Source of the DNA: Bacteroidales bacterium
GTDB taxonomy: Bacteria > Bacteroidota > Bacteroidia > Bacteroidales > UBA932
Length of the DNA stretch: 43,774 nucleotides
Direction of reading: 5' to 3'
Assembly: GCA_017447815.1 (NCBI GenBank)
Contig: JAFSMS010000032.1
Span: 1 to 43,774, forward strand
Within the stretch, counting starts at the first letter, position 1. Each line of letters opens with the position of its first letter. The position numbers and the translations under genes were made by a program. The notes below the pieces were generated by a model. That model saw only the letters and a list, made by a program, of their open reading frames with translations, ran no database searches and was not told where the DNA came from. Positions 1 through 43,774 of this stretch are shown in pieces.

Positions 1-1248
1 CGACGATAACGTTTCTATCTCTTTCTGGAATGTATCTTGGGACAAACGGTCATATTTTTTCTGAATCTCATCTATCTGGGACATAGCCATTTCCACCTGC
101 TTCCTCTTTTCCCTGGTACGTTGTACCAGCAGCAGAATGCCAGCCAGAAGCAGCAGGGTGGCCAAAATGGAAAAGGCCGTTATCGCGTGCCGCAAGTCTT
201 GCTCCCGTTCGCTTTTCCGTTTGTAATACTCTTTCTGGTTGAAGACAAGGGATTGCTGGATTTTCTCGCGCAGCAGAGAGTCTTCGTAGTGCATCACTTT
301 TTCGAAGTATGGCAAGGCGGCCTTGTAGTCTCCGGCAAGTTTATGGTAGCGGTATAAAGCAAGTTTTGCCAATGCGTTCGACCGATCATCGGATTGTAGG
401 GCAATATTGCTTATTTGGTTAAGAAGGGAAAGGGTGTAGGGATCTTTAGCTTTCCCTATTCCGGAAAGAATGACAAGCATGTTGCACCAGTCTGAGGTTT
501 TCATGACCTCACGGGGACACAATGTGTAATGCTGAAAAGCTTCTTTATATAAAGGGTGCCTACGCTGGTAGAAGGCTCTCGCTTGTGTTTTATGAATCTC
601 CCCGACAAGTAAGGAATCTTGAAAGTGTTGTGCCAGCAAGAGGGATAGTAAACTATCTCGTGCTTCGTCTTTATTATTACTGCTGTAGTCTCTGGCCAAC
701 CCCAATTGTGCATAGGCTAAATACAGGCTGTCTCCGCTCTGGGAAAAGGCATAAACGGCTTCTTCCTGACAATGGGTGCTTTTTTCCAGACAATATGCGT
801 CATTATAAATATCGGCCATGTTGCGAGTACTTAGCCCCAGCCAGAACCAGTCCTTTCGTTTTCGAGCCATATCAGCAACCTGTTCAAAGCTCATCAAGGC
901 GCTATCGTCGTCTCCTGCATTCAACTGAACCCGCCCAAGGCAGTAAAGGGAGCGGAGATACATCTTTTCATTGCGAGTGCGTTTATAGTACTTCACCGCC
1001 AGCATAATCAGGGAATCGTCAGCAATATTGACGTCGCATTTGTCATAGGCCCGGCTCAGGAGCCAGGCCCGCTGCGCACGCAAGGAAGGGCGCGAGAAGG
1101 AACAAGTGTCCAACAAGTCTATAACCTTTTGCGGCTCTTTCTCCACCGTTTCCCAAGCGGTGGCAAGGATGGCATTCTCTTCCGGTTTGCAGGCCCCGCA
1201 GAAAAGGAAAAAAAGGAAGAAATAAAGGAATACAGATAAATGTCTCAT
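1..1248 (-). CDS. TPR lipoprotein/membrane sensor, C-terminus beyond window edge
   Basis: The minus-strand frame is open from an ATG at 1248 to base 1 (416 codons), so the C-terminus is missing. The N-terminus MRHLSVFLYFFLFFLFCGAC is a hydrophobic signal with a lipobox-like FCGAC. Residues about 30-330 are helical pairs of TPR type (motifs such as YCLGRVQLNAGDDDSALMSF and ALPYFEKVMHYEDSLL). A single transmembrane helix follows at about residues 358-380 (AFSILATLLLLAGILLLVQ), then a charged coiled-coil start (REKRKQVEMAMSQIDEIQKK). Bacteroidales have a common family with this plan (signal, TPRs, one TM, coiled coil, cytoplasmic DNA-binding or signalling tail); whether this one ends in a helix-turn-helix cannot be seen. 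It is divergent from the NVEALA island, so it may be its sensor or regulator (inference). The upstream region holds a terminator and a structured RNA. Confidence 0.75.
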   Translation of the reverse strand, partial: MRHLSVFLYFFLFFLFCGACKPEENAILATAWETVEKEPQKVIDLLDTCSFSRPSLRAQRAWLLSRAYDKCDVNIADDSLIMLAVKYYKRTRNEKMYLRSLYCLGRVQLNAGDDDSALMSFEQVADMARKRKDWFWLGLSTRNMADIYNDAYCLEKSTHCQEEAVYAFSQSGDSLYLAYAQLGLARDYSSNNKDEARDSLLSLLLAQHFQDSLLVGEIHKTQARAFYQRRHPLYKEAFQHYTLCPREVMKTSDWCNMLVILSGIGKAKDPYTLSLLNQISNIALQSDDRSNALAKLALYRYHKLAGDYKAALPYFEKVMHYEDSLLREKIQQSLVFNQKEYYKRKSEREQDLRHAITAFSILATLLLLAGILLLVQRTREKRKQVEMAMSQIDEIQKKYDRLSQDTFQKEIETLSS

Positions 1249-1263
1249 AGAGAACTGCCGGTG

Positions 1264-1279
1264 TATCCTAAAGGATACG
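1264..1279. repeat. small perfect inverted repeat in the TPR gene leader
   Basis: GTATCC-TAAA-GGATAC is a 6-bp perfect dyad between the terminator and the start codon of the TPR gene. It could be an operator half-site pair or a leader hairpin; function unknown. Confidence 0.4.
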
Positions 1280-1290
1280 TTCAAAAACTC

Positions 1291-1332
1291 AAAAAAATCC
1301 GGCAGTTCAATCAAAGGATTGGAACTGCCGGA
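1291..1332 (-). terminator. intrinsic terminator upstream of the TPR gene
   Basis: On the minus strand an 11-bp perfect stem (TCCGGCAGTTC pairing with GAACTGCCGGA), extendable by about 5 pairs with one bulged base, is followed by T7 at 1297-1291. It lies 43 bp before the TPR gene start codon and so would stop or attenuate transcription entering that gene. Confidence 0.65.
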
Positions 1333-1502
1333 TAGGTTCAGCCAACCCTAACCGACGAGGTCCACCACGACCTAGACAAGAGGGTGGCCGCACCATGGTA
1401 CGGCCTACCCCTAACAATCCTGTCTAAGCAAAAAGTGTGGTGGACTTCGTCGGTATTGACAGGATGAAAGTAGGTTTTCTATAATGTATAGAAATATCTT
1501 TC
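1291..1502 (-). ncRNA. candidate structured non-coding RNA ending in an intrinsic terminator
   Basis: Read on the minus strand, a TATTTTTG box (1516-1509) is followed about 50 bases later by a nested fold. The outer stem pairs 1454-1435 with 1369-1351 (about 18 pairs, one mismatch). The middle stem pairs 1426-1421 with 1378-1373 (TAGACA/TGTCTA). The inner stem pairs 1410-1401 with 1390-1382 (GGGTAGGCCG with CGGCCACCC, one bulge), with ACCATGGT in the loop. A second hairpin (1332-1322 with 1308-1298, stem TCCGGCAGTTC) is followed directly by seven T residues, a classic intrinsic terminator. A transcript of about 210 nt is predicted. It could be a free small RNA (the rod shape recalls 6S-type RNAs) or an attenuated leader of the TPR gene at 1248. 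No family match was possible by eye. Confidence 0.5.
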
Positions 1503-1646
1503 TGCTTACAAAAATACAAAAAAACGGACAATCTGAATACCACTCAAGTCAAAATTAACGCAATGGAAAAATAAACGACTGATTATCAGTGATTTATTTA
1601 CGCGAGAATTAACGCCCCAAAGCAGGGAAGGCTCACTTCTTCTTTT

Positions 1647-1654
1647 TACCTTTG
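1647..1654 (+). promoter_or_regulatory. -7 box upstream of the NVEALA island
   Basis: TACCTTTG fits the Bacteroidetes -7 consensus TAnnTTTG and sits 21 bp before the ATG at 1676. No good -33 TTTG was found about 20 bp upstream. It is the only convincing box seen ahead of the island's first genes, so it may drive 1676 through at least 2917. Confidence 0.5.
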
Positions 1655-1675
1655 TCATACAAAAACTCAATTTCT

Positions 1676-2074
1676 ATGAAAAAAATATTAACAATGGTTT
1701 TAGTGCTCTGTTTATCGAGCATAACCTCACCTTTTCTAAGAGGTCAAACTCCCCCCGATGATCCGGAGGAAACAATTATCATCATTGAGAAGAAGTCGGA
1801 AGAAAACAACCCTCCTTCAGGTCCTAAGGCTCCTTCTGCCATTCGCCTTCAAGCGTATTACGATTGTGCAAGTTCGGAAATCGTTGTTTCCGCACGCAAT
1901 GCGGGAACTAATATCAGCGTGTCCGTAGAAAACCTTGTCAGCGGAGAAAGTTCGCTGTTCAGCATTTCCGGGAACAGTGTCAGTTATATGCCCATATCCG
2001 GCACTTCAGGTTATTGGCTGCTCACATTTACTCTGGAAAACGGGTCTGTGTACATAGGTCAATTCACGTTGTAA
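1676..2074 (+). CDS. small secreted protein, DUF3244-like
   Basis: A 132-aa protein. I chose the ATG at 1676 because it starts directly with a signal peptide (MKKILTMVLVLCLSSITSPF, cleavage probable near LRGQ). The TTG at 1652 would lie inside the promoter box. After a low-complexity acidic/proline linker (DDPEETIIIIEKKSEENNPP), residues about 55-132 form a small all-beta domain (IRLQAYYDCASSEIVVSARN ... YWLLTFTLENGSVYIGQFTL). This looks like the Bacteroidales DUF3244 fold: short surface or periplasmic beta-sandwich proteins with terminal strand motifs of the type G-x-x-Y-x-G-x-F. It is first in the island and only 6 bp from the thioredoxin-like lipoprotein, so the two are co-transcribed. The biological role is unknown. 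Confidence 0.6.
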   Translation: MKKILTMVLVLCLSSITSPFLRGQTPPDDPEETIIIIEKKSEENNPPSGPKAPSAIRLQAYYDCASSEIVVSARNAGTNISVSVENLVSGESSLFSISGNSVSYMPISGTSGYWLLTFTLENGSVYIGQFTL

Positions 2075-2080
2075 TCGGTT

Positions 2081-2620
2081 ATGAGTCGGGTTCGCACGCT
2101 CATCTTGGTGGGACTGGTGTTGTGTCTGGGCAGTTGCTCCAGTCATCGCATTCGGAAGGAGCTGGAATCATTCTTGTCGCAGGAAGTATGTTTCCCGTCA
2201 TCCCTCACCTGTGTTTCCAACGCTTTCCAAGGGAGAGATATTCTATTGGACTCCATTCCCCTACTAGTGATATATGTGGACTCGACTCAATGCTCCACTT
2301 GTCGTGTCGGGCATTTGGCCGAATATATACCCTTGCAGGAGAAGGCTGTTCAGAGCAGAAAGTTCTTGTTGACAGTTATCCTCTCCCCTCCGGCAAACGA
2401 ATATGACCACATTGTTCATTTGTTGGATGTATATGATTACCCTTTCCCCATTTTTCTGGACAAGAATCATTCTTTCAGAAAGGAGAACTCTTTTATCCCG
2501 GGCGATGCTCGCTTCCATGCTTTTTTAATCGACCGCTCCCGTCACCCGGTAATGGTAGGCGATCCAACCCGGAGTGAAAAACTACGGCGGTTGTTTGAAC
2601 AAGCATTACAGCAATTATAA
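2081..2620 (+). CDS. thioredoxin-fold (TlpA-like) lipoprotein
   Basis: 179 aa. The N-terminal signal MSRVRTLILVGLVLCLGSCS has a lipobox LGSC with the lipidated Cys at 19, so it is a membrane-attached lipoprotein. Residues about 58-178 look like a reduced thioredoxin fold: a strand (PLLVIYVDS) leads into the redox-type motif C71-S-T-C74, then helices and the strand pair PFPIFLDKN and HAFLIDRSRHPVMVGDP. The family (TlpA/AhpC-TSA-like) carries out disulfide exchange in the periplasm. Its neighbour, the Cys-rich NVEALA peptide 27 bp downstream, suggests it could handle disulfides in that peptide (inference). A second, broken member of the same type lies at 11753-12038, next to the fourth peptide/propeller unit, which supports the functional link. 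Confidence 0.65.
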   Translation: MSRVRTLILVGLVLCLGSCSSHRIRKELESFLSQEVCFPSSLTCVSNAFQGRDILLDSIPLLVIYVDSTQCSTCRVGHLAEYIPLQEKAVQSRKFLLTVILSPPANEYDHIVHLLDVYDYPFPIFLDKNHSFRKENSFIPGDARFHAFLIDRSRHPVMVGDPTRSEKLRRLFEQALQQL

Positions 2621-2647
2621 TCGATAACCAATCAATAAAACCACATT

Positions 2648-2917
2648 ATGAAAACCAAAATCATAATTATTGCGGTTATCCTTCTTGCCGTCGCCGCCAT
2701 CACCTCGGTGAAAACCATTAGGAGCAACACTCCTTTGTTGGAAGCAAACGTAGAGTCGTTGGTCCAGAATGAAATCTTAGTCAGGTGCAATTCTTCGAGC
2801 CCGATTATTTATTGTTTTGTATTTTGTACGAAATGTAATAACCTGTGGGAAGTGCCCGGTGCGGTTGGACAATATATTCAAGGAAGCGCTTTATGTTCAT
2901 GCGGTACTCAATTGTAG
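2648..2917 (+). CDS. NVEALA-family membrane-anchored Cys-rich peptide (copy 1)
   Basis: 89 aa. An N-terminal hydrophobic segment (residues about 4-20, IIIIAVILLAVAAITSV) is followed by a short linker and the family signature block L-L-E-A-N-V-E-S-L-V at about 30-39. The C-terminal half is variable and holds six Cys. NVEALA is a Bacteroidales-restricted peptide family of unknown function, usually found in multi-copy clusters. The layout of membrane segment, conserved block and variable Cys-rich tail resembles a leader/core arrangement (inference). The gene overlaps the start of the propeller lipoprotein at 2899 by 19 bp, so the two are probably translationally coupled. Confidence 0.7.
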   Translation: MKTKIIIIAVILLAVAAITSVKTIRSNTPLLEANVESLVQNEILVRCNSSSPIIYCFVFCTKCNNLWEVPGAVGQYIQGSALCSCGTQL

Positions 2918-3909
2918 TAATATTAATGTGGTGTGTGGTCGGGTGTAGCATGGATACATCCTATCGTGAAGCAGCCTTCTTGGATGAGAGGGGAACGAAT
3001 ATACAGCAGATTGGCGAAGCATTGATGCTGGGTGCTCCGATAGACCTCTGTATGGCAGGCGATTATCTATTTGTTCTGGCGTATTCTCCGGAGTATTGGC
3101 TGCATGTTTATGACAAAAAAACAGGGGAAAAGGTCTCAGAAGCGATCCGGGTGGGCAGAGGCCCCGGAGAAGGAGTAAATATTGCATCAATGGATTTTTT
3201 TGTGCAAGAGAAGTGTTTATATATCTTTGACCGGGGCTTGCGTAAGACGCTGGTATATCAAATCGATGGAGATACGGGAAATGCCTCCTTTAAGGATGAG
3301 TTTCAACATCCTGCCGATGGTGTGATTCGAAAGTGTCATCATTTTGACAATGGAAAGTATTTATATGAAGGTTTTTTATCCGGAGATGATACGTTTACGC
3401 GATATACTCTCTCAAATGCTCAAAACGAATTGGACACTTATAGCGCATACCCAGAACTTAACAGCATGGACGACCGCTATGCTTTCATCTTAGGGGTGTC
3501 AAAAGCCTGTCCTGAAACGAGCAAGTTTGTTGCAGCAACGATGTTCGGTGCCGTTTTGGAGTGCTTTGACGTATCTGGAACCCATATTGAGCCTATTGCT
3601 ATCCGCCTGATTGACAAGCCGGAATTAGACTTTTCCACCTCCGTTATCCAAATGAAGGCGGGCAAGAAATATGGGTTTTCTACTTTGTGTCTGACCAAAG
3701 ATTTAATCTATGCAAATTATATAAATGGGACGGATCCGAATAATTTTAAGTCCATTGTTACATTCGATTGGCATGGAAGAGAAAAAACGAGATATACTGC
3801 AGATCGGAACATCCTAAGGATATGTCCGGGAGACAGTCCCGAGGAGTTATTTGGAGTTTCTTCCAGCCCCGAGATGGAATTCTCTCTTGTGAGAATTGCG
3901 ATGAAGTAA
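2899..3909 (+). CDS. 6-bladed beta-propeller lipoprotein (BF3164/TolB-like type), copy 1
   Basis: 336 aa from the ATG at 2899; an ATG two codons upstream (2893) is equally possible, whereas the long 2845 start would lose the signal peptide. The start MRYSIVVILMWCVVGCSMD has a lipobox VVGC. The rest is regular beta-rich repeats with the family hallmark around V-G-R-G-P-G-E-G, preceded by Y-D-K-K-T-G-E-K, typical of the Bacteroidales propeller families BF3164-like and DUF4934. Such lipoproteins are thought to be cell-envelope proteins of unknown ligand. It directly follows and overlaps NVEALA peptide copy 1. About 120 bp of its 3' part (3685-3804) recurs as a degraded copy at 5472-5587. Confidence 0.75.
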   Translation: MRYSIVVILMWCVVGCSMDTSYREAAFLDERGTNIQQIGEALMLGAPIDLCMAGDYLFVLAYSPEYWLHVYDKKTGEKVSEAIRVGRGPGEGVNIASMDFFVQEKCLYIFDRGLRKTLVYQIDGDTGNASFKDEFQHPADGVIRKCHHFDNGKYLYEGFLSGDDTFTRYTLSNAQNELDTYSAYPELNSMDDRYAFILGVSKACPETSKFVAATMFGAVLECFDVSGTHIEPIAIRLIDKPELDFSTSVIQMKAGKKYGFSTLCLTKDLIYANYINGTDPNNFKSIVTFDWHGREKTRYTADRNILRICPGDSPEELFGVSSSPEMEFSLVRIAMK

Positions 3910-4002
3910 TTTAAAGCGATAGACTAAAGCAGTTGTCTGTACAAACTTAATCAAAACTATCGTCATATTTGATCTCATTATTAATCATAAAACAAAAATC
4001 CA

Positions 4003-4305
4003 ATGAAAAAAGTTATTTTAGGAAGTCTCGTATTCTTGATAGCAATTATTGCTGTTGTTATTTCACATGAGAAGACGTTTAAAGCGGAGACAGCTGTATT
4101 ACAGGATAATATTGAAGCTTTGACGGGTTTCGAAGAAGAGTTTGAATTCCCACGCGGATATCCGTATCCAATTACATGTAAAGTTGTTGTTGGTTCTTTT
4201 CTGGGAATCCCTATACGTTGTGGGAGTACTGTGATTACATGTCAAGGTGGTGGCAGTGGTTGTAATGCGCAATCTTGCCCGTCGCATCCAGGATTGAATA
4301 ATTAA
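4003..4305 (+). CDS. NVEALA-family membrane-anchored Cys-rich peptide (copy 2)
   Basis: 100 aa. The membrane segment MKKVILGSLVFLIAIIAVVI is followed by the signature L-Q-D-N-I-E-A-L-T-G (about residues 33-42), an acidic stretch (EEEFEF), and a tail with five Cys plus glycine runs (QGGGSGC). It is separated from the previous propeller by 93 bp without a clear -7 box, and from the next propeller by only 4 bp. It has the same architecture as copies at 2648, 6892 and 10848, but the tail is nearly unrelated to theirs. Confidence 0.75.
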   Translation: MKKVILGSLVFLIAIIAVVISHEKTFKAETAVLQDNIEALTGFEEEFEFPRGYPYPITCKVVVGSFLGIPIRCGSTVITCQGGGSGCNAQSCPSHPGLNN

Positions 4306-4309
4306 ACGT

Positions 4310-5428
4310 ATGCGAATAGTTAGCATTTCCTTTGCCTTGGTACTTGTCGGTATGGTGGTCTGTTCCTGTGCCGAAAAGTCTGAGGTATCTTTGCAGGAAA
4401 CATTCCTGCCCTTCAAAACTAATCAGGAAAGGTTTATCCCGGATATCGTGGATGGCGTCGGCGTTGTTCCCCTGCATTTTGAAGGGTTGTCGTATTACAC
4501 GATAGACAAAATGATAGTCAGGGACGATTACTATTATCTGTTTGATTACAGACAAAAAAAAGTGATGGTATTTGACCGTTCTGGAAAAATGGAATATATC
4601 ATTGCAAGAGCGGGAAGGGGGCCTGGAGAATATCTTGATATGAAAAGTGCAACGGTTGACGGGCAAGATATCATTGTCCTGGATAATCAGATGCGTCAGA
4701 TTCACAGGTACAATAGGTTTACTGGAGAATATGTCCGTTCAAACAGATTGTCTTTTGCAGCCTGGGACGTAGAGGCGTTTAATGACGGAAGTCTTATTTT
4801 TGCCTTTGTCCCCATGCCTGGAGGCCATTTGGCTCATGCCCAGCCTGACAATATGGTCTTCATTACCGATGAAGAAGGACAGATACGCGAATGTTTGTTT
4901 CCGATAAAAAAGGGGTACTATGAGCCAATGAGTAAAGACAGTTATTTCCGCTCGGATGGGGAAAGAATTGTATTCAGTTCCTATGGGTTTGACGGATGTG
5001 TCACGTTTGACTGCAACGATTCGGGAAAACGAGAGAAAGTTATTATCGATTTTGGCAATGAAACGGCGAAAGGTGAGGAACGCAGGGAGTGGGCTGCCAT
5101 AGTGAAAAAGCGTTATTTGCATGACACACCACTTCCTTGCGGAGATTTGATGGGGATGCTGCTGGGTCTTGGTGACGAAACAATGAATTACTTTCTTTGT
5201 GACCGTCGGGGTGAAGATGGTTTTTTGCAAAATCCGTCAAGTCCGCAGAAAAACATGCTTTATATGCCTAAAGCGTCATACAAGGGAAAGATGTATTCGT
5301 TAATTGAGGCTGAGGAGTATAAGCAGTTGGCGTTGTCAGGCATATTGCCTTATGTCGGAACTATTCAGGATGTGGGAGAAGGAGATATGATATTGGCAGA
5401 ATATAGATTCAAGAATAATGCAGAGTGA
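4310..5428 (+). CDS. 6-bladed beta-propeller lipoprotein (DUF4934/BF3164-like), copy 2
   Basis: 372 aa. The N-terminus MRIVSISFALVLVGMVVCSC is a lipoprotein-type signal ending in VCSC. Blade-like repeats follow: YYYLFDYRQKKVMVFDRSGK, then the hallmark R-A-G-R-G-P-G-E-Y, then DIIVLDNQMRQIHRYNRFTG. This matches the Bacteroidales 6-bladed propeller families, including their length. It starts 4 bp after NVEALA copy 2, giving a tight two-gene unit. The ligand and function are not known; a surface or periplasmic binding role is inferred from the lipobox and fold. Confidence 0.75.
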   Translation: MRIVSISFALVLVGMVVCSCAEKSEVSLQETFLPFKTNQERFIPDIVDGVGVVPLHFEGLSYYTIDKMIVRDDYYYLFDYRQKKVMVFDRSGKMEYIIARAGRGPGEYLDMKSATVDGQDIIVLDNQMRQIHRYNRFTGEYVRSNRLSFAAWDVEAFNDGSLIFAFVPMPGGHLAHAQPDNMVFITDEEGQIRECLFPIKKGYYEPMSKDSYFRSDGERIVFSSYGFDGCVTFDCNDSGKREKVIIDFGNETAKGEERREWAAIVKKRYLHDTPLPCGDLMGMLLGLGDETMNYFLCDRRGEDGFLQNPSSPQKNMLYMPKASYKGKMYSLIEAEEYKQLALSGILPYVGTIQDVGEGDMILAEYRFKNNAE

Positions 5429-5471
5429 ATACGTGCAGATGTATCAGTAAACAGAAGTAAACTGCAAAACA

Positions 5472-5587
5472 TTGTGTCTGACCAAAGATTTAATGTGAAT
5501 TACATAGAGGGAACGGATTCGAATAGTTTTAAGTCCATCGTTACTTTTGTTTGGCGTGGAAGAGAAATCACGAGATATACTGCAGAT
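5472..5587 (+). pseudogene. relic of a beta-propeller gene 3' segment
   Basis: Bases 5472-5587 align with 3685-3804 inside propeller copy 1, from TTGTGTCTGACCAAAGATTT through ATATACTGCAGAT, with scattered substitutions and a net 4-base deletion. The reading frame is broken and neither end of the gene is present. Immediately after base 5587 the sequence switches to an O-antigen-ligase-type gene lacking its usual beginning. This is therefore the scar of a recombination or deletion between paralogous units of the island. Confidence 0.8.
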
Positions 5588-5597
5588 ATTTTTTCTC

Positions 5598-6875
5598 ATG
5601 GCGGCTTCCTGGCTCATTTATGAGTCAGGATACGGAATTCTGCAAGTATTAGGTTTGGCGCGTTCCGCTCATGTGCTCTTTTCCCTGACAGGCCATTTCC
5701 AAAACCCGGGCCCATTCGGCGGCTTTGTTGCAATGCTTATGTCCATTTGCTTGGCATACCTGTTATCGACAGAAAGAAATAATCTGTGGCAGCGTTGGAC
5801 AAAGTGGATTTGCGTCGTAGCCGCAGCCATGGGCTTTATCGTGCTTCCGGCGTCTATGAGCCGGGCCGGATGGCTTGGCCTGGCTGTTTCCTTGGGTGTG
5901 CTGGCTGTCCGGAATCAAAAGGTTCGAAAATGGTTCTCGGAGAAGCTGTTCCGGATGGCGGGAACATTGGCGGCTTTGATTCTCTTCGGGGTGGGCGCTT
6001 TCCTTCTAAAAAGGGATTCGGCACTCGGGCGTGTCCATGTCTGGCACATGGAACTTCTGGCCATGTTGAAGACGCCCATTACAGGTGCCGGGACCGGCCG
6101 GTTTGCATGGACTTATGGAGAAACACAGGCAGCCTATTTCTCTACAGCAGAACGTGCGCCGTGGGAGGCCAGGGTTGCGGGATGTCCGGAATATGCGTTC
6201 AATGAATATCTGGGCGCAGGTGTGGAATGGGGGATCCCGGGAATGCTTCTGCTGCTTGGTTTGTTTGTCTTCGTAATTGTTGTATTGGTGCGGAAAGACA
6301 ACCCTCTGGGATATGGAGCAGTAGATTTGGCGGTTTTTGCTTTCTTCTCCTATCCTTTCAGCCTGTGGCAGTTCCAATTTTGGACCGGGCTGTTTCTGGC
6401 TGTAGCGGCCAGCGCGGTCCTGAAAAATTGCAAATGGGCACCTTATGGCATTTTTCTGGCCGCGTTATGTGTTGTCTGCACAATAAAAAGGAATAAAACT
6501 TACGAACCGAATTATCGTGTGCTATATCAGCAAGGTTATGCGCTGTTTCAAATGGGAGAATATGAAAAAGCGCTGCCCCTTTTGCAAGAAGGAGCGGCGC
6601 AGTCCTGTGACCCCATGTTTCACAATATTATAGGACGATGCCAAGAAGTCCTTGGCAACAACATAGAAGCAGAGAAAGAGTATCTCCATGCCCACTACAT
6701 GGTCCCCGGCCGTCTGTATCCCCTGGTTTTGTTGCAAGAACTTTACCTGTCACAGGGTGAAACAAAGAAAGCCTCACACGTGCTTGAAACAATTCGAAGA
6801 ATCCCTGTCAATCCACGAAACAGCAATATGCAGTCCCTCCGGGAACGTGCAGAAAAGAATCATGTAAAACAATAA
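5598..6875 (+). CDS. O-antigen ligase/Wzy-type membrane protein with TPR tail, N-terminally truncated
   Basis: 425 aa from the ATG at 5598. The frame also opens upstream, but those codons come from the propeller relic read out of frame. The conserved family region begins almost at the new N-terminus: LTGHFQNPGPFGGFVA, then S-M-S-R-A-G-W-L-G, then a periplasmic loop (G-A-G-T-G-R-F-A-W-T-Y ... EYAFNEYLGAGVEWGIPG), each between hydrophobic helices. These are hallmarks of the O-antigen ligase (WaaL/Wzy) superfamily. Residues about 310-415 form TPR-like helices (GYALFQMGEYEKALPLLQEG), as in many Bacteroidetes members. Relatives normally have roughly 100 more residues and several TM helices at the N-terminus, so this is probably a truncated and perhaps inactive copy. 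It sits 16 bp before NVEALA copy 3. Confidence 0.7.
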   Translation: MAASWLIYESGYGILQVLGLARSAHVLFSLTGHFQNPGPFGGFVAMLMSICLAYLLSTERNNLWQRWTKWICVVAAAMGFIVLPASMSRAGWLGLAVSLGVLAVRNQKVRKWFSEKLFRMAGTLAALILFGVGAFLLKRDSALGRVHVWHMELLAMLKTPITGAGTGRFAWTYGETQAAYFSTAERAPWEARVAGCPEYAFNEYLGAGVEWGIPGMLLLLGLFVFVIVVLVRKDNPLGYGAVDLAVFAFFSYPFSLWQFQFWTGLFLAVAASAVLKNCKWAPYGIFLAALCVVCTIKRNKTYEPNYRVLYQQGYALFQMGEYEKALPLLQEGAAQSCDPMFHNIIGRCQEVLGNNIEAEKEYLHAHYMVPGRLYPLVLLQELYLSQGETKKASHVLETIRRIPVNPRNSNMQSLRERAEKNHVKQ

Positions 6876-6891
6876 ATAAAATAGTTCAATT

Positions 6892-7197
6892 ATGAAAAAA
6901 GTATTAATCCTGTTTTTGCCCTTAGTAATGATTCTCCTTGCGAGTATGATTATTGTTACTAGATCAGTTGGTAATGACAATAATACCACCTTGTGGAAAG
7001 CCAATTTGGAGGCCCTTTCCAAGGATGAAGCACCATATTGCCATAGTGGAGGGCCAGGGGCGACAGACTGCTCTATCACTGCCGGGACAAATATAGCTGG
7101 TATTGGTATCTCGGGCGGTTGTAGTGTTTCATGTGGAGGAAATACCTATGCTTGTTGTAGTCTGCGCTGTACCTGTGTTTCGTATATAGGAGTCTGA
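6892..7197 (+). CDS. NVEALA-family membrane-anchored Cys-rich peptide (copy 3)
   Basis: 101 aa. The membrane segment is at residues about 4-24 (VLILFLPLVMILLASMIIV), and the signature L-W-K-A-N-L-E-A-L-S-K at about 34-44. The tail is Gly/Cys-rich with eight Cys, including a CC pair (SGGCSVSCGG ... YACCSLRCTC), the most Cys-dense of the four copies. It stops 4 bp before the next propeller gene. The Cys/Gly-rich tail resembles small disulfide-rich secreted peptides; whether the membrane part is cleaved is unknown. Confidence 0.75.
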   Translation: MKKVLILFLPLVMILLASMIIVTRSVGNDNNTTLWKANLEALSKDEAPYCHSGGPGATDCSITAGTNIAGIGISGGCSVSCGGNTYACCSLRCTCVSYIGV

Positions 7198-7201
7198 ACC
7201 G

Positions 7202-8227
7202 ATGATTAAAAGAAAGGACATGAGAACCGGCACTGCTTTTTTGACTTTGTTGTTGATTATCAGTTGTGCCCGGAATGGTTCCGTAATGACGAAGAACACG
7301 ATTGTGGCTGATATTGAAAAAGCAATTCCCCTTTCACTTGATGTTGATGATGGATTACGGCTTTCCGATGTACAACTTGGTATGATAGATGATGCCTGGG
7401 TCAAAGATACGTTGTTAATGCTATTCGGCAACAACGCATTGCATGCTTTTTCTACCCAAACAGGGAAACTGTCAATGACCTTTTCCAGACAGGGTCGCGG
7501 GCCGTTGGAATATATTCGAATTTGGGATTATGGTGCCGATGATGACGGGATCTATATTTATGATATTGACGGGAAACAAATGCTGTTTTTTTTATGGGAT
7601 GGATCTTTCAAGAAAATGGAAAAACTAACGGGACGGTCGGCTGACAATCCCTTTCAAGCCATTATCCGGGCTCCATGGGGGAAAGGATATGTTGGGAAGA
7701 GGATATATGGGACACCAGAAGTTCCGGAACTGTCATCCTATGACGAGCATTTCCGATATGTTTCGCCTATAGGGGCTTACACACTGCGTTCCGGACTCAA
7801 ACTATGGCGTCAATTATATCTCGGAAGTGATGGGGATGTGTTGTATAACCGCTATTTCTCGAATGAAGTTTTAAGCCTGACATCGGATTCTCTGGCAGTA
7901 AAGTATATAGTGCATTTCCCGCATCGGAATGTCCCCGAAATGGACGATGAATATGATGCATTGGAGTTGTTAGGCAAAAAAAATACTCCCTATGCCGTGA
8001 TTATGTCCCAAATTAAAGAAACGGACAAATATTTCGGCTTTCAATTCGCAGCAGAATCAAATCGGTATTATGCCGTTTATGACAAACTCTCTGGTAACTG
8101 CAAAGTATATCTTCCTATTGTTGCAAAACAGGAAGTGCAAACGGTATTTCTCAATGATAACATCTTGTTTACCATTGCATCGGATGAAAGTGGCAGTTAT
8201 GTTTATCAAGTGAAACTAGTTACATGA
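7202..8227 (+). CDS. 6-bladed beta-propeller lipoprotein, copy 3
   Basis: 341 aa from 7202; an internal ATG at 7220 gives a more standard signal (MRTGTAFLTLLLIISCARNG, lipobox IISC). Blade-like repeats follow with the hallmark Q-G-R-G-P-L-E-Y, a variant of the R-G-P-G-E motif of the other copies, and Y-I-Y-D-I-D-G-K-Q-M. Its stop overlaps the start of the signal peptidase/transglutaminase fusion (ATGA at 8224-8227), so peptide, propeller and peptidase are likely made as one coupled unit. Confidence 0.75.
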   Translation: MIKRKDMRTGTAFLTLLLIISCARNGSVMTKNTIVADIEKAIPLSLDVDDGLRLSDVQLGMIDDAWVKDTLLMLFGNNALHAFSTQTGKLSMTFSRQGRGPLEYIRIWDYGADDDGIYIYDIDGKQMLFFLWDGSFKKMEKLTGRSADNPFQAIIRAPWGKGYVGKRIYGTPEVPELSSYDEHFRYVSPIGAYTLRSGLKLWRQLYLGSDGDVLYNRYFSNEVLSLTSDSLAVKYIVHFPHRNVPEMDDEYDALELLGKKNTPYAVIMSQIKETDKYFGFQFAAESNRYYAVYDKLSGNCKVYLPIVAKQEVQTVFLNDNILFTIASDESGSYVYQVKLVT

Positions 8228-10788
8228 GCATCCCTCTCCCTAAAATAATCTGCCGGACAATATACCTGCTGATTATCTTGGCTGTCCTGTATGGAATGTG
8301 TCGGATTTTGATTGTCGACCGCTTTCATGTGGGTGGAAATTCCATGGAGCCAACTTTGAATGCCGGAGACCCGCTGTGGGTGGAGAAATGGACGCTGGGG
8401 GCAAGGATTTATACCTCTTTCGACTTTGATACATCTGAGCTCTCATCGTTCCGGATGCCGGGTCTCGGGCGTCTGAGCCCCGGCGACATTGCGGTTTTCA
8501 ACAGTCCGGACGGGGGACAACCCGGGAAGATCGGGTTTAAAATCAATTATGTCTATGCCAAACGTATTATCGGCACACCGGGAGATACCGTACAGATTAT
8601 CGGTGGGTTCTATCACAATTCGTCTGTCCCCGGCCGGCTTCTGTGCCCTTCGGAGGGTCAGGCCCGTCTGGGAATGATGCCGGCTGCGGAGGCCGATTCC
8701 GTAAAGATGTACCGGGAAAGCATCAACGATGTCCCTTGGAGTGCCCGTAGCTTCGGCCCGATGGCCGTTCCGGCCAAAGGTTGTTCCATGACATTTGATT
8801 CTGTGACAGCGGCGGCCTATGCCATGGCAGTGGAATATGAATGCGGAAGGCGCCCGGAGGAGGGGGAAACCTATACATTCAAGAAAAACTGGTATTTTTT
8901 CGGTGGAGACTATGTCCTGAATTCGCGTGACAGCCGCTACTTCGGATTGATTCCGGAAGATTACATTGTCGGCCGGGTCCTTTCACTGGCACATCGGGAC
9001 AGGAGAGCAAGGGGTCTTCGTAAAAAAGACACTATGCTGGAGGAAGCCCTGGCATTTTCCGGGACCAACCGGGGAGAGTTGGAAAAAGTGCTTTTTCATT
9101 ATCGTGGGAATCCGGAAAAACTTCGGGCGGCTGAGTGGCTTATCCGGAACATGCCCTGCCACTATGGATACGCACCGTCCGCCGCCATGGACAGCGCCAA
9201 AGCGGTCTTGCAGGATATCCGCATAGGAAAAACCGTAGAGGAAGACAGAAAACGGCGCTGTTTGTCTGTTAACGAATCGGCGCTGACAAAAATCTATGAC
9301 AGCCGGGTTATCACGGCGGAATACCTCATCGACAATATTGACCGGGCGTTTAAGGTGCGGGACAAACGGCCATGGAATCGGGCACTGTCCTTTGATGACT
9401 TTTGCGAAATGCTGCTTCCTTATCGGGTGGGGACGGAACCGCTGGAGAACTGGCGTGCAAAGTACGAGGCCCGTTATGGCTATGTCCTGGACACCCTCTA
9501 CAGGGGAAGGGATATCATGGTGGCCTGTGATTCCCTCAACAAGGCTTTGGAGCAGAAATTCCTGTTGGAGGAGCGCTTGCAGGCTCCCGACCTGGGTCCG
9601 CTTTTCCTGCTGGACACCAGAGTCGGCGGCTGCCAGGAAGTGAGCGGATTCTCCTTGTACCTGCTCCGGTCGCTGGGAATCCCGGCGGCGACGGATTTCT
9701 TTCGGAAAGACGTTGTCCATCTTTGGACTGTAGCGGCCGACACGACTGGGCGGAAAGAGTTCCTTCGTCTGTTTGCCGAATACAGCGGAGATCCACAAGT
9801 GCGGGGCAAAGTGGATTTTCGAACCAAGGGAAAAGTGTATCGGAAAACGTTCGCACCGGAGCAGGGATGCCTGTTCAAGGATGTATCGGCCGAATATTTC
9901 GGGGATTTCACCTGCGAAGTGCCCCTGGAAAAAAGAACATCGGAAACAGTATGGCTGGGTATGTTTACCGGCGCCCGCTGGCTGCCGATGGAGCCCGGGA
10001 AGACAGAGGGAAAGAAGGTGTCCTTTTCTTCTTTCGAGCCGGGAATGGTTTATGCTCCTGTGAACGAGAATGGGAGAGAAATGGGATTTCCGTTTATCCG
10101 GTACCCGGATGGTTCTTTGGAAAGATTTGTCCCTGGTCCTTTTCAAGACGGTGTGAGCGTATCGCGCAAGACTCGCCTAACAGACCGCATCAGAGGGGTC
10201 ATGGCCGAGAGTGCCGGCACTATTATCGAAGGTGCCCTTGATGCGGATTTTTCTGACATCGTCTGGAGACATACCCTGCCGGGGTCCCACAACCAGTATA
10301 ATCATCTCTATCCGGAGCAGAAGTTGCGTTTTATACGTCTTAGTCCCCCAGGGGGCAAGCCGTTGCAGATGGCGGAAATCCGGGTTTTCCGGGACAGGGA
10401 AAGGACAGAGTTTATTCCATTTGTGGCTGAGGACGTATTGCGGGCCCTGGTGGATTCGGACGAGCTGACATATTACAGGGCATCGGCTCCGGATGTCCCT
10501 GCCGTGCTGGATTTGGGGCGGGAGATATACGTCGCCATGCTGGAGTGGACGCCCCGAAATGATGACAACTTCATCCGCAGAGGAGATGTATATGAACTTC
10601 AGTATAACAACGGCCCGTCCGGCTGGGTTGGATTGGGCCGACAAGAGGCGGCAGACACGGTTTTGCACTGGAATTCCGTCCCGCAGCATGCGTTGCTCCG
10701 CTTGCACGACCTTACCCGCGGCCGGGAGGAAGATGCCTTCATTTTCCGGGATGGGCGGCAGCAATTCGTTTCGTGGAATACCCCGTAA
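8224..10788 (+). CDS. signal peptidase I / transglutaminase-like / discoidin-like fusion protein
   Basis: 854 aa. Residues 12-31 form a membrane anchor. A type I signal peptidase (S26) domain follows: G-G-N-S40-M-E-P-T carries the nucleophile Ser, Y-A-K113-R-I-I-G-T-P-G-D the general base Lys, and the box-E region at 227-245 (GGDYVLNSRDSRYFGLIPED) is intact. About residues 300-600 look like a transglutaminase/papain-like domain with Cys470 (V-G-G-C-Q-E), His499 (V-V-H-L-W) and Asp506 in plausible catalytic order. The C-terminal 150 or so residues are beta-rich and discoidin-like (IRLSPPGGKPLQMAEIRVFR; PAVLDLGREIYVAMLEW). Separate Bacteroidales proteins pair transglutaminase with discoidin domains; fusion to a signal peptidase is unusual. 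Overlap with propeller copy 3 suggests a job in processing or crosslinking island products (inference). Confidence 0.7.
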   Translation: MSIPLPKIICRTIYLLIILAVLYGMCRILIVDRFHVGGNSMEPTLNAGDPLWVEKWTLGARIYTSFDFDTSELSSFRMPGLGRLSPGDIAVFNSPDGGQPGKIGFKINYVYAKRIIGTPGDTVQIIGGFYHNSSVPGRLLCPSEGQARLGMMPAAEADSVKMYRESINDVPWSARSFGPMAVPAKGCSMTFDSVTAAAYAMAVEYECGRRPEEGETYTFKKNWYFFGGDYVLNSRDSRYFGLIPEDYIVGRVLSLAHRDRRARGLRKKDTMLEEALAFSGTNRGELEKVLFHYRGNPEKLRAAEWLIRNMPCHYGYAPSAAMDSAKAVLQDIRIGKTVEEDRKRRCLSVNESALTKIYDSRVITAEYLIDNIDRAFKVRDKRPWNRALSFDDFCEMLLPYRVGTEPLENWRAKYEARYGYVLDTLYRGRDIMVACDSLNKALEQKFLLEERLQAPDLGPLFLLDTRVGGCQEVSGFSLYLLRSLGIPAATDFFRKDVVHLWTVAADTTGRKEFLRLFAEYSGDPQVRGKVDFRTKGKVYRKTFAPEQGCLFKDVSAEYFGDFTCEVPLEKRTSETVWLGMFTGARWLPMEPGKTEGKKVSFSSFEPGMVYAPVNENGREMGFPFIRYPDGSLERFVPGPFQDGVSVSRKTRLTDRIRGVMAESAGTIIEGALDADFSDIVWRHTLPGSHNQYNHLYPEQKLRFIRLSPPGGKPLQMAEIRVFRDRERTEFIPFVAEDVLRALVDSDELTYYRASAPDVPAVLDLGREIYVAMLEWTPRNDDNFIRRGDVYELQYNNGPSGWVGLGRQEAADTVLHWNSVPQHALLRLHDLTRGREEDAFIFRDGRQQFVSWNTP

Positions 10789-10847
10789 AAGGCAACATTC
10801 CTAGGGAAGTTCAAACAAACTTGACAATAACAATCAAACATCAAAAT

Positions 10848-11114
10848 ATGAGAAAGGTACAAAAAATTATCGTTTTCTTGGCGGCACTGTTCGCAATTGC
10901 ATGTGGTTTCTCTTTTCAGGCGAATGACGATAGGCCATTTATTCAGCAAGACATTGAAGTACTAACCGGGAGTGAAGTGGGAGAGTATAGCTGCTCTGTT
11001 ACATCCAATTGTTTTTCTTTCGGCCAACAAACAGGGTCTGTCTCATGCACTGGTAAAAATTGCAAAAGAGGTACCGGATGGGTAGAATGTGACGGTCATC
11101 GGACAAATTGTTAA
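10848..11114 (+). CDS. NVEALA-like membrane-anchored Cys-rich peptide (copy 4, divergent)
   Basis: 88 aa. The ATG at 10848 opens directly on the hydrophobic segment (VQKIIVFLAALFAIACGFSF), so it is preferred over upstream in-frame starts. The signature is diverged: F-I-Q-Q-D-I-E-V-L-T-G-S-E at about 31-43, matching copy 2 in E-x-L-T-G. The tail holds six Cys in a hydrophilic context (SVSCTGKNCKRG, VECDGHRTNC). The IAC-G at the end of the hydrophobic segment could also be a lipobox. It is followed one base later by the ATG of the next propeller gene. Confidence 0.65.
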   Translation: MRKVQKIIVFLAALFAIACGFSFQANDDRPFIQQDIEVLTGSEVGEYSCSVTSNCFSFGQQTGSVSCTGKNCKRGTGWVECDGHRTNC

Positions 11115-11115
11115 T

Positions 11116-11763
11116 ATGAAAGATTCTCTGAGACTGCTTGTCGTATCTACTGCCCTTATTTCTATGACAATTTCGTGTGCAAATCACGAAATTGTCGTTC
11201 AAAAGAGTTATATTAACAAAATGTCTATTTATCCGGATTCGTCCTTCGTCGGTGATATAAGAGGCCTTCAATTCAATAATAACCACTTGTTTTTCCTGGA
11301 CATAAACCGGAGATCTTTATTGATACTTGATAGAGAATTGTCGGCTATCCATTCTGTATCACGAGGCGGGCGGTCTAAAGAGGAGTTATTGGAGCCATTC
11401 TCCTTTACCGTATCCGGAGATTCTGTCTTTGTGATAGATTTTGGCAACCTGAAGATGAAGAGTTACATTAAGGGAGAATTCATAGGCGAAAAATCAATTC
11501 CGGTCAATACCAGGGATCAACGTTTTGTTAAAGACGGGAATCTGTTTTTTCTGCCGGTTAGGGATTCAGATGCAAGTGTCGTCAAGACGTCATTGTCGGG
11601 TTCTCCGATAACGGTTCTTCAGGCAGAGGAATTTTTCTCCCCGGTTAAAACCATGACAATGAATTCATGTCACATTTTATCCTATGAGGGAAATCTGGCA
11701 ATCATTCCTGAAGCATTTGCTTTCAACAGTTCAGAAACCCAGTTAGAAGTATATGAAATGTAG
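11116..11763 (+). CDS. short 6-bladed beta-propeller-like lipoprotein, copy 4 (possibly internally deleted)
   Basis: 215 aa from the ATG at 11116, chosen because it gives a clean lipoprotein signal (MKDSLRLLVVSTALISMTIS followed by Cys). The repeats resemble the other propellers (LFFLDINRRSLLILDRELSA; S-R-G-G-R-S-K-E-E-L replaces the R-G-P-G-E hallmark). The other three copies are 336-372 aa, so about a third is missing. The last residues (SETQLEVYEM) look like the natural closing strand, which suggests an internal rather than a terminal deletion, or a compact variant. The stop overlaps the start of a broken thioredoxin-like gene (11753). Confidence 0.6.
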   Translation: MKDSLRLLVVSTALISMTISCANHEIVVQKSYINKMSIYPDSSFVGDIRGLQFNNNHLFFLDINRRSLLILDRELSAIHSVSRGGRSKEELLEPFSFTVSGDSVFVIDFGNLKMKSYIKGEFIGEKSIPVNTRDQRFVKDGNLFFLPVRDSDASVVKTSLSGSPITVLQAEEFFSPVKTMTMNSCHILSYEGNLAIIPEAFAFNSSETQLEVYEM

Positions 11764-12038
11764 TCAATTGTTCATCATTTCTTTTTGTCTGATAACCATA
11801 ACCTCCTGTTACCAAGTAAAGAGATGTCTCATTTGTGGATTCTTTGTTTGTTTTCAATGATAAGGAAAAACCGCGAGTTATACGTCATCGTCTAAAATTC
11901 ATTCCAACCCCAGTTTTTATGGTCCTGGATGAGAATAACGTGGTCCGCTATCTTCATAGACCAACGGCCGCAGATGTCCCAATGTCGGTAACAATGCTAT
12001 TGAAGAAACATTGTTCTCCCCGTGCTGTCCCCGATTAA
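11753..12038 (+). pseudogene. broken thioredoxin-fold lipoprotein gene
   Basis: An ATG at 11753, overlapping the end of propeller copy 4, starts a lipoprotein signal (MKCSQLFIISFCLITITSCY) that runs to a stop at 11858-11860. In another frame, about 11835-12038 encodes the C-terminal part of a thioredoxin-like domain (LKFIPTPVFMVLDENNVVRY ... SVTMLLKKHC), similar in plan to the end of the intact protein at 2081. The CxxC-bearing middle is absent. I read this as a TlpA-like gene that lost its centre and frame by deletion. The GTG at 11835 could give a 67-aa product, but it would lack a signal peptide and active site. Confidence 0.65.
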
Positions 12039-12070
12039 TCACCGGTACATTCAGCCTTGTTTTTCGAAGG

Positions 12071-12078
12071 TATTTTTG
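12071..12078 (+). promoter_or_regulatory. -7 box before the efflux operon
   Basis: TATTTTTG matches TAnnTTTG and lies 18 bp before the ATG at 12097 (3 bp before the alternative ATG at 12082). No TTTG at the usual -33 spacing was seen. It marks the probable start of the TolC-MFP-RND-RND transcription unit and fits the sharp change in base composition here. Confidence 0.4.
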
Positions 12079-12096
12079 CCAATGAAGGTTTTACAT

Positions 12097-13575
12097 ATGG
12101 ATAGAATCAGATTCGTATTGCTACTGTCGCGTTTGTTGTGGGTGCACACGGTGCAGGCGCAACAGCTCACGCTCAGCGAGGCCATTGCCGCCGCACGCAC
12201 CGGCTCGGTGCAGGCTTTGGAGGCCCGGCGTCAGTTTGTTTCCACCTATTGGGCTTGGCGGGCCTATCAGGCCAGCCGGCTGCCGTCCTTATACCTATAC
12301 GGTAATCTGGGCAATTTCAACCGCTCGCTCACCTTGCTCCAAAGTCCGGATGACGGAACCATGAAGTATGTGGCTTCCAATAACATGCAAAACGGCATCG
12401 GCCTTCAGGCACGACAGAACATTCCATTCACGGGAGGAACGCTGTACATTTACACGGATCTGAACCGGATCGACCAGTTCGGGGCATCCCGTGGCGTCAC
12501 CTGGTACAGCCAGCCTGTGACCATTTCCTACCAGCAGCCGCTTTTTGCCTACAACCCGTTCAAATGGGACAAACTCATCCAGCCCAAGGAATACGAACGG
12601 GGACGGCGCATCTATGTGGAGGCTATGGAGCAGATTGCCCTGGATGCCGTAAAAGCTTGGTTTTCCGTGCTTACGACCCGTGAAAATGAAATATTGGCAC
12701 AGGCTAATTATGAAAATACGGCCAAGATGTACCGTGTGGCCGGTGAGCGGCTGAAACTGGGCACGGTGACGCGGGACGAATATCTCCAGTTGGAACTCCG
12801 GATGCTCAACGACAGCCTTTCCATCGGCGAGAACGCCATCAAAGTCCGTGAAGCGCAGATGGCCCTGAATTCGCTGTTGGGTTATGGCGACGCAGCCAAG
12901 GTGATTCCCGTCCTGGAGGAAGACCTTCCTGTGCTTCAGGTCGATTATGAAACGGTTCTGGAGAAGACCCTTGAAAATTCCCGCTTTGGGCTCGATAATG
13001 AGATTAACCTCCTGAACGCACGTTCCAATGTGGAAAAAGCCAAGGCGGAGCGGGGGATTACGATGAGTTTCCATGCCCGCTTCGGCCTGTCCAAGTCGGG
13101 CGTGACGCTTCCCCAGGCCTATCGGAATCCGTTGGACCAGGAAGTGTTCGGGCTCAGTTTCAGCGTGCCCATCTTTGACTGGGGACAGGGACGTGGCCGG
13201 GTAGAGAAAGCCAAGGCGGCCGAGGATGTGGTGAAAGCCCAGGTAGAGCAAAACGAGAACGACCATCGGCGGAAAGTTTTCTCGGCGGTGGGACAGTTCA
13301 ACAACCAGCGGGGCCAATGCCTGGTTTCCCGCCGGGCGCTATCGATTGCCGGAGAACGCTATTCGCTGGTAATGGACAAGTTCCGTGCTGGGAACGCCTC
13401 CGTACTGGAACTGAACACCGCCCGGACGGAGAATGACAATGCCCGTAAACAGTATCTGAGCGACCTGTCCCTCTTCTGGACCAGTTATTACACGCTCCGG
13501 AAATACACGCTTTTCGATTTCCTGTCCGGAGAAGACATCGCCATAGACGAAAACGAAATGATTTTGGGAAAATGA
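12097..13575 (+). CDS. TolC-family outer membrane efflux protein
   Basis: 492 aa from the ATG at 12097 (an ATG at 12082 is also possible). The signal peptide MDRIRFVLLLSRLLWVHTVQ is followed by AQQLTLSEAI, the usual mature start of TolC-like proteins, and the typical run of long amphipathic helices (LNARSNVEKAKAERGITMSF) with S-V-P-I-F-D-W-G-Q-G-R-G-R-V-E-K, a hallmark of the outer-membrane factor repeat. It forms the outer-membrane exit duct for a tripartite pump. The stop overlaps the start of the adaptor gene (ATGA at 13572-13575). Substrate unknown. Confidence 0.85.
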   Translation: MDRIRFVLLLSRLLWVHTVQAQQLTLSEAIAAARTGSVQALEARRQFVSTYWAWRAYQASRLPSLYLYGNLGNFNRSLTLLQSPDDGTMKYVASNNMQNGIGLQARQNIPFTGGTLYIYTDLNRIDQFGASRGVTWYSQPVTISYQQPLFAYNPFKWDKLIQPKEYERGRRIYVEAMEQIALDAVKAWFSVLTTRENEILAQANYENTAKMYRVAGERLKLGTVTRDEYLQLELRMLNDSLSIGENAIKVREAQMALNSLLGYGDAAKVIPVLEEDLPVLQVDYETVLEKTLENSRFGLDNEINLLNARSNVEKAKAERGITMSFHARFGLSKSGVTLPQAYRNPLDQEVFGLSFSVPIFDWGQGRGRVEKAKAAEDVVKAQVEQNENDHRRKVFSAVGQFNNQRGQCLVSRRALSIAGERYSLVMDKFRAGNASVLELNTARTENDNARKQYLSDLSLFWTSYYTLRKYTLFDFLSGEDIAIDENEMILGK

Positions 13576-14648
13576 AAACTCTTTTTTGGAAATTGCTCCC
13601 GCTGACAGCCCTCTTCTCGTGTGGAATGGTGGGAGGGAACACAGAGAGCGGAGCCGATGGCCGCCTTCAGCAAACCCCGCTGGTGAATCAGGTGGAAGTC
13701 ATTACATTGGAAAAGGCCGATTTCGCCAAGGAACTGCTGTCCAACGGGAAACTGTCGGCATCGGCCCGGGCCAGCCTGTCGTTTTCCACGTCAGGCCCGT
13801 TGTCGGAGGTGAATGTGCGCAGCGGCCAGCATGCCGGCAAAGGCAGCGTCCTGGCCCGGCTGGACAGGCCGGATTTGGCCTTGGCGCTGGAGTCGGCTCA
13901 AATAACGCTGGAAAAGGCTCAGATGGACCTGTACGACTATTTGGTCGGGCAGGGCTATCCGGCACGCGACACTTTGTCGGTCCCGGCCGATCTGCTGGCG
14001 ACGGCCAAAATGAAATCCGGTTACGCGAATGCCCGGAACGCCCTTGCGCGGGCCCGGCAGGATATGGATGGGACGGTGCTCCGCGCCCCTTTCTCCGGAC
14101 GAGTCGCCGACGTAAAACTCCGTCGGCACGACCTTGCCGGCACCGAACCTTTCTGCACCCTGATTGACGATACGGCTTTTGATGTGGATTTCACGGTGAT
14201 GGAGTCGGAGTACGGCTTCCTGTCCGAGGGACTTCCGGTGACGGTTACGCCCTATGCCGACGGCAGTTTTTCCTGCCGGGGCAAAATCGTTTCCATCAAC
14301 CCTTCCGTGGACCGCAGCGGACAAATCAGTGTCCGGGCCAGGGTCCCCGGCGACAGGCGCCTGCTGGACGGGATGAATGTAAAAGTTACGGTGGCGCGGA
14401 TGCTGCCCGGCCAGTTGGTCGTGCCCCGCAGCGCTGTCGTCATCCGGGACAATCTGGATGTGCTGTTTACCTACACCGATGACGGAAAGGCTCATTGGAC
14501 TTATGTAAATATTGTCGCATCCAATTCCACCAGCCATGTCGTGACGGCCAATAAGGAGCGCGGTGCCTCCCTCTCGGAGGGAGACCGGGTTATTGTAAGC
14601 GGAAATTTGAACCTTGCCGACGGGTCTGATGTCGTGCTGTCGCAATAA
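13572..14648 (+). CDS. RND efflux periplasmic adaptor (membrane fusion protein)
   Basis: 358 aa lipoprotein: MKTLFWKLLPLTALFSCGMV has the lipobox LFSC. The lipoyl/barrel-sandwich half is seen in SFSTSGPLSEVNVRSGQHAG and V-L-A-R-L-D, then a helical hairpin (ALESAQITLEKAQMDLYDYL ... ARNALARARQDM) and the second half T-V-L-R-A-P-F-S-G-R-V-A-D-V, followed by beta-barrel and membrane-proximal strands to the end. These are the standard parts of HlyD/AcrA-type adaptors linking pump to TolC. It overlaps the genes on both sides (4 bp upstream, 1 bp downstream), so all four proteins are probably made from one message. Confidence 0.88.
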   Translation: MKTLFWKLLPLTALFSCGMVGGNTESGADGRLQQTPLVNQVEVITLEKADFAKELLSNGKLSASARASLSFSTSGPLSEVNVRSGQHAGKGSVLARLDRPDLALALESAQITLEKAQMDLYDYLVGQGYPARDTLSVPADLLATAKMKSGYANARNALARARQDMDGTVLRAPFSGRVADVKLRRHDLAGTEPFCTLIDDTAFDVDFTVMESEYGFLSEGLPVTVTPYADGSFSCRGKIVSINPSVDRSGQISVRARVPGDRRLLDGMNVKVTVARMLPGQLVVPRSAVVIRDNLDVLFTYTDDGKAHWTYVNIVASNSTSHVVTANKERGASLSEGDRVIVSGNLNLADGSDVVLSQ

Positions 14649-17600
14649 TGCTCAAACACATCATAGACCGGCCCATAACGGTGACCATGGCCCTTCTGGT
14701 GGTGGTGGTCCTGGGCTTGGTATCCATCCGACTGCTGCCGGTGTCGCTGATTCCGGAAGTGGATATTCCCTACATCACGGTCCAGGCATCGGCACCTGCG
14801 ATGTCGGCCCGCGAGATGGACCGGCGCGTGGTGACCCCGCTTCGCGGTCAGTTGATTCAGGTGAGCGCCCTTCAGGATATCGTGTGTGAGGCACGGGACG
14901 GCAGCGCCACGCTCAAACTCAGTTTCAACCACGGGGCCGATATCGACCTGCTTTTTATCGAAGTCAATGAAAAGATAGACCGGGCCATGGGGCTTCTGCC
15001 AGATATGGACCGCCCGAAGGTGGTGAAGGCCAGCGCCACGGACATTCCAGCCTTCTTTATCAATGTCACCCTGCCTTCGGGCGGCTCTTTTACGGAGCTC
15101 AGCCGTTTTTGCCGGGAAGTCATCGCCAAACGCATCGAGCAGTTGCCCGAGGTGGCCATGGTGGATATGAGCGGCACGGTGGACGAACAGATTCTGGTGC
15201 TTCCCGATGCCGGAAAACTTACGCAGTTGGGCCTTACGGTTACGCAGTTGGACGAAGCCATCCGGGATTCGCATATCCGGCTGGGGTCGCTGACCATCCG
15301 GGACGGAGAGTATCGGTACAGTGTTAAATTCGACGCCAAGGCAGGCAGCCCGGAAGATATTGCCGCCATCTGGCTGCGCTCCGGCGACCGCCTTCTCCAG
15401 ATCGGGGACGTAGCCCGGGTTTCCTTGGTTCCGGCAAAGCGGACCGGATTGGTCCGTTCCGATGGACAGGCCGCCGTTACGCTGGCTGTCATTAAACAGA
15501 GCGACGCCCGGATGGGTGACCTCAAAAAAGGCATTCGGGAACTGCTGGACCAGTTTAAGGCCGACTACCCGCTGCTGGATTTCCAGCCCACGCGGGACCA
15601 GACGGCGCTGCTGGAGTTTTCCATCCGGAATCTGGTTTGGAACATTGTCCTGGGCGTGCTCCTGGCCTGCCTGGTGATATTCCTCTTCATGCAGGATTTC
15701 CGGAGTCCGGCCCTGGTATCGCTCACCATGCCGTCGGCCCTTGTCTTTTCGATGCTTATCTTCTATCTGGTGGGGCTGTCGCTCAATGTCATCTCCCTTT
15801 CGGGCCTGCTGCTGGGCGTGGGCATGATGGCCGACAACACCATTATTCTCATCGACAACATCACCTCCCGTTGGCAGCGGGACGGCGATTTGCGTACCGC
15901 CGTCCTGGAAGGCACGCGGGAAGTCATGGGCCCCATGCTCAGTTCGGTACTCACCACCTGCGCGGTGTTTGTGCCGCTGGTATTCGTAAGCGGCATTGCC
16001 GGTGCGCTCTTTTATGACGAAGCCATGGCCGTGACCATTGTCCTTTTTACTTCTTACGTCATCACCATTACGGTGATTCCCGTGTTTTACTGGTGGTGGT
16101 ACAGGAAAATGCCGGCATTCCGGGCGCATCCGCTGCTGCGGCGGATCTCCGTCGAGGGGGCGCTGCATCGCTGGGACCACCGCCGGATGGAATGGTGGCT
16201 GGAGCACAGGTCTTGGTCCGGCGTGCTTGTCGGCGCAGGCATTGCCGGCATGCTGCTGTGTTTTGCCCTCATGCCGCGGGAGCGTCTTCCGCAACTTTCG
16301 CAGACAGAGTCCATCCTTCATCTTGACTGGAACCGCCGGCTCACGGTGGAGGAAAACGAGCGTCGGACAGAGGGCTTGGAGGCTGTTTTGGGAGAGGAGG
16401 TCCTGGAGCATACCGCTTTGGTGGGGGCGCAGGAATTCGTTTTGGGACATAGCGGCGATCAGGGCATCAGCGAACTTCAGTTGTACTTCAGATGTCCCGA
16501 CATGACAACACTTCGTTCCGTTCAGGCACGGCTGGAAACCTATCTTGTCCGGAATGCTCCCGAAGCGGCTTGGCAATTCACTCCCGCCGGGAACATCTTC
16601 GATATGGTTTTTGCCGACAACCAGGCCCCGCTCATGGCTCGTATCCGACCGGTGCGGGATCCTGAAATCCGCCTGGAAAGCCTGCAGGAGGCATTGGCGG
16701 ACATCCGGACGGCGCTCCCCGGGGTGGAAGTAAAGCCGGCCGGGACCCGGACCGACATCCTCTTTTCGGCCGATGCCCAGAAGATGGCCCTGTACGGGGT
16801 TTCCTACAACGAACTGGCGACGATGCTCCGTCAGGCGCTCAATGAAAACCGCCTGTTCTCGCTGGTACAGGGGACGCGTTCCCTGCCCGTCATTACGGGA
16901 ACAGACCGGGAAAGCCTGCAGGAAATACTGTCGGAGACCTTCCTGGAAAGGGACGGCCGTCGGATTCCGGCCATGGAACTGATGCGGCAGGGATATTCCG
17001 AAGACCTCAAGACCTTGGTCTCCGGAGCCGAGGGCAGTTATTATCCGCTGGAACTGCAACTGAAGGATTCCCAGGTGCGGCCGGCGATGGCCTCCATCCG
17101 GAAAGCCTTGCGCAGCGGCGGCTCATTTGACGTACGTTTCAGCGGCTCCTGGTTCTCTTCCCGGGAACTGGTGAAGGAACTGGTCTGGATTCTGCTCATT
17201 GCCATTGCCCTGCTGTACCTGATTCTGGCTTCCCAGTTCGAATCGCTCCTGCAGCCTGTCATTATCCTCGCGGAACTGGTCATTGACATTTCCGCCTCCC
17301 TTGCCGTGCTTTGGCTGCTGGGGGAGAGCCTCAATCTGATGTCCCTGATCGGCCTGGTGGTGGTGACGGGCATCGTTATCAACGATTCTATCCTCAAACT
17401 GGATACCATTAACCGGCTGCGGACCGCAGGCATGGCGCTTCGGGAAGCCGTGCTCACCGGGTCCCGCCGTCGCATGAAGGCCATCGTCATGACATCGCTC
17501 ACCACCATCCTCGCCGTGGTTCCTTTCCTGGCCCGCGGCTCCATGGGGGCCGATCTTCAGTACCCGATGAGCCTGGTCATCATCGTGGGCATGGTGGTGG

Positions 17601-17671
17601 GGACCCTGGTAAGCCTGTTTGTGGTTCCGGCCGTGTATTATTCCGTGTATGTCCGAAAAGAACGCGCATAA
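14648..17671 (+). CDS. RND family efflux permease, first of two
   Basis: 1007 aa, normal RND length. It opens with MLKHIIDRPITVTMALLVVV, the typical first TM helix, and the porter-domain motif R-L-L-P-V-S-L-I-P-E-V-D-I-P-Y. The TM4 region reads M-M-A-D396-N-T-I-I-L-I-D, where the first Asp of the Asp pair of AcrB is kept and the second is Asn. The TM10 region reads G-I-V-I-N-D-S-I-L-K-L-D, with Asn where AcrB has its relay Lys (alignment by eye). The end V-V-P-A-V-Y-Y-S-V-Y is typical. Proton-driven export from inner membrane or periplasm is the family role. The stop lies 20 bp inside the second RND gene. Confidence 0.88.
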   Translation: MLKHIIDRPITVTMALLVVVVLGLVSIRLLPVSLIPEVDIPYITVQASAPAMSAREMDRRVVTPLRGQLIQVSALQDIVCEARDGSATLKLSFNHGADIDLLFIEVNEKIDRAMGLLPDMDRPKVVKASATDIPAFFINVTLPSGGSFTELSRFCREVIAKRIEQLPEVAMVDMSGTVDEQILVLPDAGKLTQLGLTVTQLDEAIRDSHIRLGSLTIRDGEYRYSVKFDAKAGSPEDIAAIWLRSGDRLLQIGDVARVSLVPAKRTGLVRSDGQAAVTLAVIKQSDARMGDLKKGIRELLDQFKADYPLLDFQPTRDQTALLEFSIRNLVWNIVLGVLLACLVIFLFMQDFRSPALVSLTMPSALVFSMLIFYLVGLSLNVISLSGLLLGVGMMADNTIILIDNITSRWQRDGDLRTAVLEGTREVMGPMLSSVLTTCAVFVPLVFVSGIAGALFYDEAMAVTIVLFTSYVITITVIPVFYWWWYRKMPAFRAHPLLRRISVEGALHRWDHRRMEWWLEHRSWSGVLVGAGIAGMLLCFALMPRERLPQLSQTESILHLDWNRRLTVEENERRTEGLEAVLGEEVLEHTALVGAQEFVLGHSGDQGISELQLYFRCPDMTTLRSVQARLETYLVRNAPEAAWQFTPAGNIFDMVFADNQAPLMARIRPVRDPEIRLESLQEALADIRTALPGVEVKPAGTRTDILFSADAQKMALYGVSYNELATMLRQALNENRLFSLVQGTRSLPVITGTDRESLQEILSETFLERDGRRIPAMELMRQGYSEDLKTLVSGAEGSYYPLELQLKDSQVRPAMASIRKALRSGGSFDVRFSGSWFSSRELVKELVWILLIAIALLYLILASQFESLLQPVIILAELVIDISASLAVLWLLGESLNLMSLIGLVVVTGIVINDSILKLDTINRLRTAGMALREAVLTGSRRRMKAIVMTSLTTILAVVPFLARGSMGADLQYPMSLVIIVGMVVGTLVSLFVVPAVYYSVYVRKERA

Positions 17672-20669
17672 GGGCATTCCTCCGTTCACGGTGGTGCTGG
17701 TGATGGCCGCCCTGTCACTGGTGGGGTTGGCATGCCTTCCGCGCATCAATGTGCAATACACGCCCACGGCCGCAGGGCAGGGAATCACCGTGTCATATTC
17801 CCTCCCGGACGCATCGGCCCCGGTGATGGAGGCCGAGGCTACCTCCCTCATCGAGGGTGTTCTGTCCGGCATTCGGGGTGTTACGGATATCTCTTCGGTC
17901 TCGCGCAAGGGCTCCGGCAGTGTGACCGTCACCTTCCGGAAGGGAGTTGATATGGAAGCCGCCCGTTTCGAGGTGGCATCGGCTGTCCGGAACGTGTGGC
18001 CCTCCCTGCCTCGCGGTCTCACGTATCCGTCCATCCGCTTTTCTTCCGGCGGCGGAGGGCGAAGTGCGGTGTCCTACACGCTCAAGGGACCGCTCCCTTC
18101 GCAGGAAATCGAACGCTATGCGCGGGAATACCTGCTTACGCCCCTTTCCACCCTGCCGGACGTGGACGGCGTTTCCCTGAGCGGAGCTACACCCTGGCAC
18201 TGGGTGGTAACCTTCGATGCCGGCAAGGCGGCTTCCACGGGTGTCAGCGCCGAAGAAATCGCCCGGGCCATTTCCGGCGCTCTGTCGGAGGACGTACTGG
18301 GCATGACCGTCACCGATGACGGCCAGATGGCGGTGAAACTCTCCGGTGCGTCCGGTCAAGACCTGGGGGCCATCCCGGTGAAAAGGGTGGGAGGGCAAAT
18401 CCTGTATTTGCGGGATTTGGCCACCTGGCGTTACGAAGAAACGCTCCCCTCCCATTACTATCGTGTAAATGGACTCAATACCATTACGCTTTCGGTGACC
18501 ACTACCGAAAAGGCGAATCTGCTGTCGGCCGTGACTTCCGTGAAGGAGGAAATGGCCCGTCTGCAAGAGGCTTTTCCGGCCGAAATCACCGCGCAGATAG
18601 CCTACGATGCGTCGTCTTACATCCGGGATGAACTCCGGAAAATATACCTCCGCACCGGCCTGTGCGTGCTCCTGCTCCTGCTGTTCGTACTGGCGACCAG
18701 CCGCTCCTGGCGCTACTTGCTCATCATCGCCTCCACCCTGGCGGTGAATATCCTGTCGGCCCTTTCCCTCTATGCGTTGGTAGGGCTGCAGGTCCATATC
18801 TATACCCTGGCGGGCATTACCGTTTCACTGGGCATCATCATCGACACCACCATCGTGATGGCCGACCATTACGGCTATTGGAAAGACCGTCAGGCCTTTC
18901 CGGCCCTGTTTGCCGCCACGGCCACTACCCTTGGAGCCCTGTTGATGGTTCTGCTGCTGCCGGAAAGCGAACGGACCAACCTGACAGACTTTATCTGGGT
19001 CATCGTCATCAACCTTTCCCTGTCTCTGGTGATGGCCTACTTGTTTGTCCCGTCCCTGATTGATCTGATGCCTGTGAATCAGGGCGTGGCCCGGTCCCGT
19101 CCCGGCCGCCGCCAGGTCCTTCGCAACCGGCGCTATGCGCGTTACATCGATTGGGGCGTACGGCATCGCTGGGTGTATCTGTTGGTGTTCGCAGCCGCGT
19201 TTTCCTATCCTTGCTATCGGTTTTACCAAAGCCTGGACCGTTCCAATTTCTATCGGCAGCCGCAGCGGAAGCAACTCTATATCCGCGCCGGCATGCTGGA
19301 AGGGTGCACGGTGAATCAACTCAACGAGGTGGTCCGTTCCATGGAGAACTACCTGGCGGGATTCGAGGAGATAGAGGTGTTCACTACATCGGTCCGCAGT
19401 TACGATGATGCCGCCATTGTCGTGGAATTTAAGCCCGAGTATGAGAAAACCGCGTTCCCGCTGCAGTTAAAGTCGCAGGTAACGGCGATGGCCATCAATT
19501 TCGGCGGGGCCAACTGGCAGGTTTACGGTATTGACCAGAACGGTTTCAACAACAACATTGTGTCCACATACAAGGCGCATCGCATTTCCCTGAAAGGGTA
19601 CAATTATGAGGAACTGTTGGAGTATGCGCAGGTTCTCATGCGTCGGATATCGTCTAACCGGCGGGTGCAGGAGCCCGAGATCTGGAGCCCGGGGTGGGGC
19701 GGACGGCCCGGGATGGAGTTTAACCTGGATTATGATTTTGAGACGCTTACGGCTGCGGGTGTCAATCCTTACCACTATTATTCGGCCCTCTCTTCCCGCT
19801 TGTACGACCAGCGGGTGGGGACCATCCTGCAGGACGGGGAGGCTGTGGAAATGGTATTGCGCTCGTCCGACCGCGACCGTTACGACCTGTGGCATGTCCT
19901 GCATGAGCCTGTGGCGGTAGATTCCCTGAAGGTGGCGCTCGCCTCGGTGGGAAACATCGTCAAGCAGCGCAGCGGCCTGGAGATCTATAAGTCCAACCAG
20001 TCTTATCAGGTGGATGTGTGCTTCGATTTTATCGGCAGTTACGCCTTGGCCAAAAAACTTATCGACGCTTCGGTCGATTATATGAACGGCGAGGTGCTTC
20101 CGGTGGGTTTCAAGGCCGAGTATCTGCAGGGAGGCTGGTTCCAGCAGAACAAGGAACGCTATCTGTGGCTCATTTTCCTTATTGTGGGGGTTATTTTTGT
20201 GATGCTCTCCATGACTTTCGAATCCGTCAAACTGCCTCTTGCCGTGATTTTTATGATACCGGTTTCTTTTATCGGCCTGTTTCTGGTGTTCGGCTGGTCG
20301 CGCTTGTCTTTCGATCAGGGAGGATTTGCCGCCTTTGTGATGCTGTGCGGCATCGTAGTAAATGCCGGAATCTATCTGATCACTAGCTGGCAGCGTTTCG
20401 GCGGGCCGTCCGCTTCCCGGCGGGAAATCCGCATCCGCCGCTATGTAAAGGCCTTCAATCATAAGATCGTGCCCATTCTCCTGACGGTGGTCTCTACGGC
20501 ATTGGGCCTGGCCCCCTTCCTTTCCGACGGCCCGGAAGAGGTGTTCTGGTTCGACTTTGCCGCCGGCACCATCGGCGGGCTGCTGTTCTCCCTCATCGCC
20601 CTGGTCCTCTTCCTTCCCGTGTTTGCCGTGAAGCGGAAAGAATCACGGGAGACATCCTTGCGGGCATAG
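17649..20669 (+). CDS. RND family efflux permease, second of two
   Basis: 1006 aa from the ATG at 17649, which gives MSEKNAHKGIPPFTVVLVMA and overlaps the first pump by 23 bp; the GC-rich upstream extension is not protein-like. The porter motif is R-I-N-V-Q-Y-T-P-T-A-A. TM4 reads I-I-I-D399-T-T-I-V-M-A-D-H, again with only the first Asp of the AcrB pair, and TM10 reads G-I-V-V-N-A-G-I-Y-L-I. It is clearly diverged from the first pump, so the operon encodes two non-identical permeases, as in MdtBC-type heteromeric systems. A heterotrimer is inferred, not shown. Confidence 0.87.
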   Translation: MSEKNAHKGIPPFTVVLVMAALSLVGLACLPRINVQYTPTAAGQGITVSYSLPDASAPVMEAEATSLIEGVLSGIRGVTDISSVSRKGSGSVTVTFRKGVDMEAARFEVASAVRNVWPSLPRGLTYPSIRFSSGGGGRSAVSYTLKGPLPSQEIERYAREYLLTPLSTLPDVDGVSLSGATPWHWVVTFDAGKAASTGVSAEEIARAISGALSEDVLGMTVTDDGQMAVKLSGASGQDLGAIPVKRVGGQILYLRDLATWRYEETLPSHYYRVNGLNTITLSVTTTEKANLLSAVTSVKEEMARLQEAFPAEITAQIAYDASSYIRDELRKIYLRTGLCVLLLLLFVLATSRSWRYLLIIASTLAVNILSALSLYALVGLQVHIYTLAGITVSLGIIIDTTIVMADHYGYWKDRQAFPALFAATATTLGALLMVLLLPESERTNLTDFIWVIVINLSLSLVMAYLFVPSLIDLMPVNQGVARSRPGRRQVLRNRRYARYIDWGVRHRWVYLLVFAAAFSYPCYRFYQSLDRSNFYRQPQRKQLYIRAGMLEGCTVNQLNEVVRSMENYLAGFEEIEVFTTSVRSYDDAAIVVEFKPEYEKTAFPLQLKSQVTAMAINFGGANWQVYGIDQNGFNNNIVSTYKAHRISLKGYNYEELLEYAQVLMRRISSNRRVQEPEIWSPGWGGRPGMEFNLDYDFETLTAAGVNPYHYYSALSSRLYDQRVGTILQDGEAVEMVLRSSDRDRYDLWHVLHEPVAVDSLKVALASVGNIVKQRSGLEIYKSNQSYQVDVCFDFIGSYALAKKLIDASVDYMNGEVLPVGFKAEYLQGGWFQQNKERYLWLIFLIVGVIFVMLSMTFESVKLPLAVIFMIPVSFIGLFLVFGWSRLSFDQGGFAAFVMLCGIVVNAGIYLITSWQRFGGPSASRREIRIRRYVKAFNHKIVPILLTVVSTALGLAPFLSDGPEEVFWFDFAAGTIGGLLFSLIALVLFLPVFAVKRKESRETSLRA

Positions 20670-20699
20670 TTGCCGGAAGGCAAAAATTGCCTATCTTTG
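20670..20699 (+). promoter_or_regulatory. Bacteroidetes-type promoter for the MFS transporter
   Basis: TTG (20670-20672), 19 bp, then TATCTTTG (20692-20699), matching both promoter elements. The ATG follows only 4 bp later, so the transcript is probably leaderless or nearly so. This separates the MFS gene from the efflux operon, whose last stop codon ends at 20669. Confidence 0.65.
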
Positions 20700-20703
20700 C
20701 AGC

Positions 20704-22056
20704 ATGTCGTTCTACTCCTATTTCCGAATCAGCAAGCCGCGGGTGCAGAAGGTGCCGGCGGAGGAAGTGGATGCCACCTATAAACGCCTGCGCACCAGAA
20801 CGTTCTGGGGCGTTACGCTTGCCTATACCTTGTATTACGTTTGCCGGATGACGTTGGGCGTTGTGAAGCAGCCGCTCATCGACGGGGGCGTGCTCACGGC
20901 GGGGCAACTCGGCATCATCGGGTCGGCCTTCTATTTCGTATATGCCGTCGGAAAATTCATCAACGGCTTCGTGGCCGACTATTGCAACATCCGCCGCTTC
21001 ATGGCGGTGGGCATCGGCATATCGGCCGTGGTGAATCTGATTCTGGGCGTTTTGGGCCTTCTGCACGGACCGCTGGGGCTGGGGGCCGTCCTGATGCTGA
21101 TTGCATTTTCCGTCCTCTGGGGGGTCAACGGCTGGATGCAGAGCATGGGCTCGCCGCCCGGCACCATCAGCCTGTCGCGCTGGTATCCGCTTTCGCGCCG
21201 CGGCACCATGTACAGCATTTTCAGTTCTACGCCGCAACTCGGAAAGGCCGTCTCCATGATCATGACGGGTTTCATCGTGGCGGCGGCCGGCTGGCAGTGG
21301 GGCTTCCTGGCAGCGTCGGCGGCCGGCTTCATCGGCCTCGTCGTTTCGCTCATTTTCATTGCCGATACCCCCGAAAGCGAAGGCCTTCCCTCTGTGCAGG
21401 AACTCTCCTCGGAACCGGTTCGCCCCATGGACACGCGTCCCACCAAGGAACTCCAGAAGTGGGTGTTCCGCCATCCGGGCATCTGGGTCATCGCCATTTC
21501 CACCGCGTTTTTGTACATCACGCAGCATGCCGTGAGCGACTGGGGCGTGCTTTTCCTGCAAAAGCAGAAGAACTTCTCGTTGGAGCGGGCTACGCAGATC
21601 ATCGGCCTGGCCGAGATTTTCGGCGTGGCCGGCAACCTCTGCGCCGGCTGGCTGTCCGATGTCGTTTTCCGGGGCAACCGGGTTCGGCCGGTCGTGATTT
21701 CCGGCGTACTGGCGGTGCTGTCGCTGGCAGGTTTCCTCTTCTGGGGCGGCGGCTTTGCCGTGAATATGGCCTTTGTGGCCATGTTCAGTTTCGCCTTCTC
21801 GGTGGTGTTCTGCATCGTCGCCGGACTCATGGCGCTGGACTTTGTGCCCCGTAAAGCCACCGGCGCCGCCCTGGGCATCGTAGGCATCTCCAGTTATGCT
21901 GCTGCCGGAGCGCAGTCCGTCGCCAGCGGCTTCCTCATTGACGGCTTCGCTTCCGACGGCATTTACGACTTCGGCCCGGTCTCCCTCTTCTGGATTGTGG
22001 CCTGCTTCCTCGCTTTTGTCCTCCCCGTCCTGGGCTGGAAGTACCTCAAGCACTAG
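20704..22056 (+). CDS. MFS transporter, organophosphate:phosphate antiporter type (GlpT/UhpT/UhpC-like)
   Basis: 450 aa with 12 hydrophobic helices. The N-terminal part Y-T-L-Y-Y-V-C-R, followed by the loop region F-I-N-G-F-V-A-D-Y and the central W-G-V-N-G-W-M-Q-S-M-G-S-P-P, is characteristic of the OPA subfamily that exchanges glycerol-3-phosphate or hexose phosphates for inorganic phosphate across the inner membrane. I cannot separate a transporter (GlpT/UhpT) from the sensor-type UhpC; no two-component genes are adjacent. It has its own promoter and is followed by a convergent operon beyond a 533-bp repeat-filled gap. Confidence 0.8.
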   Translation: MSFYSYFRISKPRVQKVPAEEVDATYKRLRTRTFWGVTLAYTLYYVCRMTLGVVKQPLIDGGVLTAGQLGIIGSAFYFVYAVGKFINGFVADYCNIRRFMAVGIGISAVVNLILGVLGLLHGPLGLGAVLMLIAFSVLWGVNGWMQSMGSPPGTISLSRWYPLSRRGTMYSIFSSTPQLGKAVSMIMTGFIVAAAGWQWGFLAASAAGFIGLVVSLIFIADTPESEGLPSVQELSSEPVRPMDTRPTKELQKWVFRHPGIWVIAISTAFLYITQHAVSDWGVLFLQKQKNFSLERATQIIGLAEIFGVAGNLCAGWLSDVVFRGNRVRPVVISGVLAVLSLAGFLFWGGGFAVNMAFVAMFSFAFSVVFCIVAGLMALDFVPRKATGAALGIVGISSYAAAGAQSVASGFLIDGFASDGIYDFGPVSLFWIVACFLAFVLPVLGWKYLKH

Positions 22057-22171
22057 ACCGCCTTCAAGCGACGGTCCTTCTTCCCATGGCCCGCCGATTA
22101 TCAAACCGTGCTACAACTCTTGAAGCGTACGTGATAAAGGTCCATACTGGGGACTTTGGCGCAGGTGTCTC

Positions 22172-22278
22172 GGTGGCAAGTAATCGTCTGATTATCAATA
22201 ATATACGTATAATCCTCTGCGCTTTTTGCGCAGAGGATTATCTGCAACAAGTTGAATACCAGCCGGTTACCCGCCACC
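22172..22278. repeat. 107-bp palindromic element, copy 1
   Basis: The element begins GGTGGC and ends GCCACC. A central hairpin lies at 22210-22240: 13-base arms TAATCCTCTGCGC and GCGCAGAGGATTA around a TTTTT loop. The 38-bp outer arms are also imperfect inverted repeats (shared GTAA.CG.CTG..T.TCAA). The architecture resembles REP/MITE-type mobile palindromes. Copies 2 (22358-22464) and 3 (23300-23406) have exactly the same length and the hairpin at the same offset. Confidence 0.8.
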
Positions 22279-22300
22279 CTTGTCTGTCCCCTCAATAGAA

Positions 22301-22351
22301 AAACTTGCCGGAAGGTCCCCCCTGTCTGGACCTTGGCAGGAAAAAATGGGC
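22301..22351. repeat. short hairpin repeat, copy A
   Basis: AAACTTGCCGGAAGGTCC leads into a perfect 7-bp stem, AAGGTCC (22312-22318) with GGACCTT (22328-22334). The same unit recurs at 22485-22532 and, less perfectly, at 22535-22584. The hairpins lie between convergent genes and could end transcription, but no T-run follows. Confidence 0.55.
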
Positions 22352-22357
22352 TGGAGG

Positions 22358-22464
22358 GGTGATTGACAAGTGCTTGATTCAGAGCATGTTACGTATAATC
22401 CTCTGCGCAAAAAGCGCAGAGGATTATCTGCAACAAGTTGAATACCAGCCGGTTACCTGCCACC
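22358..22464. repeat. 107-bp palindromic element, copy 2
   Basis: Ends GGTGAT and GCCACC; the central hairpin at 22396-22426 has the same 13-base arms as copy 1 but an AAAAA loop. The right arm and about 70 bp beyond it are nearly identical to those of copy 1, while the left arm differs. The pair is offset by 186 bp, consistent with a local duplication in which the hairpin core was flipped. Confidence 0.8.
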
Positions 22465-22484
22465 CTCGTCTGTCCCCTCATTGG

Positions 22485-22584
22485 AAAACTTGCCGGAAGG
22501 TCCTCGTTTGGACCTTGACACAAAGAAATGGGCCGAAAACTTGCCGGAAGGCCCCCTGTCTGGACCCTGGCACAAAGAAACGGG
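22485..22584. repeat. short hairpin repeats, copies B and C
   Basis: Copy B (22485-22532) has the stem AAGGTCC (22497-22503) with GGACCTT (22510-22516). Copy C (22535-22584) repeats AAAACTTGCCGGAAGG and CTGGACCCTGGCACAAAGAAA with a weaker stem. Together with copy A and the palindromic elements they fill the gap between the MFS and MATE stop codons; I see no gene in 22057-22589. Confidence 0.55.
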
Positions 22585-22589
22585 CGCGA

Positions 22590-24440
22590 CTAAATCAGGG
22601 GTCGAAGGACGGCGGGCTTGTAGCGCAGGGTGAGATAGACGGCGCGGATGGCGAGGTGCATGAAATAGGCAGCCATGAGGATATGAAGACCGGTTTCCGG
22701 CTGCATGCTACCGATGCCTAGGCTGCCGGAGGCCCACCATTGGCCGCCCAACCAAACGGCGAAGAAGCCGACGGCGCAGAGTAAGGTGCTGTTTCTGAGG
22801 TCTTTGGAAGCGGTTGCACCGATGAAAACTCCGTCCCAGGTGAAGGCCGGGCAGCCGATCAGGGGCATCAGCAGGAGCCAGGGGATGAACTGTCGGCCGG
22901 CTTGAACCACCGCCAGGTCGGACGTCATGAGACGGAAAAGCGGCGTGCTGCCCAGGCCGTACAGCAGCATGAACACCGCCGCCAGGCCGAACCCCCAGCA
23001 GAAAGTCCCCCGCACGGTGGAGCGGACGCCGTCCGGAGAACGCTCGCCGAGGAATCGGCCCGTGAGCGCTTCGCCGGCATAGGCAAAGCCGTCGGTGAAG
23101 TAACTGAAAATCATGAGGAGTTTCATGAGGATGGTGCTCACGGCGAGCATCAGGTCTCCGAGCCGGGCGCTCAGGACCGTAAAGCCGATGTACACCGCAA
23201 TCATGCCCACCGACCGCAGGAAGAGGTCGCGGTTCAGCGTGAAGAAACTGGGCCGATGGCCGGCTGTCGCCGAGTCTTTGGCAGATACACCCGCAGAAGG
23301 GTGGCTGGTAACTTTTTGATTATCAGTATATTCCGTACAATCCTCTGCGCAAAAAGAGCAGAGGATTCTAAGCAAGTGATTGAGCGACAGGTATTTGCGT
23401 GCCACCAGCAGCGCCAGGAGGAGGCCGGTCCACTGCGCAATGACGGTGCCCCACGCCACGCCGGCAAAGCCCAAGGCCGGAATGAGCGTGTGTCCGCCGC
23501 CGGCAACCCCCGCCGCAGCAACGGGACTGGGTCCCAAGGTAGGCAGGATTCCCCCCGCCGCAGCAACGAGACCAGGTCCCAAGGTAGGCAGGAGCCCCCC
23601 CGCCGGGAGCACTAGGCCGAAGGAGAGGAGCACGGAAAGGAGCATGTTCACTCCGTTTACCCACAGGTCTATCAGCATGGGCCGGAGGCTGTCCTGCAGG
23701 CCGATGAACCATCCTTTCAGGGCGAAGAGCGAGAGGGTGGCCGGCGCCGCCCAGATGCGGATGTAGAAATAACGGGTGGCCAGCGTGCGCACTTCCGGGG
23801 AGCATTGTACCACCAGAAAGGCCAGTTGCACCACCACCCATTGCAGGACGATGAGCGCCAGGCCGGATAGCATCGCAATCCGCATCGCCCGCCCCAGGAT
23901 GGACGCAATCTCCGGGGCAAACCGGGTCGATTTTGCCCCTGGAGCACCGGGAAATGCCTCCCCGGGGGCATTAAGGGCCGAATTTGCCCCTGGAGCACCG
24001 GGAAATGCCTCCCCGGGGGCATTAAGGGCCGAATTTGCCCCTGGAGCACCGGAGAATGCCTCACCGGGGGCATTGGAGGCCGAATTTGCCCCTGGAGCAC
24101 CGGAGAATGCCTCGCCGAGGGCATTGGGGGTGCCGGAGGAAGGTAGGGTGCGGGGACTGGCGACCGAAAGGCTGCGGACCGGAAGGCCTGCCTTGAGCCG
24201 GCCATAGGCCTGGGCGGTGAGGCCGCCGGTGCCGGTGCGGAGAAAGCCGAAGTTCCAGTACAGGAGGTCGAAAAGCATGGTGCCAACGGAAATGCCGCCG
24301 ATGAAGGCGGCGCCGGAGATCCCTCCGCCGGCCCCGAGATGCCCCACCACGGCAATATCCACCATGCCTACCAGCGGCACGGTGATATTGGCCAGGATGC
24401 TGGGAACTGCCAAGCGCAGTATTTCCCGATTCAATTTCAT
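22590..24440 (-). CDS. MATE family efflux transporter (DinF-like) with repeat insertions
   Basis: 616 aa; DinF-like MATE proteins are usually about 440-450. The N-terminus (LRLAVPSILANITVPLVGMV, then D-I-A-V-V-G-H-L-G) and Y-W-N-F-G-F-L-R-T-G-T-G-G-L are typical, as are later helices (FAGVAWGTVIAQWTG; DGVFIGATASKDLRN). Three extra segments break the fold's loops. One is four 17-aa tandem units (NAPGEAFPGAPGANSAL type, 23932-24135). One is two 15-aa units (GLLPTLGPGLVAAAG type, 23511-23600). One is a segment from a 107-bp palindromic element (LLRILCSFCAEDCTEYTDNQ, within 23300-23406). All keep the frame, so a full-length product is possible. Family role: cation-coupled export of small molecules across the inner membrane. 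It overlaps rsgA by 4 bp and ends the malQ-to-MATE operon. Confidence 0.8.
   Translation of the reverse strand: MKLNREILRLAVPSILANITVPLVGMVDIAVVGHLGAGGGISGAAFIGGISVGTMLFDLLYWNFGFLRTGTGGLTAQAYGRLKAGLPVRSLSVASPRTLPSSGTPNALGEAFSGAPGANSASNAPGEAFSGAPGANSALNAPGEAFPGAPGANSALNAPGEAFPGAPGAKSTRFAPEIASILGRAMRIAMLSGLALIVLQWVVVQLAFLVVQCSPEVRTLATRYFYIRIWAAPATLSLFALKGWFIGLQDSLRPMLIDLWVNGVNMLLSVLLSFGLVLPAGGLLPTLGPGLVAAAGGILPTLGPSPVAAAGVAGGGHTLIPALGFAGVAWGTVIAQWTGLLLALLVARKYLSLNHLLRILCSFCAEDCTEYTDNQKVTSHPSAGVSAKDSATAGHRPSFFTLNRDLFLRSVGMIAVYIGFTVLSARLGDLMLAVSTILMKLLMIFSYFTDGFAYAGEALTGRFLGERSPDGVRSTVRGTFCWGFGLAAVFMLLYGLGSTPLFRLMTSDLAVVQAGRQFIPWLLLMPLIGCPAFTWDGVFIGATASKDLRNSTLLCAVGFFAVWLGGQWWASGSLGIGSMQPETGLHILMAAYFMHLAIRAVYLTLRYKPAVLRPLI
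23300..23406. repeat. 107-bp palindromic element, copy 3, inside the MATE gene
   Basis: Begins GGTGGC, ends GCCACC, exactly 107 bp, central hairpin at 23338-23368 with an AAAAA loop and arms diverged by two mismatches. The left arm shares TGATTATCA and AATCCTCTGCGC with copy 1. It lies in frame inside the MATE gene, between the helix ending VARKYL and the conserved TLNRDLFLR. The exact insertion ends cannot be fixed without an uninterrupted homologue. Confidence 0.75.
23511..23600. repeat. in-frame 45-bp tandem repeat (2 copies) in the MATE gene
   Basis: CGCCGCAGCAACG starts at 23511 and again at 23556, and GGTCCCAAGGTAGGCAGGA recurs with the same 45-bp period. The units encode 15-residue repeats rich in Gly, Pro, Leu and Ala. 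Length changes in steps of 45 bp would leave the reading frame intact. Confidence 0.75.
23932..24135. repeat. in-frame 51-bp tandem repeat (4 copies) in the MATE gene
   Basis: TTTGCCCCTGGAGCACCGG starts at 23932, 23983, 24034 and 24085, giving an exact 51-bp period (17 codons). The encoded units are Asn/Ala/Pro/Gly-rich and sit between the third and fourth membrane regions of the transporter. The two middle units are nearly identical, suggesting recent expansion. Confidence 0.85.
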
Positions 24441-25363
24441 CGGAACTTCTTGTCCTCTTCCAACATGCCCAGGTAGGAGTTGTAGCGCTCGGGGGAAATG
24501 AGCCCTTTCTCCACGGCCTCCTTCACGGCGCAGCCCGGCTCGTGCGTGTGCGTGCAGGGTGTGAAGCGGCAGCCTTCGGCCACCTTGAGCATTTCCGGAA
24601 AGTAGCGGGCGATCTCCTCTTTTTCCACATCCACCAGGCCGAAGCCCCGGATGCCGGGAGAGTCAATCACATACCCCCCGGAGGCGAGGGGATACATTTC
24701 GTACAGGGAAGTGGTGTGCTTGCCCTGTAGGTGGGCGGTGGAAATGGCGCCGATCTTGGGCGAGAGCGAAGGGTCCAGCGCCTTGATGAGGGACGATTTC
24801 CCCACGCCCGACTCTCCGGAAAAAAGATTCACCTGGCCTTGGCAGGCCTGGCGGATCCGGTCGATCCCTTCTCCGGTGTGCACCGACGTTTCTATCACCG
24901 GATAGCCCGCCCCTTCGTAGATGGAGCGGAAACGGGCGATCTCCTCCGGCGCCGGCTCCCGGTACAGATCCGTCTTGCTGAGGACGATGGTGGCCGGGAT
25001 GCCGTACAGTTCGCAGGTGACCAGGATGCGGTCCAGGAAGGGAAGTTTGACTTCCGGAAAATACAGCGAGACAATAAGATAGGCCCTGTCGATATTGGCG
25101 GCGATGATGTGTGCCTGCCGCGACAGGTTGGTGGAGCGGCGGATGAGGTAATTGCGGCGGGGCAGGATTTCGGTGATGACACAGCCGTCGTCATCGGCCC
25201 GGTAGCGGACATGGTCTCCCACGGCGATGGGATTGGTGACAACGCTGCCCTTCAGGCGGATTTTTCCGCGCAGCACGGCGGGGAAAAGATCCCAGGCGGG
25301 CAATTCCGACAGCAGATAATGGCTGCCGGCGTTCTTCACGACCGTCGCTTCTCCGCTCCTCAT
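24437..25363 (-). CDS. rsgA: ribosome small subunit-dependent GTPase A
   Basis: 308 aa, circularly permuted GTPase. An OB-fold N-terminal domain (V-G-D-H-V-R-Y at about 48-54) is followed by G4 S-K-T-D (129-132), G1 G-E-S-G-V-G-K-S-S (183-191) and G3 D-S-P-G (234-237), the permuted order that defines RsgA/YjeQ. A C-terminal zinc site has the spacing C265-x4-C270-x-H272-x5-C278. The protein helps mature the 30S subunit in the cytoplasm. It overlaps the SGNH hydrolase upstream and the MATE gene downstream by 4 bp each. Confidence 0.95.
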   Translation of the reverse strand: MRSGEATVVKNAGSHYLLSELPAWDLFPAVLRGKIRLKGSVVTNPIAVGDHVRYRADDDGCVITEILPRRNYLIRRSTNLSRQAHIIAANIDRAYLIVSLYFPEVKLPFLDRILVTCELYGIPATIVLSKTDLYREPAPEEIARFRSIYEGAGYPVIETSVHTGEGIDRIRQACQGQVNLFSGESGVGKSSLIKALDPSLSPKIGAISTAHLQGKHTTSLYEMYPLASGGYVIDSPGIRGFGLVDVEKEEIARYFPEMLKVAEGCRFTPCTHTHEPGCAVKEAVEKGLISPERYNSYLGMLEEDKKFR

Positions 25364-26436
25364 TCTCCGGACCGTTTAAGCGCCTCCCGGAGAACCGGTT
25401 CCATCAGGTCGGCATAATGCGTCATGCCAAGGTCCGTGAAATGGACGCCGTCCACGAAGTCTTCCTGCTGAGTCATCTCAAAGGAGGGTACGTAGAAGAG
25501 ATTCTTCTCCCCGGCGGCGACCAGATGCTCATAGAGGGCCTTCTGGGCGGCATTTCGGCCGGACACTTCCGCGGCGATGGCCTGGTCCAGGAGGGTGTGC
25601 GCAAAGTGAGGGTCTTCCACAAAGATGATGGGCACGTCGGGATGCGCATCCCGCAGAATCCGGAAAAACTTTTCCCCTTTCTCCCGGATCAGGCTGTCCG
25701 CTGCGTTGGGTACATAGTCCAGCACAAAGACGGAAGGATTGGGCACGGAGGCCATCAGCGTGGCGATCTCGTAGTCCAGATGGGCGTTTCCGCTGAAGCC
25801 GAGGTTGATCACCGTGCGGTCCAGCCGGCGGGCCAGGATGTTGGTATGGGCCATTCCGGGCCGGGAAGCGCAGCCTCCCTGCAGGATGCTGGTGCCGTAC
25901 ATCACCACCGGCCTTTCCGAAACCGGGCTTTTCAACTGCGGCTCATAAAGGGCATAGCCTTCCGGAACCCCCAGTTCCAGCGTCTTAATCTCGTCGTACA
26001 GGCCCAGGTACAGCATGTATTCCCGCATCCCGGGCTGCATGTTGCCTATCAGCCGCGCAGTGTGGTCCTTCTTGATGGCGCCCCATTCAAAGCCGGACTT
26101 CAGAAACTGCCACTTCCCGTCCAGAAAGACGTACAGGTCCAGGCCGCCGGTACCGCAGTCGGTCATGTGGGGCATGTGGTAGCCTGTGTTGCTCCAGCGG
26201 GCGTGGATTTCGGGCGCATCCGTGCGAAAGCGCACATACAGCCCGGCCGAGTTGCGCCCCAGCATCCATACGCCGTCCCGAACCACCCCTTCCAGGGCGG
26301 CGGGAAGCCGACGGTATCCTTCGGTAGGGGCTGCCTTTCCGTACAGCGGGAGGGTGGATGCATCGGTGTAAACGATCTGTCCCCGGAGGGTCAGACAGGA
26401 TGCCAACAAGATAAGGCCGATAAGCAGTTTTTTCAT
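25360..26436 (-). CDS. secreted SGNH/GDSL hydrolase
   Basis: 358 aa from the ATG at 26436; the frame's earlier TTG was not used. A signal peptide (MKKLLIGLILLASCLTLRGQ) directs export, and LASC could be a lipobox. A beta-sandwich N-terminal domain with G-L-D-L-Y (the GxDLY motif) precedes the catalytic domain: Ser183 in Y-G-T-S-I-L-Q-G-G, a Gly/Asn block in GFSGNAH and DYVPNAAD, and the C-terminal Asp329-G-V-His332 in D-G-V-H-F-T-D. Such enzymes remove acyl groups (often acetyl) from carbohydrates in the periplasm. The stop codon of malQ lies 6 bp upstream and rsgA overlaps downstream. Confidence 0.85.
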   Translation of the reverse strand: MKKLLIGLILLASCLTLRGQIVYTDASTLPLYGKAAPTEGYRRLPAALEGVVRDGVWMLGRNSAGLYVRFRTDAPEIHARWSNTGYHMPHMTDCGTGGLDLYVFLDGKWQFLKSGFEWGAIKKDHTARLIGNMQPGMREYMLYLGLYDEIKTLELGVPEGYALYEPQLKSPVSERPVVMYGTSILQGGCASRPGMAHTNILARRLDRTVINLGFSGNAHLDYEIATLMASVPNPSVFVLDYVPNAADSLIREKGEKFFRILRDAHPDVPIIFVEDPHFAHTLLDQAIAAEVSGRNAAQKALYEHLVAAGEKNLFYVPSFEMTQQEDFVDGVHFTDLGMTHYADLMEPVLREALKRSGE

Positions 26437-26442
26437 AATCAA

Positions 26443-28875
26443 TTATTTGCCTCTTCCGGCGGCGCTCACGAGCGTGCGGATGTGTTTGTTCAGTCTGTCA
26501 TTGGCCACAAGGCTTTCCAGCGTGCAGTGCATGCGGTAGCGCCAGTAGTAGCGCGGAATGGCCGGCACGTTGATGCGCTCGTCGGCCGGATTGCCGCCGT
26601 AGCGGACTTCTCCGTCAGTGGCGAGCCAGTCCTGCAGGGGCAGGATGGCCAGCATAGCGGGGGATTTCATGTGCTGGGCCACGATGAGGCTGGCCACCCA
26701 GGGCTCGCAGAAATAGGGGGCGTCCCCTTCGCAGCCGAGCACCTCGTTGTAATAGCGCTGGGTGAGGGCGCGGTCCTCTTCCCACCAGGCGCGGAGCGGC
26801 GAGGTGTCGTGCGTACCCGTGGCGCACACGCACCAGTAAGGATAGCGGTCCGGATGGCCGAAGGCGTCCTTCGGATCCTTGGGCATGCGCTGGATTTCCA
26901 GGGAAAGGATGTTGAGACTGTCCATGACGGAGGCCACGCAGGCGGGGATCATGCCCAGGTCTTCGCCGCAGGACAGCATGCCGGTGGAACGGAGAAGGGC
27001 CGGGAGTTTCCCAAGGGCGGTCTCGCGCCAGAAATCGTCGTGGCGGCGCCAGAAAAAGTCTTCGCTGAGTTCCCTGTAGCGCTGTTTGAGGGTGTCCGGC
27101 AGCCAGGCAAAGCGCTGGGTCTTCTCTCCGGCGATGCGGGGATGCCAGAAGTCGGCCTTGCGGGGGTCTTCCACAAAGAGGGTGTCCGTGCCGTCTGCGT
27201 CGCCGGGCTTGAAGCCCATGGCGCGCAGTTCGTCCCCGCTGTAGGGCAGCGCCGGATTGAAGTGGCCCATGAGGCCGCTCTTGTACGGGACGGGAATCTC
27301 CCAGATGCGGAAGAATCCCAGAATGTGGTCGATGCGGAAGGCGTCGAAGTATTCGGCCATTTTGCCCATGCGGGCCTTCCACCAGGCATAGCCGTCCTTG
27401 GCCATCTCTTCCCAGTTGTAGGTGGGGAAGCCCCAGTTCTGGCCGTCTTCGGCGAAGGCATCCGGCGGGGCGCCGGCCTGGCTGTCCATGTGGAAGAGTT
27501 CCGGGTGCTGCCAGGCGTCCACGCTCTGGCGGCTCACGCCGATGGGGAGGTCTCCCTTGAGGGCCACCCCGTGCAGGTGCGCATACTCCACGGCTTCCTT
27601 GAGTTGTTGGTCCAGCAGGAACTGCACATAGCAGTAGAAGCCCACCTCCGCGTCGTGCTCATGGGCGAAGGCCTGCACTTTTTTGGCGTTGTAACTGCCC
27701 AGTTCTTTCCAGGAGCCGAATTCCGGCGTGCCGTTGAGGTCTCTCAGGACGCTGAAAACGGCGTAGGGGAGCAGCCATTCCCGGTTGGCTTCGACAAAGG
27801 CCTTGTACGGGGCCGATGCCAGCGTGGCCTTGCCCTTGGCGCCTGTGTAGAGTTTGCGGAGCAGTGCCAGTTTGGCGCTGTTCACGGCCTCGTAATCCAC
27901 GGCTGGAAGGGCTTCCAGCGCGGCCTTTTTGGCCTTGTAGGCCGCATCCTGACGCACTCCGGCGGCCGGCAGGTGCACAAACTGCGGATGCAGGGCGAAG
28001 GAACTGACGGCGTTGTAGGGGTAGGAGTCCTGCCAGGTGTGGGTCATGGTGGTGTCGTTCACGGGCAGGAGTTGAATCACGTTCTGGCCGGCCTTGACGG
28101 CCCAGTCCACCAGGTGCTTGATATCGTTGAATTCCCCGACGCCGAAACTCTCCTCGCTGCGGAGCGAGAAAACGGGCACGGCCACGCCGGCTCCGCGCCA
28201 GGGCTCCGTCGGGAAGCGGGGCTCCAGGTCGGCGATGATGAGTTGGGTGTTTTTGGGGGGAATCTCTGCGAAGAAGTGGTTGGGACCTTCTTCCCACAGG
28301 CGGATTTCCCGGGTGTTGGTGTCCACAATCACGAATTTGTATTCCATGGGCTCCGTGATGTCCAGGGTGATGAACCACCAGGGGAAGCCACCGTCACCCA
28401 TCAGGAGCACGTCCTTCCAGTTTCCCAACGCTTTGCCCGAGCCTACGATTCCCACGGATTCGCCGCTGCGCACTTCCGGGACGGCGATGCGGATGCAGAT
28501 GTTGCCCAGGTCGGGCCGATGATCCTGCTTTTTGCGGAACGAAACGCCGGAAGGACGGCGGAAAATGACATCGCTGAAGGCCGATGAATAGAAGGCCGAA
28601 TTGAACGGGCGCTCCTGCCAGCGGGAACGGACGATGATGTCCTTCTGGGCCACGGGGGCTTTGAAATGGTGGCCGCGCCACTCGCGCTTCACCACTTTTC
28701 CGTCGCGGATGACTTCAAAGGTGAAAGAATCGCCGTCGTGGAGGTCCCGTCCGGTGAGCATGATCTGCCACAGGCCGCCGAAGGAATAATCCATCACGAT
28801 GCGGCGTTTGCCAATCCGGAGTTGAACGCTTTCTCCCCACTCGGTGTGATACTGCAATTGAACTTTAATGGTCAT
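26443..28875 (-). CDS. malQ: 4-alpha-glucanotransferase (amylomaltase) with N-terminal starch-binding domains
   Basis: 810 aa from the ATG at 28875 (MTIKVQLQYHTEWGE). The longer frame runs back through the tandem 44-bp repeats and is not protein-like. Two N-terminal CBM20-like modules (about residues 1-110 and 120-240; G-S-G-K-A-L-G-N-W-K and the following W-x-x-x-x-D) precede the GH77 catalytic domain. Its active-site residues are visible: Asp516 in R-I-D-H, Glu638 in G-E-D-L-G and Asp690 in T-H-D-T-S. The enzyme transfers alpha-1,4-glucan segments during maltodextrin or glycogen metabolism in the cytoplasm. First gene of the malQ - SGNH - rsgA - MATE operon. Confidence 0.93.
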   Translation of the reverse strand: MTIKVQLQYHTEWGESVQLRIGKRRIVMDYSFGGLWQIMLTGRDLHDGDSFTFEVIRDGKVVKREWRGHHFKAPVAQKDIIVRSRWQERPFNSAFYSSAFSDVIFRRPSGVSFRKKQDHRPDLGNICIRIAVPEVRSGESVGIVGSGKALGNWKDVLLMGDGGFPWWFITLDITEPMEYKFVIVDTNTREIRLWEEGPNHFFAEIPPKNTQLIIADLEPRFPTEPWRGAGVAVPVFSLRSEESFGVGEFNDIKHLVDWAVKAGQNVIQLLPVNDTTMTHTWQDSYPYNAVSSFALHPQFVHLPAAGVRQDAAYKAKKAALEALPAVDYEAVNSAKLALLRKLYTGAKGKATLASAPYKAFVEANREWLLPYAVFSVLRDLNGTPEFGSWKELGSYNAKKVQAFAHEHDAEVGFYCYVQFLLDQQLKEAVEYAHLHGVALKGDLPIGVSRQSVDAWQHPELFHMDSQAGAPPDAFAEDGQNWGFPTYNWEEMAKDGYAWWKARMGKMAEYFDAFRIDHILGFFRIWEIPVPYKSGLMGHFNPALPYSGDELRAMGFKPGDADGTDTLFVEDPRKADFWHPRIAGEKTQRFAWLPDTLKQRYRELSEDFFWRRHDDFWRETALGKLPALLRSTGMLSCGEDLGMIPACVASVMDSLNILSLEIQRMPKDPKDAFGHPDRYPYWCVCATGTHDTSPLRAWWEEDRALTQRYYNEVLGCEGDAPYFCEPWVASLIVAQHMKSPAMLAILPLQDWLATDGEVRYGGNPADERINVPAIPRYYWRYRMHCTLESLVANDRLNKHIRTLVSAAGRGK

Positions 28876-28894
28876 ATCGTTAGTGTTTATCAAT

Positions 28895-28982
28895 CTGAAA
28901 AACTGCTCTAAAGAGCAGGTTAACAAAAATAATGAAACCTGAAAAACTGCTCTAAAGAGCAGGTTAACAAAAATAATGAAAC
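28895..28982. repeat. perfect 44-bp tandem duplication upstream of malQ
   Basis: 28895-28938 and 28939-28982 are identical. Each copy has the dyad CTGCTCTAAAGAGCAG (28903-28918 and 28947-28962) and, on the minus strand, a TATTTTTG -7 box (28931-28924 and 28975-28968). The predicted start site of each box falls at the edge of its dyad, the position expected for an operator. No matching -33 element was found. Confidence 0.75.
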
Positions 28983-29035
28983 GGAAGCAAATAGTCAAGC
29001 GGACGACGGCGCTTTTTTTCCGAACTGTACAGATA

Positions 29036-29065
29036 TTGCGATGAATGAAAAAAGCAGTAACTTTG
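29036..29065 (+). promoter_or_regulatory. promoter of the SUI1-to-ubiE operon
   Basis: TTG (29036-29038), a 19-bp spacer, then TAACTTTG (29058-29065), followed by the ATG at 29073. Both elements and the spacing fit the Bacteroidetes consensus. The 5' untranslated region would be only a base or two. Confidence 0.6.
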
Positions 29066-29072
29066 TACCATT

Positions 29073-29417
29073 ATGGCACATAGCGATTGGAAAGACCGTC
29101 TGGGGGTGGTGTTTTCCACCAATCCGGAATTTCAGTACACCACGGCGCAGGAGGCGGAGGCCGAAACCCTTCCGCCTTCGGGGCAGCGGCTCATCGTGGG
29201 CATCGACCGCCGGAACCGCGGCGGCAAGCAGGTTACGCTGGTGAGCGGTTTCGTGGGCCGGGCCGAAGACTTGAAGGAACTGGGCCGGACCCTCAAGACC
29301 CGCCTCGGCGTGGGCGGCAGCGCCAAGGACGGCGAAATCACCATCCAGGGAGATTTCCGCGACAAGGTGACGGAACTCCTGAAGTCGCTGGGTTACAACG
29401 CAAAACGCGGAAACTGA
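29073..29417 (+). CDS. SUI1/eIF1-family translation factor (YciH-like)
   Basis: 114 aa. After a short N-terminal tail, the SUI1 fold is recognisable: R-R-N-R-G-G-K-Q-V-T-L-V-S-G-F, then L-K-E-L-G-R-T-L-K-T-R-L-G-V-G-G-S-A-K-D-G-E-I-T-I-Q-G, and a C-terminal L-K-S-L-G-Y. Bacterial YciH proteins bind the small ribosomal subunit and influence start-site fidelity. The stop overlaps the next gene by one base (TGATG), making it the head of a tightly packed operon. Confidence 0.88.
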   Translation: MAHSDWKDRLGVVFSTNPEFQYTTAQEAEAETLPPSGQRLIVGIDRRNRGGKQVTLVSGFVGRAEDLKELGRTLKTRLGVGGSAKDGEITIQGDFRDKVTELLKSLGYNAKRGN

Positions 29418-30121
29418 TGTGGCAGGAATTGTTCCAGAGCGGTAGCCTGCTGCTACCGGAAAGCCCTTCACCGGCCCCTTTGTCGGCGGAGAGCGGCTTT
29501 CCGCTGTCGGCCAACATCCTTACGCTGGTGTTCGTGCTGCTGCTGATCATGCAACTCAAGCGTTTTTTCGAACTGGTTCCGTCCCTGCTCGACAGCGTCT
29601 TCCGCGCACGCGGCAGTTTCCAGTTGGAAAACAGCTACCGCCTCAGCCATGACCGCACGGTCCTTTCGCTTACGTTCATCATCCCCGCCGTCCTGCTGGT
29701 TTTCCGCTACCGGCTGTACAATCCCGCCTTTTTGCAGGGGCTGGACAGCAATCTGTACCTGGCGGCCGTTGTCGGCCTCGCGCTGGGGTATATCCTGCTC
29801 CGTCTTGTCCTGTTTCTGTGGCTGAGACCCCGGAAATACCGGGACCAATACAATCTTGCGGGCCGATTGTTTTTTACTTTTTTCATCCTCCTTATGCTGC
29901 TGGTCCTGACCACGGTGGGCATCTGTGTGCTTGTCGGGGTCAATGATTTTATAATCAGAGATTTAATTTATATTGAATCGGCCTTTGTCTATGGCATTTT
30001 TTTGGTCCGGCGCGCACAAATTCTTTCACTGTTTTGCAATCCTTTCCGAACTTTTTTGTACCTTTGCGGCCTGGAATTTTTTCCGACAGCACTGCTCATA
30101 GTTTCGGCAGTGGTTTTGTAG
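29417..30121 (+). CDS. DUF4271 integral membrane protein
   Basis: 234 aa from the ATG at 29417, which overlaps the SUI1 stop. Five or six hydrophobic helices are visible (ILTLVFVLLLIMQLKRFFEL; LSLTFIIPAVLLVF; LYLAAVVGLALGYILLRLVL; FFTFFILLMLLVLTTVGICV; FPTALLIVSAVVL). Bacteroidetes genomes commonly have a DUF4271 gene directly before the uroporphyrinogen-III synthase-like gene, as here. Function unknown; membrane location is clear. Confidence 0.75.
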   Translation: MWQELFQSGSLLLPESPSPAPLSAESGFPLSANILTLVFVLLLIMQLKRFFELVPSLLDSVFRARGSFQLENSYRLSHDRTVLSLTFIIPAVLLVFRYRLYNPAFLQGLDSNLYLAAVVGLALGYILLRLVLFLWLRPRKYRDQYNLAGRLFFTFFILLMLLVLTTVGICVLVGVNDFIIRDLIYIESAFVYGIFLVRRAQILSLFCNPFRTFLYLCGLEFFPTALLIVSAVVL

Positions 30122-30139
30122 AGTAGAGAAGTGCAAAAA

Positions 30140-30883
30140 ATGAACATCAAAAAGATCCTGGTTTCCCAGAATGCTCCCCGCATTCTTTCGCAGTATCAGA
30201 CCGTGAGCGAAAAATTCGGAGTAACCTTCGATTTCCGCCCTTTTTTTAAGATAGAACCCCTTACGTCCCGAGAGTTCCGCGCCCAGCGGATCAATGTGTT
30301 GGATTATACGGCCGTCGTATTCTCCTCCCGGCACGTCATCGACGCCTTTTTCTCCCTGGCCGAAGAACTCCGCGCCAAAATCCCCGAGACCATGAAGTAC
30401 TTCTGCACCACGGAGGCCGTGGCCATGTACCTGCAGAAGCACATCGTCTATCGCAAACGCAAGATTTTCTACGGAACCGGCACCCCCGAGAGCGTGGTGG
30501 CCCTCATCGGCCCCAAGCATAAGGGAGAGAAGTTTCTCATCGCCATGTCGGATTCCTCGTCTTCCGATGCGCTCACTTCCCTTTTCACCGCCAACCATCT
30601 CCAGTACTCCACCGGCGTTTTCGTGAAGTCGGTGAACCAGGACCTCAAAGACCTGGACCTTGCCTCCTATGACATGGTGGTCTTCTACCATCCGGCCGAC
30701 GTGAAGTCCCTTCAGGAGAATTTCCCGGACTTCCGGCAGGGAGAGATGAAGATGGTCTCCTACGGCCGCTCCATCGTGCGTGCCATGGAGGATGCCGGAC
30801 TCCGCATCGATGTGAAGGCCCCGTCTCCCGAGGCCCCGTCCGTCGCGTCGGCCATTGAACTGTACCTGAAGAGTTTAGAGTAA
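30140..30883 (+). CDS. hemD: uroporphyrinogen-III synthase-like protein
   Basis: 247 aa from the ATG at 30140 (MNIKKILVSQNAP); the GTG at 30131 is less likely. Two alpha/beta halves are joined as in HemD: I-K-K-I-L-V-S-Q, AVVFSSRHVIDAFFSLAEEL, then YFCTTEAVAMYLQKH, SDALTSLFTANHL, and D-M-V-V-F-Y-H-P-A-D-V-K-S-L and S-Y-G-R-S-I-V-R-A-M-E. The enzyme cyclises hydroxymethylbilane in haem synthesis. Bacteroidetes members are often annotated this way although many lack a full haem pathway, so the exact role is less certain than the fold. The stop overlaps rnpA by one base. Confidence 0.8.
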   Translation: MNIKKILVSQNAPRILSQYQTVSEKFGVTFDFRPFFKIEPLTSREFRAQRINVLDYTAVVFSSRHVIDAFFSLAEELRAKIPETMKYFCTTEAVAMYLQKHIVYRKRKIFYGTGTPESVVALIGPKHKGEKFLIAMSDSSSSDALTSLFTANHLQYSTGVFVKSVNQDLKDLDLASYDMVVFYHPADVKSLQENFPDFRQGEMKMVSYGRSIVRAMEDAGLRIDVKAPSPEAPSVASAIELYLKSLE

Positions 30884-31227
30884 TGGATGCTTCTTTTCCC
30901 AAGTCCGAGCGCCTCTGCGGCAAAACAGCCGTCGAGGCCCTTTTCGAACAGGGGAAAAGCGTTCAGGCGGGCTGCCTCCGCTGCCGTTACCTCCGCCGTG
31001 GGGAAGGGGAGGAAGCTTCCCGCGTGGTGATATCCGTTCCCAAACGCCACTTCAAGCGTGCGGTGAAGCGGAACCTTCTCAAACGCCGTATCCGCGAGAG
31101 TTACCGCCGGCAGAAGCATCTGCTGGGCAGCGGGACGGACATGCTGTTTGTCTATACGTCCCGGGAGGTGCTGCCTTACGAGGCCGTTTATGAAGACATG
31201 ACCCGTATCCTGGAGGCCCTGCGATGA
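30883..31227 (+). CDS. rnpA: ribonuclease P protein component
   Basis: 114 aa. The N-terminal S-E-R-L-C-G-K and the signature [17 protein letters not shown] identify RnpA, the small basic protein that assists the RNase P RNA in trimming tRNA 5' ends. It is followed by yidD with a 4-bp overlap, the normal pairing in bacteria. Confidence 0.93.
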
Positions 31228-31472
31228 ATCCCACCCTCAAGAAAATCCTCATTTTTCCGGCCGTGGTCCTGATCAAATTCTATCAGGTCTGCATCAGTCC
31301 TTTCACGCCGCCGTCCTGCCGGTTCACGCCCACCTGCTCGCAGTATGCCCTGGAGGCGTTCCGCAAGCACGGGCCCCTGAAGGGGCTGTATCTCACCGTC
31401 CGCCGGCTTCTGCGCTGTCACCCCTGGGGCGGCAGCGGGTACGACCCCGTCCCGGACAAGTTTTCTTTCTGA
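31224..31472 (+). CDS. yidD: membrane protein insertion efficiency factor YidD
   Basis: 82 aa. The family core is complete: [20 protein letters not shown], then [12 protein letters not shown], and [14 protein letters not shown]. YidD is a small inner-membrane-associated protein that aids YidC-dependent insertion. It overlaps rnpA by 4 bp. Confidence 0.95.
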
Positions 31473-31481
31473 ACCGTCCCC

Positions 31482-32183
31482 ATGCCCAAGAAAGAGAAAA
31501 TACAGGAAATGTTCGACGGGATCGCCCCGTCCTACGACCGGCTCAACCACCTGATGTCGTTGAATGTCGACCGCCTGTGGCGCCGCTATGCCCTGAAGGA
31601 AATCGTGGACGGCTCCGTCCAGCAGATCCTGGACGTGGCCTGCGGAACGGGGGACAGCACCATCGCCGTCGCCAAGGCCGCCGCTCCCGGCTCCCGTGTC
31701 GTCGGGGCCGACATCTCCGAGGGCATGATGGCGCTCGTGATGGAAAAAGCCGCCCATGAGGGGGTGCACGACCGCATCCGCCTCCAGGTGGCCGACGGTG
31801 AAAACCTTCCTTTCCCGGAAGGCAGTTTCCACCGGGTCACCTGCGCTTTCGGAATCCGGAACTTCGAGCACAAAGACTTGGGCCTCAAAGAGTTCTTCCG
31901 CGTGCTGAAGCCCTCCGGTAAGGCCGTGATCCTGGAACTTTCCGTGCCTCGGAACAAAGTGCTCCGTGCCCTGTACGACCTTTACTTCCTGCACATCCTG
32001 CCCTGGGTGGGCGGGAAGATTTCCGGAGACAAGGCGGCCTACCGCTATCTGCCGGCGTCGGTCCATGCCTTCCCTCCGCCGGAGGCTTTCTGCGCGATGA
32101 TGCGGGAAGCCGGCTTCGGGGAGGTCCGCTGCACCACGCTCACCTTCGGCCTGTGCCGGATGTACGTCGGCCGAAAGATTTAA
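31482..32183 (+). CDS. ubiE: demethylmenaquinone/ubiquinone C-methyltransferase
   Basis: 233 aa, class I SAM methyltransferase. The family start M-F-D-G-I-A-P-S-Y-D-R-L-N-H-L-M-S is followed by motif I (L-D-V-A-C-G-T-G-D-S), G-A-D-I-S-E-G-M, the signature F-G-I-R-N-F-E, and Y-R-Y-L-P-A-S-V near the C-terminus. In an anaerobic Bacteroidales host the substrate would be demethylmenaquinone (MenG activity). Last gene of the operon beginning at 29073. Confidence 0.93.
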   Translation: MPKKEKIQEMFDGIAPSYDRLNHLMSLNVDRLWRRYALKEIVDGSVQQILDVACGTGDSTIAVAKAAAPGSRVVGADISEGMMALVMEKAAHEGVHDRIRLQVADGENLPFPEGSFHRVTCAFGIRNFEHKDLGLKEFFRVLKPSGKAVILELSVPRNKVLRALYDLYFLHILPWVGGKISGDKAAYRYLPASVHAFPPPEAFCAMMREAGFGEVRCTTLTFGLCRMYVGRKI

Positions 32184-32194
32184 AGAAAAATGAC

Positions 32195-32202
32195 TATCTT
32201 TG
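32195..32202 (+). promoter_or_regulatory. -7 box before the acyl-ligase/ACP pair
   Basis: TATCTTTG lies 31 bp before the ATG at 32234 and fits TAnnTTTG. No clear -33 TTTG was seen at the usual distance. Confidence 0.5.
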
Positions 32203-32233
32203 TATGTTTTTGAAATACTAAACCCAAACTGAT

Positions 32234-33724
32234 ATGTCCAATTATTTCCATGACATGCTCCCGAAGGAAGAATTCGAAAGAATCCCTTACCTTCCTACCA
32301 TGGGAGAATTTGTGAACTGGTTCACCCGGGAATTTGCCGATATGCCGGCTGTCAGTGACCAGACCAATACGATAACGTACGCCGAATTCGGAAAGCGGAT
32401 CGCCCGCCGCCGCGCCTTCATCAACGGCCTCGGCCTTCCCAAGGGCGCCCATATCGCCATCATGGACCGCAACAGCCAGGACGCCGTGGAACTCTTCCTC
32501 GCCGTCACTTCGGCCGGATATGTGGCCATGAACTTCCCTCCGTCCCTCCCGGAAATGGCCGTGGTGGGCTCCTGCATGAAATTTGACATCGCCGCCATCT
32601 TTGTCCGCGACGAGTTCAGGCCCCTCACCGCCAAACTCCAGGGCGTGAAGGTTCTCTCCACCAAGGATATTGCCGAGACCGAGGCTCCCGTGGCCGATAT
32701 CGACCCGGAAAGCCCCGCCGCCATCTTCTTCACCGGCGGTACCACCGGCTCCCCGAAGGGCGCCGTCCTGAGCCACCGTGCCCTGATGAGAGGCAACTAC
32801 AACGCCGTCTTCAAGCCCGGCCATGTGATTGGCGTACACCGCTACATCGGCCTGCTGCCGCTGAGCCACGTGTTCGGCCTCATCGCCGGCACCATGGGCT
32901 GCTTCTACACCGGCAACCTCTGGTTCACCTGCGAGGACATGAAGGCTACCGTGGGCAAACTCCCGGTGCTCAAACCCACCGTCCTGGTCATTGTCCCCGG
33001 TGTCTGCGACATCCTCGCCGGCCTGGTGAAGATGTACGGTCCCCAGTTCCTGGGCGGCAGCCTCCGCATGATGATCGTCGGCGCCGCCAACGTGCCGCCG
33101 CGCCTGGTGAGCATCTTCTCCAAACTGGGCATCGAATTCTGCTTCGGCTACGGCCTCACGGAAGGCGCCAACCTGACTTCGGCCAATGCCGACGCCATCA
33201 CCCATCCCACCTCCATCGGCAAGATTTATCCCGGCCAGGAGACCAAGATCGTGGACGGCGAACTCTGGATCAAAGGCGACAACGTGTTTTCCGGCTATTA
33301 CAAGGATCCCGAGAAGACCGCCGAGGCCCTTACGCCCGACGGCTGGCTCCGCACCGGAGACCTCTGCCGCTTCGACGAGGACGGCTTCCTTTATATCACC
33401 GGCCGCATCAAGAACCTCATCATCCTCTCCAACGGTGAGAATGTGAGCCCCGAAAGCCTCGAGGAGCCCTTCTATGCCGATCCTTGCGTCCGCGACGCCA
33501 TGGTGAAGGAAGACGAACTCAACGGCACCCAGGTCATCGCCGTGGAAATCCTCCCGCTGATGCCCGCCTTCGAGGGCAAGCCCTGGGGAGAGGTGGAGGC
33601 CTATATGAAGGCCCTGGTGGACAAAATCAACGCCACCCTCCCTTCCACGCATCAGATTCGTAAAATCACCGTGCGCACGGAAGATTTCAAGCGCACCGGC
33701 AGCATGAAGGTTTCCCGCATATGA
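32234..33724 (+). CDS. AMP-forming acyl ligase (acyl-CoA/acyl-ACP synthetase family)
   Basis: 496 aa. The adenylate-forming motifs are in order: F-F-T-G-G-T-T-G-S-P-K-G (about 164-175), Y-G-L-T-E-G-A-N, W-L-R-T-G-D-L, G-R-I-K-N-L-I-I-L-S-N-G-E-N-V-S-P, and the C-terminal catalytic Lys in F-K-R-T-G-S-M-K-V. Enzymes of this family activate a carboxylic acid as its adenylate and load it onto CoA or a carrier protein. The 4-bp overlap with an acyl carrier protein gene favours ACP as acceptor (inference). The acid cannot be read from sequence; a fatty acid is the simplest guess. Confidence 0.85.
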   Translation: MSNYFHDMLPKEEFERIPYLPTMGEFVNWFTREFADMPAVSDQTNTITYAEFGKRIARRRAFINGLGLPKGAHIAIMDRNSQDAVELFLAVTSAGYVAMNFPPSLPEMAVVGSCMKFDIAAIFVRDEFRPLTAKLQGVKVLSTKDIAETEAPVADIDPESPAAIFFTGGTTGSPKGAVLSHRALMRGNYNAVFKPGHVIGVHRYIGLLPLSHVFGLIAGTMGCFYTGNLWFTCEDMKATVGKLPVLKPTVLVIVPGVCDILAGLVKMYGPQFLGGSLRMMIVGAANVPPRLVSIFSKLGIEFCFGYGLTEGANLTSANADAITHPTSIGKIYPGQETKIVDGELWIKGDNVFSGYYKDPEKTAEALTPDGWLRTGDLCRFDEDGFLYITGRIKNLIILSNGENVSPESLEEPFYADPCVRDAMVKEDELNGTQVIAVEILPLMPAFEGKPWGEVEAYMKALVDKINATLPSTHQIRKITVRTEDFKRTGSMKVSRI

Positions 33725-33960
33725 CCCGTGAAGAAATTTTCGCCGGCCTCAAGGAGGTCCTGGCCATCGTCCGCCCCGACACGGACCTGTCAAACGTGAA
33801 CGATAAAACCGAGCTCGTGCGCGAACTCGGTATCGATTCCCTTTCCATGATGCTGGTTTCCCTGGCGGTGGAGGAAAAATTCAAGATGCGTTTCGACCCT
33901 GCTGCACCCGCCCCCACTACGGTGGGAGAGGTGATCGATGCGGTGGCCGCCGCTCTTTAG
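33721..33960 (+). CDS. acyl carrier protein
   Basis: 79 aa. The helix-1 region is followed by E-L-G-I-D-S40-L-S-M-M, where Ser40 is the phosphopantetheine attachment site. The C-terminus has a Pro/Ala/Thr-rich stretch (DPAAPAPTTV) before the last helix. This is a second, dedicated ACP rather than the housekeeping AcpP, which would be expected beside fab genes. It is translationally coupled to the acyl ligase and ends 4 bp from the convergent GNAT-like gene. Confidence 0.9.
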   Translation: MTREEIFAGLKEVLAIVRPDTDLSNVNDKTELVRELGIDSLSMMLVSLAVEEKFKMRFDPAAPAPTTVGEVIDAVAAAL

Positions 33961-33964
33961 TCCG

Positions 33965-35092
33965 TCAAATCTCTTTTACATAGCTTCTTCGGCGCTGGTA
34001 CGGCTTGGGGTCGTACGGTCCGAAGAGGCTTTGTACTTTATGGTTCTCCTCCAACTGGGGGTTCAATAGCAAACGCTTGATGCCCAGGTGGATATAATTC
34101 TCGTGGAGGTATTTGAACATGAGGAGGGCGGCGCCCTTGGCCTGGTATTCCGGCAGCACGCCGATCAGGAGCCCTTCGGCCACATGGTTGCGCTTCGGGC
34201 TCAGTTGCGGGAGAATGTGGATCCAGCCGAAGGGGAAAATGCGGCCCTTGGCCTTGCGCACCCCTTGTGAGATATGCGGCATGGTCACCGTGAAGGCCAC
34301 CAGCCGGTCCTCGTCATTGACCACGAAGGCCACCATGTCCTTGTTGAGGACGGGGACATACTGCTTCACATAGCCGTCGATCTGCTCTTCGCTCAGTTTG
34401 GTGTATTCGTACAGCGGCGCGAAGGCGTCGTTGAGGACGTGGAACATTTCGCGTCCGCGGCGGGCCATCTGCCGGATGTTCCCGGCCCTGTAGATATGCA
34501 CGCCGAAGCGGTTCTCCACCGTGGAGGCCAGTTGCATCATGGGCGGAAGTTCGTCGGAGAATTCGATGTAGCGCTGGGTCCAGTCCGCATCTTTCACGAA
34601 GCCCATTCTCTCCAGGAATTCCGGATAGTAAGGGTAGTTATAGATGACGGTGAAGGGGCTCTCGTTCTCGAACCCTTCCACCAGCAGGCCTTCGCGGTCC
34701 ATGTCGGTGAAGCCGAGGGGGCCCTTCACCTTGGTGCAGCCACGCTCCTTGCCCCAGGCGACGGCCTTGTCGATCAGGGCTTTGGCCACTTCGTAATCCT
34801 CGATGACATCGAACCAGCCGAAGCGCACCGCATTCTCTTTCCATTTTTCGTTGGCCTTGCGGTTGATGATGGCGGCTACGCGCCCGGCCACTTTCCCGTC
34901 TTTGTAGGCCAGGAAAAGTTCGCGTTCACAGAAGGAGAGGGAGGGATTGTCGTCTCCGAGGGATTTATATTCGTCGTCTTCAAAGGCGGGAACCCATTTG
35001 TCGCAGTCTTTGTAAAGGCCGATGGGAAAGTCGATGAAAGCTTTGAGCATTTTCTTCCCTTCGACGGGAACAATGCAGATTTCAGTTGACAT
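33965..35092 (-). CDS. GNAT-like acyltransferase family protein (candidate ceramide-synthase type)
   Basis: 375 aa from the ATG at 35092; the longer frame lacks support. The order is F-I-D-F-P-I-G-L-Y-K-D, D-K-W-V-P-A-F, then G-K-V-A-G-R-V-A-A-I-I-N-R, K-V-K-G-P-L-G-F-T-D and Y-N-Y-P-Y-Y-P-E-F-L-E-R-M-G-F. This recalls a widespread bacterial family of about 375 aa with a double GNAT fold, some members of which are reported as bacterial ceramide synthases. With the convergent acyl ligase and ACP, a role in N-acylating a long-chain base is plausible but unproven; no serine palmitoyltransferase gene is in the window. Confidence 0.6.
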   Translation of the reverse strand: MSTEICIVPVEGKKMLKAFIDFPIGLYKDCDKWVPAFEDDEYKSLGDDNPSLSFCERELFLAYKDGKVAGRVAAIINRKANEKWKENAVRFGWFDVIEDYEVAKALIDKAVAWGKERGCTKVKGPLGFTDMDREGLLVEGFENESPFTVIYNYPYYPEFLERMGFVKDADWTQRYIEFSDELPPMMQLASTVENRFGVHIYRAGNIRQMARRGREMFHVLNDAFAPLYEYTKLSEEQIDGYVKQYVPVLNKDMVAFVVNDEDRLVAFTVTMPHISQGVRKAKGRIFPFGWIHILPQLSPKRNHVAEGLLIGVLPEYQAKGAALLMFKYLHENYIHLGIKRLLLNPQLEENHKVQSLFGPYDPKPYQRRRSYVKEI

Positions 35093-35119
35093 AGGTATAG
35101 GTTTTAGTCTAAAAGTCCA

Positions 35120-35147
35120 CAAATGTAGTCAATTTTTGCTAACTTTG
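35120..35147. promoter_or_regulatory. divergent -7 boxes between the GNAT-like and DUF2723 genes
   Basis: TAACTTTG at 35140-35147 (plus) precedes the DUF2723 gene by 17 bp. CAAATGTA at 35120-35127 reads TACATTTG on the minus strand, 27 bp before the GNAT-like start at 35092, with a minus-strand TTG about 21 bp upstream. The two divergent promoters share this short interval. Confidence 0.55.
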
Positions 35148-35164
35148 CCAATTATTGAGAATGT

Positions 35165-38100
35165 ATGGAACAGAAGATCTTTAACAAGTGGAACAGAATC
35201 GTGGGGCTTGTGGTGCTCGCCATCGCATCGGCCACCTACCTTTCCACGATAGAACCGACCGCCTCTTTCTGGGATTGCGGTGAATTCATTGCCTCGTCGT
35301 ACAAACTGGAAGTGGGTCACCCTCCGGGAAACCCCGTGTTTCAGCTCATCGCCCGTTTCTTCACCATTCCGGTGAGCCCGGAGCATGCGGCCATGGCTGT
35401 GAACGCCATGAACGCCATCCTGAGCGCCCTCACCATTTTCCTGCTCTATTTCACCATCGTCTTCTTTGCGAAAAGGCTGGTGGGAGGTGAGCGCGTCTCC
35501 TTGGGACAGGCGGTGGCGGTCTTCGGCTCCGGCGCCGTGGGCGCCCTGGCCTACTGCTTCTCCGACACGTTCTGGTTCAGCGCCGTGGAAGGAGAGGTGT
35601 ATGCCATGTCCTCGCTCTTCACCGCCCTGGTCTTCTGGGCCATGTGCAAGTGGTACGACCAGGCCGACCGGCCCCACGCCAACCGCTGGATTGTGCTCAT
35701 CGCCTTCCTGATGGGCCTCAGTATCGGCGTGCACCTGCTGAACCTCCTCACCATCCCGGCTTTCGTCTTCATGTACTATTATCGCATGAACGAAGGGAAG
35801 AAACTGCCTTTCAAGAGGCTTCTCGGCATTTTTGCCATCGGCGTAGTGATCGAGTTCCTGCTGGTGTACCTGTTTATCCCGTATCTTCCCAAGGTGGCCG
35901 CCTTCTTCGACCGGCTCTTCGTGAACGGTCTGGGCCTGCCGTACAACAGCGGCGCCCTGTTCTTCCTGGTGGCCCTGCTGGCGCTTTGCTTCTGGTCGCT
36001 GTTCGCCACGCTCAAGAAGGGCAAGGTGTTCTGGAATACGGTGATGCTCTGCGTCACCACCCTGGTGATGGGCTTTTCGCTCTTTGCCATCGTCATCATC
36101 CGTTCCAGCGTGAAAACGCCCACCAACGAGTATCAGCCCGACAATGCCTATACCCTTGTGCGTTACCTGAGCCGCGAGCAGTATGGATCTACGCCGCTGC
36201 TCTACGGCCAGTATTACGACGCGCCCTATGACCTCAAGCAGGGCAAATACTGGGCTCCGCTGGACGGCAAATACGTCCATGCCGACGCCCCGGCCGATGC
36301 CGATTATCTCCCCGAGGGCAAAATGCTCTTCCCGCGCATGTGGTCCTCGGCCGACCCCCGTTACATCGACTTTTACGAGCAGTACACCCAGGGCAAGGGA
36401 ACCCGGGTGAAGGGCGCGAAGCACCGCAAGCCCAGTTTCGGGGCCAACATGGCCTATTTCATCGACTATCAGCTCAACTGGATGTACTGGCGCTATTTCA
36501 TGTGGAATTTTGTCGGCCGCCAGAACGATGTCCACAGTCCGCTGCCGGGCAATGTGTTCCACGGGAACTGGGAGAGCGGCATCGCCTTCCTGGACGAACT
36601 CCGGCTGGGAGACCAGTCGGACGCCCCGGCTCCGCTGCGGGAGAACAAGGGCAAGAACCACTATTTCTTCCTGCCGCTGCTGCTGGGCCTGCTGGGCCTG
36701 GTGTTCCAGTTCGACAAGGACAAGCGGGGCAGTTGGATTGTGTTCCTGATGTTTTTCATGACGGGTATCGCCATCGTGCTGTACCTGAACCAGCCGCCTT
36801 ACCAGGTGCGGGAGCGCGACTATGCCTATGCCGGCTCCTTCTACATGTATGCCATCTGGATCGGCCTGGGCGTGCTGGCGCTGTATGAATGGCTCTCCGG
36901 CGCCTTGAAGACGCTGTCGCCGGCGGCGCTTTCCTCCGGCGTAACGGTGCTGTGCCTGGGCGTTCCGGCCCTCATGGCCGCCCAGAACTGGGACGACCAC
37001 GACCGTTCCCACCGCTATACCGCCCCGGAAATGGCTTGCAATTACCTGAATTCGGTCGGGAAGAACGGCCTCCTGGTCACCCACGGTGACAACGACACCT
37101 TCCCGCTGTGGTATGCGCAGGAGATTGAGGGGGTCCGTACCGATGTCCGTGTGGTCAATACGTCCCTCCTGGGCACCGACTGGTACATCGACCAGATGAA
37201 GTGGGCCTGCAACGAGAGCAAGCCGCTGAATCTCACCGTTCCCGCCTCGCAGTATCTCTACGGCACCAACGAGTTCGTGTACATCGCCTACGACGACGGC
37301 TCCGCCATGTTCCTCTCGGATGTGATGACGGTGTTCAAGGACCCCAAGATGAAGGTCGCCCTGGAAAGCGGCACCAAACTGGATTTCATCTGCGCCCGCA
37401 ATCTCGTGATTCCCGTCAACAAGGAAAACTGCCTCAAATACGGCATCGTCCCCGAGCAGTTCGCCGACGAGATCCCCGACCAGATCGTCCTCCAGATGTC
37501 CAAGGACAAGAACTATGTCTCCAAGCCGGAACTCTTCCTGCTGGACTTCCTCTCGGGATACGAGTGGGACCGTCCGCTGAACTTCCTGAACATGGGCGGA
37601 GACCTCAACATCGGCATCAAGGATTATCTGATGTTCGACGGCTTCTCCTACCGCTTCACCCCCATCCGGAACAAGATCTCGTCCACGGATGCCGGCAAGG
37701 TGGATGCCCTGGCCCAGTACAACGACCTCAAAACCAAGTACAAGTGGGATGCCCTTAAGCGCACGGACTATTATGTGGACTACCAGAATATGTACACCTT
37801 CCTGGGTGTGCTGTCCCAGCGGCAGTATTTCCTCACCGTGGCCAACGCCCTCATCGACATCAAGGAGAACGGGAAGGCCCTGGAAGTGATGGACCTGTGC
37901 CAGGAGTACTTCCCCGAGCAGAATTTCCCGCTGGAAAGCATTCCGCTGGGCTTCAGTTCCAACGACTACATGGTGGCCCAGATGGCCGAAAACTACTACT
38001 ACCTGGGCGAAGCCGAAAAGGCCCGCGACCTGGCGGCCCGCTTCGCCGATGAACTCCTGGAAACCATCTCCTTCTACATGCAGTGGGGTACGCTGGGCTC

Positions 38101-38275
38101 GGCCGAATTCGAGACGGCCAGCCGCGTCTTCCTCTATGTGTCGGATGTTTGCAAACAATATGGGGATACGGAACTGTCGGAAGCCATGATGGACAGCCTG
38201 GAGCAACTTCTCCACACGGTTACCGGCGGCGCCTATTCCCTGGAAAAAGACGACAGTTTATCGGTTGTTAACTGA
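35165..38275 (+). CDS. DUF2723 membrane protein with TPR-like tail (GT-C glycosyltransferase-like)
   Basis: 1036 aa. The DUF2723 signature is at the N-terminus: T-I-E-P-T-A-S-F-W-D-C-G-E-F-I-A, then L-E-V-G-H-P-P-G-N-P, with about a dozen membrane helices to residue 590 or so. A soluble domain follows (LVTHGDNDTFPLWYAQEIEG; V-R-V-V-N-T-S-L-L) and a helical C-terminal part with TPR-like pairs (YLGEAEKARDLAARFADELL). DUF2723 proteins resemble protein O-mannosyltransferases of the GT-C fold and in Bacteroidetes have been linked to protein O-glycosylation; donor and target are unknown here. A weak hairpin overlaps its stop. Confidence 0.85.
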   Translation: MEQKIFNKWNRIVGLVVLAIASATYLSTIEPTASFWDCGEFIASSYKLEVGHPPGNPVFQLIARFFTIPVSPEHAAMAVNAMNAILSALTIFLLYFTIVFFAKRLVGGERVSLGQAVAVFGSGAVGALAYCFSDTFWFSAVEGEVYAMSSLFTALVFWAMCKWYDQADRPHANRWIVLIAFLMGLSIGVHLLNLLTIPAFVFMYYYRMNEGKKLPFKRLLGIFAIGVVIEFLLVYLFIPYLPKVAAFFDRLFVNGLGLPYNSGALFFLVALLALCFWSLFATLKKGKVFWNTVMLCVTTLVMGFSLFAIVIIRSSVKTPTNEYQPDNAYTLVRYLSREQYGSTPLLYGQYYDAPYDLKQGKYWAPLDGKYVHADAPADADYLPEGKMLFPRMWSSADPRYIDFYEQYTQGKGTRVKGAKHRKPSFGANMAYFIDYQLNWMYWRYFMWNFVGRQNDVHSPLPGNVFHGNWESGIAFLDELRLGDQSDAPAPLRENKGKNHYFFLPLLLGLLGLVFQFDKDKRGSWIVFLMFFMTGIAIVLYLNQPPYQVRERDYAYAGSFYMYAIWIGLGVLALYEWLSGALKTLSPAALSSGVTVLCLGVPALMAAQNWDDHDRSHRYTAPEMACNYLNSVGKNGLLVTHGDNDTFPLWYAQEIEGVRTDVRVVNTSLLGTDWYIDQMKWACNESKPLNLTVPASQYLYGTNEFVYIAYDDGSAMFLSDVMTVFKDPKMKVALESGTKLDFICARNLVIPVNKENCLKYGIVPEQFADEIPDQIVLQMSKDKNYVSKPELFLLDFLSGYEWDRPLNFLNMGGDLNIGIKDYLMFDGFSYRFTPIRNKISSTDAGKVDALAQYNDLKTKYKWDALKRTDYYVDYQNMYTFLGVLSQRQYFLTVANALIDIKENGKALEVMDLCQEYFPEQNFPLESIPLGFSSNDYMVAQMAENYYYLGEAEKARDLAARFADELLETISFYMQWGTLGSAEFETASRVFLYVSDVCKQYGDTELSEAMMDSLEQLLHTVTGGAYSLEKDDSLSVVN

Positions 38276-38278
38276 TAA
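38258..38278. terminator. possible bidirectional terminator hairpin
   Basis: TTATCGGTT-GTT-AACTGATAA forms a 9-bp stem (one G-T pair) across the DUF2723 stop codon, between convergent genes that end 14 bp apart. No long T-run follows on either strand, so termination is only possible. Confidence 0.35.
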
Positions 38279-38289
38279 GGTGGAATGAA

Positions 38290-40167
38290 TCATGCTGCCG
38301 CCTGCTTTTTTCGCAGGACCAGCGTGGCGGAATAGGCTTTGTTCACCGCGCGGGCAAAACGGCGGAAGTCGGCATAGCGCTGGGCCGGTTCCCTGCAGGA
38401 GCGCAGGCGGATATGCTGCCGGATGCGGATGGTATCGCCTTCCAGCCGGGCCGATGAAGAGAAAACGCCCCATGCGTCATCTATGGCGACATCGTCGGGA
38501 AGTGCCTCTACTTCAAATCCTTCCGGGATGTGGAGGACAATGATGTCTTCATTGTCCAGGAATCCGTTCACATAGATGTCATTCTCCCTTTCGGCCCGCT
38601 GGTAATCCACGGCCTGGGCGATGGGATTCAGGGGGACGAAGAGCCTGTCGGCCTCCCCTTGCAGATTGGAGCCGTTGGCGTAGATGCGCGTTTTCATGCT
38701 GTAATCTACCGTAATGCAGGGCCGGAAGGCGGCGCCTTCGGAGGCATAGGAGTCAAAATTGTTCCGGAAGCCGTTTACGACCAGTTGGTCTCCTTGCAGT
38801 TTCAGGGCCTGTGTCAACTGCTCCACCTGCTTGTCCTTGGGAAGGCTTCCGAATTCCAGATAGGGTTCCAACTCGTCCAGCCATAGTTCCTTTTGCAAAT
38901 CAAGCGTGGCGGAACCATCTTCCTTCAGGAAGACTTCTGTCCGCTGGATGGCACGGGAAAGCGTGTCGGCATAGGCGGGGATGCGGATTTTCTCTCCCCC
39001 CTCCGGCTTGATGAGTACCACTTCATGGCCGGCGGCGCCCCGATGCCTGTATCCCAGGGGATACACCGGGTTGGTGCATTCCACCCACGCGGTGTCCTTC
39101 AGTTCCGGAAGAGGGACCGCCAGCATCATGTGGTTCATCTGCCCTACAGAGGCATAGCCGGGAAGCAGGTTTTTCCGGTCCGTGCTGATGATATAGCAGT
39201 CTGACTCCACTCCCGCTGCGGCCAGCAGGGCCTTCAGGTAATTGGAAAGGCCCTTGCAGTCCCCGAAGCCCAGTTTGGCCACTTCCGAAGCCGCCATGGG
39301 TTTGAGGTCGCCGATGCCCAGTTGGATGCTCACGTAGCGTGTTTTGTCGCGGAGATACCGGTACAGGACCTGCAACTTTTCCAAGCGGGTGCTGCAAGGG
39401 GCGGTCATGGCCTGCACCTCCTCCACCAGCGGGGCGGGAAGTTCCCGGGTGCCTTCCTGCAGGGTCCAGAGCCATCGGCCCAGGGAGGTCCAGTCGGCCT
39501 GGGTGCCCTTGTAGCCGCCATAATCGATATTCACCGGAGAACTGTACACGAGGGGAATAAGTTCCCGGAGAGGAGGCATCATGGATTCCAGCCGGATGGC
39601 GGGAAGGTGATGAACCTGCCAGCGGTGCAGGCTTCTGCCATCCCGGTTTTCGACGGAGTATTCCACCTTGCCGGCAGAATACTTGACAGGCGTGCCCTCC
39701 GGAACGTCCAGGGTGAAAACCGCCTTCTCCACGGCCGTGTTTTCGCCGCTCACGGGAGCAAAGGTGGGGAACGATGCGATGCCCTTTCGGTAGTTCACCT
39801 TGTATTCATAGTGCACCACCATGGGGAACTGTTTCACGGAAGGCCGATATGTATATACCCTGGCATCGTCGGCCAGGCTTTCGTTCAAGGACAGGAAAAC
39901 AATGTCTCCCTGTTTGATTTTCAAGGGTTTGCCACTGGAGGGGGTGATTTCTCCCTTGAAGGATTTCAGTTCACGGAAAGAATCGGTGAACAGCACAAGC
40001 GAGGCCGCATCCAGTCCCTCTTCGTTGTTTACGCGGAAAGTCTGGCTTACCGTGAACTCTCCGCTGGTGGGAGAATTCATCCGGAAAGTCTCCGTATCCT
40101 CAAGGATGACGGCATCGGGTTCAGCCCCCGCAAGGGCTGCCAGAAGCAGGGCTGCGAGGAGTGTCAT
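38290..40167 (-). CDS. DUF3857/transglutaminase-like exported protein
   Basis: 625 aa. A short signal peptide (MTLLAALLLAALAGA) is followed by a beta-rich DUF3857 domain (about 20-230; S-Q-T-F-R-V-N-N-E-E-G) and a transglutaminase-like core with Cys304 in G-F-G-D-C-K-G-L-S and His346 in M-N-H-M-M. The usual Asp position reads W-V-E-C-T-N-P, as in many Bacteroidetes members. A C-terminal beta domain (about 440-600) follows. Family function is not established; exported cysteine-protease or crosslinking chemistry is possible. It overlaps the upstream DUF3857 gene by 4 bp. Confidence 0.82.
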   Translation of the reverse strand: MTLLAALLLAALAGAEPDAVILEDTETFRMNSPTSGEFTVSQTFRVNNEEGLDAASLVLFTDSFRELKSFKGEITPSSGKPLKIKQGDIVFLSLNESLADDARVYTYRPSVKQFPMVVHYEYKVNYRKGIASFPTFAPVSGENTAVEKAVFTLDVPEGTPVKYSAGKVEYSVENRDGRSLHRWQVHHLPAIRLESMMPPLRELIPLVYSSPVNIDYGGYKGTQADWTSLGRWLWTLQEGTRELPAPLVEEVQAMTAPCSTRLEKLQVLYRYLRDKTRYVSIQLGIGDLKPMAASEVAKLGFGDCKGLSNYLKALLAAAGVESDCYIISTDRKNLLPGYASVGQMNHMMLAVPLPELKDTAWVECTNPVYPLGYRHRGAAGHEVVLIKPEGGEKIRIPAYADTLSRAIQRTEVFLKEDGSATLDLQKELWLDELEPYLEFGSLPKDKQVEQLTQALKLQGDQLVVNGFRNNFDSYASEGAAFRPCITVDYSMKTRIYANGSNLQGEADRLFVPLNPIAQAVDYQRAERENDIYVNGFLDNEDIIVLHIPEGFEVEALPDDVAIDDAWGVFSSSARLEGDTIRIRQHIRLRSCREPAQRYADFRRFARAVNKAYSATLVLRKKQAAA

Positions 40168-42110
40168 ATTTTCTTCAGTACGATGGTGCTCTTATAGACG
40201 TTGCAAAGGTGCTCCCAGAAGACCTTGAGGTCGGCATAATTCTCGGGGAGAATCATCATGTCCTTGTTCTGGAACTGGAATTGGACCTGAATCCCGCGGG
40301 CTCCCATCCGTGCGCACTGAAGGCGGAAATAGAGATTGGCGCTGCCGCATTTGACGGCTGCATCCTCTGGAAGTTGCTCTACTTCAAATCCTTCCGGGAT
40401 CTCCAGATTGTAGCGGTAGTTGATGTTTTCGGCATAGGGGAACTCCACCGGAGTATAGCGCACGGGGCTGGAGAAAGCCTGCTGCGAATGGAAGCTGTTC
40501 AGGAAAGGATGCACGTAGATGCGGCCCTGCGCGGTCTGGTGCTCCCTCTCGTAATCGAATTGCAGCCGGGCCGATGAGCCATAAGCCTCCTTGTCATATT
40601 GGAAATCAGTTATTTCCAACTGTCCGTCTTTTTCCAGTTCGGAAATATATTCCTCATCCTTGGAGAACGAACGTGCGTACTCTTTGAGGGAACAGGAGGC
40701 TTCCCCATAGGCCACCTCTTTCCGCTTGCCCACCGCCAGAGCGGAGGCATCCAGGCTTTCCTGGACGACGATGGATGTGAGGTTCTTCCCCAGGGACTGG
40801 AGGTCCACCCAGGCAGGGCTCCCGTCCATGGGATAAAGCCGGGCGTTATCCACTATCAACCCTTCTCCCAGCACGTTCAGGTAGCCGTCGGGTGACGCGG
40901 CGTCATAATAGTAGGATGTTCCGGTTCCGGTCTGGATGCAGAGGATGAGCCGGTCAAAGGCATCCATCCTCACATGGGACTGAATCAGGATTCCTTTTTC
41001 CCTGCTGCGCACCAGCACAGGGTCGGCCTGGATGTCTGCGGCACGCAGTACGCTGGCCATCAGGCCGTTGATGGAGGCGGCATCCGAACTGCCTTCCTTG
41101 AGCATTTGGGAGGCCGGCTTGGGAACGAAGCCGGTGTTTTTGTTCCATTTAACCTTTTCCAGAATGGCCTCCCGGAGGGCGACCACCTTTTCTTCAAGCG
41201 TCTCCCCTTTGTCCAGGGCCGGTTTGAGTTCATCGATGACCTTGCCCTTCGCGTGACATTCCTTGAAGATTTCCGATTTCCGGATCAGGTCATCCACGGA
41301 GGACCAGTTATCGGCAAAAGACTGTACGCTGAAGCCGGGAATCACGATGGATCGGAGCGAGTAACTGGCGGCGGCATAGAACTGGTCCCGGCAGTAGGAA
41401 AAACTTTCATCCGGAAGGGCCGGCATATCGTACAGCACATAGGAGTCCCGGTATAACTGGTAATGCATGTCTCCCAGCATCCGGTCGTTGGAATCGCGCT
41501 TGAAAACGGGCTGCCTGGTTCCGCGGACCTGGCGGCTGAAATCCAGATATTGGAGACAGTCCACATCGGCCTCCAGCCAGTTGATGGGAATCTCCTGCTG
41601 GAAGAAGACATCTTCCAGTTCCGCATAGTTGGCGCTGTTGAAGGTATAGGAAATCTCCACTACGGAGCCCACTTTTACATCCGGGGCCGAGAAGGAAACC
41701 TTTCGAACGCCTTCCGTCACCAGTTCGTCGAAGATGTACTTGCGTGCCAGTTTGGTACTCACCAGCTTGCCGTCCTCCAGGTTATGGGTGACAACCTTGA
41801 TGTTGAATACCGATTCCCCTTTGTTGGCATAGGGGATGCTGAAATCGGCATAAGATTTCCCGTCTTCCTTCAGGATTTTGATGCGGCTGTACGCATTGAC
41901 GGTCTTGTTGATTTCTCCCACGTTGTTGAAGTCGATACACACGTAGGTATAGTCGTAAAGGACTACGGCCGATGCGGTGGTGTCCGGCTCATATTGGGCG
42001 AGGGCTGCTTCTTCCGGGGAAACTTTTCCTTCCCGTTTGTCCAGTTTGATGTGCTGCGCATAGGCCAAAGGGGCGACCAGCAGCAAAATAAAGATAAGAG
42101 TCCGTTTCAT
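40164..42110 (-). CDS. DUF3857 protein with degenerate transglutaminase core
   Basis: 648 aa. The signal peptide is MKRTLIFILLLVAPLAYAQH. The DUF3857 domain follows (TVNAYSRIKILKEDGKSYAD; V-G-S-V-V-E-I-S-Y-T-F). In the transglutaminase-like region the active-site segment, normally G-x-x-D-C, reads G-S-S-D-A344-A-S-I-N, so the catalytic Cys is replaced by Ala. The downstream Y-Y-Y-D-A-A-S-P keeps an Asp. The fold is otherwise complete, suggesting a non-catalytic partner of the next gene product, which keeps its Cys. It follows the methyltransferase by 37 bp on the same strand. Confidence 0.82.
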   Translation of the reverse strand: MKRTLIFILLLVAPLAYAQHIKLDKREGKVSPEEAALAQYEPDTTASAVVLYDYTYVCIDFNNVGEINKTVNAYSRIKILKEDGKSYADFSIPYANKGESVFNIKVVTHNLEDGKLVSTKLARKYIFDELVTEGVRKVSFSAPDVKVGSVVEISYTFNSANYAELEDVFFQQEIPINWLEADVDCLQYLDFSRQVRGTRQPVFKRDSNDRMLGDMHYQLYRDSYVLYDMPALPDESFSYCRDQFYAAASYSLRSIVIPGFSVQSFADNWSSVDDLIRKSEIFKECHAKGKVIDELKPALDKGETLEEKVVALREAILEKVKWNKNTGFVPKPASQMLKEGSSDAASINGLMASVLRAADIQADPVLVRSREKGILIQSHVRMDAFDRLILCIQTGTGTSYYYDAASPDGYLNVLGEGLIVDNARLYPMDGSPAWVDLQSLGKNLTSIVVQESLDASALAVGKRKEVAYGEASCSLKEYARSFSKDEEYISELEKDGQLEITDFQYDKEAYGSSARLQFDYEREHQTAQGRIYVHPFLNSFHSQQAFSSPVRYTPVEFPYAENINYRYNLEIPEGFEVEQLPEDAAVKCGSANLYFRLQCARMGARGIQVQFQFQNKDMMILPENYADLKVFWEHLCNVYKSTIVLKKI

Positions 42111-42147
42111 ATCATAAAGGGGATTATCGTAACAAAACAGTGAGGCG

Positions 42148-43095
42148 CTATCGTTTGAGCCTTACATAAATACTGAGCGGCAACACTTTGCCGAAGGAAT
42201 CGCCCAAAGCCAGTTCCCCTGAAGTCATTTGGGAGAACTGGTTTTTGAATGCCTCCCGCACCACGGTTTCCCCGAGGGCGGCGCTATAGCCGTTGGAATA
42301 GAGGTTGAGGACCATGAAGGCGTCGCGTTCGCCGAGGATGTCGGCCACGTTTTGCAGCAGGCCGAACAGCAGTTCGTCCAGTTTCCATTTTTCGCCGTCC
42401 GGGCCGTGCCCGTAGGCGGGCGGGTCCAGGATGATGCCGTCGTATTTGTTGCCCCGTTTGGCCTCGCGCCGGGCAAACTTGAGGGCGTCTTCCACCACCC
42501 AGCGGATGCCGTCCAGACCGCTTCGCTCCATGTTTTCCCGGGCCCAGGTGACTACCTGGCGCACGGAGTCCAGATGGGTGACGTCGGCCCCGGCGCACTT
42601 GGCGGCGAGGGAGGCGGCCCCGGTATAAGCGAAGAGGTTGAGCACCTTGGGGGCGGGAAGGCCGTTGGCCTTGTGGATGCGCACCAGCCGCGCGGTCTCG
42701 CGGTAGATGAATTCCCAGTTGGGCGCCTGCTCGGGAAATACGCCCACGTGCTTGAAGGCGGTGAGGCCGAGCCGCAGCGACAGATGGAGGTCGCTGGCGG
42801 CGTGGGTTTCGGGATCCGGCTCTCCGTTATAGACGATGCTCCACTGGTCTTCCATCTTTTTGGAGCGTTCCCAGGTGCCGCTGTCCTCCTTGCCGGCCTT
42901 GCCGAAGCCTGCGCCGGGCTTGAAGGTCACATGGCTCAGGCGCTTCCACTCCGTTTCCGGAAGGGAAGGGTCCCAGAGGGCCTTGGGCTCGGGGCGGCGA
43001 AGGACGTATTTGCCGAAGCGTTCCAGTTTCTCTCCCCGGCCGCTGTCCAGGAGTTCGTAGTCTTTCCAATATTGTGCAGGGAATTCGACAGCCAT
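42148..43095 (-). CDS. class I SAM-dependent methyltransferase, RlmI/RlmK-like
   Basis: 315 aa. Motif I is in V-L-N-L-F-A-Y-T-G-A-A-S-L-A, the acidic ribose-binding strand in T-H-L-D-S, and the catalytic D-P-P-A-Y-G-H-G-P at about residue 225. This matches the 23S rRNA cytosine C5 / N-type large-subunit methyltransferase group, often annotated only as class I SAM methyltransferase. The rRNA target cannot be set by eye. It is divergent from pgk, with overlapping promoters in the 67-bp gap. Confidence 0.82.
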   Translation of the reverse strand: MAVEFPAQYWKDYELLDSGRGEKLERFGKYVLRRPEPKALWDPSLPETEWKRLSHVTFKPGAGFGKAGKEDSGTWERSKKMEDQWSIVYNGEPDPETHAASDLHLSLRLGLTAFKHVGVFPEQAPNWEFIYRETARLVRIHKANGLPAPKVLNLFAYTGAASLAAKCAGADVTHLDSVRQVVTWARENMERSGLDGIRWVVEDALKFARREAKRGNKYDGIILDPPAYGHGPDGEKWKLDELLFGLLQNVADILGERDAFMVLNLYSNGYSAALGETVVREAFKNQFSQMTSGELALGDSFGKVLPLSIYVRLKR

Positions 43096-43099
43096 AACT

Positions 43100-43130
43100 T
43101 TTGAATTTTGTGCAAAGATAGTTAAATTTG
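43100..43130 (+). promoter_or_regulatory. pgk promoter, overlapping a reverse promoter
   Basis: TTTG (43100-43103), 19 bp, then TAAATTTG (43123-43130): both Bacteroidetes promoter elements, 32 bp before the pgk ATG. Within the spacer, CAAAGATA (43113-43120) reads TATCTTTG on the minus strand, 17 bp before the methyltransferase start, so the two promoters physically overlap. Confidence 0.7.
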
Positions 43131-43162
43131 CAGACTGGAATACAATTTAAAGCTATATATCC

Positions 43163-43774
43163 ATGCAACAATTCATTGACAAGTACGACTTCAAAGGCAA
43201 GAAGGCCATCGTACGCGTAGACTTCAACGTCCCCCTCAACGAAAATTTCGAAATCACGGACGACACCCGCATCCGCCGTGCCATGCCCACCCTCAAGAAG
43301 GTGCTCGCAGAAGGCGGTTCCCTCATCATCATGTCCCACCTGGGCCGTCCCAAGAAAGTGGATCCCAAATTCTCCCTCAAGCACATCGTGGCCCATGTGA
43401 GCGAGTGCCTGGGCGTTCCCGTCCAGTTCGCCGACGACTGCCAGAAGGCCAAGGCCCAGGCCGATGCCCTGAAGCCCGGTGAGGCCCTCCTCCTGGAAAA
43501 CCTCCGCTTCTATGCCGAGGAAGAAGGCAAGCCGCGCGGCCTCGCAGAGGACGCCACCGACGAGGAGAAGAAAGCCGCCAAGGCTGCCGTGAAGGCCTCC
43601 CAGAAAGAGTTCGTCAAAACCCTTGCCTCCTATGCCGACTGCTACATCAACGACGCTTTCGGCACCGCCCACCGTGCCCATGCCTCCACCGCCCTCATCG
43701 CCGAGTACTTCCCCAATGACAAGATGTTCGGCTACCTGATGGAAGGCGAAATCAAGGCCATCGACAACGTGCTC
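43163..43774 (+). CDS. pgk: phosphoglycerate kinase, 3' end beyond window
   Basis: The first 204 codons are present. Diagnostic segments: [17 protein letters not shown] and L-L-L-E-N-L-R-F-Y, then a charged insertion (about 117-147, with [11 protein letters not shown]) common in Bacteroidales PGKs, and [13 protein letters not shown]. The enzyme makes ATP from 1,3-bisphosphoglycerate in glycolysis. Cut by the right edge at 43774. Confidence 0.95.

Follow-up and report, generated by a model that had tools for sequence, protein, structure and literature searches.

A putative peptide maturation and export island of Bacteroidales combining NVEALA-type precursors, propeller lipoproteins and a tripartite RND pump

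Class II microcin and double-glycine peptide export employs an ABC transporter with a C39 peptidase, and unites a conserved leader, a variable mature part, a dedicated peptidase, an exporter and a linked partner gene. Exosortase/PEP-CTERM systems with an O-glycosylation ligase carry out envelope sorting and include a Wzy_C-type ligase, and tripartite RND efflux pumps combine OEP, HlyD-type MFP and ACR_tran proteins. The island described here, which lies in a 43,774-nt stretch of Bacteroidales DNA (the window), resembles each of these in part. It shares the general layout of double-glycine export, but its leader is of the NVEALA rather than the GG type, entry is of Sec type, and an S26 peptidase and an RND pump are present; a double-glycine/ABC system was rejected, as no ABC transporter or C39 match was found among the island proteins scanned. 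It shares a Wzy_C-type ligase with the exosortase systems (OAG matches TIGR03097 weakly, at 21.7 bits against a cut-off of 188.1), but an exosortase system was likewise rejected: the island proteins scanned gave no exosortase match, and the window tails end without a C-terminal PEP-type anchor. Finally, unlike other tripartite RND pumps, its RND falls in a clade of its own that is tied to propellers, TRX, SP, TG and OAG.

The Pfam family NVEALA (PF14055) has the same leader motif, size and occurrence in Bacteroidales as the peptides of the island; it is named by its motif, and the literature searched describes no system, pump or partner for it. Our literature search found no description of the system as a whole. 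In Bacteroides thetaiotaomicron, an O-antigen ligase, a 6-bladed propeller, a signal peptidase I and an RND adaptor occur within eight gene numbers (BT0662-BT0669), as entries in a table of iron responses, the rows examined having 0.11-0.44 in the second column (PMC10434189); the likeness to the island is one of gene names, and the passages concerned do not treat these genes as a system (PMC10434189).

Our analysis suggests that the island is probably a dedicated system for maturation and export of small disulfide-bonded peptides. All four peptide/propeller pairs proposed in an earlier sequence-only reading are present between positions 1676 and 12038, together with the CxxC thioredoxin-like lipoprotein, the signal peptidase/transglutaminase fusion and the O-antigen-ligase-type protein of that reading (Table 1). 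PEP1 and PROP1 overlap by 25 bp, the gap is 4 bp for PEP2/PROP2 and 1 bp for PEP4/PROP4, and PEP3/PROP3 are 4 or 19 bp apart, according to the start assigned to PROP3. Its end of the unit at 12038 was placed too early: a tripartite RND pump, which it had missed, follows immediately downstream on the same strand, so that the best reading of the dedicated island spans about 2081-20669.

Table 1. Features of the island and its borders (positions in the window).
Feature	Position	Strand	Evidence or remark
Small exported protein, family unassigned, 132 aa	1676-2074	+	directly 5' of TRX; membership uncertain
TRX, thioredoxin-like lipoprotein with CxxC	2081-2620	+	Cys19, C71, C74
PEP1, NVEALA-type peptide precursor, 6 tail Cys	2648-2917	+	own profile E=1e-10; Pfam E=0.006
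PROP1, 6-bladed propeller lipoprotein	2893-3909	+	TolB_like 35.2 bits, DUF5128 34.5 bits, both above cut-off
PEP2, NVEALA-type peptide precursor, 5 tail Cys	4003-4305	+	own profile E=1e-9
PROP2, propeller lipoprotein	4310-5428	+	DUF5128 77.6 bits
Remnant, 3' end of fifth propeller gene	5493-5587	+	95 bp match 3710-3804 at 84% identity
OAG, Wzy_C (O-antigen-ligase type) membrane protein with TPR	5547-6875	+	Wzy_C 51.2 bits; TPR just below cut-off
PEP3, NVEALA peptide precursor, 8 tail Cys	6892-7197	+	Pfam NVEALA 28.3 bits, above cut-off
PROP3, propeller lipoprotein	7217-8227 (alternative start 7202)	+	DUF5128 54.2 bits
SP-TG, type I signal peptidase and transglutaminase-like domain, C-terminal carbohydrate-binding-like domain	8224-10788	+	Peptidase_S26 81 bits
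PEP4, NVEALA-type peptide precursor, 6 tail Cys	10848-11114	+	own profile E=1e-8
PROP4, shortened propeller lipoprotein	11116-11763	+	DUF5128 35.7 bits
Decayed small gene, the frame differing between a lipoprotein-like start and a thioredoxin-like end	11757-12038	+	three-frame reading by eye
OEP, outer-membrane channel of pump	12100-13575	+	OEP 113 bits
MFP, periplasmic adaptor (HlyD type)	13572-14648	+	own profile; Pfam HlyD call rests on relatives in L058, L062, L137
RND1, inner-membrane pump, system-linked clade	14648-17671	+	identity to clade members
RND2, second RND subunit	17649-20669	+	ACR_tran 318 bits

Only PEP3 exceeds the gathering cut-off of Pfam NVEALA (27 bits); PEP1 scores 16.7 bits, and PEP2 and PEP4 gave no NVEALA match in the Pfam scan. 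As three of the four window peptides are thus missed at the cut-off, Pfam NVEALA was rejected as a sufficient detector and we built our own iterated peptide profile, which recovers all four and which, applied at a loose E of 0.01, labelled nothing in 20 control regions. In NCBIfam, the peptides, the propellers and TRX have no match above cut-off. The conserved N/D-[VIL]-E-x-L block noted earlier behind the membrane segment is indeed found in all four peptides, as the variants NVESLV, NIEALT, NLEALS and DIEVLT (PEP1 to PEP4, by eye) of N-[VI]-E-A-L-A; the general form of the leader is LSDLxLxNVEALAxGE, about 11-18 residues past the hydrophobic segment.

The tails carry five to eight cysteines, as had been claimed, and their counts would be reached by chance at background Cys frequency with probabilities of 9e-4 to 7e-7. 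Across 222 distinct precursors, chosen by a loose motif pattern that limits the allowed residues and so biases motif frequencies upward, Cys makes up 8.3% of tails, 0.6% of leaders and 1.26% of background; the set was obtained by excluding 15 of 251 peptide ORFs that lack the motif and then removing duplicates and short tails. The number of Cys is even in 189 of the 222 tails, and these counts, from which the bonds are predicted, suggest disulfides. All six tail Cys of PEP1 recur in three tails found in two genus-mates, and 5/5 of PEP2 are conserved with a peptide of locus L348. The odd number in the PEP2 tail was counted against the disulfide-bonded-peptide reading.

All four propeller lipoproteins score above the DUF5128 cut-off of 22.9 bits, in agreement with the earlier assignment, and the lipobox Cys is invariant among them (6-bladed propeller lipoproteins, PF17170/PF15869); the propeller profile found no PDB match by sequence. 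Cys19 and the CxxC of TRX are invariant across 13 aligned sequences, and the nearest PDB match of the TRX profile is StoA/ResA. The signal peptidase part of SP-TG matches TIGR02227 (71.2 bits against a cut-off of 47), and its SM and KR motifs (Ser and Lys regions) align with the solved type I signal peptidase 9nlo_A; we take these motifs to hold the catalytic Ser-Lys residues. The fusion is shared with L059, SP and TG being separate genes in the remaining loci compared, and another signal peptidase I is encoded on contig C41 of the same genome. OAG has 10 relatives among the fetched loci.

The gene set recurs across Bacteroidales. At 79 distinct TRX-seeded loci in named genomes, derived from the best 80 of 94 confirmed stretches, we found propellers in 76, NVEALA-type peptides in 73, SP or TG in 57, OAG in 34 and MFP or RND in 22, with 691 of 700 labelled system genes on one strand. 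Peptides and propellers therefore co-occur across genomes, the absence of which had been named as grounds for abandoning the proposal, and TRX, SP, TG and OAG are recurrent partners. Of 294 genomes of the order, 16 have NVEALA, 20 have strong TRX (E<1e-30) and 13 have both, against 1.1 expected, an overlap that is partly circular because NVEALA loci served to build the TRX profile; among 11 TRX genomes outside profile building, four have Pfam NVEALA and two more (G091 and G097) have peptides recognised by our own profile. Three NVEALA genomes lack strong TRX, the TRX regions of G095 and G227 have no recognised partner, and those of G158, G246 and G301 have no recognised peptide. Absences of RND or TRX from a genome are soft, as a limited number of candidates was scored per genome (the best two for RND, up to eight for TRX). 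Overlapping gene sets occur in records of Parabacteroides, Bacteroides, Phocaeicola vulgatus ATCC 8482, B. fragilis and Tannerella forsythia, and a major part of the human gut flora may thus secrete peptide families. A plasmid search with TRX matched 8 records; of two examined, a Phocaeicola dorei plasmid presents a different context and the other is unannotated.

The pump is linked to this gene set. RND, MFP and OEP genes, the components of a tripartite RND exporter, stand together in the window, and RND pairs recur in relatives. RND1 is 30-46% identical to sequences at 49 other places, all other matches reaching at most 28% with the exception of three fragments, and on sequence identity it is a member of a distinct RND clade. 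System genes lie within 8 kb of 32 of 49 clade-RND loci (window included; 49 of 50 places compared, G142 left out) versus 3 of 20 control RND loci, where the positives are propellers only and TRX, SP, TG, OAG and PEP score 0/20; the controls were scanned over their full length (up to 20 kb, two of them shorter) and clade loci for 8 kb on each side. No system gene is seen at the remaining 17 of 49, of which at least five have 6 kb or more on both sides (L188, L193, L196, L197, L198); the place in G091 was scored as lacking system genes although the adjoining stretch L136 has them. SusC/SusD uptake neighbours were rejected: genes of about 1000 and 360 aa taken as SusC and FecR are RND and HlyD where scanned.

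The clade occurs in 48 of the 294 genomes, including 13 of the 16 with NVEALA and 18 of the 20 with TRX; 35 of the 48 have no Pfam NVEALA match. Among clade-RND loci that have propellers, 5 of the 7 in which an NVEALA peptide occurs also contain SP, TG or OAG, versus 2 of the 17 that lack such a peptide (p=0.009), in a table of 24 loci whose stretches differ in extent, some ending before peptides known further along the contig.

Tail similarity follows the similarity of the adjacent propeller (Pearson r=0.69), a value reached in none of 1000 within-genome permutations (mean 0.20, maximum 0.44), whereas leader similarity does not (r=0.03). Of 175 pairs, 168 were left once duplicates had been removed, and the test used the 156 in which the motif was recognised and the tail had 15 residues or more. 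The nearest propeller is concordant in 119 of 156 cases against 52.8 expected; across all between-genome pairs the rank correlation of tail and propeller amounts to only 0.18. Pairwise covariation, where the sequence-only reading had called for co-evolution, is thus seen within genomes, and together with recurrence it supports the view of a dedicated exported-peptide system. Neighbour covariation alone can arise from co-inheritance.

We infer the chemistry, secretion and role of the system as follows. Judged from their sequence, precursors would reach the periplasm via their Sec-type hydrophobic segment, retaining the conserved leader, where the dedicated signal peptidase and its transglutaminase-like partner may cut or trim at an AxA-like motif. 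The tail would then be folded with disulfides, as the even Cys counts and TRX suggest, and the Wzy_C protein may attach a glycan. The OEP-MFP-RND1-RND2 pump, judged from genomic linkage, would pick up the mature tail in the periplasm and expel it, and each propeller lipoprotein, judged from pairwise covariation, would recognise the tail paired with it, most likely in the role of immunity protein or receptor. It is an evenly balanced proposition that these features define an undescribed Bacteroidales secretion class, in which Sec-delivered, disulfide-bonded hypervariable peptides are served by a private SP, TG-like protein, thioredoxin and Wzy_C protein, a dedicated RND clade and cognate propellers acting in immunity or reception, the tail-propeller cassette being exchangeable behind shared leaders.

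Two uses of the same system can be envisaged, and we weakly favour antagonism with immunity over signalling. It is conceivable, if tentative, that the tails are diversified antibacterial peptides from which the propeller protects the producer, orphan propellers being leftover immunity genes. The matching of variable tails to propellers fits this use, as do the patchy occurrence of TRX within the genus (17/121) and the finding that two Bacteroides fragilis records have different pair genes at one locus. It is also consistent with 113 of the 220 long propellers in named loci lying outside the pair set, either because no peptide was recognised in the 450 bp upstream or because the pair had been filtered out; 45 of these 113 share 40% identity or more with a paired propeller from a different genome, compared with 55 of the 107 paired ones. 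However, killing activity is not known, propellers are large relative to immunity proteins, and a regulator adjoins several loci.

That regulator bears on the second use, an unlikely one in our estimate, in which tails would be pheromones or niche signals, propellers surface receptors, and a linked membrane regulator would read the result. Some loci are adjoined by a 330-390-aa membrane protein that ends in a winged helix (Trans_reg_C), matching above cut-off in L280 (E=2e-8) and below it in L309 (E=3e-4) and L274 (E=0.05), and certain tail families are common to different genera. Yet the 1675 bases upstream of the window island contain no 330-390-aa ORF, Pfam gives no match for the L043 candidate, and several different tails per locus exceed the needs of a simple signal.

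It is rather doubtful that the peptides are retained in the envelope as propeller ligands or subunits, the RND pump being a mere neighbour that exports something else. The membrane segment of the precursor would suit retention, and loci with propellers and pump in which no NVEALA peptide is recognised are common; but some pump loci without NVEALA encode other exported Cys peptides, the RND clade is specific, and the genes are closely packed on the same strand. That no system exists at all, and that an efflux pump and a spare signal peptidase merely lie beside ordinary lipoproteins by chance, is highly improbable: the parts do come from broad families and the window copy is partly decayed, but chance clustering is contradicted by the one-strand recurrence of the set in many genera, by control loci almost free of system genes and by tail-propeller covariation.

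A dedicated export system would offer a testable function for families known mainly by name (NVEALA and the DUF5128/TolB_like propellers), propose peptide substrates for a recognisable RND pump clade, and point to a secretion route that is possibly used widely in the gut flora and is absent from the literature searched.

The window copy shows some irregularities. The product of 1676-2074 gave no match in Pfam and NCBIfam scans; a similar-sized ORF at the same place in L060 has no detectable similarity to it. PROP4 (215 aa) matches only positions 39-203 of the 321 in DUF5128 and is followed by the remnant coding sequence, in which 11835-12035 has no family match. The 5' end of OAG is also damaged, being fused to the propeller 3' remnant, and its true part begins near 5589.

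The island begins at 1676 with all genes on the same strand, and it contains what the sequence-only reading had reported: four precursor genes (PEP1-4, each with an NVEALA-type leader and a Cys-rich tail), each abutting a gene for a six-bladed propeller lipoprotein (PROP1-4), together with a CxxC thioredoxin-like lipoprotein (TRX), a fusion of signal peptidase (SP) and transglutaminase-like protein (TG), and a Wzy_C protein (OAG). Junctions of at most 4 bp had been described; this holds for the second and fourth pairs (gaps of 4 and 1 bp), the third gap is 4 or 19 bp, and PEP1 overlaps PROP1 by 25 bp. The proposed end at 12038 was not borne out, as pump genes continue downstream of it.

Principal genes of the island and linked pump
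Feature	Position	Strand	Description
TRX	2081-2620	+	lipoprotein, CxxC
OAG	5547-6875	+	Wzy_C protein, between peptide/propeller pairs
SP-TG fusion	8224-10788	+	signal peptidase-transglutaminase, between peptide/propeller pairs
Pump genes	up to 20669	+	outer-membrane channel, HlyD-type adaptor (MFP), two RND proteins; downstream of 12038

Pfam assigns all four propellers to DUF5128, and PEP3 is the only window peptide to pass the NVEALA cut-off; an iterated profile made in this analysis recovers all four. A propeller 3′ end (5493-5587), left over from a fifth propeller gene, is fused 5′ of the Wzy_C gene, and a shortened PROP4 is followed by a decayed small lipoprotein gene (11757-12038); these remnants suggest recombination. 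Another DUF5128 propeller, the fifth of this genome, lies outside the island on contig C17 (L061, 15140-16282), with no NVEALA peptide recognised beside it.

Comparison across genomes supports the exported-peptide reading: the recurring gene set is good evidence that a conserved multi-gene peptide system exists and that a pump is linked to it, and dedicated maturation and export of small disulfide-bonded peptides is its probable explanation. Of 294 genomes from the order, 16 have Pfam NVEALA; TRX is present in 19 of 33 stretches around NVEALA matches (order and genus), where SP, TG and OAG also recur, SP and TG being fused in the window and L059 and separate genes in the remaining loci compared. 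A TRX search of the 294 genomes found 27 at E≤0.001 and 20 at E<1e-30; the latter include 13 NVEALA genomes versus 1.1 expected, with a profile partly derived from NVEALA loci. Among the 11 TRX genomes outside its building set, Pfam NVEALA occurs in 4, and the peptide profile found divergent peptides in two further TRX genomes (G091 and G097). TRX regions of G158, G246 and G301 have propellers and no recognised peptide, and those of G095 and G227 neither; TRX loci lacking peptides count against the system reading. In the window's genus, TRX was found at E≤0.001 in 17 of 121 genomes, with recognised peptides in 14 of 20 regions from twelve of these.

Co-occurrence of peptide and propeller is also evident in 79 TRX-seeded loci of named genomes (from the best 80 of 94 confirmed stretches): propellers occur in 76, peptides in 73, SP or TG in 57, OAG in 34, and MFP or RND in 22, the flanks of at most 10 kb meaning that loci may end before the pump. 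Nearly all labelled genes (691/700) share the strand of TRX, and the gene following a peptide gene is a propeller in 127 of 179 cases and TRX in 21. The typical order is PEP-PROP-TRX-PEP-PROP-TG-SP-OAG-MFP-RND, partial and varying (e.g. L248, L264, L273). A TRX homologue on Phocaeicola dorei plasmid pBdorCL06T03-4 (L365, 5110-5655) adjoins an aminotransferase gene, with no annotated system genes in the plasmid stretch shown.

Searching the 294 genomes with RND1, the first RND protein, separated two classes: a near class at 50 places in 48 genomes (30-46% identity, E≤1.7e-138), and matches at ≤28% identity, three fragments excepted. Near-class RNDs are present in 13/16 NVEALA genomes and 18/20 TRX genomes, and at 32 of 49 near-class loci (window counted) a system gene lies no more than 8 kb away: a propeller at 24, and TRX, SP, TG, OAG or peptide at 20. 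Far-class control regions contain a propeller in 3/20 and TRX, SP, TG, OAG or peptide in 0/20. Seventeen near-class loci lack a system gene, many truncated by contig ends; L188, L193, L196, L197 and L198 lack one across at least 6 kb on either side, and such partnerless loci count against the system reading. At L191, L192, L213 and L221, near-class loci in which no NVEALA peptide is clear, the propellers are accompanied by small exported Cys peptides that belong to other families. Where near-class RND and propeller coincide, SP/TG/OAG accompany 5/7 loci with an NVEALA peptide versus 2/17 without (p=0.009; a small sample of stretches of unequal extent), a pattern suggesting that the NVEALA leader is what these processing genes serve.

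In 222 distinct precursors, the hydrophobic core is followed after 11-18 residues (5th-95th percentile; median 15) by the motif N-[VI]-E-A-L-A-x-G-E. Its Ala residues at −3 and −1 fit a type I signal peptidase site; usual c-regions lie nearer to the membrane segment, and this unusual distance would be in keeping with a special enzyme. The median tail length is 37 residues; Cys makes up 8.3% of tails, compared with 0.6% of leaders and 1.26% of other proteins of the named loci. The tail Cys count is even in 189/222 (cluster-averaged, 73.2 of 93; singleton clusters, 53/71, p=3.9e-5). Three tails from two genus-mates conserve the full set of six Cys in the PEP1 tail, and one tail, of a peptide in L348, conserves the five of PEP2. 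A CTGPK-type Cys tail is shared by L060 and L252, where an NVEALA leader precedes it, and by L360, where a plain signal peptide does, which suggests that the tail is the functional part. L360 has a tandem series of genes (4933-8991) for several exported Cys peptides that carry plain signal peptides in place of NVEALA leaders, adjoining propellers, TRX and pump. Peptide secretion, the site of cleavage, disulfide formation, glycosylation and binding by propellers are inferred, and the peptides may kill, signal or serve some other purpose.

Covariation of peptide and propeller resides in the tail. Between-genome comparison of 156 pairs (72 genomes) shows tail similarity tracking propeller identity (Pearson 0.69; Spearman only 0.18, so that the signal comes from the similar pairs), and none of 1000 within-genome peptide shuffles reached this value (mean 0.20, maximum 0.44). 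The nearest foreign propeller is paired with its genome's most similar tail in 119/156 cases versus 52.8 expected. Neighbouring genes that are inherited together can show this correlation even if their products do not bind; the leader of the same gene correlates at 0.03 (equalled in 617/1000 shuffles), a control that speaks for tail and propeller as the unit. Within genomes, leaders are more similar (0.47) than between them (0.32), and tails about equally (0.14 and 0.13). Two B. fragilis records, L295 and L297, carry different pair genes at one locus, whose main aligned blocks are 87-97% identical.

No description of such a system was found in the literature searched on NVEALA, the Pfam families, the system itself and the B. 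thetaiotaomicron genes, which most subscription papers and all bioRxiv preprints lay outside; the five papers matching PF14055 concern Plasmodium (four) and enzyme profiles (one). PMC10434189, among seven papers in which a 6-bladed beta-propeller is named together with Bacteroides, has an iron-response table with rows for BT0662 (O-antigen ligase), BT0664 (propeller), BT0667 (signal peptidase) and BT0669 (RND adaptor), where the second column ranges from 0.11 to 0.44, and the name BF3164 occurs in one paper, PMC1887533.

As for the enzymes, the SM and KR motifs of SP align with those of a solved signal peptidase I; the genome of the window encodes a second signal peptidase I on contig C41. TRX resembles StoA and ResA, and a MauE/DoxX membrane protein adjoining TRX in L057 (5503-6612) is a plausible electron partner. 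TG scores 17 bits against the transglutaminase core, a weak match below the cut-off (23); invariant Cys and His are present, and the protein ends in a carbohydrate-binding-like region. Some loci are bordered, near the peptide genes, by membrane proteins whose C-terminal part is a DNA-binding winged helix (L280, 8524-9522; L309, 4638-5750), possible one-component regulators; upstream of the window island there is no ORF of regulator size. Formylglycine-generating-enzyme-like proteins occur within or beside the system in L135 (12588-13664) and L055 (1881-2642), and in Bacteroides congonensis a glutaminase-A-like protein (DUF4964/DUF5127; L312, 12859-14748) has TG and SP on either side.
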